This document shows, piece by piece, positions 1 to 64,000 of a DNA stretch of 64,000 nt. Every line of letters starts with the position of its first letter. Position 1 is the first letter of the stretch. Both the position numbers and the translations under genes were made by a program. This DNA is from a virus, in the IMG/VR virus record IMGVR_UViG_3300010150_000013, positions 1 to 64,000 of that record. The stretch is one strand, 5' to 3'. The notes under the pieces were generated by a model. The model saw nothing but the letters and a program-made list of their open reading frames with translations. It was not told the origin of the DNA and did no database searches.

Positions 1-865
1 CGAAACCAATCAAGGCACTACAACAGTAGCAGTAGGTTATGAAGCAGGTCAAGAGAATCAAGGTGTAAGTGCAGTAGCAGTTGGTCCGAATGCAGGTGAA
101 ACTAGTCAAGGTACTAATGCAGTAGCAGTTGGTAATGACGCAGGTGGAACGAGTCAAGGTGACTTTAGTATTGCGTTAGGCTATTATGCAGGTCAAACAA
201 GTCAAGGACAAAACTCAATAGCAATAGGTTGGGAAGCAGGTAAAACAAGTCAAGGTACAACTGCAACGGCTGTGGGAAATTCCGCAGGTGTAACTAACCA
301 AGGCCAAAATGCAACAGCAATTGGTGCAGGTGCAGGTGTTACAAATCAAGGACAAAATGCACTAGCAATTGGTGTAGGTGCTGGTACAACAAGCCAAGCC
401 GCAAACAGTATTGCAATTAACGCAACTAGCGGTGTATTAGAGAACACCACAGCAAGTAGTTTAGTAATTAAACCAATTAGAAGTGTAGTTGGAACAACTA
501 TGCTAATGTACAATGCTGCAACAGGCGAAGTATCTCATACAGGAAGTCCTGTAACTGATATTAAAGGTAGCGTGTTTGGTGATGATAGTACATTGTTAGT
601 AGATGGTGTTAGTAGTACAATACCAGCAGCAGTGCTAAATGGTACTGCAACTATTGATATTAGAGGTTCAGTATTTGGTGATGATTCTTCCGTAGTAATT
701 GATGGTGCAACAGGCACAGTTACAGGTAAGATTGCACCAAACAGTGCTGCTCCAGGTTCAGAAACAGAAGCAGCAGAAGTTGGTGAAATTAGAGTTGATG
801 ACAATTATGTTTATGTCCGCAAGAGTACGGGCTGGGGCAGAATTGCAATTGGCGGTTGGGTATAG
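1..865 (+). CDS. Tail-fibre/adhesin-like structural protein, 5'-truncated by window edge
   Basis: The frame is open from base 2, so the gene begins before the window and about 287 C-terminal residues are present; the ATG at 272 is internal. The visible N-terminal part is eight perfect-length 16-residue repeats (consensus [VI]A[VI]GxxAGxTSQGxNA), resembling the left-handed beta-roll head repeats of YadA-type trimeric adhesins. Two copies of DI[KR]GSVFGDDS follow (557-589 and 656-688), a motif common in marine T4-like fibre proteins, then a C-terminal EIRVDDNYVYVRKSTGW tail typical of fibre ends. Fibre-like structural role is inferred from repeats and neighbours; the receptor is unknown. Confidence 0.8.
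   Translation, partial: ETNQGTTTVAVGYEAGQENQGVSAVAVGPNAGETSQGTNAVAVGNDAGGTSQGDFSIALGYYAGQTSQGQNSIAIGWEAGKTSQGTTATAVGNSAGVTNQGQNATAIGAGAGVTNQGQNALAIGVGAGTTSQAANSIAINATSGVLENTTASSLVIKPIRSVVGTTMLMYNAATGEVSHTGSPVTDIKGSVFGDDSTLLVDGVSSTIPAAVLNGTATIDIRGSVFGDDSSVVIDGATGTVTGKIAPNSAAPGSETEAAEVGEIRVDDNYVYVRKSTGWGRIAIGGWV
26..409 (+). repeat. Eight 48-bp in-frame tandem repeats (16-aa YadA-head-like units)
   Basis: Units begin at 26, 74, 122, 170, 218, 266, 314 and 362, each 48 bp with no indels. The hydrophobic [VI]A[VI]G and the AGxTSQG core are kept while positions 5, 6 and 9 vary (YE, PN, ND, YY, WE, NS, AG, VG). Regular coding repeats of this kind can change copy number by recombination. More units probably lie upstream of the window. 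Confidence 0.9.
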
Positions 866-875
866 GAGCGGATAG

Positions 876-1130
876 ATGGCAAAACTTACAGTAAACATTG
901 GAACATCCGCAAACGATAGAACAGGCGATACTCTACGTGGAGCGTTTGAAAAAATTAATTCTAACTTTACAGAACTTTATGTTGGACCACCACAACTAAC
1001 ACAAACTGAAATAGATGCACTTACACCAGTTTTTGGAATGATGGTTTACAACACAACAACAGGAAAGTTTCAAGGATACGCTGCTGATGCAAATAATGAT
1101 AGTACAGCAGGCTGGGCAGATCTACATTAG
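876..1130 (+). CDS. Small fibre-associated structural protein
   Basis: An 84-residue protein with a GGAG ribosome site at 865-868. Its N-terminus has the pattern NIGxxxNDxxGDxLRxAFxKxNxNFxxL, which also opens the next gene (1140) and is echoed in the gene at 4201, so these look like copies of one attachment or trimerisation module. The C-terminal half reads like the end of a fibre subunit (VYNTTTGKFQGY). It sits between fibre and baseplate-type genes in one late transcription unit. Exact function unknown. Confidence 0.65.
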   Translation: MAKLTVNIGTSANDRTGDTLRGAFEKINSNFTELYVGPPQLTQTEIDALTPVFGMMVYNTTTGKFQGYAADANNDSTAGWADLH

Positions 1131-1139
1131 GAGTGATAC

Positions 1140-1715
1140 ATGGCGATACAAACAATAAACATAGGTAATATTGTAAACGACGGGTTAGGTGATGATCTAC
1201 GAACAGCGTTCCAGAAAGTTAACACAAACTTCTCAACACTAGAAACAGAACTAACAATTACAGCAACCAATACAGGTGCTAATGGTGTTAGTGTGTTTAG
1301 AGATAAAGTTGGTGCAAATCTAAACTTTAGAAAACTAGTAGCTGGTTCTAAAATTCAACTTGACGAAGGTAACGAAGCAATTATTGTTGCTAGTACTGCG
1401 CCAGATGCATTTACAAGAATCGATACAGATAGTGGTAGTATGTTGGCTAATACACACCAACAAATTACTATGGAAGGTACTAGTGCGCCACAATCAGAAA
1501 ACGGATTCAAAGATATTGAAGTTACCGCTGTAGGCAGCACTATTAAATTTAAAACTATTGTACCGGTAACTGAATACTTAACAACATACGACTTTGGACC
1601 TGTTGGAGCTTCAGGGTTTGAAAATGCCATACAATTAGCACTGCAAGGATCTAATATTGATTTTGGTACACTAACGTATGATTCAGGAATCAATTTAGAT
1701 GTTGGCGGTTTATAA
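1140..1715 (+). CDS. Fibre/baseplate-associated structural protein
   Basis: A 191-residue protein. Residues 1-40 repeat the ND..GD.LR.AF.K.N.NF module of the preceding gene. The rest is Thr/Gly/Asn/Ile-rich beta-type sequence without catalytic motifs, consistent with a virion beta-structure. A GGAG site precedes the start by a few bases. Found between other structural genes; assignment as virion protein rests on context and composition. Confidence 0.65.
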   Translation: MAIQTINIGNIVNDGLGDDLRTAFQKVNTNFSTLETELTITATNTGANGVSVFRDKVGANLNFRKLVAGSKIQLDEGNEAIIVASTAPDAFTRIDTDSGSMLANTHQQITMEGTSAPQSENGFKDIEVTAVGSTIKFKTIVPVTEYLTTYDFGPVGASGFENAIQLALQGSNIDFGTLTYDSGINLDVGGL

Positions 1716-1729
1716 GGAGCAAATTCTAA

Positions 1730-4204
1730 ATGGCAATTACTTGGATTACGCCAGCAGGAGACCTAGGTACTTTCGAAGAAAGGATCACAGTCAACATTCC
1801 AATAGAAGCGTCTACTGATACTTCTAGTACAATTTCATATTCTATAATTGCTGGTTCACTTCCTGTAGGTTGTGTTTTATCTGATGGTGTAATTAAAGGC
1901 GCACCTGGAGAAGTTACAAAACATACAACTAATAAATTTGTTATCAGAGCTGATGACGGTACTGGTGGGTGTATGGATAGAACATTTAGTATGTCTATAA
2001 CAGGAGCAGACTTTCCAGAATGGATTACAGAAAGAGGTTATTTAAATGTTGGGCAAGGTGATGCATACTTTGCACTTGACGATTCTAAAATAGACTTTCA
2101 ATTACAGGCAACAGACAAAGATCTTACAGCAGGGGAGACTCTAAGCTACTATATGGTGCCTAACAGCGGTCTTTTACCTCCGGGCTTGTCATTGTCCCAA
2201 ACAGGAAAGATCAGCGGTTTTACGGAGCCTGTGCAGGCTGTAGAGTACAATTCAACTAACACTGGAGCATACGATACACATTCTTTTGATACTGTTCCAC
2301 TTGATATTGCAAAAAATACATCAACTGGTTTTGACACATACTTTTACGATACGCAAAGATTTGACTATGCAGAAGGAAGTCAAATACCTAGAAAATTAAG
2401 TAGAGAATATACATTTAGTATTGCAGTTACTGACGGTATTAATGCTATACATAGAACATTTAAAATCTATGTTGTTACTGAAGAATTTTTAAAAGCAGAC
2501 AACACATTACTACAAGTTGATACAAATTTATTCCAAGCAGATAATAGTGGTAACAGACAACCACTATGGATTACAGATCCTTACTTAGGTAGATATAGAG
2601 CAAATAACTTTGTAACTGTTGCTTTAGATGTTTACGATCCACCTACACTATCAGGTACAATAACTTATTTCTTAGTTGAAAATAATCCAGATGGTACTCC
2701 AAGTACTATACCACCCGGTCTTACTCTCGATACTGTAACAGGAGACCTTTCTGGTAAAGTTCCGTATCAAGCAGCAGTAACTAAAAATTATCAGTTCACT
2801 ATGAGAGCTGTAAACTTTCCTGCAAACTTAGCAACAATTAATTACACACTTGTAGGTAATTGGAGTAGTACTAGAATTTATACTGTTAACGAAGCAATTG
2901 TTTATGATGGAATTATTTACATCGCTATTGTAGAGAACCAAAATAGATTGCCTACGGATACTGATTTTTGGGTACCAGGTGTTTCAACTGTTGAAAGAAC
3001 ATTCAACATAGACATCATTGGTGAGGTTGAAAGTTCAATTGAATGGATTACACCTTCTGATAGAGGAACTATTAAACCTAACGAGCCAAGTAACTTATAT
3101 GTCGAAGCAAAAAGTTTATTGTATGGTGGCAGAATTTTATACACACTTGAAAGTGGAAACTTACCTGCAGGATTAGAATTTTTACCTACAGGACTTATTC
3201 AAGGTAAAGTAAAACAATTTGAAGATGATAAAGGGTTAGGACTAACTAGATTTTATGAGCAGGATAGTGCTGGAGAAGATTCATCAACTAGATCTCGAGA
3301 CTTTAGTTTAACGTTTGATCAAGGTCGATCATCTTTTGATAAAGAGTTTAAATTTACAGTTAAAGCACAAGACGGTGCAAACTTTGCTGAAGCATTGAGA
3401 GAATTTAAAATTAAAGTAGTTGCTGATAATCAAACAGTATTCTCAAACATATATGTTAGAGCATTACAATCAAAAGAGAAAAGGTTATCATGGTTTAACT
3501 TTATTACTGACTCTACTGTTTTTAAACCAGAGGACATTTATCGTTATGGTGATAAGAACTACGGAGTACAGAGTGAATTAACAGCATTACTATTTGCTGG
3601 TATTGAAAGTAAAACAGCAGAACTGTTTGTTTCTGCAATGGGAAGAAATCATTATAACAAACGCTTTACGTTTGGTAATGTTAAAAAAGCAGTAGCAAAA
3701 GACCCAACTACATCTGAATTGTTGTATGAAGTTGTATATGTTGATATAATTGACGATCTTGAAAAGAATGGTAAAAGCATATCACAAGTAGTAGAATTAC
3801 CAGATGATATTAATAGTAAAATCATTGTAAGTTACGACAGTATTAGTATTGATAGTGATGTTCCATTAGTAAGTGATTCAGATCATCAAAGAATTTTTCC
3901 TAATTCAGTAAATAACATGAGAAAGAGAATACAAACTGTTGGGGAAAGAGATAGAGGGTTTTTACCTCTATGGATGAGAAGTATACAAGAAACAAGCACT
4001 TTTGAGCTTGGATTTACTAAAGCATTAGTATTATGCTATACAAAACCAGGGAAAGCCGACAGTATTATAGCTAGAATTAAACAAAAAGCGTTTGATTTCA
4101 AGACTATTAACTTTGTTGCAGATCGCTATATCATAGATATAGTTGACGGGCAAATTGAGGATAAATACTTTGTATTCCCGCAACGTGGAGAAAAGAAACC
4201 GTGA
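1730..4204 (+). CDS. Large baseplate/fibre structural protein with Ig-like domains
   Basis: An 824-residue protein. Four He_PIG-like putative Ig motifs are visible: AGSLPVGCVLSDGVIKG, PPGLSLSQTGKISGF, PPGLTLDTVTGDLSG and LPAGLEFLPTGLIQG (near residues 42, 144, 327 and 480). Such modules occur in phage surface proteins and may bind carbohydrate. The last ~250 residues are a distinct non-Ig domain. It overlaps the next gene by 4 bp (GTGA). Likely a baseplate-proximal structural protein; no T4 gene number can be assigned safely. Confidence 0.75.
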   Translation: MAITWITPAGDLGTFEERITVNIPIEASTDTSSTISYSIIAGSLPVGCVLSDGVIKGAPGEVTKHTTNKFVIRADDGTGGCMDRTFSMSITGADFPEWITERGYLNVGQGDAYFALDDSKIDFQLQATDKDLTAGETLSYYMVPNSGLLPPGLSLSQTGKISGFTEPVQAVEYNSTNTGAYDTHSFDTVPLDIAKNTSTGFDTYFYDTQRFDYAEGSQIPRKLSREYTFSIAVTDGINAIHRTFKIYVVTEEFLKADNTLLQVDTNLFQADNSGNRQPLWITDPYLGRYRANNFVTVALDVYDPPTLSGTITYFLVENNPDGTPSTIPPGLTLDTVTGDLSGKVPYQAAVTKNYQFTMRAVNFPANLATINYTLVGNWSSTRIYTVNEAIVYDGIIYIAIVENQNRLPTDTDFWVPGVSTVERTFNIDIIGEVESSIEWITPSDRGTIKPNEPSNLYVEAKSLLYGGRILYTLESGNLPAGLEFLPTGLIQGKVKQFEDDKGLGLTRFYEQDSAGEDSSTRSRDFSLTFDQGRSSFDKEFKFTVKAQDGANFAEALREFKIKVVADNQTVFSNIYVRALQSKEKRLSWFNFITDSTVFKPEDIYRYGDKNYGVQSELTALLFAGIESKTAELFVSAMGRNHYNKRFTFGNVKKAVAKDPTTSELLYEVVYVDIIDDLEKNGKSISQVVELPDDINSKIIVSYDSISIDSDVPLVSDSDHQRIFPNSVNNMRKRIQTVGERDRGFLPLWMRSIQETSTFELGFTKALVLCYTKPGKADSIIARIKQKAFDFKTINFVADRYIIDIVDGQIEDKYFVFPQRGEKKP

Positions 4205-4815
4205 GTAATATAAATTATTTGAGCATAAACGAAAACTTTCCTGTAGCAGGTGCCGATAACGACACCCAAACATTCAGGGATAATTTCGATACTATTAAAA
4301 CAAGTTTAAACACAGCCAAGACTGAAATTACTAGTCTTGAGTCAACTACTGCTAGATTATCTAATCCAGGCGGTGGTGCATACATTAATGACTTTCAACT
4401 TAACCAAGTTACAAGAGCTGTTATGGCAAATAACAGAGATAAACTTAACAATTTGGGTACAGTACCACTTGTTGAAGGTACAACAACAGAGATTGATTAC
4501 CAAACTGGCTCATACTTTATTATTAACGCTTCATCTGCTCTTAACTTACAGTTTACAAACTTTGCTGGAGATCCTGCAAATGGTGAAGAAACAGCAGCCC
4601 AAAGTGGTGTTAGCAAAGTAACTTTGGAACTTTATACATCAGGTGTTGGTGATAGAGCTGTAACATTTACAACTACAGGCGGAACTGTAATTAAGAAAGA
4701 TAGCAGTTTTCCAGCATCACTTACATTAACTTCTAACACAGATCCTGTGTTTGTTGAAGTTTGGCGTCATAGCCAAGAATTCATATACATGAGATACTTA
4801 GGCTCATTTAGTTAA
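4201..4815 (+). CDS. Structural protein, fibre/baseplate associated
   Basis: A 204-residue protein starting with GTG at 4201, translationally coupled to the large gene before it (GTGA overlap). The N-terminus (ENFPVAGADNDTQTFRDNF) is a divergent version of the ND..GD..R.AF.K.N.NF module of genes 876 and 1140. The C-terminal half is beta-rich and Thr-rich. Probable virion protein from context. Confidence 0.65.
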   Translation: MSNINYLSINENFPVAGADNDTQTFRDNFDTIKTSLNTAKTEITSLESTTARLSNPGGGAYINDFQLNQVTRAVMANNRDKLNNLGTVPLVEGTTTEIDYQTGSYFIINASSALNLQFTNFAGDPANGEETAAQSGVSKVTLELYTSGVGDRAVTFTTTGGTVIKKDSSFPASLTLTSNTDPVFVEVWRHSQEFIYMRYLGSFS

Positions 4816-4816
4816 T

Positions 4817-5050
4817 ATGTTTCACCCATTAGAAGAAGATTTATCCGAAATGACTACCTCTGAGGTAGAGCTTAAACTAAGCGAATTGAACAAAAAATAT
4901 TACCAAGCGAGCCGTTTAGGCAATAATCAACTGTTGACACAACTTCAAACTTTTGTTACAATATATAGAAATGAACTTCGCCAGAGAGCAATACAAGCGA
5001 AATTTGATGAACAAGAGAAAGATTTGGATCAACTGATTAATGTGGACTGA
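4817..5050 (+). CDS. Small helical protein of unknown function
   Basis: A 77-residue protein rich in Glu, Leu and Gln, predicted from sequence to be mostly helical. It starts 1 bp after the previous stop and overlaps the next gene by 11 bp. No recognised domain. A sigma70-like promoter lies inside it (4934-4962). Confidence 0.6.
   Translation: MFHPLEEDLSEMTTSEVELKLSELNKKYYQASRLGNNQLLTQLQTFVTIYRNELRQRAIQAKFDEQEKDLDQLINVD
4934..4962 (+). promoter_or_regulatory. Sigma70-type promoter, TTGACA-17-TACAAT
   Basis: TTGACA at 4934-4939, 17-bp spacer, TACAAT at 4957-4962 (one mismatch in the -10). It lies in the 3' half of the 77-aa gene, about 80 bp before the DnaE-like fragment at 5040, and could start an early transcript for 5040-7755 (including the halogenase and GroES). 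Confidence 0.5.
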
Positions 5051-5513
5051 AACTAATACTACTGAACAACTTATTAAAGGCATAGTTAAGTATGGCCCGG
5101 ACATACTTGAGCATTGCGTATGCGCTGATGATCTTAGTAAGTACAAAAACAAGATAGAAAAAGAGTTTCTCGACTATCCACTTCCAAAAACATCAATAGA
5201 TTCTACTAATTGGTTCCTTCCATACAAATATCAAAACATGGACATTAAGCAATATTTGTTAGCCAAATGTTCCAATGATACTGAATTAGACAGGGTAAAT
5301 ATAGAACTAGCAGAGTATGAGAAGCGAGATTTATTTCCGTTGCTCAAACAGATGGCATATATAATAGATACACTTAGAGAAAAGAATATTGTTTGGGGTG
5401 TAGGTAGAGGTAGTAGTGTTGCTAGTTTTGTACTCTATTTAATGGGAGTACACAAGGTAGATAGTATTAAATACAATATACCACTAAACGAATTCTTTAA
5501 AGGAGAAATATAA
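5040..5513 (+). CDS. Stand-alone DnaE-like fragment with GRGS motif
   Basis: A 157-residue protein. Its C-terminus, GVGRGSSVASFVLYLMGV followed by xKVDSIKYNIPLNEFF, closely follows the start of the palm region of bacterial PolIII alpha (DnaE), where GPGRGSxxGSLVAYxLxI.DxDPLxYxLLFERFLN is found. In DnaE the catalytic Asp motifs come directly after this point; here the protein ends, so it cannot polymerise alone. Function is unknown; a binding or regulatory role is inference. The family resemblance is strong over about 45 residues. Confidence 0.6.
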   Translation: MWTETNTTEQLIKGIVKYGPDILEHCVCADDLSKYKNKIEKEFLDYPLPKTSIDSTNWFLPYKYQNMDIKQYLLAKCSNDTELDRVNIELAEYEKRDLFPLLKQMAYIIDTLREKNIVWGVGRGSSVASFVLYLMGVHKVDSIKYNIPLNEFFKGEI

Positions 5514-5734
5514 TGGCACTAGTAAGAAGTATGAGAGGTAAGGAAGTTGACATGGAGAAACTTAATCTCAAAAATGAAGAACTTCCAGCAGTTGGAAATG
5601 CTAAAGTAAATGCACGTGGAGACGAATTAGGTCCAGGTGGAAAGATTATTAGAACAAGAGAAGAAGTTCTATCAGACTACTACAAGCAAAATCCAAGAGC
5701 AATCAAAGAAGAAATCGTAAGTAGAAAAAAGTAA
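5513..5734 (+). CDS. Small basic protein of unknown function
   Basis: A 73-residue, Lys/Arg/Glu-rich protein that starts in a TAATG overlap with the previous stop. Contains NARGDELGPGGKIIRTREEV. No domain recognised; the sequence style is that of small conserved marine T4-like phage proteins. Confidence 0.6.
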   Translation: MALVRSMRGKEVDMEKLNLKNEELPAVGNAKVNARGDELGPGGKIIRTREEVLSDYYKQNPRAIKEEIVSRKK

Positions 5735-5753
5735 TTTTTAGATAGGACAATCC

Positions 5754-7373
5754 ATGAGAGTAGAATCATTGGTGATTGTCGGCGGTGGAAGTTCAGGGTG
5801 GATGTCAGCAGCCGCACTGTCTAAACTATGTCCACACATCGACATAACCATTATTGAATCACCTAACATAAAAACTGTAGGCGTAGGTGAAAGTACACTC
5901 GGTCACATTACAAAATTTTTAGATTTGCTAGGTCTTGAAGATAAAGACTGGATGGCAGAGTGTAATGCTACATACAAAAATTCAATCAGGTTTACAAACT
6001 TTAGAGAGAACGACGGTACCAGTTTTCAATATCCTTTTAGTTTAGGTTTTGATATGACTGATAAACCAGGCGGAATAGATGCTTGGTCAGAGTTAGCAAC
6101 TGTATATCCAGATGAATTTACTCCTGATACATTCGCTAAATTTTATGCTACCGCTAACACATATCTTTCTGATATGTGCAAAGGCACAACAAATGCAGAT
6201 GAAAAATTAAGACATTATAGTTTTAAATGGGATACTGCATATCATGTTGATGCTGCAAAACTAGGACAATATCTTAAAAACAATATTGCTATGCCTAATG
6301 GCGTAACATTGTTAAATCACGATGTAGTACACGTTGATATGGAAGACGATCAAATAAGCGGTCTTTTATTAGATAACGGAGAAACAGTATCAGCAGACCT
6401 TTATATTGATTGTACAGGATTTCAATCAATGCTTTTAGAAAAAGCAATGAAGCAAGAGTTTTTGTCATTTGATGATTATCTAGCAAACGACTGTGCTTGG
6501 GCATGTAGAGTACCTTATGAAGATGTTGAAAAAGAAATGCACCCTTACACAGACTGTCATGCATTAGATAATGGTTGGGTATGGCATATTCCATTATGGA
6601 ATCGTATTGGTACTGGGTATGTATACTCATCAAAATTTACAACTGCTGACGCAGCAAAAGAAGAATTTAGAAAACACCTAGAAACAACAGGTTCAAAAGA
6701 ACGTGCAGACAATGCAGAAATGTTTCACATTAATATTAAGCATGGCCGTAGACGTAGAGGTTGGGTACGCAACGTTGTTGGCATTGGACTAAGTTATGGT
6801 TTTGTAGAACCTTTAGAATCTACAGGACTACTAACAACGCATGAAAACTTAGTTAAGTTAGTAGAGTGTTTGAATAGAAGAAATGGTTGGGTAACAAGAA
6901 CAGAGAAAGAAGGATTCAATTACGCTGTTGAATCAGAAGTATTAAAATTTAGAGATTTTATTTCAACTCACTATGCTCTTTCAATGCGTGACGATACTCC
7001 TTATTGGAAACATGCAACAGAGTATCACGAGTATTGTCCGGAACTTGTAGGCGAAAATTATAATTTAAGAAACACACAATATCAATCTTTGATCGGCGGA
7101 GTTACATTAGGTAATACCTATAGTGGAGCAGCAGACTTTCCGCCCTCTTTATTTTTAGCGGCTGGTATGGGTGTAAAACCAAAAGCAACTAAAGAAATCG
7201 TTTTACACGAAGGACCGTACTGGGGCGGGGTAACTAAGTTAGAAGAACTAGATTTTCAGAAACGCAGTTATGAAGATTACAGAGACTTTGTAATTGATTA
7301 TGTTTCTAAACTTCCTAGTCATTACGAATTTTTGAAGAATCATATTTATGGAGGCAAAGATGATCAAAGGTAA
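5754..7373 (+). CDS. Flavin-dependent (tryptophan-type) halogenase
   Basis: A 539-residue protein with every hallmark of the FADH2-dependent halogenases: GGGSSGWMSAAAL (residues 10-22, FAD binding), GVGESTLGH (43-51), Lys75 in ECNATYK, which aligns with catalytic Lys79 of RebH/PrnA, WVWHIP (WxWxIP motif that blocks monooxygenation) and GFVEPLESTGL with the conserved Glu. The enzyme makes HOX from halide, O2 and FADH2 and passes it along a tunnel to the Lys. Substrate is unknown. Viral members exist in cyanophages (VirX1 of Syn10). It overlaps GroES by 14 bp. A flavin reductase is not visible nearby. Confidence 0.92.
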   Translation: MRVESLVIVGGGSSGWMSAAALSKLCPHIDITIIESPNIKTVGVGESTLGHITKFLDLLGLEDKDWMAECNATYKNSIRFTNFRENDGTSFQYPFSLGFDMTDKPGGIDAWSELATVYPDEFTPDTFAKFYATANTYLSDMCKGTTNADEKLRHYSFKWDTAYHVDAAKLGQYLKNNIAMPNGVTLLNHDVVHVDMEDDQISGLLLDNGETVSADLYIDCTGFQSMLLEKAMKQEFLSFDDYLANDCAWACRVPYEDVEKEMHPYTDCHALDNGWVWHIPLWNRIGTGYVYSSKFTTADAAKEEFRKHLETTGSKERADNAEMFHINIKHGRRRRGWVRNVVGIGLSYGFVEPLESTGLLTTHENLVKLVECLNRRNGWVTRTEKEGFNYAVESEVLKFRDFISTHYALSMRDDTPYWKHATEYHEYCPELVGENYNLRNTQYQSLIGGVTLGNTYSGAADFPPSLFLAAGMGVKPKATKEIVLHEGPYWGGVTKLEELDFQKRSYEDYRDFVIDYVSKLPSHYEFLKNHIYGGKDDQR

Positions 7374-7755
7374 ACTTACACCATTACATGATGACGTGTT
7401 AGTATATAACATGCACTTTGGTGAAACTGTAACTAAAGGCGGCATTATCATGGCAAGTGATGATGCAAAAGCACACGGAGTCAAATGTCGTTGGGCAAAA
7501 GTTTATGCTAAAGGTGCTACAAACACAGACGACTACAAATCAGAAGATTGGATCTTAATTGAGCATGGTCGTTGGACACGAAAGATCAAAGTGGATTGTC
7601 CCGATCGCGGTGAAATCGAGGTACAAAAGGTTGAGAAGTCCGCCATCCTCGCTGTAGGTACCGAGGACTTTGAACCAGAACTAGCCTATTGGGGACAACA
7701 TTATAGCGATGGTGACACCGCTACATTTGACGCAGGTGACTTTGGTGCTCAATAA
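7360..7755 (+). CDS. GroES/gp31-like co-chaperonin
   Basis: A 131-residue protein. I chose ATG 7360 over ATG 7348 because a GGAGG site lies at 7350-7354. LTPLHDDVLVYNMHFGETVT followed by KGGIIMASDDAK matches the GroES beta-barrel start and mobile loop (LRPLxDRVxVK...SAGGIxLxxxA). T4 gp31 replaces GroES in folding the major capsid protein with host GroEL, and the same role is likely. The C-terminal 40 residues are a phage-type extension. It converges with, and overlaps by 7 bp, the minus-strand gene at 7749. Confidence 0.8.
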   Translation: MIKGKLTPLHDDVLVYNMHFGETVTKGGIIMASDDAKAHGVKCRWAKVYAKGATNTDDYKSEDWILIEHGRWTRKIKVDCPDRGEIEVQKVEKSAILAVGTEDFEPELAYWGQHYSDGDTATFDAGDFGAQ

Positions 7756-7937
7756 GCGTATTGTATTTCGGGCATTAACCTAAATGTCAAGGCTCTACGA
7801 GGGCCTTGTGTCGTATTAATTGTAATCTCCCCTGACTTTTCATGGAACTCGATTTTAGTAATTCTAGCACGTTTATTATTTTTACCGACAAGGATTTCTT
7901 GTCCTACTTCAAGGTTTAGTGAAAGATTCTTAATCAT
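7749..7937 (-). CDS. Lone minus-strand small protein
   Basis: A 62-residue protein with a good AAAGGAG ribosome site upstream of the ATG (7937), which distinguishes it from shadow frames. The sequence VGQEILVGKNNKRARITKIEF suggests a small beta-barrel (KOW/SH3-like) fold; this is inference. It is the only minus-strand gene before PhoH. A GTAAATA box (complement of 7974-7980) lies 37 bp upstream and may be its late promoter. Function unknown. Confidence 0.65.
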   Translation of the reverse strand: MIKNLSLNLEVGQEILVGKNNKRARITKIEFHEKSGEITINTTQGPRRALTFRLMPEIQYAY

Positions 7938-7973
7938 GGGATTCTCCTTTTGTCCAGCGAATGCTGCTAAAAA

Positions 7974-7980
7974 TATTTAC
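7974..7980 (-). promoter_or_regulatory. Late-promoter-like GTAAATA box
   Basis: Complement of TATTTAC, 37 bp upstream of the minus-strand start at 7937. It fits five or six positions of the T4 late box TATAAATA. Two similar boxes occur upstream of the minus-strand starts 44943 and 57081. Weak on its own. Confidence 0.25.
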
Positions 7981-7988
7981 CTTAGGGG

Positions 7989-8017
7989 TTGACAACAATA
8001 AAGTACTATTATATAAT
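7989..8017 (+). promoter_or_regulatory. Consensus sigma70 promoter, TTGACA-17-TATAAT
   Basis: TTGACA at 7989-7994 and TATAAT at 8012-8017 with a 17-bp spacer: a perfect match to the sigma70 consensus. It lies 27 bp before the MazG start and is expected to be active early with unmodified host polymerase. Confidence 0.9.
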
Positions 8018-8044
8018 AAAGCAATAACAGTAAAGGAAATATAG

Positions 8045-8449
8045 ATGTCTACAGTAGATCTAAACAAATACAAAGACTTTGTAAAAGAAGTAACATCAGA
8101 AGAGTCAAACGATTGGGCTTATACACAAGCTCGTTTGCATGAATTAAATGACGAAGTTAATATTTCATTATTAATGACAGGTGCTATTGGCATTGCATCA
8201 GAAGGAGGCGAATTTGCAGAAATTGTTAAGAAATGTATATTTCAAGGTAAACCTATGGACGATGAAACTAAGTTTCATGCTAAACGAGAACTTGGGGATA
8301 TTATTTGGTATTGGATCAATAGTTGCCGTGCATTGGGGTTGGATCCTAATGAAGTCATAGCAGAGAATGTTAACAAATTAAAGAAGCGTTATCCGGGTGG
8401 TGAGTTTGACGTACACTATTCAGAAAACAGGCAAGAAGGTGATCTTTGA
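8045..8449 (+). CDS. mazG: MazG-like nucleoside triphosphate pyrophosphohydrolase
   Basis: A 134-residue all-helical protein with the MazG Mg-binding motifs: ASEGGEFAE (EExxE type) and KRELGDIIWYW (ExxxD). Family members hydrolyse (d)NTPs; phage MazG has been proposed to act on (p)ppGpp or to recycle nucleotides, but tested cyanophage enzymes prefer dGTP/dCTP, so the in vivo role is open. Preceded by a consensus early promoter; its stop overlaps the TTG start of the next gene. Confidence 0.85.
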   Translation: MSTVDLNKYKDFVKEVTSEESNDWAYTQARLHELNDEVNISLLMTGAIGIASEGGEFAEIVKKCIFQGKPMDDETKFHAKRELGDIIWYWINSCRALGLDPNEVIAENVNKLKKRYPGGEFDVHYSENRQEGDL

Positions 8450-8856
8450 CACGAGGATTTACAGCATCATCATTTGACTTGTTCCACAGTGGACATGTTG
8501 CTATGCTTAAAGAAGCAAGAGCAAATTGCGACTATATGATTGTTGGTTTGCAAACAGACCCAACACTTGATAGACCAGAAAAGAATAAGCCAATCCAAAG
8601 TGTGTTTGAGCGTTACGTACAACTTGAAGGTTGTAAGTATATTGACGAAATTATTCCTTATGAATCTGAAAAAGACTTAACGGATATTTTTCTTACATAT
8701 GGAATAGATATACGTTTTATTGGCGAAGAGTATCGCCAAAAGGATTTTACTGCCAAACAAATATGTGTTGACAAAGGCATAGAAATATACTATAATAAAA
8801 GACAACACTCATTTAGTACAACTAATTTGAGAAAACGCATTAAGGAGTCGGAATGA
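8446..8856 (+). CDS. Glycerol-3-phosphate cytidylyltransferase-like nucleotidyltransferase
   Basis: A 136-residue protein with TTG start at 8446, overlapping the MazG stop. TASSFDLFHSGHVAMLKEA contains the HxGH motif of the cytidylyltransferase superfamily, and FSTTNLRKRI near the C-terminus matches the RTEGISTT-type nucleotide loop. Length equals TagD-type enzymes (about 130 aa) that make CDP-glycerol from CTP and glycerol-3-phosphate. Related phage genes are common in marine T4-likes. The acceptor substrate is unproven. Confidence 0.75.
   Translation: MTRGFTASSFDLFHSGHVAMLKEARANCDYMIVGLQTDPTLDRPEKNKPIQSVFERYVQLEGCKYIDEIIPYESEKDLTDIFLTYGIDIRFIGEEYRQKDFTAKQICVDKGIEIYYNKRQHSFSTTNLRKRIKESE
8768..8796 (+). 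promoter_or_regulatory. Consensus sigma70 promoter inside upstream gene, TTGACA-17-TATAAT
   Basis: TTGACA 8768-8773 and TATAAT 8791-8796 with a 17-bp spacer, both perfect. It sits in the 3' end of the cytidylyltransferase gene and would give a ~50-nt leader for the clamp-loader gene at 8853. Confidence 0.8.
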
Positions 8857-9767
8857 AAGAGTTATGGGTAGAAAAGTATCGTCCTAAGAAACTTGAAGAT
8901 TATGTTTTTAGAGACAATCATCAGAAAGCACAAGTACAAGCATGGGTTAAAGATGAGAGTATTCCGCACTTGTTGTTTAGTGGTGCAGCCGGCATTGGTA
9001 AAACTACTATGGCAAAGATGCTTGTTAATGAACTAGGTATTGAAAGTTATGATGTACTAGAAATTAATGCTAGTAGAAATAACTCTGTTGATGAGATTCG
9101 AGATAAGATTACAGGTTTTGTGCAAACTATTCCGTTTGGTCCATTTAAAGTTGTATTACTTGATGAGGCAGATTATTTGTCGCCTAACGCACAAGCGGCA
9201 CTACGTGGTGTTATGGAAGAATATCATAGCACATCAAGATTTGTTTTAACGTGTAACTATCCTAATAGAATTATTCCTGCTATTCACAGCAGGTGTCAAG
9301 GCTTTCATATTGAAAAAATTGATCAGACAGAATTCACTGCAAGAGTTGCAACTATTCTTGTTACAGAAAATATTGAGTTTGAATTAGATACACTTGATAA
9401 TTATGTAAAAGTTTCGTATCCAGACTTGCGTAAATGTATCAATATGGTACAGCAAAACGTAAGTGGCAGCAAACTAAGTTCTCCTACTAAAGGTGACGAA
9501 GGAGAAGCTGACTGGAAGTTTGAAATGGTCGAACTATTTAAAGCAGGTAAAATTACACAAGCACGTAAACTACTTTGTGGTAAAGTACGTGCAGAAGAAA
9601 TGGAAGAGATTTATCGTTGGCTGTATGACAACTTAGAAATATTTGGTGAAGAAGAAAAGCAAGACACAGCAGTAATCATTATTAAACAGGGTTTAGTAGA
9701 TCATACATTAGTTGCAGATCCTGAGATTAACTTGGCTGCAACACTAATTAAGTTAGCAAGACTATGA
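8853..9767 (+). CDS. 44: Sliding-clamp loader ATPase subunit (gp44-like)
   Basis: A 304-residue AAA+ protein: WVEKYRPKKLEDYV N-terminus, Walker A GAAGIGKTT (about residues 44-52), Walker B VVLLDEAD, sensor 1 region RFVLTCNYPNRI and the arginine-finger SRC motif (HSRCQGF). Length fits T4 gp44 (319 aa). With gp62 it loads the gp45 clamp at primer ends; gp62 is not recognised in this window. It overlaps the next gene by 4 bp and is preceded by an early promoter. Confidence 0.9.
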   Translation: MKELWVEKYRPKKLEDYVFRDNHQKAQVQAWVKDESIPHLLFSGAAGIGKTTMAKMLVNELGIESYDVLEINASRNNSVDEIRDKITGFVQTIPFGPFKVVLLDEADYLSPNAQAALRGVMEEYHSTSRFVLTCNYPNRIIPAIHSRCQGFHIEKIDQTEFTARVATILVTENIEFELDTLDNYVKVSYPDLRKCINMVQQNVSGSKLSSPTKGDEGEADWKFEMVELFKAGKITQARKLLCGKVRAEEMEEIYRWLYDNLEIFGEEEKQDTAVIIIKQGLVDHTLVADPEINLAATLIKLARL

Positions 9768-10009
9768 AGATAAGATACTACCACGACATAGATGGTCCTA
9801 GGTGGGTTGGGTTCTTACTTGCAATTATCGCTGCTTTTATTCTTTCAGACGCTAATCCAGAAACACAATGGATAGGCTGGGCAGTTGCTACAGTTAGTTG
9901 TGCAATGTGGATTTACTTTGGTATTAAAGATAAAGATATACCAAGAGCATTAATGGAGGGTATGTATTTGCTTTTAGCATTAAGAGCTATATATAATTGG
10001 TTAGTATGA
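9764..10009 (+). CDS. Small membrane protein, three predicted TM segments
   Basis: An 81-residue protein with hydrophobic stretches WVGFLLAIIAAFIL, WIGWAVATVSCAMWIYFGI and [19 protein letters not shown] overlaps couple it to the clamp-loader gene before and the oxygenase after. Function unknown. Confidence 0.65.
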   Translation: MKIRYYHDIDGPRWVGFLLAIIAAFILSDANPETQWIGWAVATVSCAMWIYFGIKDKDIPRALMEGMYLLLALRAIYNWLV

Positions 10010-10584
10010 CACTTACAAAACACATGATGTTTCCGATTCCTTTTTACGAGTTTGATTTATCACACTGCGTAGAACAGTCGCTTGAATTAATTCCTAAAGA
10101 GTCTAATAACATAAATCCCCATTACCCATCAATTAATCAAACAGACAATCAAGTATTGCATACACTAGATCATTGGAAGTTTCTAAAAGACGAACTAGAA
10201 GATTGCATGTTGCGAATACAAAAAGAAGAAGTATACGATCCTGCCTTTGGACATATAAAGTTAACAAGGCTTTGGGCTAATATGGCTCTTAAAGGATCAG
10301 GTGGTGACCAGCGTCAACATAGACATCCTATGGCTTACTTTAGTGGTATCTTCTACTTAACAGAAGGTGCGCATACTAAGTTTATGGATCCTTGTTATGC
10401 TAGAAGCCTTTCAGCTATTGAAATACCGAATGATTATATGTACGATAGTTTTACTATTGAACCTAAGCCAGGACAAGTTATAATCTTTCCTAGTTATGTA
10501 CAGCATTTAACTTTGCCACATACAGGTGATAATGATAGGATTACAATGGCATTTAATGGTTTACCGGAGAAAATGGTACCGTGA
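10006..10584 (+). CDS. 2-oxoglutarate/Fe(II)-dependent oxygenase (2OG-FeII_Oxy_5 type)
   Basis: A 192-residue protein. I chose ATG 10006 (ATGA overlap) over GTG 9997. [18 protein letters not shown] supplies the first iron ligands, [15 protein letters not shown] the distal His, and DRITMAFN the 2-oxoglutarate-binding Arg, as in the phage-rich 2OG-FeII_Oxy_5 family. These enzymes hydroxylate a substrate using O2 and 2-oxoglutarate; the target (protein, nucleotide or DNA base) is unknown. Its next neighbour is a ferredoxin, GTGA-coupled, but 2OG oxygenases do not need one. Confidence 0.8.
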
Positions 10585-10931
10585 CACACGTAGTTGACGA
10601 CAAATGTATTAACTGTAAACACACAACCTGTGTAAGTGTTTGCCCTGTAGATTGTTTTTACGAAGGTGCAAACATGCTTGTAATCAATCCTGATGAATGT
10701 ATTGATTGTGGTGTATGTGTTCCTGAATGTCCTGAAGATGCAATATGGCAAACTGACGATGAAGAAAACAAATGGTTTAAACATAACCAGTATTTTTCAA
10801 ATGATGCTAATTGGCCAAACATTACAGACGAACAAGAGCCAATGGAAGACTATGTAGATTTTGCAAAAGAAAACTACAAAGAAGATAAAACAAAATTATT
10901 TAAAGCAATACCTGCTATACAAATAGACTAA
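10581..10931 (+). CDS. 7Fe (3Fe-4S + 4Fe-4S) ferredoxin, FdxA type
   Basis: A 116-residue protein with GTG start. All nine cysteines of Azotobacter FdI are present at the same spacing: C9, C12, C17, C21 and C25, then C40, C43, C46 and C50. [20 protein letters not shown] is nearly identical to the bacterial protein. In that family C9/C17/C50 hold a 3Fe-4S cluster and C21/C40/C43/C46 a 4Fe-4S cluster. The remaining 65 residues match the FdxA C-terminal extension (WPNIT). It is a low-potential electron carrier; the partner is unknown. It differs from the plant-type 2Fe ferredoxin of cyanophages. Confidence 0.9.
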
Positions 10932-11044
10932 TGAAAATCAAGATAGAATTAGAAGTCGACACAGCTCGAGATGAGGATCAAAATCTCATAGATGAGCTTA
11001 TTGATCTTTTAGACCAACTTCGCGATAGATTCCAAGAAGAATAA
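10931..11044 (+). CDS. 37-residue acidic peptide
   Basis: ATG at 10931 shares its A with the ferredoxin stop. The product is [20 protein letters not shown] followed by a Leu/Asp/Glu-rich helix ending at the TAA 11042-11044. Composition and coupling support translation; no function can be given. Confidence 0.5.
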   Translation: MKIKIELEVDTARDEDQNLIDELIDLLDQLRDRFQEE

Positions 11045-11062
11045 GGGAGTTTTTACACTCCC
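11045..11062. terminator. Possible shared hairpin between convergent genes
   Basis: GGGAGT (11045-11050), loop TTTTAC, ACTCCC (11057-11062): a 6-bp perfect stem between the + and - transcription units. The U-tract is poor on the plus strand and only T-rich (TTATTCTTCTT) on the minus strand, so it would work mainly for phoH, if at all. Confidence 0.35.
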
Positions 11063-11069
11063 CTAAACT

Positions 11070-11795
11070 TTACTGATCTCCGTAGATCTCTAGAATCTCT
11101 TTTACTGCTTCATGCCTTTCAATATGCGTTTTGTCGAACTGACATATATCAACATATTGATGGTTACGGAAGTTATTATATAACCCAAGGAACTCAAGTA
11201 AGCCGTTATTGCTAGGGCGGTCCGCCTGTTGCAAGTCACCTGTTACCACCATCTTAGATCCTTCACCTAATCTTGTGAGAAGCATTTTCATTTGATTAGG
11301 CGTAGCGTTTTGCATTTCATCTGCAATAATTACAGAGTGTTTAAAGGTTCGCCCTCGCATATATGCTAAAGGACTAATCTCAAGAATACTTTCTCTCATC
11401 TGTCGCTCCACTTCACGTTGACAGAAGTTATCAGAAAAAACATCGAAAATTGGTCTTGTCCAAGGAGCCATTTTGTCGTTAAGATCTCCTGGTAAAAATC
11501 CATGTTGCTCGTCCACAGAAACCGCAGGTCTCGTAATAACAATTTTATCGAAATCTCCGTCTTTCCAAGCATCAATAGCCCATTGTACACCTAGCATAGT
11601 TTTACCTGTACCCGCTGGTCCACATGCAAATACAATATGTGTATCAGCATTGTTTAGCGTTTCTAAGTATATTTCTTGAGCTTTGTTTTTGGGAGTTAGA
11701 GCAACACGTTTGCGTGTCTTTTCGTTAATGTTTATTACGTTGTTGAAGTTTTGTGAGTGGTGAGATTGTTTTCTTTTACTCTTCATATTAAGCAT
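11070..11795 (-). CDS. phoH: PhoH-like P-loop ATPase
   Basis: A 241-residue protein with Walker A GPAGTGKTMLG (about residues 59-69), Walker B HSVIIADEMQN and the TGDLQQAD motif of PhoH. PhoH-like ATPases/RNA helicases are very common in marine phages; the role in infection is unclear and not necessarily phosphate-linked. It is transcribed opposite to its neighbours from the 11796-11958 divergent spacer. Confidence 0.9.
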   Translation of the reverse strand: MLNMKSKRKQSHHSQNFNNVININEKTRKRVALTPKNKAQEIYLETLNNADTHIVFACGPAGTGKTMLGVQWAIDAWKDGDFDKIVITRPAVSVDEQHGFLPGDLNDKMAPWTRPIFDVFSDNFCQREVERQMRESILEISPLAYMRGRTFKHSVIIADEMQNATPNQMKMLLTRLGEGSKMVVTGDLQQADRPSNNGLLEFLGLYNNFRNHQYVDICQFDKTHIERHEAVKEILEIYGDQ

Positions 11796-11920
11796 TTCCT
11801 CCGTGCTTTGTTGGGCTCAAACACAGAGTTATACCTAAATTAGCGATGTTAAGTCCGTGTTCGAACATACTAATATTTACTCGATTAATTCATATATAAA
11901 GCTCTTAGTTTAAATTTGAG

Positions 11921-11928
11921 CATAAATA
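11921..11928 (+). promoter_or_regulatory. T4-type late promoter box CATAAATA
   Basis: CATAAATA ending 30 bp before the ATG at 11959, seven of eight matches to TATAAATA. It lies in the 163-bp spacer between phoH and the plus-strand unit that leads to the lysis genes. The rest of this spacer shows no further clear element. Confidence 0.55.
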
Positions 11929-11958
11929 CAATAACAATAGGAGAACAGGAAATCTCAG

Positions 11959-12495
11959 ATGGCAACTACTAAAGATATTATTGCAAACATTGAACAAATT
12001 TATGGTTCAAATAACAGCCTAAATCTACTAAAAGACTTCGAACGTGTCTTAGATGAATTAGACGTGTATGTGTATGACGGCTGGTTAGATGGCGAATTAG
12101 TGTCTGGTCCTAACGAATCAAGATACTTTGTTGAATGTACGTTTATGTGGCCATATGAAAATATGCCTGAACCACAAGGCGGTAAAAGATTAAAAGAATA
12201 CGGATGCAAAGTAGGCTTTGCAGAATCTGCTATTGCTAAAGTTAGAAAAATTAAAGCAGTAGACGATATTAGACCTGGTACAAGAAAAGGTAAAATCGAC
12301 TACGAAAACATTTGGATGGTGAAAATTGCTATGCCAAAACGTTTAATGAAAAACATTGATCGCGGTTATAAGAACCTTGATAGAAATAAAGTACAAGACA
12401 TCATGGCGAACAATGCAGTTAATATGAACCTTGAGCCTGCACAAGAAGTAGCAGCACAACAAGAGGCACCAGCAGATGACACAGCAGCACAATAA
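11959..12495 (+). CDS. Conserved marine T4-like phage protein, unknown function
   Basis: A 178-residue protein. The body (residues 1-145) is mixed alpha/beta with no catalytic motif recognised; the C-terminal 30 residues are an Ala/Gln/Glu-rich low-complexity tail (AQEVAAQQEAPADDTAAQ). It overlaps the next gene by 20 bp and is read from a late-type promoter, so a virion or late function is plausible but unproven. Confidence 0.65.
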   Translation: MATTKDIIANIEQIYGSNNSLNLLKDFERVLDELDVYVYDGWLDGELVSGPNESRYFVECTFMWPYENMPEPQGGKRLKEYGCKVGFAESAIAKVRKIKAVDDIRPGTRKGKIDYENIWMVKIAMPKRLMKNIDRGYKNLDRNKVQDIMANNAVNMNLEPAQEVAAQQEAPADDTAAQ

Positions 12496-13228
12496 AGTTT
12501 TAGAAGAAGGATTACGTAAAAACGATCTAGTGGATCTAGTATATCCTATGTTTGAAGTAGATAAGTTTAGATCAAAGATGGGAGAAGATAGAGATGTTTG
12601 TGTTGTAACATTCCAAGCAAAAGACAGATACCCAGCAAGAGATTTAATGGAGTTTATCGAAAAAGGATTTTCATTTGTGCTTGATGCAGATGTTAGTTCA
12701 GGAGAGAACGAAGAAGGCGAATATTCAGTATTTGTAGAAATTGAAAGAAACAAAAGGCTAGCAGAACAAATTGACGATTTACTTTATGGTGTATCTAAAC
12801 TAACAGGCATTGAAGATTGGAAGTTTCAATACTATAAAGACGATAAGAAAAGAGAAGCTACAAGAGAAAATTTAAGCAAAGTTATTCCTACAGATAAACA
12901 AATGTACGAAGCGAAACTAGCACAGGTAAGAACAGACGAAGTAAAGACTTTCTTTTCTAAAACGCTTATGGACAACTTAGAACTTGAAGATGATATCATT
13001 ACATTTTATAAGCCCTTCGGTAATGTTATCAAGATGAAATGGATAAAAGAGGGCGCAACAAAAGATATAATCGAAGGTCTTGATGCAACTACGGATATTG
13101 GTTTAGATGCTTCTGCTGAAACATTTTGGTTAAGCAAAGTACTAGGCGATTACAATATTAACAAAGTTGGCGCTGACTTCGTATTTACTAATGGACAGAA
13201 GTCCATGATATTACAAAGGATTGAATAA
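12476..13228 (+). CDS. Conserved protein of unknown function
   Basis: A 250-residue acidic protein starting inside the end of the previous gene and overlapping the endolysin by 1 bp (TAATG). No motif recognised. The tight coupling to both neighbours suggests one late operon. Confidence 0.6.
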   Translation: MTQQHNKVLEEGLRKNDLVDLVYPMFEVDKFRSKMGEDRDVCVVTFQAKDRYPARDLMEFIEKGFSFVLDADVSSGENEEGEYSVFVEIERNKRLAEQIDDLLYGVSKLTGIEDWKFQYYKDDKKREATRENLSKVIPTDKQMYEAKLAQVRTDEVKTFFSKTLMDNLELEDDIITFYKPFGNVIKMKWIKEGATKDIIEGLDATTDIGLDASAETFWLSKVLGDYNINKVGADFVFTNGQKSMILQRIE

Positions 13229-14067
13229 TGAAATTTGAGTTTACAAAAGAGATGTGTGCAGAAGTATTGCACGGTAACAGTAAAGTAGACGAATGGTATG
13301 AAGCACTTCTTGAGATGCTTCCTAAGTATGAAATTGATACTGTCGATAGAGCAGCAGGATTTTTAGCACAATGCGCTCACGAAAGTCTTAACTTTAGAGT
13401 ACTTGAAGAAAATTTAAACTATAGTGCAAAAGCATTAGATGCAGTATTTGGAAAATACTTTGCACGTGGTGGCAGAGATGCAAACGAATATGCAAGACAA
13501 CCAGAAAAAATTGCAAACGTAACATACGCAAATAGAATTGGTAATGGAGATACAGCATCAGGAGATGGTTGGCGTTTCCGTGGTAGAGGTGTTATTCAAT
13601 TAACTGGTCGTGCTAACTATGCTGACTTTGGTAAAACAATTGGCATGACTGCTGAAGAAGTAATTGATTATGTAACTACTATCAAAGGTGCATTAGAAAG
13701 TGCATGTTGGTTCTGGGACACAAGAAATATTAATGCTATGGCTGACAATCAAGATATTGTTGCTATGAGTAAAAAGGTTAACGGCGGAACAGTAGGCCTT
13801 GAAGATCGTAAAAAACATTTTAAACATTTCTTAGATGTATTAGGTGGAAACTTTGATCCTAGTAAAGCACCAGCACCAGTTGTTGGTATTTTAAGAAAAG
13901 GTGCAAAAGGTGCAGCAGTTATGCAAATGCAAGAGAAACTTGGTATTGCAGCAGACGGCGACTTTGGTCCTGGTACTGAAAAGGCTGTTAAAGAGTGGCA
14001 AACCAAAAATGGTTTAGTTGCAGACGGCATTGTAGGTCCTAAGACCCTTGCTAAGTTGATGGAGTAG
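13228..14067 (+). CDS. Endolysin: GH19 chitinase-like lysozyme with peptidoglycan-binding domain
   Basis: A 279-residue protein. Residues 1-205 are a GH19 catalytic domain: FLAQCAHESLNFR holds the general-acid Glu52, and GWRFRGRGVIQLTGRANY is the substrate-groove signature. Residues 213-279 form a PG_binding_1 domain (LGIAADGDFGPGTEKAVKEW, VADGIVGPKTLAKL). No signal peptide, so export needs a holin. It starts the lysis cassette, followed by spanin-like and small membrane genes. Confidence 0.88.
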   Translation: MKFEFTKEMCAEVLHGNSKVDEWYEALLEMLPKYEIDTVDRAAGFLAQCAHESLNFRVLEENLNYSAKALDAVFGKYFARGGRDANEYARQPEKIANVTYANRIGNGDTASGDGWRFRGRGVIQLTGRANYADFGKTIGMTAEEVIDYVTTIKGALESACWFWDTRNINAMADNQDIVAMSKKVNGGTVGLEDRKKHFKHFLDVLGGNFDPSKAPAPVVGILRKGAKGAAVMQMQEKLGIAADGDFGPGTEKAVKEWQTKNGLVADGIVGPKTLAKLME

Positions 14068-14068
14068 A

Positions 14069-14212
14069 ATGTCCGGAGTTTGTCAAAACTGTGGAAGGGA
14101 ACACGAAGGCCGATTAGTCGAAACATTTAAGGATGGAGACAATAAGCCAATAGAGATAGTAGTGTGTCAATATCCAAGGTATAAATACGAAGCACAAACT
14201 AACGAGGATTAA
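14069..14212 (+). CDS. 47-residue Cys-containing small protein
   Basis: ATG 14069 follows the endolysin stop by 1 bp, with GGAG at 14061-14064. The product begins MSGVCQNCGREHEGRLVETF and has CxxC plus a later VVCQY, a possible half zinc-ribbon. Function unknown. Confidence 0.55.
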   Translation: MSGVCQNCGREHEGRLVETFKDGDNKPIEIVVCQYPRYKYEAQTNED

Positions 14213-14215
14213 ATT

Positions 14216-14446
14216 ATGTGGAAAGAGCAAGTCATGCAAGTACTGGAAAGACATTTCGGTACTGGAAAAGAGATCACTGAAGCAAGTCATTTCATTGATG
14301 ATTTAGATGGAGATGATTTTGACATTGTTGATGTTACCGATCAAGTTTGTAAAAAATTAGAAATCAATATTCCAGAAGAAGATACATTTAACATTGAAAC
14401 AGTACAAGACTTACTAAACGAGGTGGAGAAGAACATTGTTCAGTAG
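14216..14446 (+). CDS. Acyl-carrier-protein-like protein lacking the phosphopantetheine serine
   Basis: A 76-residue acidic four-helix-type protein. FIDDLDGDDFDIVDVTDQV aligns with the ACP signature DLGADSLDTVELVM, but the attachment Ser is replaced by Asp34. Length and C-terminal pattern (ETVQDLLNEVEK) match ACP well. Without the Ser it cannot carry an acyl group, so a structural or decoy role is more likely. It lies among lysis genes and overlaps the spanin-like gene by 11 bp. Confidence 0.6.
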   Translation: MWKEQVMQVLERHFGTGKEITEASHFIDDLDGDDFDIVDVTDQVCKKLEINIPEEDTFNIETVQDLLNEVEKNIVQ

Positions 14447-14921
14447 TATTAGAATAGCAATGATTCTAGTTGTACTTGCTGCGGCAGGTGGCGGATTTAT
14501 GTATGTGAAAGCATTACAAAAAGATCTTGACACAGCAAAAGCAAACATTGTTAAACTAGAAGATGGCATCAATGAGCAAAAGGCTGTAATTGAACAGCAG
14601 AAAAAAGATTTTGAAGCCATTATTAAAGTCCGAAATGACCTTGAGGACTTAAATAGAGTATTAGAAACTGCAAATAGAAACCTAAATGAAAAATTTAATA
14701 AACTAAATGCAGCAGGTGATAAGAGAGATATTGGGGCTTTATCAGTAACTAGACCAAAGTCCATTGAAAGAATTTTAAATAAAGATGAAGTTCACGAGAG
14801 ACGTTGTTTTGAAATTATAGGCGGCGCTCCGTTAACTGAAGAGGAGTTAAATGCTACAAAGAAGTCAAAGGTCAATTCTGTTTGTCCTGAACTTGCTAAT
14901 CCTAACTACGTTGCTTACTAG
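14436..14921 (+). CDS. i-spanin-like (Rz-like) membrane protein
   Basis: A 161-residue protein with TTG start at 14436, preceded by GAGGTGGAG. One N-terminal TM segment (IAMILVVLAAAGGGFMYV) is followed by a long coiled coil (residues 28-90) and a periplasmic tail. This N-in/C-out layout is that of an inner-membrane spanin. The next gene, a lipoprotein, begins inside it in another frame, as in the Rz/Rz1 arrangement. Function is inferred from topology and location. Confidence 0.6.
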   Translation: MFSSIRIAMILVVLAAAGGGFMYVKALQKDLDTAKANIVKLEDGINEQKAVIEQQKKDFEAIIKVRNDLEDLNRVLETANRNLNEKFNKLNAAGDKRDIGALSVTRPKSIERILNKDEVHERRCFEIIGGAPLTEEELNATKKSKVNSVCPELANPNYVAY

Positions 14922-15231
14922 TTGTAGTACGATTAAGCCGTTAGAAGTTTTTAAAACAGAAGTTGAACGCAGACCATTAAACTTACCTTTACCTGAACCA
15001 GCAGCACTAGAACAAGTTCGCTGGATCATAATTAATCGCGAAAACGCAGAACAAGTATTTAAAGACTTAGAAAAGAATAACATTGATCCTGTTATCATAG
15101 GATTAACAGACGAAGACTACGAAAACTTTAGAAAAAATTATGCACAAATCCGTGCATACATGATCAAGCAAAACAAAATCATTGATGCTTATAAAGAGTA
15201 CTACGAAAGCGAAACTGCTGAAGAAAAATAG
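14851..15231 (+). CDS. o-spanin-like lipoprotein overlapping the i-spanin gene
   Basis: A 126-residue protein that overlaps the preceding gene by 71 bp in a different frame, with a strong GAGGAG site at 14840-14845. The signal peptide has lipobox LLTSC (Cys at residue 25). The mature part has a Pro-rich stretch RPLNLPLPEP, typical of outer-membrane spanins, then helices. Likely links outer membrane to the inner-membrane partner during lysis. Confidence 0.6.
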   Translation: MLQRSQRSILFVLNLLILTTLLTSCSTIKPLEVFKTEVERRPLNLPLPEPAALEQVRWIIINRENAEQVFKDLEKNNIDPVIIGLTDEDYENFRKNYAQIRAYMIKQNKIIDAYKEYYESETAEEK

Positions 15232-15392
15232 TGCTAACAAGGGCGATCATAATAGCATTTCTAGTTATGCTTGCCTCCTGTCAACAACTACGCTGTAAAC
15301 TTAAACCTGGCGTAGATGTAAGCATCGAATCAACAGATACCAAACAACTACCTAACGTCAAGCCCAAAGCTGAAGTTAATTGTGCATTTTAA
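15231..15392 (+). CDS. Second small lipoprotein
   Basis: A 53-residue product with GTG start sharing its G with the previous TAG. It has a TM-like signal IIIAFLVMLASC with lipobox LASC, then two more cysteines and a short polar, Pro/Lys-containing tail ending EVNCAF. Could be a second outer-membrane spanin component or an unrelated lipoprotein. Confidence 0.5.
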   Translation: MLTRAIIIAFLVMLASCQQLRCKLKPGVDVSIESTDTKQLPNVKPKAEVNCAF

Positions 15393-15399
15393 ATAAATA
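15392..15399 (+). promoter_or_regulatory. Late-promoter-like AATAAATA box
   Basis: AATAAATA ends 25 bp before ATG 15425, seven of eight matches to the T4 late box. It would read the two small membrane genes and DnaJ. Confidence 0.4.
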
Positions 15400-15424
15400 C
15401 TACTATAATTAACTAGGAGCGAAT

Positions 15425-15706
15425 ATGTGGGAAATGATAGAAAGAATGGCGACTGATCGCTTGTGGATCTACACAGCAATCGCAGGTTCTCTACTTGGAG
15501 CAGCATTCTTGTTTTGGTTTAAAGACACAAGAATGGCAACTTGGGCAGTTGCAAAGTTTGATAACTTTCTTGCTTACCTAGCAGTACGTTGGGGGTGGAC
15601 TTGGTTACAGGATGACCCGGACGCCTGGCGTGTTAAATATCCTAAAATTACATCAAAGATTGACGAATTAGAAAAACGTATTAAACATCTTGAGGGGAAG
15701 AGATAA
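15425..15706 (+). CDS. Small membrane protein, possible lysis component
   Basis: A 93-residue protein with one TM segment (about 15-32, IYTAIAGSLLGAAFLFW) and a C-terminal charged coil (IDELEKRIKHLEGK). Located in the lysis cassette just before a two-TM protein; a holin or antiholin role is possible but not shown. Confidence 0.55.
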   Translation: MWEMIERMATDRLWIYTAIAGSLLGAAFLFWFKDTRMATWAVAKFDNFLAYLAVRWGWTWLQDDPDAWRVKYPKITSKIDELEKRIKHLEGKR

Positions 15707-15999
15707 TGAGCGACACTCAAACTAAAAAAGTAAATATCGAACTTGAAGTAGATACAACTACTGTTGACAGTTCTAAAAATAGATACCAAACTTGGATTGA
15801 TCTTGCAAGAGCTGTAGACAGTTGGAGAATATTTCCAAGACTGTTTATCACAGTGTATATTGTTTTGCTATATCAAGTTGTACATTGGTACATGGGATTA
15901 GGAACGGCTGCTACTATGGAACAGTCAGGACTTGTTTCAGTTGTAGTTGGTGCTGGTGCTGCATGGTTTGGCTTATACGCTGGAACCAGTAAGAAGTAG
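15706..15999 (+). CDS. Two-TM membrane protein, holin candidate
   Basis: A 97-residue protein: polar N-terminus, TM1 (FITVYIVLLYQVVHWYMGL), TM2 (GLVSVVVGAGAAWFGLYAG) and a Lys tail. Size, TM count and position behind endolysin and spanins fit a holin. It overlaps the previous stop by 1 bp. Confidence 0.55.
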   Translation: MSDTQTKKVNIELEVDTTTVDSSKNRYQTWIDLARAVDSWRIFPRLFITVYIVLLYQVVHWYMGLGTAATMEQSGLVSVVVGAGAAWFGLYAGTSKK

Positions 16000-16028
16000 C
16001 CCACTAAGTATTACAAATAAGTACTAGT

Positions 16029-16838
16029 ATGGACTACTATTCTATACTAGGCGTCAATAGAGATGCTTCGGAAAAGGAACTTAAATCAGCATACAAGAAA
16101 GCAAGTATGCAACATCATCCTGACAGGGGTGGTGATGAAGAAAAGTTTAAGAAAATTAACGAAGCATATTCAACTCTAAAAGATCCTGTAAAAAGACAAC
16201 AGTACGATAATCCTCAACCACAGGGCTTTGGCCCTAACGGTTTTGAAGGAATGAATCCCAATGGGTTTGAAGATCTATTTAGAAACTTTGGCTTTAACAT
16301 GGGTCAACGCAGACCACAGAATAGACAAATTGATCTTGCTCTTGATGTAACAATGGAAGATGTTTACAACGGTAAACAAATTGCTATGGAAGTTCAACTT
16401 CCTACAGGCAGAACTAAACTAATCGATATTGATATTCCAGCAGGTGTTGAAGAAGGACAAACTGTAAGGTATGCAGGAATGGGAGATAATTCTATCCAAA
16501 ACATTCCAGCAGGAGACCTAATGGTGCATATTCGTGTTCGCAATCACCCCAGGTTCCAACGCTACGGTGATAATATACTATGTGAAGAAAAAATTCTTAT
16601 ATGGGATTTGATGTTAGGCACACACGCAGTAGTTACTACCCTTTCAGGCAGACAAATTAAATTAAACGTACCAGCAGGCACACCACCCGATACTACACTA
16701 AGTTGTAACGGTGAAGGATTACCAAATATAAGAACAAAAAAGAGAGGAAACTTGTTAGTAAAAATTAAAGCACTTATGCCAAGAGAGTATACAGACGAAC
16801 AACGTAAAAAAATTATGGAAATAAAACATGGACTATAA
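16029..16838 (+). CDS. DnaJ-family co-chaperone without zinc domain (CbpA-like)
   Basis: A 269-residue protein: J domain at 1-65 with the HPD motif (QHHPDRGG), a Gly/Phe/Asn-rich linker (residues 66-100) and two C-terminal beta-domains (ALDVTMEDVYNGKQI; LKVPAGTPPDTTL-like NVPAGTPPDTTLSCNGEGLP). The Cys-rich zinc fingers of DnaJ are absent, making it class II. It would drive host DnaK. It overlaps the deformylase gene by 11 bp. Confidence 0.9.
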   Translation: MDYYSILGVNRDASEKELKSAYKKASMQHHPDRGGDEEKFKKINEAYSTLKDPVKRQQYDNPQPQGFGPNGFEGMNPNGFEDLFRNFGFNMGQRRPQNRQIDLALDVTMEDVYNGKQIAMEVQLPTGRTKLIDIDIPAGVEEGQTVRYAGMGDNSIQNIPAGDLMVHIRVRNHPRFQRYGDNILCEEKILIWDLMLGTHAVVTTLSGRQIKLNVPAGTPPDTTLSCNGEGLPNIRTKKRGNLLVKIKALMPREYTDEQRKKIMEIKHGL

Positions 16839-17346
16839 ATTAGATTTAGATTATAAATTAGGCTTACACAAAGCACTAAATGAATCTAGTGAAGTATGGG
16901 ACTTTGATAAAGAAGAGCTAGACCCAGAAAAATTAGAGTTTGATATGTGTAACTTTATGCTAAATCACAACGGCATTGGTCTTGCTGCTAACCAGTTAAA
17001 TATTAAGAAGAGAGTGTTTGCTATAGGATCAAAAAACGTACCAGGTTTTCCAGAACCGTTCTGTGTTTTTAATCCTGTCATTTTAGAAGCAAGTGAGGAA
17101 CATGTTTTAGATAAAGAAGGCTGTTTGAGCTTTCCGGGTTTATGGTTACATTTGCAGAGACCTAAAATGATAGTTGCACAATATCAGAATTCAAAAGGCG
17201 AAACGAAAGAAGCAAAAGTAGAAGGTTATCTTGCTAAATGCTTTCAGCATGAATTAGATCACCTAAATGGCATTTGTTTTGTTGACAAAGTGAGTCGGTT
17301 GAAGTTACAATTAGCTATGAAGAAATTAAAAAAGAGACAAAAATAA
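16828..17346 (+). CDS. def: Peptide deformylase
   Basis: A 172-residue metalloenzyme with all three motifs: GIGLAANQ (GxGxAAxQ), EGCLSFPG (EGCLS, Cys metal ligand) and QHELDHLNG (HExDH). It removes N-formyl groups from nascent proteins. Cyanophage deformylases are known and thought to favour phage or photosystem proteins. Here it sits between DnaJ and ClpA, in a proteostasis cluster. Confidence 0.92.
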   Translation: MDYKLDLDYKLGLHKALNESSEVWDFDKEELDPEKLEFDMCNFMLNHNGIGLAANQLNIKKRVFAIGSKNVPGFPEPFCVFNPVILEASEEHVLDKEGCLSFPGLWLHLQRPKMIVAQYQNSKGETKEAKVEGYLAKCFQHELDHLNGICFVDKVSRLKLQLAMKKLKKRQK

Positions 17347-19677
17347 ATGATTGAACCTAGTAAACAATTACAAAAGATTTTTGATGCCTCTGTAGTAGTT
17401 GCGCAGAACCACACGCACACACATATTACTATTGAGCATTTGGTGTACTCAATTTTTGCTGACCCAGATACAGCAGGTGGTCTTAAAGAATTTGGTGCTG
17501 ATGTTGACTTTATTAAAAAGAACCTAGAGCATTACTTAAAAAACAACTTAGGTGATATTGTTTCTAAGGATAAGAATATAAATCCTAAGAAAACTGCATC
17601 TGTTGAACGTGTTTTAAATAGATGCTTTACACAAGTATTGTTTAGTGGACGTAATCAAATTGAAGTTGCTGACGTAATCATTAGTGTTATGAGCGAGAAA
17701 AACTCTTTTGCATTTTACTTCTTAGCAAAAGGTGGAATTGATAAACAGAAATTTGTAGAGCATTTCCAAGCACATCATATTGGTGAAGAAATGTTTGAAG
17801 GTGGCGGGGAAGAAGATATCAATCTAAGCCCAGATCAATTAGATAGAATTATTAATCAATTCTGTACTAACTTGTCTATGAAGGCAAAGCAAAGAGTCAT
17901 TGATCCTGTTATCGGACGTGACGAAGAAATTGAAAAAATTGAATTAGTATTAGCAAGACGTAACAAAGCAAACGTACTAATGGTTGGTGATCCAGGTGTT
18001 GGTAAGACTGCTATTGCTGAAGGTCTTGCACGTAAGATTCATGAAAAGAAAGTACCTAAGTTTATTCAAGATCATTTAGTGTTTAGTTTAGACATTAGTT
18101 CTTTAGTTGCTGGCAGTAAGTATAGAGGTGACTTTGAAGAACGTATTAAGGCAGTACTAATGGCCCTTGAGCGTAAAGGTAAAATTATCTTATTCATTGA
18201 TGAAGCACACATGATGAGTGGTGCTGGTTCAGGCGGACAAGGACAGTCAAACGACTTAGCAAATATGCTGAAGCCTGCACTTACAAAAGGCAACATGAAA
18301 GTTATTGCTTCTACTACTTGGGAAGAGTATAGAAAATCTTTTGAAAAAGATAGAGCATTAATGCGTAGGTTCCAACGTGTAACTATTGACGAACCAACAG
18401 CAGATCTTACAGTAAAAATTATTAAAGGCTTACGTAAGTACTACGAACAGCATCATAATGTTAAGATTACAAATGAAGCAATTCAACAAGCAGTAAACTT
18501 ATCTGTCAAGTACATGGCTGATAAAAAGTTACCTGACAAAGCAATTGATATTATTGATTGTGCTTCAGCAAGATACAAGTTAAATGAAACTGACGAAACT
18601 GAAACAGTTGCACAAATTGTTGACATTGAACAAGTAACATACGAACTTGCTAAAATGGTAAGTATGCCGCTAGAAACTATTTCGCAAAAAGAAAGTAACA
18701 ATCTTGCTGGACTTGATGCGTCAATGAAGAAAGCAGTATTCGGACAAGACAAAGCAGTTGAATCTATTCTTGATAAGATCTTTGTTGCACAAAGTGGAAT
18801 GAAAGATCCTGACAAGCCAATTGGTAGTTTCTTATTCTTAGGACCAACAGGAACAGGTAAAACAGAAACAGCAAAACAACTTGCAGAGAAAATGGGTATG
18901 TCACTAATACGTTTTGATATGTCAGAGTATCAAGAAAAACACAGTGTTGCAAGATTAATTGGTGCTCCTCCAGGTTATGTAGGATTTGATGATGACGCTG
19001 GCCAACTTATTAACAAGTTACAAGAAACACCTAATGCTGTATTGTTGTTAGACGAAATTGAAAAAGCACACAAAGATGTATCAAACATTTTGCTACAGTT
19101 TATGGACAACGGTTTTGTTACAGGATCAAATGGTAAACGTGCAGATGGACGTAACACTATTCTTATTATGACAAGTAACTTAGGTGCTGCTGACAATGAA
19201 TCAAAATTAATTGGCTTTGCTGATAACGAGAAAGACTCGGAAGATGATAAAGCAGTTAAAAAGTTTTTTGCTCCAGAGTTTAGAAATAGATTAGACGGTA
19301 CAGTTAAGTTTGCTAAACTATCTACTGATGTAGTTAAAAGTATTGTTCATAAGTTTATTAAAGAACTTAATACACAACTAAAAGAGAAGCACATTGCAAT
19401 TACACTTGACGAAGATACTGTTAATTGGTTATCTAAGAAAGGTTACAATCCTAAGATGGGTGCAAGGCCTTTAGGTAGATTAATTGATAAAACAATTAAA
19501 ACACCTTTAAGTAGGAGAGTGTTGTTTGGAGATTTAGTTGACGGGGGTAAAGTTGCTGTATCAATCGATAAAGACGGTCCAGCGTTTACAATTACTCCTA
19601 TGCCAAAGCCTTTGACTAAAGAAGAACGTAAAGCACAGAAGCTGGCTGCTAAGGCGCAGGCTAGTAATGATGCTTAA
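17347..19677 (+). CDS. ClpA/ClpC-type AAA+ unfoldase
   Basis: A 776-residue protein with the full Clp layout: N-domain (1-145), first AAA+ module (Walker A GDPGVGKTA near 216; FIDEAHMM), second module (Walker A GPTGTGKTE near 499; LLDEIEKAH) and C-terminal D2 small domain. The ClpP-docking IGF tripeptide is present at 622-624 (SKLIGFADNEKD), so it could use host ClpP. It ends in a Lys/Ala tail. Redirection of host proteolysis is inference. Confidence 0.9.
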   Translation: MIEPSKQLQKIFDASVVVAQNHTHTHITIEHLVYSIFADPDTAGGLKEFGADVDFIKKNLEHYLKNNLGDIVSKDKNINPKKTASVERVLNRCFTQVLFSGRNQIEVADVIISVMSEKNSFAFYFLAKGGIDKQKFVEHFQAHHIGEEMFEGGGEEDINLSPDQLDRIINQFCTNLSMKAKQRVIDPVIGRDEEIEKIELVLARRNKANVLMVGDPGVGKTAIAEGLARKIHEKKVPKFIQDHLVFSLDISSLVAGSKYRGDFEERIKAVLMALERKGKIILFIDEAHMMSGAGSGGQGQSNDLANMLKPALTKGNMKVIASTTWEEYRKSFEKDRALMRRFQRVTIDEPTADLTVKIIKGLRKYYEQHHNVKITNEAIQQAVNLSVKYMADKKLPDKAIDIIDCASARYKLNETDETETVAQIVDIEQVTYELAKMVSMPLETISQKESNNLAGLDASMKKAVFGQDKAVESILDKIFVAQSGMKDPDKPIGSFLFLGPTGTGKTETAKQLAEKMGMSLIRFDMSEYQEKHSVARLIGAPPGYVGFDDDAGQLINKLQETPNAVLLLDEIEKAHKDVSNILLQFMDNGFVTGSNGKRADGRNTILIMTSNLGAADNESKLIGFADNEKDSEDDKAVKKFFAPEFRNRLDGTVKFAKLSTDVVKSIVHKFIKELNTQLKEKHIAITLDEDTVNWLSKKGYNPKMGARPLGRLIDKTIKTPLSRRVLFGDLVDGGKVAVSIDKDGPAFTITPMPKPLTKEERKAQKLAAKAQASNDA

Positions 19678-20377
19678 GACAGCAAAGAAAACTAAAAAGA
19701 AGTTCTATAACAAGTATATCTACAAAGTTAGTTTAACGTTACCTGGTGCATATAGTTTACGTACACTCGGTCATCAAGAGATCTTGGAGTTTGCGACCGG
19801 TTTACGACCGCCTCCACAGTCAGATGGAGCAGATTATAGTGAAGCAACTTGGCGTACAAGAAATGCTCATACAATATTAAAGCATAGTCAAACATGGATA
19901 TCTTTTTTAGGTATTATAAATTCAGTACCAAAGAATGAAGTAACTATTCGAATTGAAACTGATATATTAGATGTGTATACAAATAACAAAACACTTTATG
20001 GAACACTTTGTTATGAGTTTTCAGATATAACTAGAAACAGGTTTGAGCCTGCTCCTGGTATGGAAGACACTTTGCTTTATAGTGATCAAGAAATATTTGT
20101 AAAAGAATTACCACACAGCATGTATAACTATCAGATAGATCTTAAAACTCCTAAATCTTTAACATTCGGAGAGCTTGAAAGTTTAGCAGACTGGTGCCGT
20201 TCACGAAAACCTGCTATTGCATTTACTGATGCTACCTATAACTGGCTTCTTAAACGTGATATATTCAACACTAGACGTTGGATATACGTTGATAACGATA
20301 GTACGCTACTGATGCTTAGATTGCGCTGTAACGACCTTATAGGCACTGTACGTAAATATGTAAAAACAGGTAAATAG
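19667..20377 (+). CDS. Unknown protein, 236 aa
   Basis: Begins ATGATG inside the ClpA stop region. The N-terminus is very basic (KTAKKTKKKFYNKYIYK), followed by a mixed alpha/beta body without a recognised motif; a nucleic-acid-binding role is possible from charge only. Long, neighbour-like codon use and coupling support a real gene. Confidence 0.6.
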   Translation: MMLKTAKKTKKKFYNKYIYKVSLTLPGAYSLRTLGHQEILEFATGLRPPPQSDGADYSEATWRTRNAHTILKHSQTWISFLGIINSVPKNEVTIRIETDILDVYTNNKTLYGTLCYEFSDITRNRFEPAPGMEDTLLYSDQEIFVKELPHSMYNYQIDLKTPKSLTFGELESLADWCRSRKPAIAFTDATYNWLLKRDIFNTRRWIYVDNDSTLLMLRLRCNDLIGTVRKYVKTGK

Positions 20378-20381
20378 TAAT

Positions 20382-20738
20382 ATGAGCGAGAGTAGACAAC
20401 TATTAGGTCCTGTAACTTCAATTGTATCTGATTCAGCATATACATATGGTGATAAGAAAAAAGGTGCAGGATATCATAAAAACAATGACGGTGTGCATAC
20501 AGTTGCGTACTATGTCAATGCCTTTCAAGGTACTATTAAAGTACAAGGCACACTAGCAGAAGAGCCAGGTGAGAATGACTGGGTAGATGTAATAGAATGG
20601 GGTGGTGATAGTACTTATTACGGCCAAGGAATAGAAGATTACATAGGCACACAGACGTTTACAGGCAAGTTTATATGGCTAAGAGCAGGTCATAACGTTC
20701 AAGACGGGCAAATAGTCCAGGTCCTTTATAACTACTAA
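20382..20738 (+). CDS. Beta-rich protein of unknown function
   Basis: A 118-residue Gly/Tyr/Val-rich protein ending NVQDGQIVQVLYNY. The repeating beta character and lack of catalytic motif suggest a virion or surface-type domain. It is followed by a sigma70-like promoter. Confidence 0.6.
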   Translation: MSESRQLLGPVTSIVSDSAYTYGDKKKGAGYHKNNDGVHTVAYYVNAFQGTIKVQGTLAEEPGENDWVDVIEWGGDSTYYGQGIEDYIGTQTFTGKFIWLRAGHNVQDGQIVQVLYNY

Positions 20739-20740
20739 GT

Positions 20741-20769
20741 TTGATTAATAACGCTAAATACAGTATAAT
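20741..20769 (+). promoter_or_regulatory. Sigma70-type promoter, TTGATT-17-TATAAT
   Basis: TTGATT at 20741-20746, 17-bp spacer, TATAAT at 20764-20769. It lies 19 bp before ATG 20789 with an AGAGAGG ribosome site in between. It also overlaps CTAAATAC, a weak late-box resemblance. Confidence 0.6.
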
Positions 20770-20788
20770 CTTGTAAAGAGAGGATACT

Positions 20789-21169
20789 ATGCGCGATCTA
20801 TTGAAAAAACTAGAGTCAATTGAAACAGTAACAGAGATCAGTGATCTCGAAGAACAAACATTTAATGGTGAAGAATTCTTTGAATACTATGGCTATTTGC
20901 CATGGCACGAAGATGTTCCCGTTGAAGAAGCAGAATACCAAGGACGTAAAGTATCGCTAGGTAAACCAATGCGTGGCGATGTTAAGAAATTCAAAGTATA
21001 TGTAAGAGATCCCAAAACTAAAAATATTAAAAAAGTAAACTTTGGTGATCCTAATATGCGTATTAAAAAGTCTAACCCAAAGAGACGTAAAAGTTTCCGT
21101 GCTAGACACAATTGTTCAAACCCAGGACCACGTACTAAAGCACGTTACTGGTCATGTAGGAAATGGTAA
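20789..21169 (+). CDS. Conserved basic protein, probable virion/head component
   Basis: A 126-residue protein with acidic N-terminal half (EQTFNGEEFFEYYGYLPWHE) and very basic C-terminal half (RRKSFRARHNCSNPGPRTKA and a final WSCRKW). The RKSFRARHNC..PGP.TKARYWSC signature is widespread in T4-like phage structural or prohead-associated proteins. It opens the run of Lys-rich genes at 20789-26033. Confidence 0.65.
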   Translation: MRDLLKKLESIETVTEISDLEEQTFNGEEFFEYYGYLPWHEDVPVEEAEYQGRKVSLGKPMRGDVKKFKVYVRDPKTKNIKKVNFGDPNMRIKKSNPKRRKSFRARHNCSNPGPRTKARYWSCRKW

Positions 21170-21170
21170 T

Positions 21171-21509
21171 ATGTTATTAAAAGAACTTTTCTCTCCTATC
21201 GGTGCCCCTAATGATAAAGAAGATGATATTAACTGGCACGACGATTTGAAAGTGTTTATGGACAATGACAATGAAGTTATGTCTACTGTAATGTTTCCAG
21301 CAATTAAGAAACATGAAAAATACAGAGGACATCCAAATGCTTATAAAATTTATATAAAGCCTGTGGAAAAATGTTGTGATATGTATTGCAACAAATTTGG
21401 TGTCGATAAACCAGAAGAAAAGTTTTCTAGAGAAAACATGATTTCATTAGCAAGACAAATTGCTAAAGAGCAAGAGATGCATTTAGAGAACGGCGACTAT
21501 GAGAATTAA
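21171..21509 (+). CDS. Unknown protein with short hydrophobic/acidic leader
   Basis: A 112-residue protein; I use ATG 21171 because it directly follows the previous stop (TAATATG) and no longer start has a ribosome site. Starts MLLKELFSPIG, similar to the leaders of genes 21499 and 23911. Contains CCDMYC. Overlaps the next gene by 11 bp. Confidence 0.6.
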   Translation: MLLKELFSPIGAPNDKEDDINWHDDLKVFMDNDNEVMSTVMFPAIKKHEKYRGHPNAYKIYIKPVEKCCDMYCNKFGVDKPEEKFSRENMISLARQIAKEQEMHLENGDYEN

Positions 21510-22119
21510 TGAAATATTTTTAACTGAAGATGATGCCGATAAGCATATGACTTTTTGCTTTGGCAGATTCAATCCACCTACACTTGGACATAAAGAAGTT
21601 TTTAAGTCAATGAAGAAAGCTGGTGGCGAATTAGAAATATATACTAGCCAAACACAAGACGCAAAAAAGAATCCTTTAGACTATTCAACCAAAGTAGACT
21701 TTATTAGAAAAGTACATCCTGACTTTGCAAACAACGTTGTAGAAAACACAGACTTGAATACACTACCTAAAATTTGTACTTCATTACATGAAAGAGGTTA
21801 CAATCATATAACATTTGTTGCAGGAAGTGATCGTCTTGAGATGATGTCTAAACTTATAAAAGATTATAACGGTGTCGAAGGAAAAGGACACGGTTACTAT
21901 AAATTTGAAACAATGAATTTTGAATCTAGCGGACAACGTGAAGATGGTTCAGATGGCGTAGAAGGTATTAGTGGAACAATGGCAAGAGCCGATGCTGCTA
22001 ACGGAGACATAAACAAATTTGCACAACATACCGGTGCAGGAGAACATGCAGATGAATTATACGCTGCGGTTAGAAAAGGTATGGGGATCAATGATAACAC
22101 AGGGGAAAATGATGAATAA
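21499..22119 (+). CDS. Nucleotidyltransferase (HxGH family) with leader peptide
   Basis: A 206-residue protein. After a leader MRINEIFLTEDDADKH comes the cytidylyltransferase/NMN-adenylyltransferase core: TFCFGRFNPPTLGHKEVF (TxGH motif), VAGSDRLEM and GISGTMARA (ISSTxxR-like). The fold activates small molecules with NTPs. The leader resembles those of neighbouring genes and could mark packaging in the capsid. Substrate unknown. Confidence 0.75.
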   Translation: MRINEIFLTEDDADKHMTFCFGRFNPPTLGHKEVFKSMKKAGGELEIYTSQTQDAKKNPLDYSTKVDFIRKVHPDFANNVVENTDLNTLPKICTSLHERGYNHITFVAGSDRLEMMSKLIKDYNGVEGKGHGYYKFETMNFESSGQREDGSDGVEGISGTMARADAANGDINKFAQHTGAGEHADELYAAVRKGMGINDNTGENDE

Positions 22120-22615
22120 AGAATCAGCATATGATCATCCACATGGAGCGAAGCTATCTCGTATCGGCAGAGTTCTTATGGACAAGGCTGTCACTACTAA
22201 AGACGATGCATTATCATTAGTGCTTTCAAGAGTAGGTGACGAACTAACACGCTATGGTGCGCCAGGCGGAGCAAGAAATATTGAAGAACTAGTTAAACGT
22301 TGTAAACTGCCACAAGAAAAAATTATGAAATTAATGAAGTGGGCAGAAAGTCAAAAGGACGTTTTAGACAAAGTTAAAAATCCACCTGATAATCCAGACA
22401 TGGATAAACCAGGACACGAGGAAGAAGAATCATTTTGTCCAGAATGTGCTAAGCCAAGATTCACAGCAATGCCAGAGCATATTCAACAACAGTACGAAAG
22501 CATCAACGAAGAAAAGCAAAAAGGCGTTGACGGCAAAGTATGTTGGAAAGGATATAAAAGAATGGGCACCAAGAAGAAGGGTGGCAAAACAGTAGACAAC
22601 TGCGTTAAGATGTAA
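22109..22615 (+). CDS. Conserved phage protein with Cys-rich C-terminal tail
   Basis: A 168-residue protein; ATG 22109 (or 22112) is preceded by AGGGG at 22101-22105, so the longer frame from 22019 is not used. Residues 1-110 are helical; a CPECAKP motif (about 114-120) could bind metal. The C-terminal KVCWKGYKRMGTKKKGGKT stretch is a signature seen in marine T4-like structural-region proteins. Confidence 0.65.
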   Translation: MMNKESAYDHPHGAKLSRIGRVLMDKAVTTKDDALSLVLSRVGDELTRYGAPGGARNIEELVKRCKLPQEKIMKLMKWAESQKDVLDKVKNPPDNPDMDKPGHEEEESFCPECAKPRFTAMPEHIQQQYESINEEKQKGVDGKVCWKGYKRMGTKKKGGKTVDNCVKM

Positions 22616-22815
22616 TGTCTGAATTAGACGATATTGTTAGACTTGCCGGTATAAATGAATTCAAAGGTTACACACCTTGGGAAGGCAGCAATATTAGTAT
22701 TAGTGGTAATGAAAAGGGAGAACTAATGAAGAAGCATAAGATTGAACCAGGCACCCCTGAATGGTTTAAGTTATGGTTTTCATTACCTAAGTTCACAGGT
22801 GAGAAACCGATATGA
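22615..22815 (+). CDS. 66-residue protein
   Basis: Starts in a TAATG overlap and overlaps the next gene by 4 bp (ATGA). N-terminus MSELDDIVRLAGINEFKGY has the LAGINE pattern seen in phage internal/prohead proteins. The C-terminal half ends in a Trp/Phe-rich stretch (PEWFKLWFSLPKF). Function unknown. Confidence 0.55.
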   Translation: MSELDDIVRLAGINEFKGYTPWEGSNISISGNEKGELMKKHKIEPGTPEWFKLWFSLPKFTGEKPI

Positions 22816-23906
22816 GATCATTTGAATTTGTATCTGAAAAAGCAGTAAGCAAAAAGCAACAGCAGTTCTTTGGTATAGTAAGAGCTATGCAAAAGGGCGA
22901 CATGAAAAAAGGCGGCGAAGCCGGTGAAGTTGCTAAAGATATGAAAGTTTCTGATGTAAAGGACTTTGCTAAAACAAAGCATAAAGGATTGCCTACAAAG
23001 AAAACATCTGAAGAAGCAGCAGGTGTTGGTATCGTAACAAAACAAAATGCTACCGCAGACGTTCCAGTTGGCGGAGAGTATATGAATGTTAAGAAACTGT
23101 TTCCTAAAAACAAAAAGAAAAAAACTAAAGAAGACAGTGTACAAGAACTTGTTGTAAAACAGCAACGTCCTAAAATTGATGTTATTAATAACATAGCAAT
23201 GAGAAAAGATAATAATCCTTTTCCGTTAAGTTATAAAGATACAGGCGGTGCAAGTTCAGGCGGCATGGTATACATTACTCCAGAAAATGCTAAAAAGTTT
23301 ATACAGTTTTATGATAGACGTGCAGAAGACGAACAGCAACTAATGCTACAGGCACTAAAAAGTGTTTCAGGCTTAAAAAACTTGTTTAACAATCTTGGAC
23401 TTGAAGTTGCAAAAATTGAAGCAACAAAAGAAGAAAATTACGAAAGAGAAGATTTACCCCAAATTAAAAATAAGCACCTAGAACATATTAGACATACTGT
23501 AGAGACAGTAGAGATCGGTGACATTATTCCAGTACAAAATGAATTTGTTCTTGAAAATTTTAAAAAGCAAATAGATAAAATTTCAGAAGGTTCATATGCT
23601 CCTATTATTGTAGATTGCAATAACAAAATTATCAACGGACATCATAGATATGCTGCATTACAAATGCTAGGTGAAACTAATGTAAACGTTGCTAAATTGT
23701 TTTTAACTGTAAATGCAGTAGTTGAAAACTTTGCTGACGGTAAAAAGAAAGGCAAAAGCAAACCAGGACGAGTAAAGAAGTCTGGTGCTAGTTGTAACGG
23801 ATCAGTTACAAGCCTACGTAAAAAAGCAAAGAATGCAGGTGGTGAAAAAGGTAGAATGTATCACTGGTGTGCTAATATGAAATCAGGTCGTAAAAAGGGT
23901 AAATAG
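22812..23906 (+). CDS. ParB/sulfiredoxin-like domain protein with structural-type termini
   Basis: A 364-residue protein. Leader MRSFEFVSEKAVSKKQ; a conserved AAGVGIVTKQNATADVP segment (about 70-90); then a ParB-N/Srx-like domain (about 235-305) with VEIGDIIPVQ, APIIVDCNNKIINGHHRYAA, where NGHHR is the family's phosphate-binding motif. The C-terminus SCNGSVTSLRKKAKN..HWCANMKSGRKK is a basic tail common in marine T4-like phages. ParB-like domains bind or cut DNA or hydrolyse CTP; activity here is untested. Confidence 0.7.
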   Translation: MRSFEFVSEKAVSKKQQQFFGIVRAMQKGDMKKGGEAGEVAKDMKVSDVKDFAKTKHKGLPTKKTSEEAAGVGIVTKQNATADVPVGGEYMNVKKLFPKNKKKKTKEDSVQELVVKQQRPKIDVINNIAMRKDNNPFPLSYKDTGGASSGGMVYITPENAKKFIQFYDRRAEDEQQLMLQALKSVSGLKNLFNNLGLEVAKIEATKEENYEREDLPQIKNKHLEHIRHTVETVEIGDIIPVQNEFVLENFKKQIDKISEGSYAPIIVDCNNKIINGHHRYAALQMLGETNVNVAKLFLTVNAVVENFADGKKKGKSKPGRVKKSGASCNGSVTSLRKKAKNAGGEKGRMYHWCANMKSGRKKGK

Positions 23907-23910
23907 TAAT

Positions 23911-24201
23911 ATGAAACTTAATGAATTATTCAATGCCATTGAGCAAAATAAAAAGAGAATGGAATCTGCTACAGCAGGTGCTACAGCTTCTGGCAATATA
24001 GCAACAGTTGTAAGTCCACAACTTGCTATAGGAAAAGGCTCAATTGGTAATAAAAGTTATACAGGTTCTCCAGGAAAAAGCGGTACAAGTGCGCCTAAAC
24101 CGCCTAAAACTGTGCAGAAGAAGAAAAAAGACGGCACAGCAGTAAATGCACTAGACATGAAAGGAAACATTTTTGGTGGCGGCGCTGCGCTCAAAAGATA
24201 A
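23911..24201 (+). CDS. Small Gly/Ser/Lys-rich conserved structural-region protein
   Basis: A 96-residue protein: leader MKLNELFNAIEQNKKRMES, a low-complexity Ala/Gly/Ser/Thr body (ATAGATASGNIATVVSPQLA), Pro/Lys segment and terminal NIFGGGAALKR. Disordered in appearance. Its leader matches those of 21171 and 21499. Confidence 0.65.
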   Translation: MKLNELFNAIEQNKKRMESATAGATASGNIATVVSPQLAIGKGSIGNKSYTGSPGKSGTSAPKPPKTVQKKKKDGTAVNALDMKGNIFGGGAALKR

Positions 24202-24209
24202 ATATTAGT

Positions 24210-24500
24210 ATGGAAAAGAAGCCCGATCATGAAGCCACAATGGCAAAAGCAGAATTAGCAAACGTTGCTAAGAACGCCATTGCGCTATATAAAATGATTG
24301 AGCCAGGCGACGAATTACAAGGTTGGATTAGCAGTTATATTACTCTATCTAACGATTACTTAGATTCTGTTCGTGAAAGAATGGAGTATGAGATTCAGGC
24401 AGATAATGCTATGAATAAAGGAGAACGAGAATACGAAGCTGGGACTTGCGAAAGTATTCGAGATAAACTAACAACAGAGTGGGAGCTCTTAAAAGGATAG
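24210..24500 (+). CDS. Small helical protein
   Basis: A 96-residue acidic, mainly helical protein (KAELANVAKNAIALYKMIEP). A GATAAATA string overlaps the previous stop but is too near the ATG for a normal late promoter. Conserved-looking but no function recognised. Confidence 0.6.
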   Translation: MEKKPDHEATMAKAELANVAKNAIALYKMIEPGDELQGWISSYITLSNDYLDSVRERMEYEIQADNAMNKGEREYEAGTCESIRDKLTTEWELLKG

Positions 24501-24504
24501 CATC

Positions 24505-25923
24505 ATGGACTTTAGAAATTTATTAAACAAACTTCCAAGAGAGGAAGCAAAAAACGAAAACACATTTGACGGTACGCTAGAAAGTATAGCAAGAGCCGCT
24601 AACGTTGATTATAAACCACAAGCAGTTGTATTTGAAGGTTATACAGATGACGAAGTTAGAGAACTTTGCCATTCAAAAGACCACGATTGTGCAACAACTG
24701 TTAACCATCCATTATATGGTAAAGGTAAACCAGTTTACGAAAGTCATGCTATTCCAGATGACTACGGTAATGTTGAGTGGTACGATGTACAATTTAAACA
24801 CGGTGTAGAAAAGAAAGTTCCAGCAGCAGACATGGAAATTGTTACACTAGAAGAACACGGTGCTGCTAAACCTAAAAAGAAAAAAGCCAAAGAAGATGCT
24901 AAAGTTGAAAAAGATTCTAAGTCCAAAGAAGTAAAAGAATCAGATGACGAAGTTGCAAAAACTGTAAACGAAGAGCTATCCGAAAAAGACAAAGATACAG
25001 AATTTGCAGCATGGCTTAAGAAAACTCACAACAAAGATGTTGAAGGTTTGAAAGGCGATGAGTACGTTAAAGTATCTAAAGAGTTCCAATCATCTAAAAA
25101 GAAAGAAGAGTCATTTAGAGCTAAGTTCGATGACATGGTTGCTGAAGCAGGTAAGCCAGACTTTTTAGACTTAGACAAAGACGGCAACAAGAAAGAGCCA
25201 ATGAAGAAAGCTGCTAAAGATGCTAAAGGCGGCAAGAAGTCAGGCAAAAAAGAAATGTCAGATAAGCAAAAGAAATTCTTCGGCAAAAAGAAAGAGTCAG
25301 TTGAAGAAGCAGCAGACGTAATTACAGCAGAAAAAATGCCTAAGAAGAAAGACATTTTAATGATGTGCAGCAAAGGTATGAAAGTAAATGAAATTTGCAA
25401 GAAGTATCCAAACTGTGATCAAAAGAAATTAAAAGAGATGTGCGAAGCATGTATGTCTGAAGTTAAAGCAAAGAAAACTAACGAGTCAGTTAACGAAGCA
25501 AAAGACGGCAAGATGCCATCCAAAGCACACATAAAGAAAATGTGTAAAGACGGTAAGTCTAAAGCAGAAATTTGCAAAATGCATCCAGACTGTGATCAAA
25601 AGAAATTAAAAGACATGATCGACGATTGCAAAAAAGACATGAAAGAATCAGTTAACGAGTCAGTTGAAGTTATTAAAGATCCTTCAAACATGTCATTTGT
25701 TGAAATGCTAAAACTTGTAAAAGAAAGCGGTGGACAACAGCAAATTGATCCAGTTGACGAAACACTTTGGAACTGGGCTCAAAGAGTTGCTACTTCAAAA
25801 GTTGAAGAGTCAAACAAAGCAGAAATTTTTGCAGGATTGATTTACGAGCGTAACGGTGGACGTTTTGAAATGTATGACGTTATGGACGAAGACGGACTTA
25901 CTGAGTCAAAAAAAAAGGACTGA
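24505..25923 (+). CDS. Lys/Glu-rich protein with duplicated Cys module; zero-frame product
   Basis: A 472-residue zero-frame product. Leader MDFRNLLNKLPREEAKNEN; an ordered N-terminal domain (50-115) with FEGYTDDEVRELC; long Lys/Glu/Ala-rich low-complexity region (120-280); then two tandem ~55-residue modules, EICKKYPNCDQKKLKEMCEAC and EICKMHPDCDQKKLKDMIDD-type, each following a MP.K..I..MC.KG segment; and a C-terminal helical domain. The frame ends just after an A AAA AAG heptamer, and a -1 shift adds 38 Cys-rich residues. Looks like a core/internal-head protein; function unproven. Confidence 0.7.
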   Translation: MDFRNLLNKLPREEAKNENTFDGTLESIARAANVDYKPQAVVFEGYTDDEVRELCHSKDHDCATTVNHPLYGKGKPVYESHAIPDDYGNVEWYDVQFKHGVEKKVPAADMEIVTLEEHGAAKPKKKKAKEDAKVEKDSKSKEVKESDDEVAKTVNEELSEKDKDTEFAAWLKKTHNKDVEGLKGDEYVKVSKEFQSSKKKEESFRAKFDDMVAEAGKPDFLDLDKDGNKKEPMKKAAKDAKGGKKSGKKEMSDKQKKFFGKKKESVEEAADVITAEKMPKKKDILMMCSKGMKVNEICKKYPNCDQKKLKEMCEACMSEVKAKKTNESVNEAKDGKMPSKAHIKKMCKDGKSKAEICKMHPDCDQKKLKDMIDDCKKDMKESVNESVEVIKDPSNMSFVEMLKLVKESGGQQQIDPVDETLWNWAQRVATSKVEESNKAEIFAGLIYERNGGRFEMYDVMDEDGLTESKKKD

Positions 25924-26033
25924 GTGAAGCAAAAGCAGGCTATTGCTCAGATGAGTGTTGCGGTGCAGATGTAAAAGCAGCAGACTGTAATTGCAAACCG
26001 ACTTGTAAGCATTGTGATTGTAATGCAAAATAA
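25911..26033 (+). other. -1 frameshift site A AAA AAG and Cys-rich C-terminal extension
   Basis: The heptamer A AAA AAG occupies 25911-25917 with AAA and AAG as zero-frame codons, exactly as in E. coli dnaX, within a run of nine A. The zero frame stops at 25921. The -1 frame from 25917 is open for 38 codons to TAA 26031-26033 and encodes GLSEAKAGYCSDECCGADVK followed by AADCNCKPTCKHCDCNAK, with eight cysteines. This reads like real protein. The alternative is a miscounted homopolymer: ten A would fuse the frames. Confidence 0.7.
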
Positions 26034-26060
26034 GTAAAAAGAATTAACCAAAATTAAACT

Positions 26061-26092
26061 AAAGCCAGTTATTAACTTGACTGGCTTTTTTT
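26061..26092 (+). terminator. Rho-independent terminator
   Basis: Perfect 9-bp stem AAAGCCAGT (26061-26069) / ACTGGCTTT (26080-26088), 10-nt loop, followed by a T run to 26092. It ends the 20789-26033 unit and overlaps the next promoter. Confidence 0.85.
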
Positions 26093-26105
26093 ATGACTAT
26101 ATAAT
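26077..26105 (+). promoter_or_regulatory. Sigma70 promoter embedded in the terminator, TTGACT-17-TATAAT
   Basis: TTGACT at 26077-26082 lies in the loop and right arm of the terminator hairpin; TATAAT at 26100-26105 follows a 17-bp spacer. It reads ATG 26131 with a CAGGAG ribosome site. Stop and start signals share the same bases. Confidence 0.8.
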
Positions 26106-26130
26106 AGTACTTCAACCAGGAGAATAATTT

Positions 26131-26409
26131 ATGTCAAAAATGTACGGGCCAGAAGAAAAGGCTAAACTAGAGAGATTGATCAAAGAAGGTTCAAATGTTC
26201 TACGTGAAGTAGAGGATCTTAATGAAGGTCTTAAGGATACTGTAAAAGCAGTAGCAGAAGAACTACAGATCAAACCATCAGTAATTAATAAAGCAATTAA
26301 AATTGCTCACAAAGACGATTGGGCTAAACACTTAGAAGAGTGGGAAGACATCGAAGGCATTCTTGGAATCACAAATAATTTACCGTCCGGTAATACCGAG
26401 AGTGAATAA
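26131..26409 (+). CDS. Small helical protein, possible DNA-binding
   Basis: A 92-residue acidic helical protein with good ribosome site. The centre (KDTVKAVAEELQIKPSVINK) reads like a helix-turn-helix, close to the T4 DsbA pattern of double-stranded-DNA-binding protein; this is a tentative resemblance. First gene behind a strong early promoter. Confidence 0.6.
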   Translation: MSKMYGPEEKAKLERLIKEGSNVLREVEDLNEGLKDTVKAVAEELQIKPSVINKAIKIAHKDDWAKHLEEWEDIEGILGITNNLPSGNTESE

Positions 26410-26691
26410 TTGGAAAAGATAAAACACTTTTGGATAGACAGTTATAAGTCTGACACCACAGCATTTGGTTTTGAGCTAGTTAGTTTTATCTTTACAGTAA
26501 TAGCAAGTCTAACACTTGCTTTTAATGCACAAGATCCAAATATGGTTATTATATATCCATTTTTCTTTGTAGGTAGTGTAACACAGTGCTACGCATCAGT
26601 AAGACGTGGTGCTGCTTGGGTTATGCTACTAACAGGGTACTTTGCATGTATAAACGTTTTTGGCTTTCTTGTTGCACTTAATATAATTTAG
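26410..26691 (+). CDS. Three-TM membrane protein
   Basis: A 93-residue protein; TTG start directly after the previous TAA, and no other early start exists. TM segments FELVSFIFTVIASLTLAF, IIYPFFFVGSVTQCYA and WVMLLTGYFACINVFGFLVAL. Size and TM pattern recall a half of PnuC-like transporters, but no motif proves it. Confidence 0.6.
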   Translation: MEKIKHFWIDSYKSDTTAFGFELVSFIFTVIASLTLAFNAQDPNMVIIYPFFFVGSVTQCYASVRRGAAWVMLLTGYFACINVFGFLVALNII

Positions 26692-26694
26692 TAC

Positions 26695-26723
26695 TTGACA
26701 TTAACCTAAAAATATCGTATAAT
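26695..26723 (+). promoter_or_regulatory. Consensus sigma70 promoter 6 nt from an ATG, TTGACA-17-TATAAT
   Basis: TTGACA 26695-26700, 17-bp spacer, TATAAT 26718-26723: perfect. Transcription should start about 7 nt after the -10, which is the A of ATG 26730, giving a leaderless mRNA for that gene or, if it is skipped, a leader for the polymerase gene at 27047. Confidence 0.85.
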
Positions 26724-26729
26724 ACATGT

Positions 26730-26954
26730 ATGATATTAAAATCAGATATATTTTTAAAATGGACTGCCACGGTTATTCTAATACTTGGCACAGGCATTAA
26801 TGCTTTAGGATTTTATCCTGCAGGGCCTGTTGTATTAGTACTTGGTAGTTTCATTTGGTTAATCGTAAGTTGTATGTGGAACGAACCTGCACTAATTGTA
26901 ACTAACCTTACATTAGCATTAGTTGGTGTAGCCGGTTTACTATACACACTGTAA
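26730..26954 (+). CDS. Small hydrophobic membrane protein
   Basis: A 74-residue protein with three hydrophobic segments (ATVILILGTGINALGF, GPVVLVLGSFIWLIVSCMW, NLTLALVGVAGLLYTL). No Shine-Dalgarno sequence precedes the ATG, and the -10 box of a perfect promoter ends 6 nt before it. The membrane-protein periodicity supports a real gene. Function unknown. Confidence 0.6.
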   Translation: MILKSDIFLKWTATVILILGTGINALGFYPAGPVVLVLGSFIWLIVSCMWNEPALIVTNLTLALVGVAGLLYTL

Positions 26955-26972
26955 GTAGAAAGATAAGTATTA

Positions 26973-27050
26973 ATGAAGAAGGTAATCGCAGGCCACAAAC
27001 TGCTTATTAGGTACTTGTCAGCCAGAAGTGACATACAGGAGAAAACATGA
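26973..27050 (+). CDS. Possible 25-residue upstream peptide of gp43
   Basis: ATG 26973 to TGA 27048-27050, overlapping the polymerase ATG (ATGA). Encodes MKKVIAGHKLLIRYLSARSD plus five residues. It could couple translation to the polymerase; no strong ribosome site is seen and chance is possible. Confidence 0.25.
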   Translation: MKKVIAGHKLLIRYLSARSDIQEKT

Positions 27051-27772
27051 GTTACGTAGACGCTTTCTATGATAGAGGGCAAGACACCATCAACGTTGTT
27101 GAACGTGACGATAAAGGCAAACGTCATTATCGAGAATACAATCCCAGACATATTTTTTATTACGAGGATCCTAGAGGAAAATATAAATCCATCTATGGCA
27201 AACCATTATCAAGGGTAACTTGTAAAAACATCAAAGAACTTCGTAAAGAACTTGCTATTCACAGCAACAAAAAACTTTATGAGAGCGACATCAATCCAAT
27301 TTATAGAATGCTTGAGGACAACTATCTCAATCAAGACGCACCTAAACTAAACGTTGCTTTTTTTGATATTGAGGTTGACTTTGATCCTGAGCGAGGTTAT
27401 GCATCTCCTGAAGATGCTTTTATGCCTATTACTTCAATTGCTGTATACATGCAGTGGATGGAAACAATGGTATGTCTTGCTATTCCGCCTAAGACACTTT
27501 CAATGGAAGAAGCAAAGAAAACTATTGAAGGCATTGACAATGTTGTGCTGTTTGAAAAAGAAAGCGAAATGCTAGATGCATTTTTAGATCTTATACAAGA
27601 TGCTGATGTACTAAGTGGCTGGAACAGCGAAGGATTTGATATTCCGTACACAGTTAATAGAATTACAAAAACGTTAAGCAAAGAAGATACAAAAAGATTA
27701 TGTCTTTGGAATCAGTATCCTAAAAAACGTGAGTATGAAAAGTTTGGTAAAACATCTGTACATATGATTTAA
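27047..27772 (+). CDS. 43: DNA polymerase gp43, N-terminal part (gp43A), exonuclease motifs I and II
   Basis: A 241-residue product with CAGGAG ribosome site. It is the N-terminal domain plus the first part of the 3'-5' exonuclease of a family-B polymerase: Exo I FFDIEVDF (D107, E109) and Exo II WNSEGFDIPY (N193, D198). The frame ends KKREYEKFGKTSVHMI-stop, while homologous sequence (TYDLIGRVHVD) continues in the -1 frame. Either a single-base deletion, a frameshift, or a genuinely split enzyme. Exo III is in the downstream frame. Confidence 0.9.
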   Translation: MSYVDAFYDRGQDTINVVERDDKGKRHYREYNPRHIFYYEDPRGKYKSIYGKPLSRVTCKNIKELRKELAIHSNKKLYESDINPIYRMLEDNYLNQDAPKLNVAFFDIEVDFDPERGYASPEDAFMPITSIAVYMQWMETMVCLAIPPKTLSMEEAKKTIEGIDNVVLFEKESEMLDAFLDLIQDADVLSGWNSEGFDIPYTVNRITKTLSKEDTKRLCLWNQYPKKREYEKFGKTSVHMI

Positions 27773-27780
27773 TTGGTAGA

Positions 27781-29715
27781 GTGCATGTTGACTCACTAGA
27801 ACTTTATAGAAAATATAACTACGAAGAACGTCATACATATCGACTTGATGCTATTGGCGAACTAGAAGTTGGCGAAACAAAAACAGTTTATGAAGGTTCT
27901 CTTGATTCACTTTACAACAACGACTTTAGAACATTTATTGAATATAACATTCAAGATACTGCACTACTTGACAAACTAGATAAGAAACTTAAATTTATTG
28001 ATCTTGCTAATACTGTTGCACATGAGAATACAGTTCTTATTCAAACTACTATGGGTGCTGTTGCTGTTACAGAACAAGGTATTATTAACGAAGCACACAG
28101 ACGTGGGTTTATTGTTCCTAACAGAGTAAGACGTGAACCAGGTAGTGAGCCTGCGGCAGGTGCTTATGTTGCATATCCTAAGAAAGGTATTCATGAATGG
28201 ATTGGTAGTGTTGACTTGAATTCACTGTATCCATCTGTTATTAGAGCTTTGAATATGGGTCCTGAAACAATTGTAGGACAACTAAGACAAGACGGAACAA
28301 AAGCACGTATTGAAGGCGAAATGGCAAAAGGTAAAAGTTTTGCAAATGCTTGGGAAGGACAATTTGGTTCTGTTGAGTTTGACTCTGTTATGGAACGTGA
28401 AGTAGGTAGGCAGATTACTATCGACTGGGAAGACAGCGACAAAAGCGATACAATTAGTGCGGCACAAGTATATGATTTAATCTTTGAAAGCAATCAGCCT
28501 TGGATGCTAAGTGCTAATGGTACCATCTTTACATATGAAAAAGAAGGTGTTATTCCTGGACTGCTAAAACGTTGGTATAAAGAACGTAAAGAAATGCAGG
28601 CAAAGATGCGTGATGCAATCAAAGCAAAGAATCCTATCGAAGAAGAGTACTGGGCAAAAAGACAACTTGTTAAAAAGATTCTACTTAACAGTTTGTATGG
28701 TGCTATTCTTAATCCAGGTTGTAGATTCTTTGATAACCGTATTGGACAGTCAACTACACTTACAGGTAGACAGATTGTTAAGCATATGAGTGCAAAGGTT
28801 AATGAGATTATTACAGGCGAGTACAACCATACAGGTAAGTCAATTGTGTATGGTGATACTGATTCATCTTACTTTAGTGCATACAGTACGTTAAAAGAAG
28901 AGATTGATAAAGGAAACATTCCTTGGGATAAAGATAGTGTTATGGCATTGTATGATCAAATCTGCGATGAAGCAAATACTACGTTTCCTAAGTTTATGGC
29001 TGAAACTTTCCATTGTCCTAAAAGCAGATCAGATGTTATTGCGGCAGCAAGAGAGATTGTTGCAAGTAAAGGTCTGTTTATTACAAAGAAAAGATATGCA
29101 GTTCTATACTATGACGTAGAAGGTAAGCGTGTAGATACTGAAGGAAAGCCAGGTAAGATCAAAGCAATGGGTTTAGACTTGAAACGTTCTGATACTCCTG
29201 TTGTTATTCAAGACTTTTTGAGTAATGTATTAGAAATGGTACTAGCAGGTAAAGAACAACAAGACGTACTAGATTACATTACAGAATTTAGAACTGAATT
29301 TAAAACAAGACCTGGTTGGGAGAAAGGTAGTCCGAAACGTGCAAACAAGATTACTGAGTACGGCAACAAAGAAAAGAAACAAGGTAAAGCAAATATGCCT
29401 GGACATGTTCGTGCAAGTATTAATTGGAATACCTTAAAGCGTATGGAAGATGACAAATATTCCATAACTATTACAGATGGTGCGAAAGTAATTGTTTGTA
29501 AAGTTAAAGATAACCCTATGGGATTCACTAGTGTTGCGTATCCTGTAGATGAATTACGTTTGCCAGAATGGTTTAAAAAACTGCCTTTCAACGATGCTGA
29601 AATGGAAAATTCAGTAATTGATGAAAAGCTAGGTAACCTTATTGGTGTGTTAGAGTGGGATATCAGCTCTACAAGAAGTGATAACAACTTTAACAAATTG
29701 TTTGATTTTGATTAA
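27781..29715 (+). CDS. 43: DNA polymerase gp43, C-terminal part (gp43B), Exo III and polymerase domains
   Basis: A 644-residue product from GTG 27781; the frame is open from 27751 and includes TYDLIGR upstream. It carries Exo III (Y55-x3-D59, EYNIQDTALLDKL), motif A SVDLNSLYPS (D145), motif B KKILLNSLYGA and motif C YGDTDS (D359, D361). The C-terminus ends FNKLFDFD, like the gp45-binding peptide of T4 gp43. With the upstream part the total (~890 aa) equals a normal gp43. No good ribosome site precedes 27781. Confidence 0.9.
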   Translation: MHVDSLELYRKYNYEERHTYRLDAIGELEVGETKTVYEGSLDSLYNNDFRTFIEYNIQDTALLDKLDKKLKFIDLANTVAHENTVLIQTTMGAVAVTEQGIINEAHRRGFIVPNRVRREPGSEPAAGAYVAYPKKGIHEWIGSVDLNSLYPSVIRALNMGPETIVGQLRQDGTKARIEGEMAKGKSFANAWEGQFGSVEFDSVMEREVGRQITIDWEDSDKSDTISAAQVYDLIFESNQPWMLSANGTIFTYEKEGVIPGLLKRWYKERKEMQAKMRDAIKAKNPIEEEYWAKRQLVKKILLNSLYGAILNPGCRFFDNRIGQSTTLTGRQIVKHMSAKVNEIITGEYNHTGKSIVYGDTDSSYFSAYSTLKEEIDKGNIPWDKDSVMALYDQICDEANTTFPKFMAETFHCPKSRSDVIAAAREIVASKGLFITKKRYAVLYYDVEGKRVDTEGKPGKIKAMGLDLKRSDTPVVIQDFLSNVLEMVLAGKEQQDVLDYITEFRTEFKTRPGWEKGSPKRANKITEYGNKEKKQGKANMPGHVRASINWNTLKRMEDDKYSITITDGAKVIVCKVKDNPMGFTSVAYPVDELRLPEWFKKLPFNDAEMENSVIDEKLGNLIGVLEWDISSTRSDNNFNKLFDFD

Positions 29716-29732
29716 ATTGGTTAAAAAAATTC

Positions 29733-29761
29733 TTGCAATTAAACAAAAACCTAAATATAAT
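29733..29761 (+). promoter_or_regulatory. Sigma70-type promoter, TTGCAA-17-TATAAT
   Basis: TTGCAA 29733-29738, 17-bp spacer, TATAAT 29756-29761, 27 bp before the clamp gene, with CGGAG ribosome site between. Confidence 0.75.
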
Positions 29762-29788
29762 GTATATTAACAAACGGAGAACTCTATA

Positions 29789-30526
29789 ATGAAAGACATT
29801 CTAAAAGATATTGTGGAACATACACAAAACTTGGGCTTTCTTACAACTGTAAAGATTACAGGCGAAGAAGGTTCAACTACTATGTTTTCAATGGCTGATG
29901 ACAGATCAGTTATAATGGAAGCAACTACACATAATCCTTATCCGGATATGATTGGCGTATTTGGTATGCCGCAGTTGCAAAAACTAAAATATTTACTTGA
30001 CGGTAGTGAGTATCAAAAAGATGCTGTAATTACTGTAAAGTCAGGTGAACGCAATGGTGCAACTATTCCTACAGGATTAGAATTTGTAAACAAAGACGCA
30101 GACTTTAAAAACACTTATCAGTTTATGCTTACAGAACACATCAACGAAAAGATGAAAACTGTTAAGTTTAGAGGCGTTAACTGGGACGTAGAAGTAAGTC
30201 CTTCACTTCCAGCAGTACAGCGTTTTAATTTCCAAGCAGGCGCTAACAGCGAACATCCTACATTCTTAGCAAAGACTGACGGTACTAACTTAAAGTTTAT
30301 CTTTGGTGATGCATCATCACATGGTGGTGAGTTTGTATTTGCACAAGATGTTGAAGGAACATTAGACAGAGGCTGGACATGGCCTGTAGCAAGTGTACTT
30401 GCAATCTTAAAAATTGCAGATGTTAACAACACTAAGATGAGCTTGAGTAATGAAGGTGCTATTCAAATTGAATTAGACAGCGGACTTGCTTCATACAAAT
30501 ATATCATTCCAGCACAGGCGGCCTAA
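29789..30526 (+). CDS. 45: Probable sliding clamp (gp45-like)
   Basis: A 245-residue protein. Length (T4 gp45 is 228), all-beta/alpha alternation, place directly after gp43 and the C-terminal pattern (KMSLSNEGAIQIELDSGLA then YKYIIPA) fit a trimeric T4-type clamp. There is no short diagnostic motif in this family, so the call leans on context and overall pattern. It would tether gp43 and, in T4, also activates late promoters. Confidence 0.65.
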   Translation: MKDILKDIVEHTQNLGFLTTVKITGEEGSTTMFSMADDRSVIMEATTHNPYPDMIGVFGMPQLQKLKYLLDGSEYQKDAVITVKSGERNGATIPTGLEFVNKDADFKNTYQFMLTEHINEKMKTVKFRGVNWDVEVSPSLPAVQRFNFQAGANSEHPTFLAKTDGTNLKFIFGDASSHGGEFVFAQDVEGTLDRGWTWPVASVLAILKIADVNNTKMSLSNEGAIQIELDSGLASYKYIIPAQAA

Positions 30527-30534
30527 ATAATATT

Positions 30535-32079
30535 ATGAAACCAGTCAACTTAACACCATTACAAAAGGACTATGCTGTGTATCTACCAGCGATTAGTTCT
30601 TTCTTTAGCACATATATTGCTAAACAGAGGCAAGGAGAGTTTGTTCCGAACGATCGTATTCCTAAAGGATTTGATCGTGGAATAGAAGGTATGAACTTCC
30701 TTAATGCAGACGCAGGATACTACACATACAAATATGGTTTGTATTCCGCAGGTCACGCACAATTAAACTTAGAAAAGACTATGACACAAGATGCCATGGT
30801 CCAAGAACGTGATAGAAATAACACTATGATACTAGGTGACTCGGGTGGTTATCAGGTTGGTAAAGGTGTTCTTAAATTTGATTGGTTAAACTTTGAAGGT
30901 GCTGCCGCAAACAAAACACGTGATGATATTCTTAATTGGCTAGAGCTTACAGCAGATTGGTCAATGCTACTTGATGTTCCGACTTGGGCTTGTGATCATA
31001 TTCATGCTCCTAAAACAGGACTTAAAAGTTTTGAAGATTGCTTAGACAAGACACGTTACAATAACAAGTATTGGTTAGAACGTAGACTTGGTGCTACAAA
31101 GTTCTTAAACGTTTTACAAGGATCAGACTGGGATACTGCTGAGAAGTGGTACGAAGGTGTTAAAGAGTTCTCCGATCCAAACGTTTGGGGCGATAAAGCA
31201 TGTGAAGGTTGGGCAATGGGCGGTGCTAATATGTGCAAGATGCCTATTACATTACGTAGGTTAATGACTTTGAAATTTGATGGTATGTTAGAAGGCAAGG
31301 ACTGGATGCACTTCTTAGGTACTGCACAACTTGATTGGTCATGTTACTTAACTAGTATTCAAAGACAAGTACGTAAACACATCAACGAAAACTTTACAGT
31401 AAGTTTTGACTGTGCTAGTCCGTTTATTGCAACTGCACACGGTCTTGTGTATACAAATGCACAACACACAGCAAAGCGTTGGTCAGTGATTATGGACAAG
31501 GCTCCAGATAATAAAGCACTTGCTAATCAACATGATATTCCATTTCCATTCGAAAGTGAAATTGGTAGACGTTTATCTATTGCTGACATTTGTCATTATG
31601 CTCCTGGCATGTTGAACAAGATTGGTAAAGAAGGTAAAACTAGTTGGGATAGTTTTGGTTATGCATTAATGATGGCACATAATGTTTACTGTCACATTGT
31701 AGCAGTACAACGTGCTAATCAACTTACTGACATTGAAATTAAGAAAGTAAGACCAGATTGGAGACTATGGCGTAAAGTTAAAGACGCAGATAAGAGTGAT
31801 GAATATTCGGAATGGGTACCACGTAACATTTTGTACTTCGATCGTTTTATTGAAGAACTGTTCGAACAACCTACTAAAGAGGCAGCGTTTGCAATGATTA
31901 AAGAAGCAGACAGTTTCCTTAAAAACTTAGAAGGTGCAAGACTACGTGGAGGTGTTACAAACATTTCGAATTCGTTGTTCGTTGAAGTTGATGATGAAGG
32001 TAAAGAAGAAACTCCATGGACTGACGACAGAGAAGACACTGAACTAGATAAACTAGAAAGTGAACTAACGGAGGCATAA
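30535..32079 (+). CDS. dpdA: DpdA-like DNA 7-deazaguanine transglycosylase (TGT superfamily)
   Basis: A 514-residue protein. TGT landmarks occur in order: ILGDSGGYQ (D102, as DSGGFQ in tRNA-guanine transglycosylase), FLNVLQGSD (VQG), CEGWAMGG (GLAIGG), HFLGTAQ (YLMGVG) and VSFDCASPF (D292, as the nucleophile in DCVxPTR). The Cys/His zinc site of bacterial TGT is not obvious. Phage DpdA swaps guanine in DNA for a 7-deazaguanine base. FolE, QueD-like and QueE genes follow within 9 kb. The C-terminal 35 residues are acidic and probably disordered. Confidence 0.82.
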   Translation: MKPVNLTPLQKDYAVYLPAISSFFSTYIAKQRQGEFVPNDRIPKGFDRGIEGMNFLNADAGYYTYKYGLYSAGHAQLNLEKTMTQDAMVQERDRNNTMILGDSGGYQVGKGVLKFDWLNFEGAAANKTRDDILNWLELTADWSMLLDVPTWACDHIHAPKTGLKSFEDCLDKTRYNNKYWLERRLGATKFLNVLQGSDWDTAEKWYEGVKEFSDPNVWGDKACEGWAMGGANMCKMPITLRRLMTLKFDGMLEGKDWMHFLGTAQLDWSCYLTSIQRQVRKHINENFTVSFDCASPFIATAHGLVYTNAQHTAKRWSVIMDKAPDNKALANQHDIPFPFESEIGRRLSIADICHYAPGMLNKIGKEGKTSWDSFGYALMMAHNVYCHIVAVQRANQLTDIEIKKVRPDWRLWRKVKDADKSDEYSEWVPRNILYFDRFIEELFEQPTKEAAFAMIKEADSFLKNLEGARLRGGVTNISNSLFVEVDDEGKEETPWTDDREDTELDKLESELTEA

Positions 32080-32361
32080 ATGAAGAAACTAGTAACAATA
32101 GTTGCAGCAATTATGTTTGCAACAATAGCACAGGCAAATGATAATCCAATTATCAAGAATGTTGAAGGCGCAAAAGACTTTGCGGTAAACAACAAGGTAT
32201 CACAGTTTGTTATTCAAGAATATAACGATACTGTAGCATATCAAAAAGATAGTTGGCAACAGGGTAAAGACCAACTTGCAGATAATAAAGAACAAATTGT
32301 TGGTATCTTTAATAACGTCAAAGGTGCATTTACGCACTACTTTGGTAACGAAAGTCAATAG
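32080..32361 (+). CDS. Small secreted/periplasmic protein
   Basis: A 93-residue protein with a clear signal peptide: KK, hydrophobic LVTIVAAIMFATI and cleavage after AQA (residue 19). The mature 74 residues are polar and helical (KDSWQQGKDQLADNKEQIVG). Unusual among replication genes; it might act in the envelope during early infection, for example superinfection exclusion, but there is no direct evidence. Confidence 0.65.
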   Translation: MKKLVTIVAAIMFATIAQANDNPIIKNVEGAKDFAVNNKVSQFVIQEYNDTVAYQKDSWQQGKDQLADNKEQIVGIFNNVKGAFTHYFGNESQ

Positions 32362-32370
32362 GAAGTAATT

Positions 32371-32895
32371 ATGAAAAGGTCATACAAACAAGGCACAAGC
32401 AGTGACGCAACATATTTTGTTGGTGTTGAAGTAGAACATACTCCTGCATATGGTAGGAAAACATTGTTCGTAACAGGACTTCAAAGCGTTGATGAAATTG
32501 CCAGCCAGTATTCAAAGAACGATTGCGAACATATCTTCTTTGGTGCAAACCACAGTTTTCAACCAAGTCAAGATTCAGACTACGGTGAGTGGGAGGCTAT
32601 GATCGAACCATTCCTAGATGATGACATTTGTTGCACTTTGGACATTCCAATTGCAAATGCGGAAGATATGCTTGAAAGTTCTTTAATTGAATTTGACAAC
32701 TTTATTCCGCAACTGCGTGTACCTATTCCTTATATTGAACAGTTTGGGTACAATGCTACAATTAAAATTGATGACAAAGATTTTAAAGCAACAAATCCAG
32801 GTGTTTGGACACACAGTATACACGAACTAATGGACCGTTCAAAATTTACACCTTGGCGTGAATATGAAAATGATGATATCGTAGATAATGATTGA
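32371..32895 (+). CDS. Conserved unknown protein beside QueD-like gene
   Basis: A 174-residue acidic protein with good ribosome site (GGAAG). Contains FVGVEVEHTPAYGRKTLFVT and NDCEHIFFGANHSFQ, the latter possibly metal-binding from its His/Cys content. It is always likely to be co-translated with the next gene (the stop overlaps the -35 box at 32892). Perhaps linked to the deazaguanine pathway by position only. Confidence 0.6.
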   Translation: MKRSYKQGTSSDATYFVGVEVEHTPAYGRKTLFVTGLQSVDEIASQYSKNDCEHIFFGANHSFQPSQDSDYGEWEAMIEPFLDDDICCTLDIPIANAEDMLESSLIEFDNFIPQLRVPIPYIEQFGYNATIKIDDKDFKATNPGVWTHSIHELMDRSKFTPWREYENDDIVDND

Positions 32896-32920
32896 CACTA
32901 GAATTAAAGGGTGCTATAAT
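32892..32920 (+). promoter_or_regulatory. Consensus sigma70 promoter overlapping the QueD-like start, TTGACA-17-TATAAT
   Basis: TTGACA 32892-32897, 17-bp spacer, TATAAT 32915-32920: perfect. The -10 contains the first two bases of ATG 32919, so a transcript from it would begin near 32927, inside the gene. It may serve downstream genes, or a shorter product from ATG 32946. Confidence 0.75.
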
Positions 32921-33380
32921 GAAACAAGAACGTTATTACGACTACATGGGGCGTAGAATGAGAGAAGAAGATATGAAACAAGGCAAAGAAAATGCATTGC
33001 AAAACGCAAAGCGAATGATTTGGGTAACCTTTACAAAAGAAGGTATCCACAAGTATCCTGCGGCACTAGATGATCCTAGTCTTGCAACAGGTGATGAATA
33101 TGATGTAAGTTTTTTGGGTTATCCACACAGACACATATTCCATTTTAAAGTAGGTATCGCTGTAACACACAATGACAGAGATATTGAGTTTATTCAGTTT
33201 AAACGTTGGATGGAGAAGTTATACGCAGAAAAAACATTAGAACTTGACTATAAGTCCTGTGAAATGATGTCAGATGATTTGTGGCATCAAATTACAAACA
33301 AATATCCCGGACGTGAAGTCCACATCGATGTCTCCGAAGATGGAGAGAACGGTGCCCACATTGAGTATGCTAGTTATTAA
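32919..33380 (+). CDS. QueD-like / 6-pyruvoyl-tetrahydropterin synthase-family protein
   Basis: A 153-residue protein from ATG 32919 (AAAGGG at 32906). EGIHKYPAA gives the first zinc His and PHRHIFHFKVGI the HxH pair of the PTPS/QueD fold; DRDIEFIQFKRWMEKLY matches the DFxxLK helix, LDYKSCE the Asp of the catalytic pair (His changed to Tyr), and DVSEDGENG the substrate Glu. The catalytic Cys four residues before HxH is missing. QueD makes 6-carboxy-tetrahydropterin from FolE product; whether this variant does is open. Confidence 0.6.
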   Translation: MKQERYYDYMGRRMREEDMKQGKENALQNAKRMIWVTFTKEGIHKYPAALDDPSLATGDEYDVSFLGYPHRHIFHFKVGIAVTHNDRDIEFIQFKRWMEKLYAEKTLELDYKSCEMMSDDLWHQITNKYPGREVHIDVSEDGENGAHIEYASY

Positions 33381-33392
33381 AGGAGACCTAAA

Positions 33393-33593
33393 ATGGGTTA
33401 CTGGCAAGACCGCCCTGAGGTGGTTAAGATCTTCAATGATCTTGACTTGTATAGAGACTTTTGTCGTTACAACGGCTTTAAGTTTAATGAAAAAGATCTC
33501 TATAAAAAAGAGAGTCGCGCATGGAGGGCTTTCGAGAATCGCAACAATCATAAGAGGGCGTTTCGAAACAAATTTAACAAACGGAGAAACTAG
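33393..33593 (+). CDS. 66-residue basic protein
   Basis: Excellent ribosome site AAAGGAG. MGYWQDRPEVVKIFNDLDLY is followed by a strongly basic C-terminus (RAFENRNNHKRAFRNKFNKRR), consistent with nucleic-acid binding by charge. No family recognised. Confidence 0.6.
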   Translation: MGYWQDRPEVVKIFNDLDLYRDFCRYNGFKFNEKDLYKKESRAWRAFENRNNHKRAFRNKFNKRRN

Positions 33594-34634
33594 ATGAAAA
33601 TATGGCTTGTTGACTTAGAAGCAGTCGAAACACGTTACACTAAGCAGTGGAAAACTGAATTTCCTAAACTGCTAAAAGCCAACGGTCATGACGTTCATGT
33701 AGTTAACGGAGGAGATACGCCTCAGGCTACAACACCTGGGGCGTTTCTTAACTTTGGCGGAACTAATGTTTATAAAAGTAAACAACTAGAGCAAATTGCA
33801 GAGGCGTTTTGTAATGGAGAAGTTAAGGACGGCGATTATTTTCTGTACACTGATGCCTGGAATCCTACAGTGGTACAATTACGCTACATGGCAGAACTAT
33901 TGGGTATTAACATTCGCATTGGTGGTATGTGGCATGCTGGTAGTTATGATCCACAAGATTTTTTAGGCAGACTAATAGGTGATAAGCCTTGGGTTAGAAA
34001 TGCAGAACGTAGTATGTTTGAATGTTATGATCATAATTATTTTGCAACAGAGTTTCATATAGATATGTTCTTTCAATCATTTCCAGAACTAGATAGATCT
34101 AAAGTTGTACAAACTGGTTGGCCATTTCATTATATGGATAGTACATTAACTATGTACAAAGGAATGCCAAAGCGTGACTTAATTTTATTCCCTCATAGGA
34201 TTGCTCCTGAAAAGCAAGTTGAAATATTCCGTGATCTTGCTGATCAACTTCCACAATATGAATGGGTAGTTTGTCAAGAACGTGAACTATCAAAGAACGA
34301 ATATCACAACTTACTAGGAGAAGCAAAACTTGTGTTTAGTGCTAACTTGCAAGAAACACTAGGTATTAGTTGGTATGAAGGTGCTCTTGTTGGAGCATTG
34401 CCTATGGTACCAGACAGATTAAGTTATACTGAAATGGGTTTGCTGCCTTTCAAATATCCTAGTAATTGGACAATAGATTGGAAAACCTATATTTCCAATA
34501 GAGAGGCTGTGAAAGAACGTGTAATTGACTATATGGAAAATTACAAAAGTTTTCTTCCTAGCCTAAATAAACAAGTAGAAACACTGAATGAAAAATATTT
34601 CAGTTGCAATGATCTACTAAAGGTGCTAAAATAA
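33594..34634 (+). CDS. GT-B-type glycosyltransferase-like protein
   Basis: A 346-residue protein with two Rossmann-like halves: MKIWLVDLEAVETRY start, and a C-terminal nucleotide-sugar half with LILFPHRIAPEKQVEIFRDL, VFSANLQETLGISWYEGALV and GALPMVPDRLSYTEM, which is the E-x7-E region of GT4/GT1 enzymes. It sits inside the DNA-modification and replication region rather than with the minus-strand sugar genes, so glycosylation of DNA is one option; a nucleotide-sugar donor is unknown. Confidence 0.7.
   Translation: MKIWLVDLEAVETRYTKQWKTEFPKLLKANGHDVHVVNGGDTPQATTPGAFLNFGGTNVYKSKQLEQIAEAFCNGEVKDGDYFLYTDAWNPTVVQLRYMAELLGINIRIGGMWHAGSYDPQDFLGRLIGDKPWVRNAERSMFECYDHNYFATEFHIDMFFQSFPELDRSKVVQTGWPFHYMDSTLTMYKGMPKRDLILFPHRIAPEKQVEIFRDLADQLPQYEWVVCQERELSKNEYHNLLGEAKLVFSANLQETLGISWYEGALVGALPMVPDRLSYTEMGLLPFKYPSNWTIDWKTYISNREAVKERVIDYMENYKSFLPSLNKQVETLNEKYFSCNDLLKVLK
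34604..34632 (+). promoter_or_regulatory. Sigma70-type promoter, TTGCAA-17-TAAAAT
   Basis: TTGCAA 34604-34609, 17-bp spacer, TAAAAT 34627-34632, followed by a 47-nt leader with a small AGGCA/TGCCT hairpin (34646-34661) and CGGAG ribosome site for folE. Confidence 0.5.
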
Positions 34635-34678
34635 TATTATTAAAAAGGCAATCCACTGCCTAAACATCGGAGAAATAA

Positions 34679-35362
34679 ATGGAAAAAGTAAAAGAAATTA
34701 AAAAACGCTTAGAAGAAGCAGGTCTTAGATATTGGGCGAATGACAATATCAGTGAAGTGCTTCAAGAAGGCGATAAACAACAACTTATCGAAGAAGCAGT
34801 TCCTGCTTTTGAAAATGTGTTACAGCACTTGTTGATTGATACAAAAACAGATCCTAACAGTCAAGATACTGCAAGGCGTATGGCAAAGATGTACATCAAT
34901 GAAATTATGAGTGGACGTTATAATCCAATGCCTAACCCAAGTAGTTTTCCTAACTACATCGAAGATGGTTATGAAGGTATGCTAGTTGTACGTAGTGAAC
35001 TTACAAGTTTGTGTTCACATCATCATCAGACTGTTAAAGGTGTAGCATACATTGGTATTATTGCTGGTCCTAAGTTACTTGGTCTTAGCAAATACACAAG
35101 GATTGCACAATGGTGTGCTATGCGTGGAACACTACAAGAAGAACTAAATGTTATGATTGCAAACGCAATACAAAAAGAAACAGGCAGTGAAAATGTAGGT
35201 GTCTATGTACAAGCAACACATGGTTGTTGCGAAAACAGAGGTATTAGAGCTCATAGCAGTTTAACACAAACAACTGTATTACGTGGTGCATTTAAAAATG
35301 ATCCTGCAACTAAGAAAGAGTTTATGGATAATGTTAAACTGCAACAACAGTTTGCTTGTTAA
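34679..35362 (+). CDS. folE: GTP cyclohydrolase I
   Basis: A 227-residue protein with the FolE signature: SLCSHHHQTVKGVAYIGI (zinc Cys and catalytic His), LLGLSKYTRIAQW (GLSKxxR), and ATHGCCENRGIRAHSSLTQT (zinc Cys, substrate loop). It turns GTP into dihydroneopterin triphosphate, the first step to folate and to 7-deazaguanines. With DpdA-, QueD-like and QueE genes nearby, the second use is more likely here. Confidence 0.93.
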   Translation: MEKVKEIKKRLEEAGLRYWANDNISEVLQEGDKQQLIEEAVPAFENVLQHLLIDTKTDPNSQDTARRMAKMYINEIMSGRYNPMPNPSSFPNYIEDGYEGMLVVRSELTSLCSHHHQTVKGVAYIGIIAGPKLLGLSKYTRIAQWCAMRGTLQEELNVMIANAIQKETGSENVGVYVQATHGCCENRGIRAHSSLTQTTVLRGAFKNDPATKKEFMDNVKLQQQFAC

Positions 35363-35370
35363 GGAGTAGT

Positions 35371-35586
35371 ATGCCAATACCAGAAAAAATAATAGTTCCA
35401 GCAAATAGAGATCCAGGTGATAATCATTTTGCTGTAAGTTTAGTAAAGAGTATATTTAGAATAGTCGGCTGTGGGTGTTTAATTTACGGAGGCTATATGT
35501 TAGAACAATTTGGTTTGCTTTTTATAGCAGCCGGAGCAATCTTTGCCTTAGCAGAAGTGCTAGGCATTATAGAGGAGATAGTATGA
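35371..35586 (+). CDS. Small two-TM membrane protein
   Basis: A 71-residue protein from ATG 35371 with AAGGAG just upstream; the TTG at 35356 is not needed. TM segments SIFRIVGCGCLIYGGYML and LLFIAAGAIFALAEVLGI. Overlaps the next gene by 4 bp (ATGA). Confidence 0.6.
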   Translation: MPIPEKIIVPANRDPGDNHFAVSLVKSIFRIVGCGCLIYGGYMLEQFGLLFIAAGAIFALAEVLGIIEEIV

Positions 35587-35813
35587 ACATTCATAAGAAA
35601 AGAGTTTACAGTGTATCAGAGCCAAAGAAGCCTGAGGACTGCATGGCGCTTACTCCAGCAGAAGCACTTATGTATAATCTAAAAGGTATTAGATTAATTG
35701 ACATGACTGAAAAGCATGGCATGACAGTGCAAAGACTAATGAATAGTCGAAAAGATACATCACATGAAAGGTATACTTATGGGACCATATTCGGAAACAA
35801 AACAACTGCATAG
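35583..35813 (+). CDS. Small protein of unknown function
   Basis: A 76-residue basic protein from ATG 35583, ATGA-coupled. Contains DCMALTPAEALMYNLKGIRL and HGMTVQRLMNSRKDT. No family recognised. The next gene starts inside it in another frame. Confidence 0.55.
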   Translation: MNIHKKRVYSVSEPKKPEDCMALTPAEALMYNLKGIRLIDMTEKHGMTVQRLMNSRKDTSHERYTYGTIFGNKTTA

Positions 35814-35979
35814 AATTAGCAATATTAAAAAGGTACTTGCTAATAAAATGTTGCCTGAAGATACTCGTAGGATTTGGGAAACTAAACTTAACAGTATTGC
35901 AGTTGACGAAGATGAGTATAACAAAAGAGTAACAGAAACTTTTAAAAATGTGAAGAGAGGTTATATTCACAAATGTTAA
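35779..35979 (+). CDS. Small helical protein
   Basis: A 66-residue protein; ATG 35779 is chosen because GAAAGG lies 7 bp upstream at 35765-35770. It overlaps the preceding gene by 35 bp and the next by 7 bp. Basic, helical (HRISNIKKVLANKMLPEDTR). Function unknown. Confidence 0.55.
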   Translation: MGPYSETKQLHRISNIKKVLANKMLPEDTRRIWETKLNSIAVDEDEYNKRVTETFKNVKRGYIHKC

Positions 35980-36395
35980 CAAGGTTTTTAGAATGGGTTG
36001 GAAGAAAGCGTACTATCTATGATAGGACTGGTAGTATTCCTTATTTGGTTAGATACTATTTGTTTTTAAAAGACAGAAAAGACTTTCCTTTTAATATTAC
36101 ACTACACAAAGTACTAGTAAGTGATGAACCTACACTACATGATCACCCATGGAGTTGGGGAGCATTAATTCTAAAAGGCGGCTATTGGGAACATACACCA
36201 GAAGGTAAGTTTTGGCGTGGTCCTGGTAGTATACGTTTTAGAACAGCAAAAGATTTACATTGGTTAGAACTTGCAAAAGATAAAGATGGGAATGAAATTC
36301 CTTGTTGGAGCATTTTTTATATGGGTAAGAAAGCACAGCAATGGGGTTTTGTTAAGAATGGTAAGTGGATACATAACGAGGAATACTTAAAATAA
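35973..36395 (+). CDS. Cupin-like conserved phage protein
   Basis: A 140-residue protein. SDEPTLHDHPWSWGALILKG followed by GYWEH gives the HxH...E/H spacing of a cupin first motif, and DLHWLELAKD supplies a later His as in motif 2. The beta-rich body supports a double-stranded beta-helix. Enzyme or sugar-isomerase activity is possible but not shown. TAATG-coupled to the next gene. Confidence 0.6.
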   Translation: MLTRFLEWVGRKRTIYDRTGSIPYLVRYYLFLKDRKDFPFNITLHKVLVSDEPTLHDHPWSWGALILKGGYWEHTPEGKFWRGPGSIRFRTAKDLHWLELAKDKDGNEIPCWSIFYMGKKAQQWGFVKNGKWIHNEEYLK

Positions 36396-36928
36396 TGATT
36401 AAGAAGCACTATTATAGTTGGCAAGATGTTGAAAAAATGTGTGTAAGCATAGTCAATCAGATGTACAAAAGTAACTGGAAGCCTGATTATATTGTAGGAA
36501 TAACAAGAGGTGGGAATGTTCCTGCTACTATTATTAGTAACATGACTGGCATACGTTGCGAAGCATTGAAAGTAAGTTTACGTGATGATAGTCGTGATAG
36601 CGAAAGCAACTGTTGGATGGCAGAAGATGCATTTGGTTATGGTGACGGCAAAAGTTATCCTAAAGCACGTAAAAATATTCTTATTATAGATGACATCAAT
36701 GACACTGGTGCTACGTTTAATTGGATTATGGAAGATTGGAAAGCAGGTTGTTTACCTGATAGCGAAGCATGGCAAGACATTTGGCAAGAAAATGTTCGCT
36801 TTGCATCACTTACTGAAAACCTAGCAAGTGATTTTGATAAGGTAGATTATACATGTCATGAAGTTAATAAAGCCGAGGAAGATGTTTGGTTAGTTTATCC
36901 TTGGGAAAATGTTGCTGACTATGCGTGA
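36395..36928 (+). CDS. Purine-type phosphoribosyltransferase
   Basis: A 177-residue type I PRTase: YIVGITRGGNVPATII (pyrophosphate loop) and NILIIDDINDTGATF (PRPP-binding motif), with a C-terminal WLVYPWE as in xanthine/hypoxanthine enzymes of the Gpt/HprT-related group. It would salvage a base or, in this context, possibly handle a modified or displaced guanine; the base specificity is unknown. Confidence 0.8.
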   Translation: MIKKHYYSWQDVEKMCVSIVNQMYKSNWKPDYIVGITRGGNVPATIISNMTGIRCEALKVSLRDDSRDSESNCWMAEDAFGYGDGKSYPKARKNILIIDDINDTGATFNWIMEDWKAGCLPDSEAWQDIWQENVRFASLTENLASDFDKVDYTCHEVNKAEEDVWLVYPWENVADYA

Positions 36929-37307
36929 AGATTTAATGGTACAACAACAAGTATCAAACGTATGGCAACATATGGTTGGTGTTATTTGTTTAAATCAAGT
37001 AAACAGGCGACAAACAAAGCCTGTTCTTACAAAATTGTTTAACAAGTATCCTACTGCACATAGTTTATTGCGTAGTTGTACTATTCCTATGCTAGAAGAA
37101 TTATTAGAGCCGTTAGGTATGCAACGTGTAAGAGCAAAAAGAATATATAAGATGAGTGTCCAGATTGAAAACTGGAACGGAGAAGATGCAACTGAATTAT
37201 ATGGTATAGGAAAATACGGTAATGATAGTTACAGAATATTTTATAAAAATGATATACCATCAGATGTAGAAGATAAAGAATTGAAGAGGTATATTGAACA
37301 TGGTTAA
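36909..37307 (+). CDS. HhH-GPD DNA glycosylase-like protein, MBD4 type
   Basis: A 132-residue protein (ATG 36909; ATG 36921 also possible). ATELYGIGKYGNDSYRIFY is almost the MBD4 helix-hairpin-helix (LHGIGKYGNDSYRIF), and DVEDKELKRYIEH follows where MBD4 has PEDHKLNKYHDW with its catalytic Asp. Family members remove T or U from G mismatches, or damaged bases. At ~130 aa it is a minimal catalytic domain. It may act in repair or in host-DNA attack; untested. Confidence 0.75.
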   Translation: MLLTMREDLMVQQQVSNVWQHMVGVICLNQVNRRQTKPVLTKLFNKYPTAHSLLRSCTIPMLEELLEPLGMQRVRAKRIYKMSVQIENWNGEDATELYGIGKYGNDSYRIFYKNDIPSDVEDKELKRYIEHG

Positions 37308-37410
37308 GTTTATTAAGACATGGCTAGGAATCACTAAGGATAGAATAGTTGGTGAGAAGCTCATGGAAAATATGGAAAAGAACGATAACACTAAAAAAGA
37401 TCAGGAGTAA
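37300..37410 (+). CDS. 36-residue charged peptide
   Basis: ATG 37300 overlaps the previous stop. Product begins MVKFIKTWLGITKDRIVGEK and is Lys/Glu/Asn-rich to the TAA at 37408. Its position and coupling suggest translation; function unknown. Confidence 0.5.
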   Translation: MVKFIKTWLGITKDRIVGEKLMENMEKNDNTKKDQE

Positions 37411-37412
37411 AT

Positions 37413-37640
37413 ATGACGACCTATGATAATAAATGTACAGTTACATGTACCGACAATGGCAAAGTTGCTGAAGCAGAAGTTGATCGTATTGAACCTAAAG
37501 ATTATTTAAAAATCTTTATGGCAGGCAATAAGATACACATGAAGTGGAACGGTAGAGTATTTGTAGGAAATGCATTTGGTTTTGAATTTACTACTCCAGG
37601 TCCAAGGCAATTTAACAACGCAATTCGAAGAGGCTTTTAA
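37413..37640 (+). CDS. Small beta-rich protein
   Basis: A 75-residue protein with CAGGAG ribosome site. Contains KIHMKWNGRVFVGNAFGFEF, beta-like. The stop overlaps the next start (TAATG). Resembles other small marine T4-like proteins but no function recognised. Confidence 0.55.
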   Translation: MTTYDNKCTVTCTDNGKVAEAEVDRIEPKDYLKIFMAGNKIHMKWNGRVFVGNAFGFEFTTPGPRQFNNAIRRGF

Positions 37641-38014
37641 TGAAGGCTGATACTTTACAAATAGCAAGAGAAGAACAAAGAGCACCGTGGACAGAAGTTG
37701 AAATAGACACACGTGACTTTACTGTTTTTCGTGACAAGTATCCTGTAACCGAAGGACATTTATTAGTTGTACCCAAAGAAGCAACACAAGAAAACATTAT
37801 GAAATGTTTTAACTTTGCTATTACTATGGGTTATGATAATGTTGCAAGTGAAAAGACTAATATCACAGGTTACAATATAGGTTTAAATGTAGGTGAAAGT
37901 GCAGGACAAACAGTCATGTATCCACATGTACATTTAATATTCCGTCGTAATGGGGACATGGAAGATCCGAAAGGAGGCGTCAGAGGCGTCATCCCATCAA
38001 AGCAAAAATATTAA
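37640..38014 (+). CDS. HIT-family protein with altered triad
   Basis: A 124-residue protein with the HIT fold: FRDKYPVTEGHLLVVPKE, NVGESAGQTVMYPHVHLI and GGVRGVIPSKQKY. The triad HxHxH reads YPHVH: the first His is Tyr, while the middle His (nucleophile) and the third are kept. HIT enzymes hydrolyse nucleotide phosphoramidates or Ap4A, or transfer nucleotides. Activity should be retained or tuned, but this is inference. Confidence 0.85.
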   Translation: MKADTLQIAREEQRAPWTEVEIDTRDFTVFRDKYPVTEGHLLVVPKEATQENIMKCFNFAITMGYDNVASEKTNITGYNIGLNVGESAGQTVMYPHVHLIFRRNGDMEDPKGGVRGVIPSKQKY

Positions 38015-38023
38015 GGAAAGGTT

Positions 38024-38230
38024 ATGACATTGAGAGAAACTTTAATTAGTGCAGCTCGTAAACATGCAGAAGCAGACATTGCGGTGCACAAAGCAAATAT
38101 TGAAGTCTATATGCAGCAGGTAGTCGGTATTGGAGAACATTCTGATATTGTTGAAACTATCCAAAAAGAATTGGATAAAATGGCTGCTGCAACTGATAGA
38201 CTTGAAATGCTAGACAAGCATTTTAGCTAA
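38024..38230 (+). CDS. Small helical protein
   Basis: A 68-residue, His/Ala/Glu-containing, coiled-coil-like protein (ETLISAARKHAEADIAVHKA). Good ribosome site (AAGG). No family recognised. Confidence 0.55.
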   Translation: MTLRETLISAARKHAEADIAVHKANIEVYMQQVVGIGEHSDIVETIQKELDKMAAATDRLEMLDKHFS

Positions 38231-38231
38231 C

Positions 38232-38414
38232 ATGGGTTGGCAAATTAAACTTGAAGAAGATCCGGACACAAAAGAGTTAATCTTACCTCTACCAACGGAT
38301 CTTCTTAACCAAATGGGTTGGGATATTGGAGATGACCTCGTTTGGGAGGAGCATATGCCTGGCCAATCTTACACTATTAAAAAGGTTGACAAACCTGGTG
38401 GAAAGAAGGTATAA
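38232..38414 (+). CDS. AbrB/MazE-like small protein
   Basis: A 60-residue protein. ELILPLPTDLLNQMGWDIGD followed by DLVWEE matches the swapped-hairpin AbrB/SpoVT pattern (G.IxLPxxLxxxLGxxxGDxLxw). Such proteins bind DNA as dimers or act as antitoxins; no toxin gene is next to it. The queE promoter lies in its 3' end. Confidence 0.6.
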   Translation: MGWQIKLEEDPDTKELILPLPTDLLNQMGWDIGDDLVWEEHMPGQSYTIKKVDKPGGKKV

Positions 38415-38415
38415 T
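38386..38415 (+). promoter_or_regulatory. Consensus sigma70 promoter 6 nt from the queE ATG, TTGACA-18-TATAAT
   Basis: TTGACA 38386-38391, 18-bp spacer, TATAAT 38410-38415. The predicted start, 7 nt after the -10, is the A of ATG 38422. An AGAAGG at 38404-38409 could serve only transcripts from further upstream. Confidence 0.8.
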
Positions 38416-38421
38416 AGTACT

Positions 38422-39363
38422 ATGAACGATAAAATACAGACACTCGAACAACACGACTTTAGTAAAACAATAGAAAAAAAGTTTTACTATTCTGAAATAT
38501 TTTATAGTATTCAAGGAGAAGGACATTACACAGGAGTTCCGACTGCTTGGATTAGATTCTTCTTGTGCAATTTACAATGTAATGGGTTTGGACAATTAGA
38601 TCCAACTAATCCAGATACATATGAATTGCCGTTTGAGGACTTTGATGTTGATAGTGTAAAACGTGTTGAGGACTTGCCTGTATGGGAAAAAGGGTGTGAT
38701 AGTAGTTACACTTGGGCTAAGAAGTTTAAGAAACTAATGGGTCAAGAAACTCCTACTGCTATGGCAAATAAGATTGTCGACTGCATAAAGAATGATAGCA
38801 ATCCAGAAGGTAAGTTTTTACATCCTGTAAGTAAACAACATCAACACTTGTGTTTTACAGGTGGCGAACCTTTGATGGTTACAGGACAACAAGCAGTGGT
38901 AGGTATATATAACGAATTAAAAAGACAAGGCAATTTGCCTGGTAGCATGACATTTGAAACTAACGGTACACAAAAACTTAGAGAACCATTTTTAGAATGG
39001 GCTAAGAGTATTGACACAGAAATATTTTTCAGTTGTAGTCCTAAACTATTTACTGTATCAGGTGAGAAACCTGAAAAGGCTATCAAGCCCGAACTTGTTG
39101 CTGAATATTTACAGGCATCTACAAAAGGACAACTTAAATTTGTTGTAGGTCCGAAACAGCGTGAGTGGGATGAAATGGAAGAAGCAGTTGAAAAATTTAG
39201 AAGTGTTGGTGTTGATTGGCCAGTATGGATTATGCCAACAGGTGCAAGAGAAGAAGAACAAACAGCAGGTGCAGGTGCAGTTGCACAAAAAGCATTTCAA
39301 AGAGGATATAATGTAGCCGCAAGGGTACACGTATACTTGTTTGGTAATGCAATAGGAACCTAG
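38422..39363 (+). CDS. queE: 7-carboxy-7-deazaguanine synthase (radical SAM), insertion variant
   Basis: A 313-residue protein from ATG 38422. YSIQGEGHYTGVPTAWIRFF is the QueE N-terminal signature, followed by C49 and C53 (FFLCNLQC); the third cluster Cys appears to be C92 in EKGCDSSYTW, after a 38-residue insertion. LCFTGGEPLM is the SAM-binding GGEP motif, and ETNGTQ follows. The enzyme rearranges 6-carboxy-tetrahydropterin to the 7-deazaguanine ring (CDG). With FolE and QueD-like it feeds the DpdA-like enzyme. QueC is not seen. Confidence 0.85.
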   Translation: MNDKIQTLEQHDFSKTIEKKFYYSEIFYSIQGEGHYTGVPTAWIRFFLCNLQCNGFGQLDPTNPDTYELPFEDFDVDSVKRVEDLPVWEKGCDSSYTWAKKFKKLMGQETPTAMANKIVDCIKNDSNPEGKFLHPVSKQHQHLCFTGGEPLMVTGQQAVVGIYNELKRQGNLPGSMTFETNGTQKLREPFLEWAKSIDTEIFFSCSPKLFTVSGEKPEKAIKPELVAEYLQASTKGQLKFVVGPKQREWDEMEEAVEKFRSVGVDWPVWIMPTGAREEEQTAGAGAVAQKAFQRGYNVAARVHVYLFGNAIGT

Positions 39364-39371
39364 GAGAATAT

Positions 39372-39752
39372 ATGTCATTTTTAACAAAAATGCTTGGCTT
39401 AGATAAAATTAAAGAAGTTAACGAAGCCAAAGAACAAGAAAAGAATAAACAACTTAGTCCAAAAGAACTTGCGACTAAGAAGAAAGAACCGTGGGTAGGT
39501 GTTATACAAACACACGTTAACAAAGAAAATGTCCGAAATGGCTTTTTTGAGCTTGACTGGAATAGGCATTTCGTGTTACAATTAGTTAAAGAAGGATACG
39601 GAGTTGAGAATGATAAAGAAGAAGAAATTATTGATCGTTGGTTCCGTGAGCTTTGCGCTAATGTTGTTGTTGATGGTGACTACGGCGGTCCATTAGAAGG
39701 CATGGCAACAGGCAATATAGATATTGAAACAGTAAAAAGAGATAACAAATAA
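39372..39752 (+). CDS. Conserved unknown protein
   Basis: A 126-residue protein with AGGAG ribosome site. Lys/Glu-rich N-terminus, then KKEPWVGVIQTHVNKENVRN and GFFELDWNRHFVLQL; the middle is typical of a conserved small T4-like phage protein next to RNase H. TAATG-coupled to the next gene. Function unknown. Confidence 0.6.
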   Translation: MSFLTKMLGLDKIKEVNEAKEQEKNKQLSPKELATKKKEPWVGVIQTHVNKENVRNGFFELDWNRHFVLQLVKEGYGVENDKEEEIIDRWFRELCANVVVDGDYGGPLEGMATGNIDIETVKRDNK

Positions 39753-40738
39753 TGACACACATTCTAGTAGATACAGCAAATACATTCTTCCGTGCAAGAC
39801 ATGTAATTAACGGTGATGCTGATATTAAGTTAGGTATGGCTTTCCATATTACACTTAACAGCATTAAGAAGGCATGGCAAGACTTTGATGGCACACATGT
39901 TGTATTCTGCTTAGAAGGTCGTAGTTGGCGTAAGGACCATTATGAGCCTTACAAGCGTAACAGGCAAGTTGCTCGTGATGCACTTACAGAAAAACAGCAA
40001 GAAGAAGATACTATCTTTTGGGAAGCATTTGATACATTTAAAGACTTTGTAAGTGAAAAAACTAACTGTACTGTATTACAACATAAAGAATTAGAAGCAG
40101 ATGACTTAATTGCTGGTTGGATACAACAACACCCAGATGTAGATCATGTTGTTGTTTCTACAGACACAGACTTTCAGCAACTAATTGCACCTAATGTAAA
40201 ACTATACAATGGTGTACAAGAAGTAACAACTACACATGAAGGTTACTTTGATAAGAAGGGCAATCATGTTATTGATAAAAAGACTAAGGAGCCTAAGACT
40301 GTTCCAGATCCGCAATGGTTGTTGTTTGAGAAATGTATGCGTGGTGACACTAGTGACAATGTGTTTAGTGCTTATCCAGGTGTACGTAAAAAAGGCACAA
40401 GAAATAAAGTTGGTTTACTAGAAGCATTTGAGGATAAAGACCTTAAAGGCTATAACTGGAATAACTTGATGCTACAACGTTGGGTAGATCATAACGGTGA
40501 AGAACATCGTGTACTAGATGACTATCAACGTAACGTTACATTAATTGATCTTACTGCACAGCCTGAAGATGTAAAAGATAAAATTACAGGTACTATTCAA
40601 GAGTCAATTGATGCAGATAAAAATATTAGCCAGGTTGGTGTAAGACTTATGAAATTCTGTAATTTATACGACTTAAAGAAAATATCAGATCAAGCACAAG
40701 CATACGCTGAACCATTAAATGCGAGGTACACAGTATGA
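39752..40738 (+). CDS. rnh: T4-type RNase H / 5'-3' exonuclease (FEN/PIN superfamily)
   Basis: A 328-residue protein. HILVDTANTFFRARH (first metal Asp), RSWRKDHYEPYKRNRQ (helical arch region), KELEADDLIAGW and VVSTDTDFQQLI (acidic metal sites), and RGDTSDNVFSAYPGVRKKGTR (helix-3-turn-helix region) mark the FEN family. T4 RNase H removes Okazaki RNA primers with the same size (305 aa). Supports lagging-strand processing with gp43-45. Confidence 0.85.
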   Translation: MTHILVDTANTFFRARHVINGDADIKLGMAFHITLNSIKKAWQDFDGTHVVFCLEGRSWRKDHYEPYKRNRQVARDALTEKQQEEDTIFWEAFDTFKDFVSEKTNCTVLQHKELEADDLIAGWIQQHPDVDHVVVSTDTDFQQLIAPNVKLYNGVQEVTTTHEGYFDKKGNHVIDKKTKEPKTVPDPQWLLFEKCMRGDTSDNVFSAYPGVRKKGTRNKVGLLEAFEDKDLKGYNWNNLMLQRWVDHNGEEHRVLDDYQRNVTLIDLTAQPEDVKDKITGTIQESIDADKNISQVGVRLMKFCNLYDLKKISDQAQAYAEPLNARYTV

Positions 40739-41211
40739 CAACAGAATTTAAAGCAAAACCTGTTTTAGAAGATAAATTTTGGATTGTTGAAGAACAAGGC
40801 CAAAAAATTGGTACGCTAAGAAAGAACGAAGATAAGTTTGTCTTTAGTAATGAAAACGGTGTTAAGTTTTATCATAATAAGAAAAGTATCTTAAGTGACT
40901 ATGGAAAAGACTTTTTTGTTGCTAAAATTGTAAAAGAAGCAGATGATTCTGATCCTAAAGAAGTACATGGCTTTAAGTGTAGTACTAAACCACACAACTC
41001 TATGTACGATATACAGAAGCGTTTACCTTTATTTACAAAGAGCAAAGACTCAAAGAGCTTGTATTGTTCAGGGTATTATGTTATTAAATTCGATAAAGGA
41101 TGGGTTAAATCGTTCTGTCCGAAGCTCATTACACTACAACGGTATGCGTATAAAGGGCCATTTAAGACTGATTTAGAGATGAAACAGGTACTATCTAATG
41201 TCAACAAATAG
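40735..41211 (+). CDS. Unknown protein, 158 aa
   Basis: Overlaps RNase H by 4 bp (ATGA). Sequence is a beta-rich, basic protein: KFWIVEEQGQKIGTLRKNED, HNSMYDIQKRLPLFTKSKDS. No domain recognised; conserved position after rnh suggests a replication-region role. Confidence 0.6.
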   Translation: MTTEFKAKPVLEDKFWIVEEQGQKIGTLRKNEDKFVFSNENGVKFYHNKKSILSDYGKDFFVAKIVKEADDSDPKEVHGFKCSTKPHNSMYDIQKRLPLFTKSKDSKSLYCSGYYVIKFDKGWVKSFCPKLITLQRYAYKGPFKTDLEMKQVLSNVNK

Positions 41212-41446
41212 CCTTCCGCAGTCACTTCCTACCATTGAAAAAATACTACAACGAATTGCAGTTGCAGAGAAATCACAGCAATCAGACGTTAGAATAAGCA
41301 TACAAGAAGCACGATCACTAGCAATTGAGCTATCTATGTTTACATCTAAATTAGGTACTGTTGTAGCGTCTATAGATGAGCAATTAAAGCAGATCAAGCA
41401 GAATAGCGAACAAGTTGAAGTGAAATTTGAAGGCGGACAGTTCTAA
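41198..41446 (+). CDS. Small coiled-coil protein
   Basis: An 82-residue helical protein with heptad-like spacing (IEKILQRIAVAEKSQQSDVR; IDEQLKQIKQNSEQVEVKF). Overlaps the previous gene by 14 bp. Function unknown. Confidence 0.55.
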   Translation: MSTNSLPQSLPTIEKILQRIAVAEKSQQSDVRISIQEARSLAIELSMFTSKLGTVVASIDEQLKQIKQNSEQVEVKFEGGQF

Positions 41447-41451
41447 AAAAG

Positions 41452-41459
41452 GATAAATA
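41452..41459 (+). promoter_or_regulatory. Late-promoter-like GATAAATA box
   Basis: GATAAATA, seven of eight matches to the T4 late box, ending 31 bp before ATG 41491. Confidence 0.5.
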
Positions 41460-41490
41460 TATACGTAGTTAATTAAAAGGATTACGTATA

Positions 41491-41775
41491 ATGAGTAGAC
41501 CAAAACCAACAGTGCTTCTCGAACATGTGAATCGAGAATCATATAAGACAGAACAAATATTAGAGAGCGAAGCAATTTGGGCGGTCTTCTATAAAGGAAA
41601 GCCGTTTAACTTAAAAAGCGGAAGTATGGTATCGAGCTATCCTGGACCGAAGTATAAAAAAGTATCGTTTTCTAATCCTGGCCATGCTAGGAACCTAGCA
41701 AAAAAACTAAACACACTTTTCCAAGTAAAGGACTTTGCGGTATACACACTAACTTCTGGAGCGAAAGAAGAGTAA
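41491..41775 (+). CDS. Conserved small marine T4-like protein
   Basis: A 94-residue basic protein. RPKPTVLLEHVNRESYKTEQ and YPGPKYKKVSFSNPGHARNL are strongly conserved-looking segments known from cyanomyophage hypothetical proteins. Preceded by a late-type box and AAAGGA. Function unknown. Confidence 0.65.
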   Translation: MSRPKPTVLLEHVNRESYKTEQILESEAIWAVFYKGKPFNLKSGSMVSSYPGPKYKKVSFSNPGHARNLAKKLNTLFQVKDFAVYTLTSGAKEE

Positions 41776-41781
41776 TGACAC

Positions 41782-42180
41782 ATGGATCAAAAGGACAACT
41801 ATACAAAAGTATTTCTGAAAGCCGCTGATCAGCCTTTTGACACTCCCGACATAAAGAATAAGAGAACATTATGGTGGTATAACATTCGTGATGTTGGCGG
41901 GCTACGTCTAACGGAAGAAGCAATAGTCCACATAGAACAGATAGCAAAGATTAAAACCTATAAAGTAGATTTTCCAAAACAATTTAAAATAACACCTAAA
42001 GTGCTTTTATGGCTTGACAATTTTATCGAATCACCGTATTATATAACTAAGAAATCAATAACTGTACTTAAAGAAAGGTCTGCTTTTGAATTGTATTTGT
42101 TTAGTGGGGATATCAGTAAAATGGGCTATAATAAAGCATTGTCCAAACGATTATCTGAAGAAACCGCGGACCAAGAATAA
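41782..42180 (+). CDS. Conserved small marine T4-like protein
   Basis: A 132-residue protein. KRTLWWYNIRDVGGLRLTEE and a later PKVLLWLDNFIESPYYITKK are the visible conserved blocks; the second could be a winged-helix-like core. No known function. It contains the promoter-like 42014-42042. Confidence 0.6.
   Translation: MDQKDNYTKVFLKAADQPFDTPDIKNKRTLWWYNIRDVGGLRLTEEAIVHIEQIAKIKTYKVDFPKQFKITPKVLLWLDNFIESPYYITKKSITVLKERSAFELYLFSGDISKMGYNKALSKRLSEETADQE
42014..42042 (+). promoter_or_regulatory. Sigma70-type promoter, TTGACA-17-TATTAT
   Basis: TTGACA 42014-42019, 17-bp spacer, TATTAT 42037-42042. It lies within the 3' part of gene 41782 and could read 42215-43720. Confidence 0.4.
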
Positions 42181-42214
42181 CATTCATTAACATAGCATAT
42201 AATAAATATTAGTG

Positions 42215-42484
42215 ATGATAGAACTTAATCCATTAGAAGTACTGCGTTCAAGAGAACTTAAAACTATGCCTCCGCATTTTGCAAAGATGCAGGTATCGGA
42301 TTCAGATCGTGTTGATCGTAGATTATCTGAGTGGGTTAAGACTAATACTAGTGGTAGGTATTGTATTAATACATATCCGGCTGCTAAAGAAAATAAATTC
42401 AAATCTGTTACATTTGTAGGGTTTGAAGAAGAGAAAGAACTAACATACTTTATGTTAGCTTGTCCATACTTAAGGAGAAACTAG
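42215..42484 (+). CDS. Small protein of unknown function
   Basis: An 89-residue protein from ATG 42215 (a GTG lies one codon upstream). PPHFAKMQVSDSDRVDRRLS and TFVGFEEEKELTYFMLACPY are the main features. TATAATAAATA lies just upstream. Function unknown. Confidence 0.55.
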   Translation: MIELNPLEVLRSRELKTMPPHFAKMQVSDSDRVDRRLSEWVKTNTSGRYCINTYPAAKENKFKSVTFVGFEEEKELTYFMLACPYLRRN

Positions 42485-42485
42485 A

Positions 42486-42803
42486 ATGGCTGAAGAAAAT
42501 AAAACGCCGGAAACGGCAACAGAAGCAGCACCAACAAGTGGTCCTGTTCCTACACCAGGTGTAGATCAAAACGCACCTGCACAAGAAGCTGGGGAACCAG
42601 CAGCACCAGATCTTAACATTAGCGACCTTAATGCAGTAAAAAGCATTATTGAAGTTGCTACACAAAGAGGTGCATTTAAAGCAACTGAATTAGAAGCAGT
42701 TGGTAAAGCATTTAACAAACTAACAGCATTTTTAGATCATGTTGTTAAACAACAACAGGCTGCTGCACCAGGAGCACCTGAAGGGGGAATTAACAATGGC
42801 TAA
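42486..42803 (+). CDS. Pro/Ala-rich low-complexity protein
   Basis: A 105-residue acidic protein with Pro/Ala/Glu-rich ends and a helical centre (LNAVKSIIEVATQRGAFKAT). The GGGGGAAT near its end serves the next gene, which it overlaps by 8 bp. Similar proteins precede the next gene in cyanomyophages. Function unknown. Confidence 0.6.
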   Translation: MAEENKTPETATEAAPTSGPVPTPGVDQNAPAQEAGEPAAPDLNISDLNAVKSIIEVATQRGAFKATELEAVGKAFNKLTAFLDHVVKQQQAAAPGAPEGGINNG

Positions 42804-43419
42804 AGAAATGAAGCACGTTGGTAAAATGACCAACACTGGCGATGCTGTAGTTGTAGTATTCAGAACTATTCCAGGTGAATCAAATCAGGCATTGGTACTA
42901 CAAACTGCAACATTACCTGATATCTATCATGACAGTTTAATGAAACTAATCGAAACAGATCAAGCTCAAGAAGCATATGAACTTGGTGAGTTTATGTTTA
43001 GAAATTCTTTTCCAGACGGAAGACCAATGTTACAATCAATGCAGGCTGATAATAGACTTATTAAAGTTGACACATCAAACGTAACTATGACACCTACATC
43101 TTCATCAGTAATTCAATTAAGTGAACTTAACGCTTTAATTGCTGAACAGAAGGGTGTTAGCATTGACGAGCTACACAAGTTTGTAAGTGGCGCACCAGAA
43201 GAAACTGCTGCGAATCCAGGTGCAGAAGCACCAGCACAGCCTGTTACTGAAGCAGTTGCACCACAAGACAACGGTGTGTTAAGTGACGATGATCTTGCTA
43301 AGTCTTATCGCTCACAAGCAGATAGATTAAGTAAAGAAGCAGCACAACTAAGACGCCAAGCTGAAGAACTTGTTCCTACGAAGAAGTCTACTAAAGCAAA
43401 AGTGTCAGAGAGTGCCTAG
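42796..43419 (+). CDS. Conserved unknown protein with Ala/Pro linker and coiled coil
   Basis: A 207-residue protein; ATG 42796 follows AAGGGGGAA, so the longer frame is not used. N-domain HVGKMTNTGDAVVVVFRTIP, a helical domain, an Ala/Pro/Glu-rich linker (about 150-170) and a coiled coil (SYRSQADRLSKEAAQLRRQA) with basic tail. A transcription or scaffold adaptor is conceivable; no evidence. Confidence 0.6.
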   Translation: MAKEMKHVGKMTNTGDAVVVVFRTIPGESNQALVLQTATLPDIYHDSLMKLIETDQAQEAYELGEFMFRNSFPDGRPMLQSMQADNRLIKVDTSNVTMTPTSSSVIQLSELNALIAEQKGVSIDELHKFVSGAPEETAANPGAEAPAQPVTEAVAPQDNGVLSDDDLAKSYRSQADRLSKEAAQLRRQAEELVPTKKSTKAKVSESA

Positions 43420-43720
43420 TAAGCATTATTTTAAACCACCAAAACATCTGGTTAAAGAATGGCCGGAGGTTTTTGACGACCTCTACATGAATACTATGCC
43501 TGTTGCATATTTAGATGCAATGATTTTAGAATTTAGTGACGGTAGAGTTTGGGAGATTGATGTTAAGGAACATCTTCAGGCAGATGATCCAGATAGTGTA
43601 GCAAAAAAAATGTTACAGACTATGAATGAATATAAAGATACTATTAAGAAAGTAGACTTTAAAATCAATGTTGATCTTCTAAAGAAAGAAATAAAAGATC
43701 GAACAGATCAGATATTGTAG
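43412..43720 (+). CDS. Conserved small T4-like protein
   Basis: A 102-residue protein; GTG 43412 overlaps the previous stop and begins the conserved PSKHYFKPPKHLVKEWPEVF block. Acidic beta/alpha body follows (LEFSDGRVWEIDVKEHL). Last gene before the terminator. Function unknown, possibly virion-associated. Confidence 0.6.
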   Translation: MPSKHYFKPPKHLVKEWPEVFDDLYMNTMPVAYLDAMILEFSDGRVWEIDVKEHLQADDPDSVAKKMLQTMNEYKDTIKKVDFKINVDLLKKEIKDRTDQIL

Positions 43721-43732
43721 TTTCTCACACTT

Positions 43733-43766
43733 AGGGAGTTAGTAGAAATACTAACTCTCTTTTTTT
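43733..43766 (+). terminator. Strong rho-independent terminator
   Basis: 12-bp stem with one G-U pair (43733-43744 / 43749-43760), a GAAA tetraloop (43745-43748) and a seven-T tail. It ends the plus-strand arm, 13 bp after the last stop. The minus-strand gene ends at 43765, inside the T tract, so the hairpin may also slow that transcript although its minus-strand tail is not U-rich. Confidence 0.9.
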
Positions 43767-44943
43767 ATCTTGTATTTCCGTAATGAATAACTTCGTGTTT
43801 ATCTGAAGTGTAAGAACGCCAAGGATCAACTACAACGGAGTCGTCTGATAGTTCTACATAAAGCTCTGGATGAGATAAAAGAACACATGCTCTAAAAGGT
43901 CCTGGATCAGAACCATATACTAACGGATCAACTTGCATAGGATTAAAGCCGTACTCTGTACAATACTGTGCAACTAGTAAAGCATAACTTCCATCTATAT
44001 AAGGCACACCTGGTTTGTAAGCAATACCATTAATAAGAATAGGAAGTTCTTTTTCTTTTGCAATATCACAAAGTTTTTGTGCAACATTTTGCGCTTGAAC
44101 TTCTCTAGCATTCATTACTGCATCAAAAATATCATAACCAAGATCTAGTTTCTTTGCCATGTACCTAAGTGCAATATTATCTCTTGGGTGACAACTGCCA
44201 CCATCTCCCATTCCTGCTTTCATGTAACTTGGTCCCATGATACGTTGTGTACTTTCTGCAAGTGCTGTAGTAACTACATCAACGTTTATATTACCTTGCT
44301 TTTCAGCAACGTCTTGTATCATATTTACAAGTCCAATCTTTGTGCTAATAAATGTATTATAGAATACTTTGATACATTCGCATTCGTCCCAAGTACCAAT
44401 TACATATCTTGGATCGTTCTCCATGCATGTATCATAAAAATCTCTAAGCTCTTTAGCATCGCCGGTTTCAGTACCATCTTCTGTACCAATCATAACCATT
44501 TCAGGATTGACCATATCCCAAGCAACTGTACCCATAGCAATCAAATAAGGATTATAAACAAAACGTGTGTTAGTTATTAAAGGTACAAACTCACGCCTTA
44601 CTGTGCCAGGTAAAACTGTACTAATAAGAACAAGCATTTGTTTTTTATTCATATACTTATTTGCTTCTTGTAAACAATCAATAACAATATCGTATTGAAA
44701 GTCTTTAGGCTCTAAATGTGCTGTAGGTGCTTTGCCGTCATAGTTTGGATCATGTGGAGTAGGCACTGCAACGAATACAATATCTGCTTCTGATGCTACG
44801 TCTTTAATAGTATCTTCTACTATAACATAATCACTATCTAACGATTTATCTACATCATATCCAATTACTGCATGTCCTTTTTTGGCAATCTCTTCTGCGC
44901 AAGGCATACCCAATTTACCAAGTCCAATAAATCCAATTTTCAT
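43765..44943 (-). CDS. Nucleotide-sugar (UDP-glucose-type) dehydrogenase
   Basis: A 392-residue protein. IGFIGLGKLGMPCAEEIAKK is the NAD Rossmann motif and GDGGSCHPRDNIALRYMAKK contains the catalytic Cys of the UDP-sugar dehydrogenase family. INGIAYKPGVPYIDGS belongs to the C-terminal UDP-binding domain (usual KPxxxDxR is altered). Product would be a uronic acid nucleotide for the glycosyltransferases further up the operon. Family members average 390-450 aa. Upstream spacer carries a large inverted repeat. Confidence 0.85.
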   Translation of the reverse strand: MKIGFIGLGKLGMPCAEEIAKKGHAVIGYDVDKSLDSDYVIVEDTIKDVASEADIVFVAVPTPHDPNYDGKAPTAHLEPKDFQYDIVIDCLQEANKYMNKKQMLVLISTVLPGTVRREFVPLITNTRFVYNPYLIAMGTVAWDMVNPEMVMIGTEDGTETGDAKELRDFYDTCMENDPRYVIGTWDECECIKVFYNTFISTKIGLVNMIQDVAEKQGNINVDVVTTALAESTQRIMGPSYMKAGMGDGGSCHPRDNIALRYMAKKLDLGYDIFDAVMNAREVQAQNVAQKLCDIAKEKELPILINGIAYKPGVPYIDGSYALLVAQYCTEYGFNPMQVDPLVYGSDPGPFRACVLLSHPELYVELSDDSVVVDPWRSYTSDKHEVIHYGNTR

Positions 44944-44971
44944 CTATTCTGTCCTTTTGATTAGTTACTGT

Positions 44972-44978
44972 TATTTAC
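44972..44978 (-). promoter_or_regulatory. Late-promoter-like GTAAATA box
   Basis: Complement of TATTTAC, 29 bp upstream of the start at 44943. Six of seven matches to the T4 late core. Same variant as at 7974 and 57101. Confidence 0.3.
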
Positions 44979-44988
44979 TTTTGGGCAT

Positions 44989-45080
44989 TAAAACGCTGTT
45001 TAAGCCTGGCTTTTTACACTGATACACAAGTAATGCTTATGCATGTTAACCACGCTGTATGACGCTTAAAATGCGTTTTA
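44989..45080. repeat. Imperfect 17-bp inverted repeat in intergenic spacer
   Basis: TAAAACGCTGTTTAAGC (44989-45005) and GCTTAAAATGCGTTTTA (45064-45080) are reverse complements at 15 of 17 positions, separated by 58 bp. Direct copies of ACGCTGTAT/ACGCTGTTT occur at 44993 and 45052. This spacer (44944-45085) is the longest gene-free stretch of the minus-strand arm. It could be a terminator, processing site or protein-binding site. Confidence 0.6.
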
Positions 45081-45085
45081 GACAC

Positions 45086-46231
45086 CTAATTTATAGGCTT
45101 TACTAAGTGGTTTCTCCCTGTTAATACCCTATAATTATAGTGTGCAATTTCTCTCACTTTGGAATGCCATTCTCTAAATTCAGCACCTTTCAAATTGCAC
45201 AATCTTTCAATTTCATCTACAATTGCTATTGCTCGATCTCCATGATCTTCAATTTTATCGTATCCTTCATTTATATAAGGATGATAAGATCTATATCCTA
45301 ACTTTTTAAGATATTGCAATGTATTTGGAGAGCCTACCATTATATAAGGATGCCCCATTCCAATACATTTAAATATCTTCTCACTTAAAAATGGAACGTT
45401 TTCATAATACGTTGTTTCACTGATTACACTAAAATATGTTTCTTGATAGTACTTGTGTATTGATCGTTGATGTTCTGCTCTATTAGTAACAAGGTCTTCT
45501 TCATCAAGATACATCGGCGGCAACTGCTGCACGTCAGCAGAGCGTTTTAAAACTTTAGAAATTTCTTTATGGTCTTTGTGATTTTCTTCTAGTCGTGGCC
45601 ATACATGTTCCCAATTTAAATTATCGTCCGACGGTGCAAGGCTAACATAACCTTCATCTAATAAACCTCTATCATGAAGTAATGTAACCATTAGCGGCCT
45701 ATGTAAGCGCCAGCGTCTATTTAAATTAAGATATTTTTTAGAGTACTTGCGTTTCTTTTCCATAGTAGGAAAACTACTACGTTGTTGTACTGTGTCTTTA
45801 CCAGTATTTTCAAATAAAGTAAACCACATAATTTTAATTTCTTCAGCATTGTTTTTCTTACAGTACTTTACTGTATACTTGTACATAGTAGGTACACCAG
45901 ATAAAAACACAATCTGACTTGCTGGAATATTATATTTGTTAACTATGTGTTTATAAATTGCATCTACACTTTCGTAAAAGTATTCTAACGAGTTGTCTAG
46001 TACCAAGAATATCTTTTTAAACTGCAATTTAAGAATAGTGTGATGATCTAAAACAGTATCTAACGGAAAATGTTCAAAACTGTTTGGCCCAGAAAACATT
46101 ATAAAATAATAGTCTTGTTTTAATTTAATACGTCCTAGTTCAGCAGGATTGGTAGCTATAGTAACTTTCTGAGGATTGTTATTATCGTAAGTTATAAGAT
46201 ATGGTAAATTGTCGTTGTTTAAACAGGCCAT
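45086..46231 (-). CDS. Glycosyltransferase-like protein, paralog of the gene at 47009
   Basis: A 381-residue protein. The C-terminal third shares with gene 47009 the pattern TExxx[YF][ED][DN]...FL[ST]EK[IL]FKxIxxGHP[YF]I..xSxxTLxxLxxLG[YF]R, like exostosin/GT-B C-terminal domains, and both have a [WR]R.HRP.......LLD.G central block. Nearby sugar genes support a glycan-modifying role. Donor and acceptor unknown. Overlaps gene 46231 by 1 bp. Confidence 0.6.
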   Translation of the reverse strand: MACLNNDNLPYLITYDNNNPQKVTIATNPAELGRIKLKQDYYFIMFSGPNSFEHFPLDTVLDHHTILKLQFKKIFLVLDNSLEYFYESVDAIYKHIVNKYNIPASQIVFLSGVPTMYKYTVKYCKKNNAEEIKIMWFTLFENTGKDTVQQRSSFPTMEKKRKYSKKYLNLNRRWRLHRPLMVTLLHDRGLLDEGYVSLAPSDDNLNWEHVWPRLEENHKDHKEISKVLKRSADVQQLPPMYLDEEDLVTNRAEHQRSIHKYYQETYFSVISETTYYENVPFLSEKIFKCIGMGHPYIMVGSPNTLQYLKKLGYRSYHPYINEGYDKIEDHGDRAIAIVDEIERLCNLKGAEFREWHSKVREIAHYNYRVLTGRNHLVKPIN

Positions 46232-47022
46232 TATAAATTCCTTGGAGTGTTATCATTTTCTATCCACCACTTTTCTAGGTCTTGAAAATCTTTTGCTTCT
46301 AATACTTTTTGATTTGTGTGTGCAACAAATCGTTTCATCTTTTCTGTTATATTATGATTTGGTAAGCATTTAGAAATGTATTCTAAATAGTGAGCAGGAG
46401 TAGGATGATAATCAGCAGTCTGTCCAGTGCTGTTGTGTCCGCGTATTGGTGTTTGTGGCCATACACCGTTAAACACAGTACTAAGTATGTCTGGTTTTAT
46501 TGCTGCTAGTGTTGAAGCATACAACTGTTTTATATCATCATAGTTAGTATCTTTCATTTCGTCACTTAGATTATTTGAGATCATATCGTTAATCTCAAAA
46601 GATGCCATGTTCCACATTTGAAAATCAGCAAGTCCGTTCTTCATGTATTGTCTTGTTAATTCTATAAGTCCTAAATCTCTCATTAGATAAAATCTATAAT
46701 CAAACCAATCGTATACAAACTTAGCAGAGATATTATTTTGTGTTGTAATATTTCCTGATGTTATCCAATGTTTGTGCCTATATCTATCTTCACGTGTAAC
46801 TGAACTCCACATAATAATAACTAAATCATCTTTGTTAAAATTATGTCTTAAATTTGCTTCTACTAGTTGATTAGAAATATAAAGATTACCTGCTCCGGCT
46901 TTTCCGTAGTTTATAGTTTCTGGTATTTCTTGTTTAATGATATCAGACCAAGTTGGCCATTTGTATCTAGTAAAACTACAACCAAATGTAAAACATCTTT
47001 TATAGTTATTAAACTGTTTCAA
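46231..47022 (-). CDS. SGNH-hydrolase-like protein
   Basis: A 263-residue protein. FTFGCSFTRYKWPTWSDII is the block-I GxSxT motif with nucleophile Ser14, NYGKAGAGNLYISNQL resembles the block-II Gly region, and ADYHPTPAHYLEY has the C-terminal DxxH/DxH. Such enzymes remove or add O-acyl groups on glycans. Placed between two glycosyltransferase-like genes; overlaps gene 47009 by 14 bp. Confidence 0.65.
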   Translation of the reverse strand: MKQFNNYKRCFTFGCSFTRYKWPTWSDIIKQEIPETINYGKAGAGNLYISNQLVEANLRHNFNKDDLVIIMWSSVTREDRYRHKHWITSGNITTQNNISAKFVYDWFDYRFYLMRDLGLIELTRQYMKNGLADFQMWNMASFEINDMISNNLSDEMKDTNYDDIKQLYASTLAAIKPDILSTVFNGVWPQTPIRGHNSTGQTADYHPTPAHYLEYISKCLPNHNITEKMKRFVAHTNQKVLEAKDFQDLEKWWIENDNTPRNL

Positions 47023-48247
47023 AGTATTTCTCCGCTGATTTTATACAATTAGTTATTGCATCTTTATAAAAGTCTTGTGTTCTTGCATGTTCAAAGTTAT
47101 GTTGTACAGCAGGATATGCATATAGCAAACGTCTTTGTTTAGTTTTAAAATCAAGACTAATCCACTCTTTTAAATTTTGTTGCACAGTCTTAAAACGTTC
47201 TAATGGATCTACAATTAAGTCATAGGGCTTATTAAACAATTTAAAGTCTGTTCTAAATCCTAATGAACGTAAACCAGCAAGTGTTCCTCTTGATGCAAGT
47301 GTAATAAAAGGATGTCCTAGCATAATAGGTTTAAACAATTTTTCTGTTAAAAATACGCTGTCGTCAAAGAATATAGTTTCAGTAACAACTGTTAAAAGCG
47401 TATTAGCATACAAGTCTGGATTAAAACTATTAGCAGCATTTGTAACACTCCAGTCTCCATCAAAGAATCTTGGAGTAAATTCTTTATGTCTTGCATAATT
47501 CTCTTTACCAATCAAGTATTCTGCATTTAGATCTTCACCTTCTTTAACTTCGTTACATGTAACAATCCCTTTGTCTAATAGCCCACTAATGCCTAAGTCT
47601 GTTACGTGTGCAGCTCTATGCGGTCTATGCACCCTATTTAAACTGTTAAATGCTTTGCTTTCTTCTCTATACATTGCACCTTTAATTAATGGCTTGTAGG
47701 GCATAGATTGATTCATAAATATCTTTAAGAAGTGATTTGAATATGCAACTTCAAACATACGTGGATTACCTGTTTTCTCTAACCAATCTTCGTAGTGTTT
47801 TTCAACTAGTTGACTTCCTTGCATAATGTAAACAGATAGAGGCGGCAGGCCTCTTTCGATTGCAGCATCGTGTATACGCTGCCACCCATCACCTAATGCT
47901 TTATGTATAAAAGGTCCTCCCTCTTTATCAGCACCAATTACAAGTCTTAATCTTTTTTTCTTTACTAGTTTTACAATATTCTTTGGCAGTGCAGATATAA
48001 TATCTGTTGGACCATTATGTACAGAACTAAGTCCAGTCCACCAACAAGGATCTCCATTAACATCAATATAATATATGCCAGGCGAATGTTGACAGTTTAC
48101 TAATTCTTGTACAGGCTTCTTCATACTGCGCAATGTATTTTTAATAATTGTTCCTTTAGAAGTTAGATACCAATCAGTTTCATCTGTAGTAGAAAGATGA
48201 GCTAAATTTTCTGTTGATTCGTCCATGGTATCAAAATAAAAATTCAT
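47009..48247 (-). CDS. Glycosyltransferase-like protein, paralog of the gene at 45086
   Basis: A 412-residue protein. Contains the shared block FLTEKLFKPIMLGHPFITLA and RSLGFRTDFKLFNKPYD, and the HRPHRAAHVTDLGISGLLD centre. The N-terminal 150 residues differ from its paralog. Probably a GT-B-like sugar transferase or a related nucleotide-sugar enzyme. Coupled to radical-SAM gene by a 1-bp overlap. Confidence 0.6.
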   Translation of the reverse strand: MNFYFDTMDESTENLAHLSTTDETDWYLTSKGTIIKNTLRSMKKPVQELVNCQHSPGIYYIDVNGDPCWWTGLSSVHNGPTDIISALPKNIVKLVKKKRLRLVIGADKEGGPFIHKALGDGWQRIHDAAIERGLPPLSVYIMQGSQLVEKHYEDWLEKTGNPRMFEVAYSNHFLKIFMNQSMPYKPLIKGAMYREESKAFNSLNRVHRPHRAAHVTDLGISGLLDKGIVTCNEVKEGEDLNAEYLIGKENYARHKEFTPRFFDGDWSVTNAANSFNPDLYANTLLTVVTETIFFDDSVFLTEKLFKPIMLGHPFITLASRGTLAGLRSLGFRTDFKLFNKPYDLIVDPLERFKTVQQNLKEWISLDFKTKQRRLLYAYPAVQHNFEHARTQDFYKDAITNCIKSAEKYFETV

Positions 48248-49443
48248 TATATCAATCCTTTCAGTTCAGGAAATGTTTCCTCAAAGTTTTCATTTCTAAT
48301 TATGTCATAGTGGTGTGTACGATTTTTAAACTGCTGTCTTGTTTTTTCATTAAACTTAGAATTGTTTATATAACTTACAACACCTTTTAGCATATCGTCA
48401 ATATGCTTGTTATATTTTTTGCTTTGTATCTTTTCAATAATTTCTGTTTTAAATGCATCATCTAATACTGATGCTGTGTAATATTCTGGATATTGTATAT
48501 TATACATCTGTGGGAAATAATCTTCGATATCAAAGAAGCCCTCATTTAACACATAATCAAAAAAGTCTGTTAGTGTGTATAAATTAAAAACACTAACAAC
48601 TGTATTGCTTTGCATTTTAATGTGCGGACATTCTTGCTTTATCTTTTGTATATTACTTTTAATTAAATTCCAATCTGTTCCTGATCTAATATATTCTGCT
48701 CTGCTTCCATAATGATCTAAACTTGCACCTATGTGTATAGTATCAAAGTGTTTCCATAGCTCTAAGACGCTCTTAGACTTGTATTTTAGCACACTACAGT
48801 TACTATTATACTCTAACTTCACATTTGTTTTACCTATTGAAATAAGGTGTTCTAGTATATCATAGTGCTTATCTGTAAGCAAAGGTTCGCCACCAGCAAA
48901 GTAAAATGTTTCAATGTCTTTAAAGTGTGGAAGGAATTGGTTATACAACTTATCGTTGTCATTGCCATCTGCTAAAATGAAGATAGGTTTCTTTTCACCT
49001 TGTGCATTATCTTCTTGCGCCCATGTGCTAGAATATGTGCTACTACAACTACGGCATTTAAAGTTACAAATATTACTCCAGCGTACATCAAAGTGTTTTA
49101 GATGCATTACTGGCAATGTTCCGTCATCTTCTGTATGTGCTATTAGCCCTGTGGTATCACCAAAGTATGGATTGCTGTTAGCATGTATTCTTGAACTTTC
49201 TGCGCCGCCATCTTCTATGTTATAACATGCTTGGCATTCTACACAACGTTTTCCTTCAAGCATGTTTTTACGCATCTGCTTATAAGGTTTATCATTCCAA
49301 ATTTCTTTGATTGTGTGTTGTCTTACATTACCTAAGGGTTTGTCCCATTCACCAACACAACAAGGTAGTACTGACCCGTCTGGATTTACATACATGTGCA
49401 ACCAAGGTAAAATGCAAAATGTATCAGACCTTTTCGCAGTCAT
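48247..49443 (-). CDS. Radical-SAM protein with N-terminal SPASM/twitch-like domain (1)
   Basis: A 398-residue protein. Residues 1-75 look like a SPASM/twitch cluster domain placed first: FCILPWLHMYVNPDGSVLPC, LGNVRQHTIKEIW, GKRCVECQACYN. The radical-SAM core follows: SNICNFKCRSC (CxxxCxxC, about 130-137), FYFAGGEPLL (GGEP) and EYNSNCS. In most SPASM enzymes the auxiliary domain is C-terminal. Substrate unknown; candidates are a peptide, a fibre protein or a sugar. Paralog is directly upstream. Confidence 0.85.
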   Translation of the reverse strand: MTAKRSDTFCILPWLHMYVNPDGSVLPCCVGEWDKPLGNVRQHTIKEIWNDKPYKQMRKNMLEGKRCVECQACYNIEDGGAESSRIHANSNPYFGDTTGLIAHTEDDGTLPVMHLKHFDVRWSNICNFKCRSCSSTYSSTWAQEDNAQGEKKPIFILADGNDNDKLYNQFLPHFKDIETFYFAGGEPLLTDKHYDILEHLISIGKTNVKLEYNSNCSVLKYKSKSVLELWKHFDTIHIGASLDHYGSRAEYIRSGTDWNLIKSNIQKIKQECPHIKMQSNTVVSVFNLYTLTDFFDYVLNEGFFDIEDYFPQMYNIQYPEYYTASVLDDAFKTEIIEKIQSKKYNKHIDDMLKGVVSYINNSKFNEKTRQQFKNRTHHYDIIRNENFEETFPELKGLI

Positions 49444-50791
49444 AGTAGAAGTCCTTTAAGTCTGGAAATGTATTAGTGAAGTTAACATTTCTTCTTTTGT
49501 CGTATTCAGTAAACCACTGATAAAAATCTTTTCGACCTTCTGTTAATCTGTTAACATCGTACTGTGTTCTTTCCATATAGTCTACTACACGTCTAAACTT
49601 TTCATACTCTAGTTCACTAAATTTATGCCTATCTTGATCGTCCATGTTATCAACAATAAACTGTAAATGCTTTTTCATGTACGGCATAAATTTATCTTTA
49701 GGTAAGATGTTCATATCGTATTGTAGCGGCTCTTTTAAATACGGAGTATCAAATCTAATACGCTGCCACTTAGTTTGATTATCACTATTATACTTTATAC
49801 GCCAGTCTAAAAACTTTTGCAATAATGTGCTAAAGTTAGTTACAGTTAAAATATTAAATGTAACCATAAATGTTAAAGGCATATTAGTTCTAGTCATGTA
49901 CATGTCTAGATTCTTTTCCCATAGCTCTAAGTCTAAGCCTGTTCTAATATACTCTGCTTGTGGTCCCCATGTATCAATACTAGTAAAGATTTTAAAGTCT
50001 TTGATACAGCCTTTTTCAACTAAACTGTTTACTTTGTCAGTGAACCGTTCAATAAGAATAGGCTTAACACCTAAGTTAGTATTAATGTTTAATTCTAAGT
50101 TAGGACAAGGATTCTTTTCAAGCTCGTCAAATACTCTCCATGTGCTTTGCTGTAATAAGGGTTCGCCTCCTGTAATACGTAAAATCGTAAGTGTCTTACG
50201 CAATTCAGGCCACCACTTCCACCATGCTTTAACATACGGATTTGTTTCTTCATCTTTGTGTATTTTAAACCAGTCAATATCATTCCTATGATTCTTAACC
50301 ATAGTGTACGGACCTTCTTTTTCAATTTCTTTGTAGTAACTGCTAGAATGTTTAGGGTGACAATAACCGCACTTAAAATTACATTCATTACCAAACGAAA
50401 CTTCAACATACTGTGGATTTACATTCGCCATTGGTTCTTGTTTAATTGCATTAAATCTTTCAGGCGTGTATATACTTGCGTTACGTTCTTTACGATCGCT
50501 TATATAGTCTTTACCCATACATTCAACATTCCAACAGTATTGACATCCGCTAGGCTTTTTACCGTCCATCATTTCTTGGCGTTCTGCTTTTTTCTGCTGT
50601 GTATTATGTAACGCACTAGGATCTGCTTCTATTTCATGCAAAGGTATTTTGTGTGGTGCAGGGTGATAACAACTATGTGTTTCTCCTGTACCTAAATACA
50701 ACGTTGTATGATGCCATTTGGCCATACAGAATGTAGGACTTAGCTCGTCCATAATAGGTATAAATTTTTCTATCCTATCTTTATCCTGCAT
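49424..50791 (-). CDS. Radical-SAM protein with N-terminal Cys domain (2)
   Basis: A 455-residue protein in the same layout as the next gene: N-terminal FCMAKWHHTTLYLGTGETHS, SGCQYCWNVE cysteines, then core GNECNFKCGYCHPKHSS (CxxxCxxC) and LRITGGEPLL. It has an ~60-residue insertion between the core Cys motif and GGEP. Overlaps the paralog by 20 bp, so both are made together. Substrate unknown. Confidence 0.85.
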   Translation of the reverse strand: MQDKDRIEKFIPIMDELSPTFCMAKWHHTTLYLGTGETHSCYHPAPHKIPLHEIEADPSALHNTQQKKAERQEMMDGKKPSGCQYCWNVECMGKDYISDRKERNASIYTPERFNAIKQEPMANVNPQYVEVSFGNECNFKCGYCHPKHSSSYYKEIEKEGPYTMVKNHRNDIDWFKIHKDEETNPYVKAWWKWWPELRKTLTILRITGGEPLLQQSTWRVFDELEKNPCPNLELNINTNLGVKPILIERFTDKVNSLVEKGCIKDFKIFTSIDTWGPQAEYIRTGLDLELWEKNLDMYMTRTNMPLTFMVTFNILTVTNFSTLLQKFLDWRIKYNSDNQTKWQRIRFDTPYLKEPLQYDMNILPKDKFMPYMKKHLQFIVDNMDDQDRHKFSELEYEKFRRVVDYMERTQYDVNRLTEGRKDFYQWFTEYDKRRNVNFTNTFPDLKDFYYDCEKV

Positions 50792-52421
50792 TAAACTTTT
50801 CCTTTAACCAATCAAAGTCATTTATCTTACGTAGATTTTCTGGCTTGTTACTATTTGCAACTCCGTATTCTCTACCAGCTTTTGCTCCTGTTAGTGCGTA
50901 CTCTGCAAAAGGTCCTTTTGCTTCTTTACACCAGATATCTAAACGTTTCTCAGTTTCCATATTATCCTGTCTGTTAATAGATCTACTAGCCAATTTAACA
51001 CATTCTCTGAATGCACTTTTCCATGTACTGTATTCATCAGTATCAAACACACTAATGTTACTTACTTCGTTCATTGCTCTGAACTTTGTAGATAGGCTTG
51101 TTGTCATGTCTGTAGTAAAGTCTGTAATATCCATAACTGCTTGTCTTGGTAATAATTTTACACCACCGTAACCATATTCTAAATCATTTACTGCGTTTTT
51201 ACTTCTCCATACATGCACAGTGTCTTGATCCCAAAACGGAACAATATGATTAAATTTAAAGTGTTTAATTAATTGAGCATCGCCATCAACTACCCAAAAC
51301 ATATTTGTTTCACATAATCTTGCTGCTTCCATATGTGCTTGATGAATACCTTTTACATCACGTATCCAACGTAACTTTATACTAGGATCTTGTACCCTTA
51401 TAATATCTTGTAATTCTTTAAAATGCTTATCTGCATTTTTTTCTTTATAACTTATAAACGCAATATCATAAGGTGTTTGCTCACTACTATTTTCTTTTAC
51501 ATCTTTTTTGTTAGTAAAGAATCTTGATTTAAATTCACGTTCTGTTACAGGACGTTCTTTTGAAAACAATGTAACTCCGTCATAGAACTGGCCATTGTTT
51601 TGAAAACAGTGTGTAAGTTTTCTATGATAACTGTCATACTTAGGAATGTAATAATCAAACTTAAAACTATCAATAATATTTAGATCAGGATACACACCCC
51701 AGAACATATCACCTGTTGCTTTTTCTTGTGCGTTTTGATAATCTTCAAAAGTTGCTAATTGAAATATTTCCCACTTCTTGGGTTCACTTGCTACTATATT
51801 GATTTCTTTTTTATTTGTAAAAAATCTATAATCAAATTCACGTTTAGCAATTTTATTATCTTTATGACAAATAAAGATACCATCATACGTTTTATTATTT
51901 TTAAAAACATGTACAACATCTTTATCCCAAAAAGGAACTTGGTATTGAGGTATATCGTTTGGAATTACGTCATCAGGTATACACAATATAAATTCTGATT
52001 GTGCAATTTCTTGTGCTGTAACAAGTCCTTCATAACTATCTAATTTAACAATATCATACGGCTTAGGTGTACTTGCTACTATATCAATCTCTTTCTTGTC
52101 TGTAAAAAATCTGTATTTCCATTCTTTGTTTGCTACATTTAAGTTTTTAGGAAATAAACATACACCATCAAAATGTTCACCATTTTTAAATACATGAATG
52201 TACTGATCGTCCCATTCTGTAACTCTATATGTTAAATCGAAATCTTGTGTTAGATACAAATTGTCCCATACTACCCAAAAGTTTTTTGTAAGAGACTTTT
52301 TGTTTAGTGTTTCATAACTTTCACAATTTTCTATTTTTTGTGCGTGTGGAAATCTTGCCTTGAAATTACTCCATGCTATTTCATTAACGTTCCCGTCACT
52401 GACAAAAAAGATATCATACAT
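50781..52421 (-). CDS. Multi-repeat glycosyltransferase-like protein
   Basis: A 546-residue protein built from about four copies of one ~110-residue module. Recognition block: [HT]xFxNxxxxDG[VI].L[FC].K....[AT].[RK]E[FW]..RFFT[ND]KK[ED][IV], found near residues 75, 168 and 275; a fourth degenerate copy near 395 has HVWRSKNAVNDLEYGYGGVKLL. The C-terminal ~230 residues match gene 52414 (ISY.E..AD.H...L with VVDGDAQL in place of TVDADNIV, a DxD-like site). Probably a GT-A-like transferase or sugar-binding protein. Confidence 0.6.
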   Translation of the reverse strand: MYDIFFVSDGNVNEIAWSNFKARFPHAQKIENCESYETLNKKSLTKNFWVVWDNLYLTQDFDLTYRVTEWDDQYIHVFKNGEHFDGVCLFPKNLNVANKEWKYRFFTDKKEIDIVASTPKPYDIVKLDSYEGLVTAQEIAQSEFILCIPDDVIPNDIPQYQVPFWDKDVVHVFKNNKTYDGIFICHKDNKIAKREFDYRFFTNKKEINIVASEPKKWEIFQLATFEDYQNAQEKATGDMFWGVYPDLNIIDSFKFDYYIPKYDSYHRKLTHCFQNNGQFYDGVTLFSKERPVTEREFKSRFFTNKKDVKENSSEQTPYDIAFISYKEKNADKHFKELQDIIRVQDPSIKLRWIRDVKGIHQAHMEAARLCETNMFWVVDGDAQLIKHFKFNHIVPFWDQDTVHVWRSKNAVNDLEYGYGGVKLLPRQAVMDITDFTTDMTTSLSTKFRAMNEVSNISVFDTDEYSTWKSAFRECVKLASRSINRQDNMETEKRLDIWCKEAKGPFAEYALTGAKAGREYGVANSNKPENLRKINDFDWLKEKFNAG

Positions 52422-53319
52422 ATTTTTTACTATAATAAGTTTGGCCTAGGTTTAATGCTTCGTCATATAAATCCATTGTATACCTACTTGCATCAGGTTC
52501 TAACCAAACCCAATCAAGACCTAAGTTTATATTGATTTCATTACCTAACCGTTTAATTTCTGCAATACATGCTTCGCTGTCTTTTGAAAAGTGTTCTGCT
52601 TTTTCTTTCCATATATCGCCAAGTATTTCAAAGTCTCTAACTTGTATATGATCCCAGTCTGTACAGTTAGTCATATATGTTCCTTGCCTTGCACCTAATA
52701 TTGACATAATACCGTTTTCTACATGTGAGCCAACAGTTGACCACATTCTAAGTCTGTGAATATTGTGCCACCAAATTCTTTCTTTAATTTCCATAGGCGG
52801 AAGTTTTAATCCATCGGACAGTGTCATTTTAACACCTTCTCGAAAACCTGCTCTCCATGCATGGTATGGAGTTGCATTTACTTTTGTATCACTGTATGTC
52901 ATAGGAAAGTTTCTGTAACCTGTTTCCCAACAAAAATCAACTTGAGCTCTTTCGCTATCTGCGTTTTCATGCGTTTTCATATTAAGTAAATGATCTTTAG
53001 ACCATAACTTTAATCCGCCGTTACCGTAACGTAAACCATTAACAGTATTCTTTCCACACCAACTATAAACTTTAATTTCTTCTTCTGACATGTCTAAGTC
53101 AAGATTAAAATATTCAGGATATACTATATTGTCTGCATCAACTGTAAGCAACCAATCAGTTTCAGATTGCTCTGCACATGCTTTATGTGCATGGTCACTT
53201 CCTTTTACACCATGTACACGTTTTGCCCAGGGTAATTTATTACACAGATCTGCATAATGCAAATCAGCAAACGGTTCATCATACGATAAAAAGAATACGT
53301 CGAACTCGACTACTCTCAT
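52414..53319 (-). CDS. GT-A-like glycosyltransferase (DxD type)
   Basis: A 301-residue protein. FLSYDEPFADLHYADLCNKL, GSDHAHKACAEQSETDWLLT and VDADNIVYPEYF make a GT2/GT-A start with a DAD metal site; RYGNGGLKLWSKD is the acceptor-side region. It matches the C-terminal part of the upstream gene 50781, so the two are paralogs. Acceptor unknown. Confidence 0.65.
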   Translation of the reverse strand: MRVVEFDVFFLSYDEPFADLHYADLCNKLPWAKRVHGVKGSDHAHKACAEQSETDWLLTVDADNIVYPEYFNLDLDMSEEEIKVYSWCGKNTVNGLRYGNGGLKLWSKDHLLNMKTHENADSERAQVDFCWETGYRNFPMTYSDTKVNATPYHAWRAGFREGVKMTLSDGLKLPPMEIKERIWWHNIHRLRMWSTVGSHVENGIMSILGARQGTYMTNCTDWDHIQVRDFEILGDIWKEKAEHFSKDSEACIAEIKRLGNEININLGLDWVWLEPDASRYTMDLYDEALNLGQTYYSKKYV

Positions 53320-53970
53320 TTAAATCTCCTCTAGTACATAGTTTTTAAACAGTCTACGAGTAAACACACTAAACTTTCCTGTTATGTCTACATCATCTAC
53401 TGTTACAGAATTACCTGTTAGCTCATCAAGTGTAACATCAAATGTTTTTTGCGGAAAGTGCGGATCGTTATAATCAGCTATTGTAAAAGATAAAGTTGTA
53501 TCTCCTTGCCAAAAAACATTTCTTGGTGTTGCTGGTTGCCACTGATCATCTAAAACTTTTGTGCCGCCATATTCCTCGCTTAGTTCTACAGTAAGTTTAC
53601 TACTACCTTTATTGTATGTAAGATAAATGTCTGGCTTTACTTCTTCATCTAAGTAACGTTTATCAATAACTCTATGCAGTACATCATCAATCTTTGTTAA
53701 AGTTTTTTCTTCAGTGATTTCAAACTTACCTTCACTAGTGTCAAAGAAACAATTATTAATATGAATCTCACCATTAATAATTTTAATAGCAAGATCCTCT
53801 TCAACCTCAGCGATGTTTTTACTGTATTCCATTTCTATCGAAGCATACGGGCCTACTGATATTAACTGGCCTGTGTCTGCGTCAAATGCTGCTCCAAACC
53901 TACGCTCTGGCTCTTTATAATTCTTGAGCCATTCGTCGAAGTCTGGCATAAACTCTTCTATTTCTTCCAT
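53320..53970 (-). CDS. Unknown protein in sugar operon, possible structural
   Basis: A 216-residue acidic, beta-rich protein: RFGAAFDADTGQLISVGPYA, then a domain like a fibre-associated beta sandwich (DTTLSFTIADYNDPHFPQKT). No catalytic motif. It overlaps the GT gene upstream by 13 bp. It may be a virion protein embedded in the glycan operon. Confidence 0.55.
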   Translation of the reverse strand: MEEIEEFMPDFDEWLKNYKEPERRFGAAFDADTGQLISVGPYASIEMEYSKNIAEVEEDLAIKIINGEIHINNCFFDTSEGKFEITEEKTLTKIDDVLHRVIDKRYLDEEVKPDIYLTYNKGSSKLTVELSEEYGGTKVLDDQWQPATPRNVFWQGDTTLSFTIADYNDPHFPQKTFDVTLDELTGNSVTVDDVDITGKFSVFTRRLFKNYVLEEI

Positions 53971-54797
53971 GCTATTTCCTCCAGTACATTAACTGTTTCT
54001 AAAGTCATTTTATTTTTTTCAACATAATGTACAATGTCGTTTTGTTGATAACTACCTATTTTTAATTTGCCTTTATCATTTAAGTAGTAGCCTACGTGAT
54101 CTGAAAACTTATCAGCAGCCCAAGGCCAATTTTGTACAGCACCTTTCATGTGTACAACTCTTGGGAAGCTCAAAGGATACGCAATATCATCTGTAATATC
54201 TAATATTTTTGCAGCCATTGAAAATGCTTCATCTGTTCCAATTACTTTAGGTCTATGTTTTGTTAAAAACAAATTACTGTATTCGTTTGGATTGTCCATT
54301 ATAGAACGTTGTAAAGCAAAGAACTCACTTGCTAGTTTACTATCTTTTTTGAAGAAAGTAAAAAATGAATATAAGTTAGGTAATTCATTTGCAGTAAATG
54401 TTCTTCTATAGTAATCGCTAGTTACTTCTTCACCTCTGTAAGTGTATGCTTTGTTAGCAACATACAATTCAGAATGTTTAATAAAATAATCAATCCAATG
54501 ACTATAATCTCTAAAGAACAACATGTCTGCATCTAAGCATACAGTATGTTCCCACGGTGAAAGCTCGTCCATGTAAGAACGGCCGTCCCAAAAACCTTTT
54601 TTATCCCATTCAATAACTTCATCAAACACCCATGTAGATTTAAAATTTTCTATTTGGGTTTTGTCATCAATTACTAATGCGACTTTATCGTAACCTTCTT
54701 TTTGTGTATTCTTAATACTTAATGCAAGTGCATACGCCATTTGTGCATAATTATATTCTTCAGAAGTTGCAACAACTATTAGATATCCAAAGTTCAT
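53958..54797 (-). CDS. GT8-like glycosyltransferase
   Basis: A 279-residue protein. YAQMAYALALSIKNTQKEGY, KVALVIDDKTQIENF and HTVCLDADMLFFRDYSHW show the GT-A fold with the DxD (DAD) metal site; FPRVVHMKGAVQNWPW resembles the GT8 C-terminal His region. Retaining transfer from a UDP-sugar is the family activity. Overlaps its upstream neighbour by 4 bp. Confidence 0.7.
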   Translation of the reverse strand: MNFGYLIVVATSEEYNYAQMAYALALSIKNTQKEGYDKVALVIDDKTQIENFKSTWVFDEVIEWDKKGFWDGRSYMDELSPWEHTVCLDADMLFFRDYSHWIDYFIKHSELYVANKAYTYRGEEVTSDYYRRTFTANELPNLYSFFTFFKKDSKLASEFFALQRSIMDNPNEYSNLFLTKHRPKVIGTDEAFSMAAKILDITDDIAYPLSFPRVVHMKGAVQNWPWAADKFSDHVGYYLNDKGKLKIGSYQQNDIVHYVEKNKMTLETVNVLEEIAWKK

Positions 54798-55642
54798 ATC
54801 AACTCCATTAGTTTATCGAAGTTTCTCTCAATGCTTTTTTTATTCATTACATGTACATCTCTACCTGTAGATGAAGCAGCTACCTGCTCATTAGTTAATA
54901 AAAATTGTAATGTATTGTCTTTTACATCAAATAAAATATCTCTATCTATTGTAGAAAACACTGGCGGCATTTTATATTCAGTATCTACTTCTTGAAAACC
55001 ATTTAGTATATGATTAGCAATTGCAAAACTAATATCATTTCTATACATTCTGCTATCAAATCTATATGTGTCTGCAAAGAACTTATAATTTTTTTGTATG
55101 TATTGCACTAAATCAAAAAGTACTTTTGTTTGTTCATTCTTGGTAAACATAACTGTTGTTGCCCAAAGTAGTTTAACTCCAGTATCCGAAACATACTTGT
55201 CATGGTAACCTGCTCGAGTTCCCATAATATCATTATACTCATGCGATATTAAAAAGTCTTGTTCAACATCCCAATAGTTGTTTAGTGTATCTGAAAATGT
55301 TAGATAATCGCAATCTAACAATAATGTTCTTTCATAAGGTGTAATATCCCAAACATTTGGTCTGTTTGAATTATCAAAAGGTACCGCTTCAAAATCATTT
55401 CCATCATGAAGGTTTCTGTATTGCTGTGTTGGAGGACGCTCTACAAAAATAATACTATCAAAGATTTCTTCTGCTTTATCTGCGGTACCGATTTCTTCCA
55501 TATAATCAACAGTTGATTTATCTGTGATTAATGAAACTGGATAGCCGAGATGCTTTTTGGCAAGGCCGCCTGCTACCAATGCTAGTTTAGAATAATCTAA
55601 ACTTCGGCTGTTATGAGCAAATATTACAATTCCTTTATTCAT
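54794..55642 (-). CDS. GT-A-like glycosyltransferase
   Basis: A 282-residue protein; start ATG 55642, just after the upstream TAG, preferred to TTG 55654. KGIVIFAHNSRSLDYSKLAL, YPVSLITDKSTVDY and ERTLLLDCDYLTFSDTLNNY give the GT-A layout with a D-C-D metal motif, and DVHVMNKKSIERNFDKL a C-terminal His region. Similar overall plan to gene 53958. Acceptor unknown. Confidence 0.65.
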   Translation of the reverse strand: MNKGIVIFAHNSRSLDYSKLALVAGGLAKKHLGYPVSLITDKSTVDYMEEIGTADKAEEIFDSIIFVERPPTQQYRNLHDGNDFEAVPFDNSNRPNVWDITPYERTLLLDCDYLTFSDTLNNYWDVEQDFLISHEYNDIMGTRAGYHDKYVSDTGVKLLWATTVMFTKNEQTKVLFDLVQYIQKNYKFFADTYRFDSRMYRNDISFAIANHILNGFQEVDTEYKMPPVFSTIDRDILFDVKDNTLQFLLTNEQVAASSTGRDVHVMNKKSIERNFDKLMELI

Positions 55643-55643
55643 A

Positions 55644-55994
55644 CTACACTTCAATAAGTTTTTCTACAGATCTGCTCTTTTTGAGCTGCTGGTATTCTTC
55701 GTAATATTCTAATGTTGATGTGATGTATCTATCGAGTATGATATCTTTAAATTCTGCAAGATCTTCAACCAATATAGGATTATCATTAATGTCAAGTAAT
55801 ACTACACCTTCAGTTCTATCTGCTGAAAGTAGCATTTGAACAAAGTTAATAAGCTCTCTATTGATTTTGAAAATTCCGCCGTTAACACCATAAGTTAATC
55901 TAGCGTCAATTTTTTCCTTTAGAGTTTTACGCTGTACAGCAAAAGTTTCTCTGTACTTGCTAAAATCCAAGGCTTGTTTTAATTGTTCTTCCAT
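55644..55994 (-). CDS. Conserved small protein at head of sugar operon
   Basis: A 116-residue helical protein (KYRETFAVQRKTLKEKIDAR; VQMLLSADRTEGVVLLDIND). GGAGG ribosome site. It follows the late promoter at 56023-56030. Similar proteins sit in structural regions of marine T4-like phages; function unknown. Confidence 0.6.
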   Translation of the reverse strand: MEEQLKQALDFSKYRETFAVQRKTLKEKIDARLTYGVNGGIFKINRELINFVQMLLSADRTEGVVLLDINDNPILVEDLAEFKDIILDRYITSTLEYYEEYQQLKKSRSVEKLIEV

Positions 55995-56022
55995 ATGTCC
56001 TCCAAGTTATAGTAGCACTTAA

Positions 56023-56030
56023 TATTTATG
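56023..56030 (-). promoter_or_regulatory. T4-type late promoter box CATAAATA
   Basis: Complement of TATTTATG, 28 bp upstream of the start at 55994; seven of eight matches. It would drive the 55994-45086 operon late in infection. Confidence 0.6.
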
Positions 56031-56052
56031 CGCTGTACTACGGGGGAGGAAA

Positions 56053-57081
56053 TTAACTGACTACGAATCCGCCTACAGTTACGGAAGGAGTTTGGATGTC
56101 AAATCCTTGTGATCCTGAAGGATAAAGATTGATGTTACCAACTGCTTTTCTGGTAACAGTTTGAAGATAAAGTGAAGCAGGGCCTACTAAATCAGGACCA
56201 TAAGTACCTGGTCCTTGTTGTGGAGTACCTGATGTTGATGGTCCACCTAATCCAACGTGATCGTCATTGTAAACTGCTGCCATTTCGAGTTGATACGCAG
56301 TACCACTTGAATTATCTAATACTCCAGGTGTTCTTGCATATAATCTATAATAGTTTGCATTGTAAGGACTACTTGCAATAGCTGTGTACCAAGGTGTGCT
56401 GTAAACGTTTGTACATCTAAAAAAGTTTCCATTATCATTTGGATTAACACCTGTTGCTGGTTGTTGTCCTCCAAACGACTGTGTACTTGCTGTCTGTAGT
56501 AAACTTCTCCAAGAAGCATCTTGATCTGAACCGCTAATACTGCTCAAACTACTTGTAAGTTGAATTTGTCCACCACTATTAAAATAATGTCTAGCATCTG
56601 CTGCTGTTGGCCAAGTAAAAGTAACTATTACTTGTGCAGAAGTTGACCATGTTCCTGTATATACTGCATTACTGTGTGCTGTACCTGATGCTACTGATGC
56701 TGGTGGTATAGTATATTTTGCAGCCTCAAGTGCAATAATTAAATCATTCCATCTTCTGTAAGGCTGTGTATTATATGTTGCGTCATTAGTAACAGTATTT
56801 GCTTTAATTTTTTGAGAAGTACTAATGTTATTAGGCCAACTTCCCCAATTAGTAGGAGGATTTGAACCATATATATGCCTGTAAGCATTATACATATCTG
56901 TAATTAATCTACCATATTCTTCTACAGACACCTTATCCGAAACACCAACACCTGAAGAGTTCATATATTGTCCCCATCCATATGTGGCATCACCGCCATC
57001 AGCAGGTCCCATCACTTGCTCAAGGCGAGTGTATAGCGCATTGTAGTCGTTTCTGCTAATTGTTGCGTGTACGGTTGTCAT
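56053..57081 (-). CDS. Fibre-type structural protein (paralog of 57120)
   Basis: A 342-residue protein. Begins with ISRNDYNALYTRLEQVMGPA and GYGQ-type GWGQYMNSS, shared in pattern with gene 57120 (ILSTDLNSLRNKIAEVMGTG; FGYGQTVNS). Body is Ser/Thr/Asn/Gly-rich with a long beta domain (TWPTAADARHYFNSGGQIQL, parallel to the FSNANEARYFWNSGSRLRF of the other). Probable virion surface component. Confidence 0.7.
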   Translation of the reverse strand: MTTVHATISRNDYNALYTRLEQVMGPADGGDATYGWGQYMNSSGVGVSDKVSVEEYGRLITDMYNAYRHIYGSNPPTNWGSWPNNISTSQKIKANTVTNDATYNTQPYRRWNDLIIALEAAKYTIPPASVASGTAHSNAVYTGTWSTSAQVIVTFTWPTAADARHYFNSGGQIQLTSSLSSISGSDQDASWRSLLQTASTQSFGGQQPATGVNPNDNGNFFRCTNVYSTPWYTAIASSPYNANYYRLYARTPGVLDNSSGTAYQLEMAAVYNDDHVGLGGPSTSGTPQQGPGTYGPDLVGPASLYLQTVTRKAVGNINLYPSGSQGFDIQTPSVTVGGFVVS

Positions 57082-57100
57082 ATAATATCCTTAACAGCAG

Positions 57101-57107
57101 TATTTAC
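57101..57107 (-). promoter_or_regulatory. Late-promoter-like GTAAATA box
   Basis: Complement of TATTTAC, about 20 bp upstream of the start at 57081, in a 38-bp spacer. Weak match. Confidence 0.3.
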
Positions 57108-57119
57108 TACAACAAGTGT

Positions 57120-58022
57120 CTATGTTGCACTAATGCTGGTTCCAGAATACGATGGACTCGTAATAGAAAATGCAGCACCACTTGGTTGTAATGTTCCTGT
57201 AGCTTTTAATTCTTCTACATCAATACTAAGTGTGCCGTCGACTGAATCTCCTGGCGCAGGTGCACCTGGATCAACATAATTATCAGATAGTAAAACTTTA
57301 AAGTTAAACACTGAAGCTGTTCCTGCGGAATTACTTGCCACATCACACTTTGCTTGAATCTTGTAATTGTTGTTTGAGTATGGCGTACTGGCAGATAAGT
57401 TGTATAAATCTTGGTATGTATTAGTAAGCATGTATATGTTATTCAGCCCATCTGGTAATCTGCCGCCAATTGATTGCCTTCCTACAGTTGAAAGCAAACT
57501 TGTCCATGCACCGTTCTGTTGAGATGCTGTACCTAAACTTCTTCCTGTAGTAAATCTTAGTCTACTTCCAGAGTTCCAAAAATATCTTGCTTCGTTAGCA
57601 TTACTAAATGTTACAGTTAGCACGTATTCTGCACTTGTACTCCAAGCAGACGTATAACTTTTTGTATCTTTAATAGATGTTGTTAATAATCCAGCATCAC
57701 AATCAAATCTATCATTTCGACATTCGTCAGCAAGAGTGTTATATCCATTAAAAGGATCACTTGATGATGCTGTAATAGGATCACCAATAGCAGCAATAGT
57801 TGCTGCTGGTACTACACCGTTTTGATGAAAGTAAGCATTTACAATGTCAAATCTTATTGCATCAAAGTGTGACTTTAATACTGTTTGACCTGAAATAACT
57901 GTTGTGCTATTAACTGTTTGTCCGTATCCAAACGTTCCAACGCCGGTACCCATGACTTCAGCAATCTTGTTTCGCAGGCTGTTGAGGTCTGTTGATAGGA
58001 TCTGTGCGCCTGTTGTTACCAT
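57120..58022 (-). CDS. Fibre-type structural protein (paralog of 56053)
   Basis: A 300-residue protein with the same two-part plan as gene 56053 (N-terminal helix-turn with EVMG and GYGQ, then a beta domain with EARYFWNSGSRLRF). Cys at two sites only. The stop/start overlap (58022) couples it to the fibre gene upstream. Confidence 0.7.
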   Translation of the reverse strand: MVTTGAQILSTDLNSLRNKIAEVMGTGVGTFGYGQTVNSTTVISGQTVLKSHFDAIRFDIVNAYFHQNGVVPAATIAAIGDPITASSSDPFNGYNTLADECRNDRFDCDAGLLTTSIKDTKSYTSAWSTSAEYVLTVTFSNANEARYFWNSGSRLRFTTGRSLGTASQQNGAWTSLLSTVGRQSIGGRLPDGLNNIYMLTNTYQDLYNLSASTPYSNNNYKIQAKCDVASNSAGTASVFNFKVLLSDNYVDPGAPAPGDSVDGTLSIDVEELKATGTLQPSGAAFSITSPSYSGTSISAT

Positions 58023-59785
58023 TATAATACTACCGCTTCAATAACTTTTGTTCCTGAATTTGAATTGCTTTCTATTGCAATTGCAAACACGTCTGCATGA
58101 CTGTCAGCTTTTGTAGCATAACCTTCCGCAGCAGCAACTAATCTATCTCCTTTAGCAATAGCGCCGAGCACCTTAACTGGTACACGCCCTTTAAGTGCAA
58201 TATATGTTCCACCTTCTAACCATGAGTTCATCATAAACGCAGGCTGTTCTGAAACAACACCTAACGCTCTATCGCCTTCACTACATGCAGTAACTTCTGC
58301 GTTTCCGCCAACTGATACAACTGTACCAGGCTCATATTCTGCGTCTGCTAAATATTTCTCTGCTAAGTCAGCATATCTAGCTGCGGTTGCTGTACCTTGG
58401 AATAAGTTAGCAATTAAATCACCGCTTGAGTTTCTAGCAGCAATAGTATTTGCTGTCGCTGTTGTTTTAGCAGTTTTGTAATTAGGATCACTATCTGTTG
58501 CACTGTCATCAATTTTAATTCTATCTGCAAAAGTTGCTGTACCGTTAAAAGTATTTGCAAAAATTACACCTGACGAATCTCTAACAACAATACTATTTCC
58601 TGAAGCAGGAACTGAAACAGATGGTGTAATACCATTCAATGCACTAGCGTCTGATGCTGTACCAGTCAAGTTACCTTGTACTGATCCAAACAATGTACCG
58701 TAAATGTTTGCACCTACGTAACCAATGTTTTTAGTTGCACCGTCAACCATTACAGTTGAATCGTTAGCAAGTAAACTACCTTGTGTGTTACCTGTAACAT
58801 TACCTGTTACATTACCTGTTAAAGGTCCTGTAAATGCATCAGCATGTACTGACGACCAAGCAAATTGTGCTGTACCTAAAGTAAACGAACTATCAATACC
58901 TGGAATAACACCTGCTGCGGTAATATCCATAATATTTTTTCTAGTTGAGCCGCCATCATTAACAATGAACTGCATAGGATTACCAAGAACACTTTCAAAA
59001 ACAATTTCGTCATCGTTTTCAACTCTTAATCTAAAGTCGCTTTGGTCACCTACTTTGTATCCTGAATCTTGGAAGTTAATTTCTTGGTTAAAAGTAATAC
59101 TTCCTTTTTGTAAATATTCTGAAGCATCAATGCCGCCTAACTTTAATGCGTTAGATGAAGTTCCCCAGTATACATAATCGTCTGATGTAACACCGTTGGC
59201 ATCTGCTTTAGCCATTGTAATACCTTTCTTGATCACTGTAAAGTCATCAATAGGGTTCAATGAACTGTTTAATGTAAATTCTGTTTGTGAAATAACTGCA
59301 ACTGTTTTACCACCTGCATTAATTTTTAAAATTGAATGGTTTGTATTACCTGTGTCTTTAACAACTTGTGCAATTGCTCCACTAGCACCAAGATCTGGTG
59401 ATGCTTCAGGTCCTACAAGTACAAACTCTCCACCTGACCATGCATATAACTGCTTTGCAGATGTGTCCCACCAAAGCTCACCTACTCCTAAACCTGACGG
59501 AGCAACCGATGCTACTTCAGCACCGTTGGTTGTTTTCCATTGTGAACCATCATAGAACTTAATTTTCTTGTTTGATGCGTCAAACCATAGTTGACCTGTA
59601 ACTGCTTTTGGAGGAGCAGTAGTATTTGCAAAGTTTTCTAGTAAATGTAAGAAGTTTTCATTCTGTACTTCACCGTATCCTGCGTAGTTTTTACCAACGA
59701 AACGTATATCCGTAGTGGTATCAATAGTTCCGTCTTCTACTGACGTTAAAAATGTTCCGTTAAATTTATCTACTTGGTATGCCAT
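58022..59785 (-). CDS. Tail-fibre structural protein with collagen-like GN[VL]TG repeats
   Basis: A 587-residue protein. N-domain (1-95): SVEDGTIDTTTDIRFVGKNY, AGYGEVQNENFLHLLENFAN and TGQLWFDASNKKIKFYDGS, shared with gene 60757. The middle has GNVTGNVTGNTQGSLLAND and further GTLFGSVQGNLTG repeats as in marine T4-like fibres. The C-terminus (DAEYEPGTVVSVGGNAEVTA, GALAKGDRL-like) is a distinct domain also common in phage fibres and may be an assembly or capping module. Confidence 0.8.
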   Translation of the reverse strand: MAYQVDKFNGTFLTSVEDGTIDTTTDIRFVGKNYAGYGEVQNENFLHLLENFANTTAPPKAVTGQLWFDASNKKIKFYDGSQWKTTNGAEVASVAPSGLGVGELWWDTSAKQLYAWSGGEFVLVGPEASPDLGASGAIAQVVKDTGNTNHSILKINAGGKTVAVISQTEFTLNSSLNPIDDFTVIKKGITMAKADANGVTSDDYVYWGTSSNALKLGGIDASEYLQKGSITFNQEINFQDSGYKVGDQSDFRLRVENDDEIVFESVLGNPMQFIVNDGGSTRKNIMDITAAGVIPGIDSSFTLGTAQFAWSSVHADAFTGPLTGNVTGNVTGNTQGSLLANDSTVMVDGATKNIGYVGANIYGTLFGSVQGNLTGTASDASALNGITPSVSVPASGNSIVVRDSSGVIFANTFNGTATFADRIKIDDSATDSDPNYKTAKTTATANTIAARNSSGDLIANLFQGTATAARYADLAEKYLADAEYEPGTVVSVGGNAEVTACSEGDRALGVVSEQPAFMMNSWLEGGTYIALKGRVPVKVLGAIAKGDRLVAAAEGYATKADSHADVFAIAIESNSNSGTKVIEAVVL

Positions 59786-59812
59786 GTGTGTTTTCTTCCT
59801 AGTTTACTGTTG

Positions 59813-59820
59813 TATTTATC
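59813..59820 (-). promoter_or_regulatory. T4-type late promoter box GATAAATA
   Basis: Complement of TATTTATC, 27 bp upstream of the fibre start at 59785; seven of eight matches. Confidence 0.6.
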
Positions 59821-59825
59821 TACCT

Positions 59826-60266
59826 TTACTCGTCTTCTGGTGGTAACGGTTTAGGGTAAAAACTGTATACACCTGGTTGATCTTTGTACGTTTGAACAGC
59901 ATTATTATGGTTATTAACCTTCTGCTTAACGTAGTTACGCATAGCAACAAAGTCATCTGTAAGCGGAATACCTGCGTTTTCTAAGCATTCTGCAATGATA
60001 TTAAGCTGCTTATGCACGGGATACTTAACAAGAATCTGCTTGTTTACTACTTCGTCAATTGCTACTTCTTCAATTAACGGTATATCATTAAGAGATCTTA
60101 CTTCTCCACTAGCATAATCGCCCCACCAATATTCATTTGCGTCATCTAAATCAATAACTTTATGAGGTACGCCTTGCTCAGTAAGTCTTTCAGCAAACTC
60201 GCTATTATAGTCCTGGGATGAGATCACTCTTGATCTATCAGCACTAAAAATAATAATGTTTTTCAT
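59826..60266 (-). CDS. Conserved unknown protein between fibre genes
   Basis: A 146-residue acidic protein: IIIFSADRSRVISSQDYNSE, DLDDANEYWWGDYASGEVRS and C-terminal GVYSFYPKPLPPEDE. ATGA-coupled to the oxygenase upstream. The position (between two fibre genes) suggests a fibre assembly or modification helper, as with T4 gp38-type proteins, but no motif supports a particular role. Confidence 0.55.
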   Translation of the reverse strand: MKNIIIFSADRSRVISSQDYNSEFAERLTEQGVPHKVIDLDDANEYWWGDYASGEVRSLNDIPLIEEVAIDEVVNKQILVKYPVHKQLNIIAECLENAGIPLTDDFVAMRNYVKQKVNNHNNAVQTYKDQPGVYSFYPKPLPPEDE

Positions 60267-60757
60267 CTAGTTCTTCCCCAACTTAATGCAAGACTTATCT
60301 TCGGTCTTTCATTTTGTTTAATTTCTGTTACTTCGTGTTCTAAGTTCACAGGCATATCAATTAACATACCTGGGCCTTCATCTACTAAATTTCCTTTGCC
60401 TTGTTCATCGTACCAACAAAAGTGCGGAGCATCAGCTCTTAAAAATATTAGTTTAAACTTCCAATACCCGCCTGCACTATCTCTATGCCTTTTAAGATAA
60501 TCACCTGGATCATATTTGTTAATACAAAAACTATCACAAGTTCTATCTTCTTCTGGAATTGATTCTGTAATCAACTCCTTTAATTCTTTTGGCATGTTCC
60601 AACGGAACATACTTTTTAACTTACTTTCACCATAGGCAGTTACAAAATTAAATTCTTCTCCTGGCTGCCTAATAAAAAAACTGTCTTCGTTTGCCTCTAC
60701 TAATTCTACTATCTCGTCAACGTTCTTACAATAGTCCGGTACTAACTTTACTGTCAT
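60263..60757 (-). CDS. Prolyl-4-hydroxylase-like 2OG-Fe(II) oxygenase
   Basis: A 164-residue protein; ATG 60757 overlaps the fibre stop (TAATG) and is preferred to TTG 60772. CINKYDPGDYLKRHRDSAGG contains HxD, NLEHEVTEI the distal His, and ERPKISLALSWG the 2-oxoglutarate Arg, as in P4Hc-type enzymes. Lying between two fibre genes and coupled to one, it may hydroxylate fibre residues; that link is inference. Confidence 0.8.
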   Translation of the reverse strand: MTVKLVPDYCKNVDEIVELVEANEDSFFIRQPGEEFNFVTAYGESKLKSMFRWNMPKELKELITESIPEEDRTCDSFCINKYDPGDYLKRHRDSAGGYWKFKLIFLRADAPHFCWYDEQGKGNLVDEGPGMLIDMPVNLEHEVTEIKQNERPKISLALSWGRTR

Positions 60758-62988
60758 TATACATATGACCAAGTACCAGTGTAACTCCAGTTACTACCGT
60801 TTGAACTATAAGTCAACTTGTAACCAGTATTACTATTATAAAGTGTAGTTGAAGTACTAACACTAGCAGTAGCCCATCTGTATGCTAAAATCCATCTACC
60901 AGCACTAAAACTAGAACTTGAACCTGCATATATGTTATTAATTATCAATTCAAAGTTTAGTCCACTTGCTTGACTTGCAGGAAGATATGCTTCAATTAAA
61001 TCAATATACTGCGCATCTGGTGAACTTGTGTTTGGTGCAGGTGAGCTAATAACAAGTTGTCTTGTATTTGCTGATGCAACAACATTTTGTACAAACTCAG
61101 TAGTAGCAATAAACGTTGAACTGTCTGCGTTTGCTCTAGTTATACTATGCGTTGCATTGTCTGCACTGTTTGCGTTTGCTGCTTGTGTTGCATTAACTGC
61201 TGATGTTGCTGTACTTGCTGTTGTAGCCGTTGCAGCATTACCATTTAAGTCTGCTTGAATAACATTTGCACTAAAGTCTCCATTAGCATCTCTTGCTACA
61301 ACTTTATTTGCTGTAGGCAAGTTAGTTGCATCAACATCAAATGTTGTGTTTGTAATACCGTCATAAACTAAACCAGTTAAGTAGTTGCCTGGTGTTAGGT
61401 TTGAAAATGCTATTGTATCCCATACAGGTTGTCCAGCACCAGTTGACTTTAAAAACTTGCCTGCTGTACCCGATGGTATATGTGCTGTTGAACCAGAAGC
61501 AGTTTGGTAAGGTATAGTTCCACCTGCACCGCCTGCAATGTTAGTTGCTGTTGTTGCTGATGTTGCATTACCTGTAACTGCACCTGTTAAGTCACCGTAA
61601 AATTTTTCTGAATATGTATCTTTATATCTTAACGCACTTGAACCAAGGTCAAGTACTACATCTGTGTTCGGAAGCAGTCCTGCTTTTGCGCTAGGAGATC
61701 TTGTAGGTCCAAATAAATCAAGTTGATAATCTACACCTTCTGTTGCTGCTAAACTAATTTGATTTGCTGCTTTTATTTCTGTAGAATTAATTGTTCCGTC
61801 AATAGTTAAGTTTGAACCAACTGTAATATTTCCAGCAACACCTAAAGATGTTAATGTTCCTAAACTTGTTAGTGCTGAACTAGTAACAGTATTATGTAAG
61901 TTTGTACCTGTTAGTGTGTTAGCATCTGCTGTAACTGTTATATCTGCTGTGCCGTCAAACCCAACTCCATTAATATTTGCTGGTGTTGATAATCTTTGTG
62001 CTGCGGCTGCTGTTCCACTTAGTGTTGCACCAATAAAGTTTGCTGCTGTTACACTTCCTGTAAATGATCCTGTCTCTCCTGTAATGTTACCTGTAACATT
62101 ACCAACTAAATCTGAAGTAATTTGATTTGCTACAAAGTTACCTGTAGTATCTCTTGATACAATTTTACCAATTTGATTTAAATGTGTAGCATCAACTGAC
62201 CATGTAGTAGGATTACCACCATCAAAATCTGTTCCTACTAAAAATTCTCCTGCAACTAAACTGTTAGGTGTTTGTGCTGTAATTGTAAGATTTTCTGAAC
62301 CGTCAAATGCAACACCGTTAACTAATATAGGTGAATTAAGTCTTATTGCTTTATCTGCAACACCCTGTAATGTTCCCATTACTTTTGCCATTGCATTTAA
62401 ATTAATACCTGTAATTAATTCTGAAAATCCGCTTACTTCATTACTTGGATCAATAGTAAATGCATTTGAAGATACAATACCTATTGTAACACCATTTACT
62501 TTAAGTTCAATTACTGGATATGTTGATCCATTAGTTGCTAGTAACGTTGTTGTTACTGCTCTAGTTGGTAAGTAGCCGTCTGCTGTTTCAGGTCCAATTT
62601 TAATCCAGTTAGATCCATCATATACATGCAGTGAAGGATCAGCTGGTGCGTTTGCAGTTGTTTCATTCTTTAACCAAAATGTTCCAAGAGCTGGAGTTAC
62701 TGGAGCAGTAGGACTTACATTTGCAGAACCAACTTCAACCCAATTCTCTCCATCATAAACTTTTAATATACTGTTTGTTGTATCAAACCAAACTTGCCCT
62801 GTAATAGGAGTTCCTGGTGCAGAAATATTTGCAAAGTTTTCTAATAAGAATAAAAAGTTTTCGTTTTGAATTTCACCATAGCCAACATAATTTCTACCAA
62901 CAAAAGATAAACTAGTGGTTGAGTCAACTGCTGCGTCTTGTAATACTACAAGTTGAGTTCCGTCAGTTTTGTTAATTACATAAGCCAT
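60757..62988 (-). CDS. Long tail-fibre protein with shared N-domain
   Basis: A 743-residue protein. N-domain (VDSTTSLSFVGRNYVGYGEI, QNENFLFLLENFANISAPGT, TGQVWFDTTNSILKVYDGEN) is the same as in gene 58022. The middle is GN[VI]TG repeats and repeated A.RL..PANING.GFDGTADITV units typical of phage long fibres. ATG is within GTATAAATGG, directly behind GGAGCG. Late structural gene; receptor unknown. Confidence 0.8.
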   Translation of the reverse strand: MAYVINKTDGTQLVVLQDAAVDSTTSLSFVGRNYVGYGEIQNENFLFLLENFANISAPGTPITGQVWFDTTNSILKVYDGENWVEVGSANVSPTAPVTPALGTFWLKNETTANAPADPSLHVYDGSNWIKIGPETADGYLPTRAVTTTLLATNGSTYPVIELKVNGVTIGIVSSNAFTIDPSNEVSGFSELITGINLNAMAKVMGTLQGVADKAIRLNSPILVNGVAFDGSENLTITAQTPNSLVAGEFLVGTDFDGGNPTTWSVDATHLNQIGKIVSRDTTGNFVANQITSDLVGNVTGNITGETGSFTGSVTAANFIGATLSGTAAAAQRLSTPANINGVGFDGTADITVTADANTLTGTNLHNTVTSSALTSLGTLTSLGVAGNITVGSNLTIDGTINSTEIKAANQISLAATEGVDYQLDLFGPTRSPSAKAGLLPNTDVVLDLGSSALRYKDTYSEKFYGDLTGAVTGNATSATTATNIAGGAGGTIPYQTASGSTAHIPSGTAGKFLKSTGAGQPVWDTIAFSNLTPGNYLTGLVYDGITNTTFDVDATNLPTANKVVARDANGDFSANVIQADLNGNAATATTASTATSAVNATQAANANSADNATHSITRANADSSTFIATTEFVQNVVASANTRQLVISSPAPNTSSPDAQYIDLIEAYLPASQASGLNFELIINNIYAGSSSSFSAGRWILAYRWATASVSTSTTLYNSNTGYKLTYSSNGSNWSYTGTWSYV

Positions 62989-63009
62989 TTATACGCTCCT
63001 ATTTTCATC

Positions 63010-64000
63010 TTATGGTAATACCTCATCTGAAACGTGTGTCCAGTTACCTGACAACAACTGGAATACTTTAATAATTCTAGATGTTGTAATACCAGCTGCT
63101 GGTATAGATGCAATGGCTCCGTTTACTGCTGTAACAGCAGGTGCTGTTCCTGAAGGTGTATTAAATGTGTCTGTTGAAATACTAATTTCAGGTGCTAAAT
63201 TAAAGTTAACTGTTGAGTTACTTAATAGTGTAACAAGAATTCTTGCAAAAGTACCGGATCTGTATTCAGCCGGTGGAGCCAACTTGGCTAAAATCTCTGA
63301 TGCAATATAACTGTTTGGTTTACCATCTGATAAGTCCATGCTAAATGCTAATGATCTAGTTTGTGCAATATCATCAACGTATTCTTTTGTTGCAGCATCT
63401 TGTGCTGTTGTAGGATCAGCAAGTCCTGTAATTTTTGGACTACCTATTAATGCAATGTTACCTGAACCGTGTGCTTCTAATTGAATATCATCATTGTTAT
63501 CAAGCGTTGAAATCTTTTGATTCTCAAGTCTTAATTGTGCTACTGGAGGTAATCCAGGACCAATGTTAACAACGTTCTGAGCACCAAAGGCTGTAACACC
63601 TGGAATACTTGTAATACCTGTACCTAACGAAGTTCCACTTAGTACTGTTACTCCGTTAATCTTAAATTCTTTACCTGTTGCTAGGTTAATGTGTTCTGAA
63701 CTTGTAAACGCTTGTGAAGCCAGTGCAGGATATTCTGCTGTTGCGCCTAAGCCGTCTTTACTATATAAAATTGCTTTGTCAGTAGTACCTTTAATTACTA
63801 GTCCACCGCCATCTGCAATTTCATCTGAGTTAGATCCACTGTCGCCTGTTTGTGCAAGAACAATGTATTTGTCCTCAACAACTAATTCTGTTTGTCTAAT
63901 TGTAGCAAGGTCACCGTCATTAATAACAAGGTTACCTCTAATAGTAAGGTCGCCTGCTAGTTCCATGCTACCACCAGTCTTAACTATACTATCTGGTGCG
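63010..64000 (-). CDS. Tail-fibre protein, 5'-truncated by window edge
   Basis: The frame stays open beyond ATG 63966 (codons for APDSIVKTGGS precede it), so the gene starts outside the window. Visible part, about 330 residues: SMELAGDLTIRGNLVI, a phage fibre signature, KYIVLAQTGDSGSNSDEIAD, LEAHGSGNIALIGSPKITGL and ATKEYVDDIAQTRSLAFSMD, the last two found at the ends of many T4-like fibre proteins. Same late operon as the next three genes. Confidence 0.8.
   Translation of the reverse strand, partial: APDSIVKTGGSMELAGDLTIRGNLVINDGDLATIRQTELVVEDKYIVLAQTGDSGSNSDEIADGGGLVIKGTTDKAILYSKDGLGATAEYPALASQAFTSSEHINLATGKEFKINGVTVLSGTSLGTGITSIPGVTAFGAQNVVNIGPGLPPVAQLRLENQKISTLDNNDDIQLEAHGSGNIALIGSPKITGLADPTTAQDAATKEYVDDIAQTRSLAFSMDLSDGKPNSYIASEILAKLAPPAEYRSGTFARILVTLLSNSTVNFNLAPEISISTDTFNTPSGTAPAVTAVNGAIASIPAAGITTSRIIKVFQLLSGNWTHVSDEVLP

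Follow-up and report, generated by a model that had tools for sequence, protein, structure and literature searches.

A probable QueC-less 7-deazaguanine DNA-modification cassette in a viral contig, with a probably glycosylated product

Phage loci that combine a TGT-superfamily protein with FolE, a QueD-like protein and QueE raise the question of which base they place in DNA when no QueC is found. The window, a stretch of 64,000 nucleotides of viral DNA, carries such a locus at 30535-39363. A sequence-only reading had recognized these four components there as a 7-deazaguanine modification locus with a DpdA-like inserter; all are present, and that proposal is supported, with no QueC found. Our analysis leads us to conclude that the phage very probably replaces guanine in its own DNA by a 7-deazaguanine base, and that the product of this QueC-less cassette is probably glycosylated.

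The TGT-fold, FolE, QueE, QueD-like, glycosyltransferase and phosphoribosyltransferase genes share the plus strand, as do the smaller genes between them, and the cassette comes after a DNA polymerase gene, as in phage 9g. The same arrangement recurs in many contigs and is therefore not a product of chance. FolE, the GTP cyclohydrolase I, lies at 34679-35362 and was confirmed by Pfam (1.1e-37). The phosphoribosyltransferase (36395-36928) is closest to a xanthine phosphoribosyltransferase model, at a score below the cut-off of that model. It and the glycosyltransferase are genuine, recurrent cassette members, and their conservation strengthens the earlier guess that both belong to the pathway. 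The remaining genes are a 93-residue ORF (32080-32361) with a tblastn match in only 3 of 85 loci, a cupin or cysteine-dioxygenase-like protein (35973-36395, phrog_4786) that is common in related contigs and that tblastn did not find at the loci of Paride and ACP17, and family matches to HhH-GPD or endonuclease III-like (36909-37307) and HIT-domain (37640-38014) proteins.

The 514-residue protein encoded at 30535-32079, which with its relatives we call the window-type TGT, has no match in Pfam, PHROG or NCBIfam, and the case for its fold is well supported by modeling. Its AlphaFold2 model has a mean pLDDT of 60 and a pTM of 0.68, with low confidence near D102 (pLDDT below 50 for residues 96-114). 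All 50 among the PDB matches listed by Foldseek were TGTs (best E 1.3e-4, probability 1.00), VIA aligned the model with TGTs at Z up to 14.7 (rmsd 4.9, 284 aligned), and Foldseek matches among viral models included a Vibrio phage nt-1 protein (E 1e-5) and a Motura TGT. The modeled fold is of the TGT barrel type. D102, D147, D292 and Q107 are invariant in 158/158 family members, and the catalytic-aspartate motifs DSGG[YF]Q and [FY]D are both present; we assume that the three aspartates act as in bacterial TGT. The earlier assignment to the TGT superfamily, made from D102 and D292, is thus borne out by model and family alike. In profile comparisons HHalign linked the window-type TGT to the DpdA2 family, phrog_10773 (93%, E 3.5e-7); its link to E. 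coli Tgt was weak (13.5%, E 0.002), there was none to 9g DpdA (0.5%), and the window-type profile found no match in nt-1, Dp-1, CAjan, 7-11 or 9g. We consider the protein a diverged member of the TGT fold and predict, as an inference, that it exchanges guanine for a 7-deazaguanine in DNA.

Could the same genes instead raise queuosine in host tRNA? The fold is common to tRNA TGTs, and a precedent exists in that phages with the pathway and without DpdA have been proposed in PMC6884629 to raise host-tRNA queuosine. The zinc motif CxCxxC of the tRNA enzymes, CDCYTC in E. coli Tgt, is absent from the 30535-32079 protein, however, and a canonical tRNA-guanine transglycosylase was rejected because the site CxCxxC...H is missing. 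The presence of an nt-1 protein among the viral structure matches and the location of the cassette behind a DNA polymerase gene, a feature shared with 9g, further argue against a tRNA role, as does the failure to find QueC, from which it follows that no preQ0 would be made by the phage. We therefore regard a tRNA function as very improbable and retain DNA as the predicted substrate. ARAGORN found no tRNA gene in the 64,000-nucleotide stretch, in agreement with the earlier statement that queuosine tRNA genes are absent.

The QueD-like protein (32892-33380, phrog_17812) is related to QueD (HHalign 87%, E 3.7e-6, 113 columns), and its zinc-ligand histidines H14, H40 and H42, which include the HxH pair, are invariant in 24/24 paralogues. 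A leucine occupies the catalytic-cysteine position, 4 residues ahead of H40, and the DHT segment is lacking. The identity of a QueD, or CPH4 synthase, was rejected because the synthase Cys and Asp-His are missing; the earlier label, QueD-like, fits the protein. The start of this gene is ambiguous (TTG 32892, ATG 32919 or further downstream). It is a candidate CDG-processing enzyme, perhaps similar to DpdL, a CDG decarboxylase. Just upstream lies the 174-residue f402 protein (32371-32895), to which no fold was assigned and which has homologues in ACP17 (ASD50402, 35%) and Paride (Paride_0169, 45%). QueE, the radical-SAM CDG synthase (38422-39363, phrog_2076 1.5e-51, as the earlier reading had it), is listed from TTG 38326 and more likely starts at ATG 38422. 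Compared with the standard CX3CX2C, its motif has CX3C followed by a 38-residue insert before the third cysteine, and inserts of 21-80 residues occur at this motif in 97/116 QueE ORFs.

Searches of the 74,475-base contig gave no QueC, and no canonical QueD (PF01242) even at E 10. The absence of QueC that had been noted from the letters alone therefore stood up to a search, and the complete Paride, ACP17 and Phosso records likewise gave no QueC. With only part of a genome on the contig, genes of the host or from remote parts of the phage may yet supply pathway steps. CDG is the product of QueE, and with QueC not found, or weakly and partially matched, the incorporated base might be unprocessed CDG from the FolE, QueD and QueE steps, near to what the sequence-only reading suggested. 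This would leave the conserved paralogue, f402 and glycosyltransferase without a role, and we consider it improbable. CDG is more likely an intermediate than the final base, because these three genes are conserved here and unmatched in 80 QueC-type control loci.

The glycosyltransferase (33594-34634) is a GT4-type GT-B enzyme as judged by its modeled fold and motif residues. The model (mean pLDDT 80.7) matched BshA in Foldseek (E 2.1e-9) and reached Z 22.8 in VIA (rmsd 3.2, 307 aligned). The EX7E motif lies at E254/E262; E262, R202 and K207 are kept in 257/257 family members, with the first motif position being E in 129 and D in 128. Homologues occur in Paride (Paride_0116, 46%), Phosso (49%) and ACP17 (ASD50404, 40%), and a relative is annotated as a GT4 protein in vB_Pa-PAC2. 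PF00534 matches 19/20 members of a sister subfamily and 0/30 of the window subfamily.

That this enzyme probably glycosylates the inserted base is suggested by genomic linkage. Our main locus set, defined by a window-type TGT with at least 8 kb downstream, held 160 loci (sets A 36, B 56, D 43 and E 25), 135 of them remaining distinct when compared over 1 kb of TGT gene sequence. GT4 was present in 160/160 and QueC in 0/160, in sets that overlap, come from related phages and include one (B) chosen by its glycosyltransferase. Loci collected from the paralogue alone, with at least 4 kb on both sides, carried the glycosyltransferase in 46/48 and 23/23 cases. The 80 QueC-type controls had no GT4, paralogue or f402 at E 1e-4; an unrelated GT-A-like gene was seen in 62 of them. 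Among isolates, GT4 accompanied the paralogue in 5/5 with a TGT or DpdA2, in 0/6 with no recognized TGT, and was found in 0/2 with TGT and QueC and no paralogue (2.275.O and nt-1). In ACP17, X1 and BUCT-ZZ01 the paralogue, GT4, FolE and QueE surround a TGT of phrog_10773, the family of nt-1 DpdA2 (YP_008125322; PMC6884629).

An alternative is that the final base is 7-deazaguanine (dDG) or another unglycosylated derivative, with the glycosyltransferase no more than a passenger that acts on something else, for instance a nucleotide or a glycan of the host surface. dDG and dCDG are reported as phage bases by Cui et al. 2023, and that scheme, with DpdL and DpdA3, is not known to include a glycosyltransferase. 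Six isolates have the paralogue without a GT4 match, such as Cellulophaga phi19:2, in which FolE, QueD, QueE and the paralogue are present; moreover, were the paralogue to do no more than decarboxylate, the resulting 7-deazaguanine would present no evident site for O-glycosylation of the ordinary kind. Yet these same six isolates also lack a recognized TGT, the glycosyltransferase occurs in every one of the 160 loci and, when the scored genes are put in order, stands beside the paralogue, and divergent GT4 subfamilies (21% identity, HHalign 99%) occupy the same slot, as in set B. We therefore find an unglycosylated product unlikely, if the most credible of the alternatives.

Phage DNA glucosyltransferases are known for hmC in T4, and a PF00303 protein (thymidylate synthase/hydroxymethylase) in Paride and Phosso could suggest that the enzyme decorates a hydroxymethyl-pyrimidine, with the deazaguanine pathway separate. 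PF00303 was found in only these 2 of 17 records, 12 of which come from IMG/VR and are fragments for the most part, if not all; it was not found in the other 15, including the GT-bearing ACP17, X1 and BUCT-ZZ01, and the glycosyltransferase sits within the Que cassette. This is the least probable reading of all. The parallel with the T4 alpha- and beta-glucosyltransferases is that a GT-B enzyme would decorate a modified base after replication, but the enzyme here is GT4-type and the base different, and we claim no membership in that group.

In the glycosylated-base model that we favor, FolE would convert GTP to H2NTP, a QueD encoded by the host or elsewhere in the phage would produce CPH4, and QueE would yield CDG. 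The paralogue, possibly assisted by f402, would then act on the 7-carboxyl of CDG, our best guess being decarboxylation to 7-deazaguanine or some other C7 conversion. Acting on phage DNA after replication, the TGT would put the resulting base in place of guanine, the phosphoribosyltransferase may return the released guanine to GMP, and the GT4 enzyme would finally attach a sugar to the inserted base. The paralogue chemistry, the guanine salvage and a presumed protection from host nucleases are inferences.

Comparison with known systems places the cassette beside several without making it equal to any. The nt-1 DpdA2 system also has a TGT-fold inserter near FolE and a QueD-type gene, but there QueC adjoins DpdA2 and neither GT4 nor the paralogue is matched. 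In the 9g dG+ cassette (DpdA, FolE, QueD, Gat-QueC, QueE) the Que genes likewise follow DNA polymerase; unlike here, Gat-QueC is present, the paralogue and GT4 are unmatched and the DpdA is missed by our TGT profile. The dCDG/dDG phages share a QueC-less endpoint and a CDG-processing step. A further comparison is with the Pseudomonas jumbo phages Paride, PA5oct, MIJ3 and Callisto: after its DNA polymerase genes Paride has a cluster of TGT (41%), glycosyltransferase (46%), paralogue (58%), phosphoribosyltransferase and QueE, differing in that the glycosyltransferase is ahead of the paralogue and that f402 and FolE are found at other places, as are two PTPS genes. Annotations call the relatives of the TGT and of f402 hypothetical, and the string 'deaza' is absent from papers on Paride, PA5oct and Callisto.

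More boldly, and tentatively, we suggest that a glycosylated 7-deazaguanine is present in the DNA of large phages, among them the Paride/PA5oct group of P. aeruginosa jumbo phages. A QueC-less route would end at CDG, the paralogue would free or convert C7, the TGT would place the base in DNA, and GT4 enzymes that can replace one another would attach the sugar, in the boldest form as a C-glycoside directly on C7, enabled by decarboxylation. If true, a sugar-bearing purine would join the known DNA hypermodifications, and conserved genes of unassigned role in therapy-relevant jumbo phages (Paride, PA5oct) would be explained. For hmC, alpha- and beta-glucosyltransferases give different linkages; here, swaps of GT4 subfamilies in one slot would give different sugars per phage. 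The comparison also points to two sorts of 7-deazaguanine cassette in phages, one of QueC/QueF type and one with QueD paralogue and GT4, between which the examined contig sets showed no mixing. Should no sugar be added, a QueC-less TGT cassette of such wide occurrence, whose TGT in the window is unmatched in Pfam, PHROGs and NCBIfam, would still be useful to know.

The restriction of GT4 to the QueC-less branch is not absolute, because PhiXhv-12, -15, -16 and Ep032, which are not among the paralogue matches, carry a distant relative. In the two of these phages examined, PhiXhv-12 and Ep032, this relative (25% to the window glycosyltransferase; E 5e-29, widened profile) has a QueC-family protein close by; unlike here, Gat-QueC and a PIG-L (GlcNAc deacetylase) gene stand in place of the paralogue, and no paralogue, FolE, QueE, TGT or f402 match lies within 10 kb. 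If our proposal is true, the PhiXhv-12 combination of Gat-QueC, PIG-L deacetylase and GT4 would offer a parallel in which an amino sugar is used. Gat-QueC was assigned by Pfam in PhiXhv-12, and the distant GT4 two genes away is an independent tie of this glycosyltransferase family to 7-deazaguanine genes.

The cassette at 30535-39363 of the 74,475-base virus record is real and, in kind, well supported as a QueC-less 7-deazaguanine modification cassette. It is new as a variant in combining a QueD paralogue, a conserved family (f402) and a fixed GT4-type glycosyltransferase, and the favored, still provisional reading of its product is a glycosylated base. All of its ORFs lie on the + strand, in the order 514-aa protein (30535-32079), small ORF, two short conserved proteins (f402, 32371-32895, and the paralogue, 32892-33380), 346-aa protein (33594-34634), FolE, cupin, phosphoribosyltransferase (36395-36928), HhH-GPD protein, HIT protein and QueE (38422-39363), together with other small ORFs. 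FolE, the phosphoribosyltransferase, the HIT protein and the HhH-GPD protein match Pfam, and QueE matches phrog_2076 (1.5e-51), bearing out the claim of the sequence-only reading that FolE and QueE are present. The phosphoribosyltransferase is nearest to xanthine phosphoribosyltransferase, at a score (9.7e-12) under the cut-off of that NCBIfam model. That reading had also seen no QueC and no queuosine tRNA genes; the former holds for the whole 74,475-base contig, where profile searches matched neither QueC (PF06508) nor canonical QueD (PF01242), and ARAGORN found no tRNA gene of any kind in the window. The searches themselves are sound, as both profiles match control genomes. A boosting of tRNA queuosine was considered and set aside. 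Megablast of 14 kb against phages gave no match. The radical-SAM motif of the QueE is CX3C, its third cysteine displaced by an insert; such an insert, of 21-80 residues, occurs in 97 of 116 QueE ORFs, from QueC and QueC-less loci alike.

For the 514-aa protein, Pfam, PHROG and NCBIfam returned nothing useful and a profile search of PDB sequences nothing meaningful. AlphaFold2 gave a model of modest confidence (mean pLDDT 60, pTM 0.68), and the PDB structure matches listed for it are all tRNA-guanine transglycosylases (TGTs; best E 1.3e-4, probability 1.00), with a VIA alignment to TGT of Z 14.7 and rmsd 4.9 over 284 residues. Its viral-model matches include a 596-aa entry, the same length as the Vibrio phage 2.275.O relative, the TGT of phage Motura and a protein of Vibrio phage nt-1, whose DpdA2 (YP_008125322) belongs to phrog_10773. 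Residues D102, D147 and D292 are invariant in all 158 family members, and HHalign scored the family at 93% against DpdA2 (E 3.5e-7), 13.5% against E. coli Tgt and 0.5% against 9g DpdA. Together, the structure matches, invariant aspartates and HHalign scores point to a protein with a TGT fold that forms a separate subfamily, with DpdA2 the nearest of the three families compared. The sequence-only reading, which had named a TGT-superfamily protein with D102 and D292 and proposed the structural comparison, was therefore correct on this point. DpdA and DpdA2 were described by Hutinet et al. 2019 (PMC6884629). For the window protein, DNA is the probable substrate. The profile of the window TGT found no match in Campylobacter phages CP220 and CP21 or Cellulophaga phage phiSM, which by itself says nothing about a possible identity with DpdA3.

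The paralogue at 32892-33380 is a member of phrog_17812 (1.1e-33) and aligns with phage QueD in HHalign (87%, E 3.7e-6, 113 columns); its profile found nothing meaningful among PDB sequences. Its earlier description as QueD-like stands for kinship and for the HxH histidines, which are kept, and fails for the CPH4-synthase cysteine and the Asp-His segment, which are missing. As phage ACP17 encodes both a canonical QueD and the paralogue, and Paride two PTPS genes in addition to it, the paralogue is no stand-in for QueD in those phages. It is a candidate for DpdL, the CDG decarboxylase reported by Cui et al. 2023. In Chryseobacterium phage MA9V-3 (L104:7428-8306), the paralogue and an endonuclease VII-like domain form a single fusion protein. 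The neighboring f402 has no useful match in Pfam, PHROG or NCBIfam, no meaningful one among PDB sequences, and none in HHalign to QueC, QueD or QueE. In species genomes it occurs on four contigs (L396-L399), all from bacterial MAGs; as three of these carry the cassette, they probably represent phage DNA that was sorted into bacterial bins.

Although the glycosyltransferase (33594-34634) has no useful match in Pfam, PHROG or NCBIfam, and its profile no meaningful one among PDB sequences, its model (pLDDT 80.7) is that of a predicted GT-B enzyme of the GT4 type, with structure matches to BshA (2.1e-9) and a mannosyltransferase (Z 22.8, rmsd 3.2, 307 residues aligned). R202, K207 and E262 are invariant in 257/257 sequences, and the first position of the EX7E motif is split between E (129) and D (128). 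An early idea of a likeness to the tRNA-queuosine mannosyltransferase found no support in the analysis and was set aside; that enzyme is absent among the VIA matches listed, which excludes nothing.

Linkage was counted in viral loci fetched by the window TGT (set A, best 80), by the GT4 of Synechococcus phage BUCT-ZZ01, from a divergent subfamily (B, best 80), by the paralogue of Rhizobium phage RHph_I1_18 (D, best 80) and by the BUCT-ZZ01 paralogue (E, 42 loci), with the best 80 fetched by QueC of Vibrio phage 2.275.O as control set C. At E 1e-4, the best 80 loci of set A contained TGT in 80, f402 in 76, the paralogue in 70, GT in 64 (61 plus 3 assigned to a sister subfamily), FolE in 59, QueE in 35, the phosphoribosyltransferase in 31 and QueC in none. 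The corresponding counts for the best 80 of set B were GT 80, paralogue 75, TGT 74, f402 68, FolE 59, phosphoribosyltransferase 51, QueE 26, QueD 6 and QueC 0. At the same threshold, the best 80 QueC loci held QueC in 80, QueF in 57, FolE in 47, QueD in 44, QueE in 41, a DpdA2-type TGT in 13 and the phosphoribosyltransferase in 9, and no GT4, paralogue, f402 or window-type TGT; one of them (L240) gave a GT4-profile hit at 0.1 in a search up to E 10. Many loci are truncated by contig ends. Where at least 8 kb lay downstream of the TGT start, GT was present in 36/36 (A), 56/56 (B), 43/43 (D) and 25/25 (E) loci and QueC in 0/160; comparing 1 kb of the TGT gene shows 135 of these 160 loci to be distinct. 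For loci with 9.5 kb or more downstream, the phosphoribosyltransferase was found in 25/34 (A), 41/48 (B), 17/37 (D) and 14/21 (E). Where the paralogue had 4 kb or more on each side, set D had GT and TGT each in 46/48, the two loci without GT missing a TGT match as well, and set E had GT in 23/23 and TGT in 22/23, with QueC in none of the 71 loci. None of these counts represents independent trials, as the phages are related, set B was selected through its GT and a minimum of three contigs are common to A and E.

Among isolates, the paralogue is carried by Paride and its kin, Phosso, ACP17, X1, BUCT-ZZ01, RHph_I1_18, Ahp1, Bakedbeans, D479, MA9V-3, the Cellulophaga phiST group (phi19:2) and Faecalibacterium phage Roos, the last examined around the paralogue gene only and excluded from the isolate counts. 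GT4 relatives occur in five of these groups, with a window-type TGT in Paride and Phosso and a DpdA2-type TGT in ACP17, X1 and BUCT-ZZ01. RHph_I1_18, Ahp1, Bakedbeans, D479, MA9V-3 and phi19:2 gave neither a GT4 nor a DpdA2-profile match in their whole records, and no window-type TGT match in four whole records or over ~8 kb to either side in Bakedbeans and MA9V-3. Phages 2.275.O and nt-1, which have a TGT and QueC but gave no paralogue match, likewise had no GT4 match. Among the phages compared, GT4 therefore accompanies the pair of paralogue plus TGT, as would be expected if the paralogue shapes the base, the TGT puts it into DNA and the sugar is added to it. A search of 11 paralogue records gave no full-length QueC and two partial hits, in D479 (6.4e-9, over the cut-off) and X1 (6.6e-4); overall, partial QueC-family hits lay over the cut-off in D479 and record G013 and under it in X1, G002 and G015, and we read them as other PP-loop ATPases. 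In Sinorhizobium phage Phosso (469 kb; L083 12001-13647, L097), some 170 kb separate the TGT from the clustered genes for the paralogue, GT4, FolE and QueE.

The GT4 family is not restricted to QueC-less cassettes. A distant relative (25%) occurs in Xanthomonas phages PhiXhv-12, -15 and -16 and Erwinia phage Ep032, four records with no paralogue hit; in both of those examined, PhiXhv-12 and Ep032, it lies near a QueC-family protein. In PhiXhv-12 a Gat-QueC (2.3e-49 to Pfam QueC, plus a glutamine amidotransferase domain) is followed first by a PIG-L GlcNAc-deacetylase gene and then, as the second gene along, by the GT4 relative. Ep032 shows QueC-family and GT4 matches at equivalent places, and in neither phage is there a match to the paralogue, FolE, QueE, TGT or f402 within 10 kb. 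This breaks the exclusivity of the association and repeats the tie between the glycosyltransferase family and 7-deazaguanine-type genes, leaving our confidence unchanged. The PhiXhv-12 locus (L425:7783-11866), with Gat-QueC, deacetylase, GT4 relative and GFO_IDH_MocA oxidoreductase in a row and GNAT acetyltransferase domains upstream, is perhaps another sugar-bearing deazaguanine pathway, and the BshA-like fold and deacetylase hint at an amino sugar. From 26 of the best 80 QueC loci, 151 ORFs were chosen and 149 scanned; 21 of these 149 fell into one GT-A-like family, some members having weak Anp1 or Glyco_transf_21 Pfam hits. This family is present in 62 of the best 80 QueC loci (L186-L265; e.g. 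L187:10071-11135), a median 2.1 kb from QueC, in no locus of sets A, B or D and in 2/42 of set E, as well as in RHph_I1_18 and some Sinorhizobium, Caulobacter and Stenotrophomonas phages. It may serve some QueC phages or be unrelated; the signature is the GT4-paralogue-TGT trio, not glycosyltransferase presence alone.

The route from GTP through H2NTP and CPH4 to CDG is established. In our model, FolE would take the first step, QueD (absent from the contig) the second and QueE the third; the paralogue would then convert C7 of CDG, the TGT would exchange the resulting base into DNA and GT4 would transfer a sugar to it, while the phosphoribosyltransferase may recycle guanine. Hutinet et al. 2019 (PMC6884629) point out one phage, lacking QueC alone, that could carry CDG. 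The weak point of a glycosylated base is the acceptor, because complete decarboxylation leaves C7 without a hydroxyl or amine. The model would therefore require that the paralogue performs other chemistry, that f402 supplies a handle or that the sugar is bonded to carbon. Glucosylation with hmC or hmU as the acceptor is unlikely, as PF00303 was matched in only 2 of 17 records (Paride and Phosso; 12 of the 17 are IMG/VR contigs, possibly fragments) and in none of ACP17, X1 and BUCT-ZZ01. A 2026 review of jumbo phages (PMC13282480) mentions that deazaguanine incorporation has been predicted for such phages, and MIJ3 appears there in a list including hypermodified DNA. In the available portions of the respective papers, "deaza" is absent for Paride (PMC10761892), PA5oct (PMC6950013) and Callisto (PMC11079468), as are six other words from that on MIJ3 (PMC6892783), and the open-licence PMC literature, as far as its text was accessible, yielded no paper on glycosylated deazaguanine DNA.

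Elsewhere in the window, the DNA polymerase apparently extends over two ORFs (27047-27772 and 27781-29715), through either a frame break or a true split, the second ORF matching its profile only from position 259; in Paride, a homing endonuclease is flanked by two DNA polymerase ORFs. The window also encodes a tryptophan halogenase-like protein (5754-7373; phrog_2928, 6e-147) and an ATP-dependent protease-like protein (17347-19677; phrog_4871, 8e-248).
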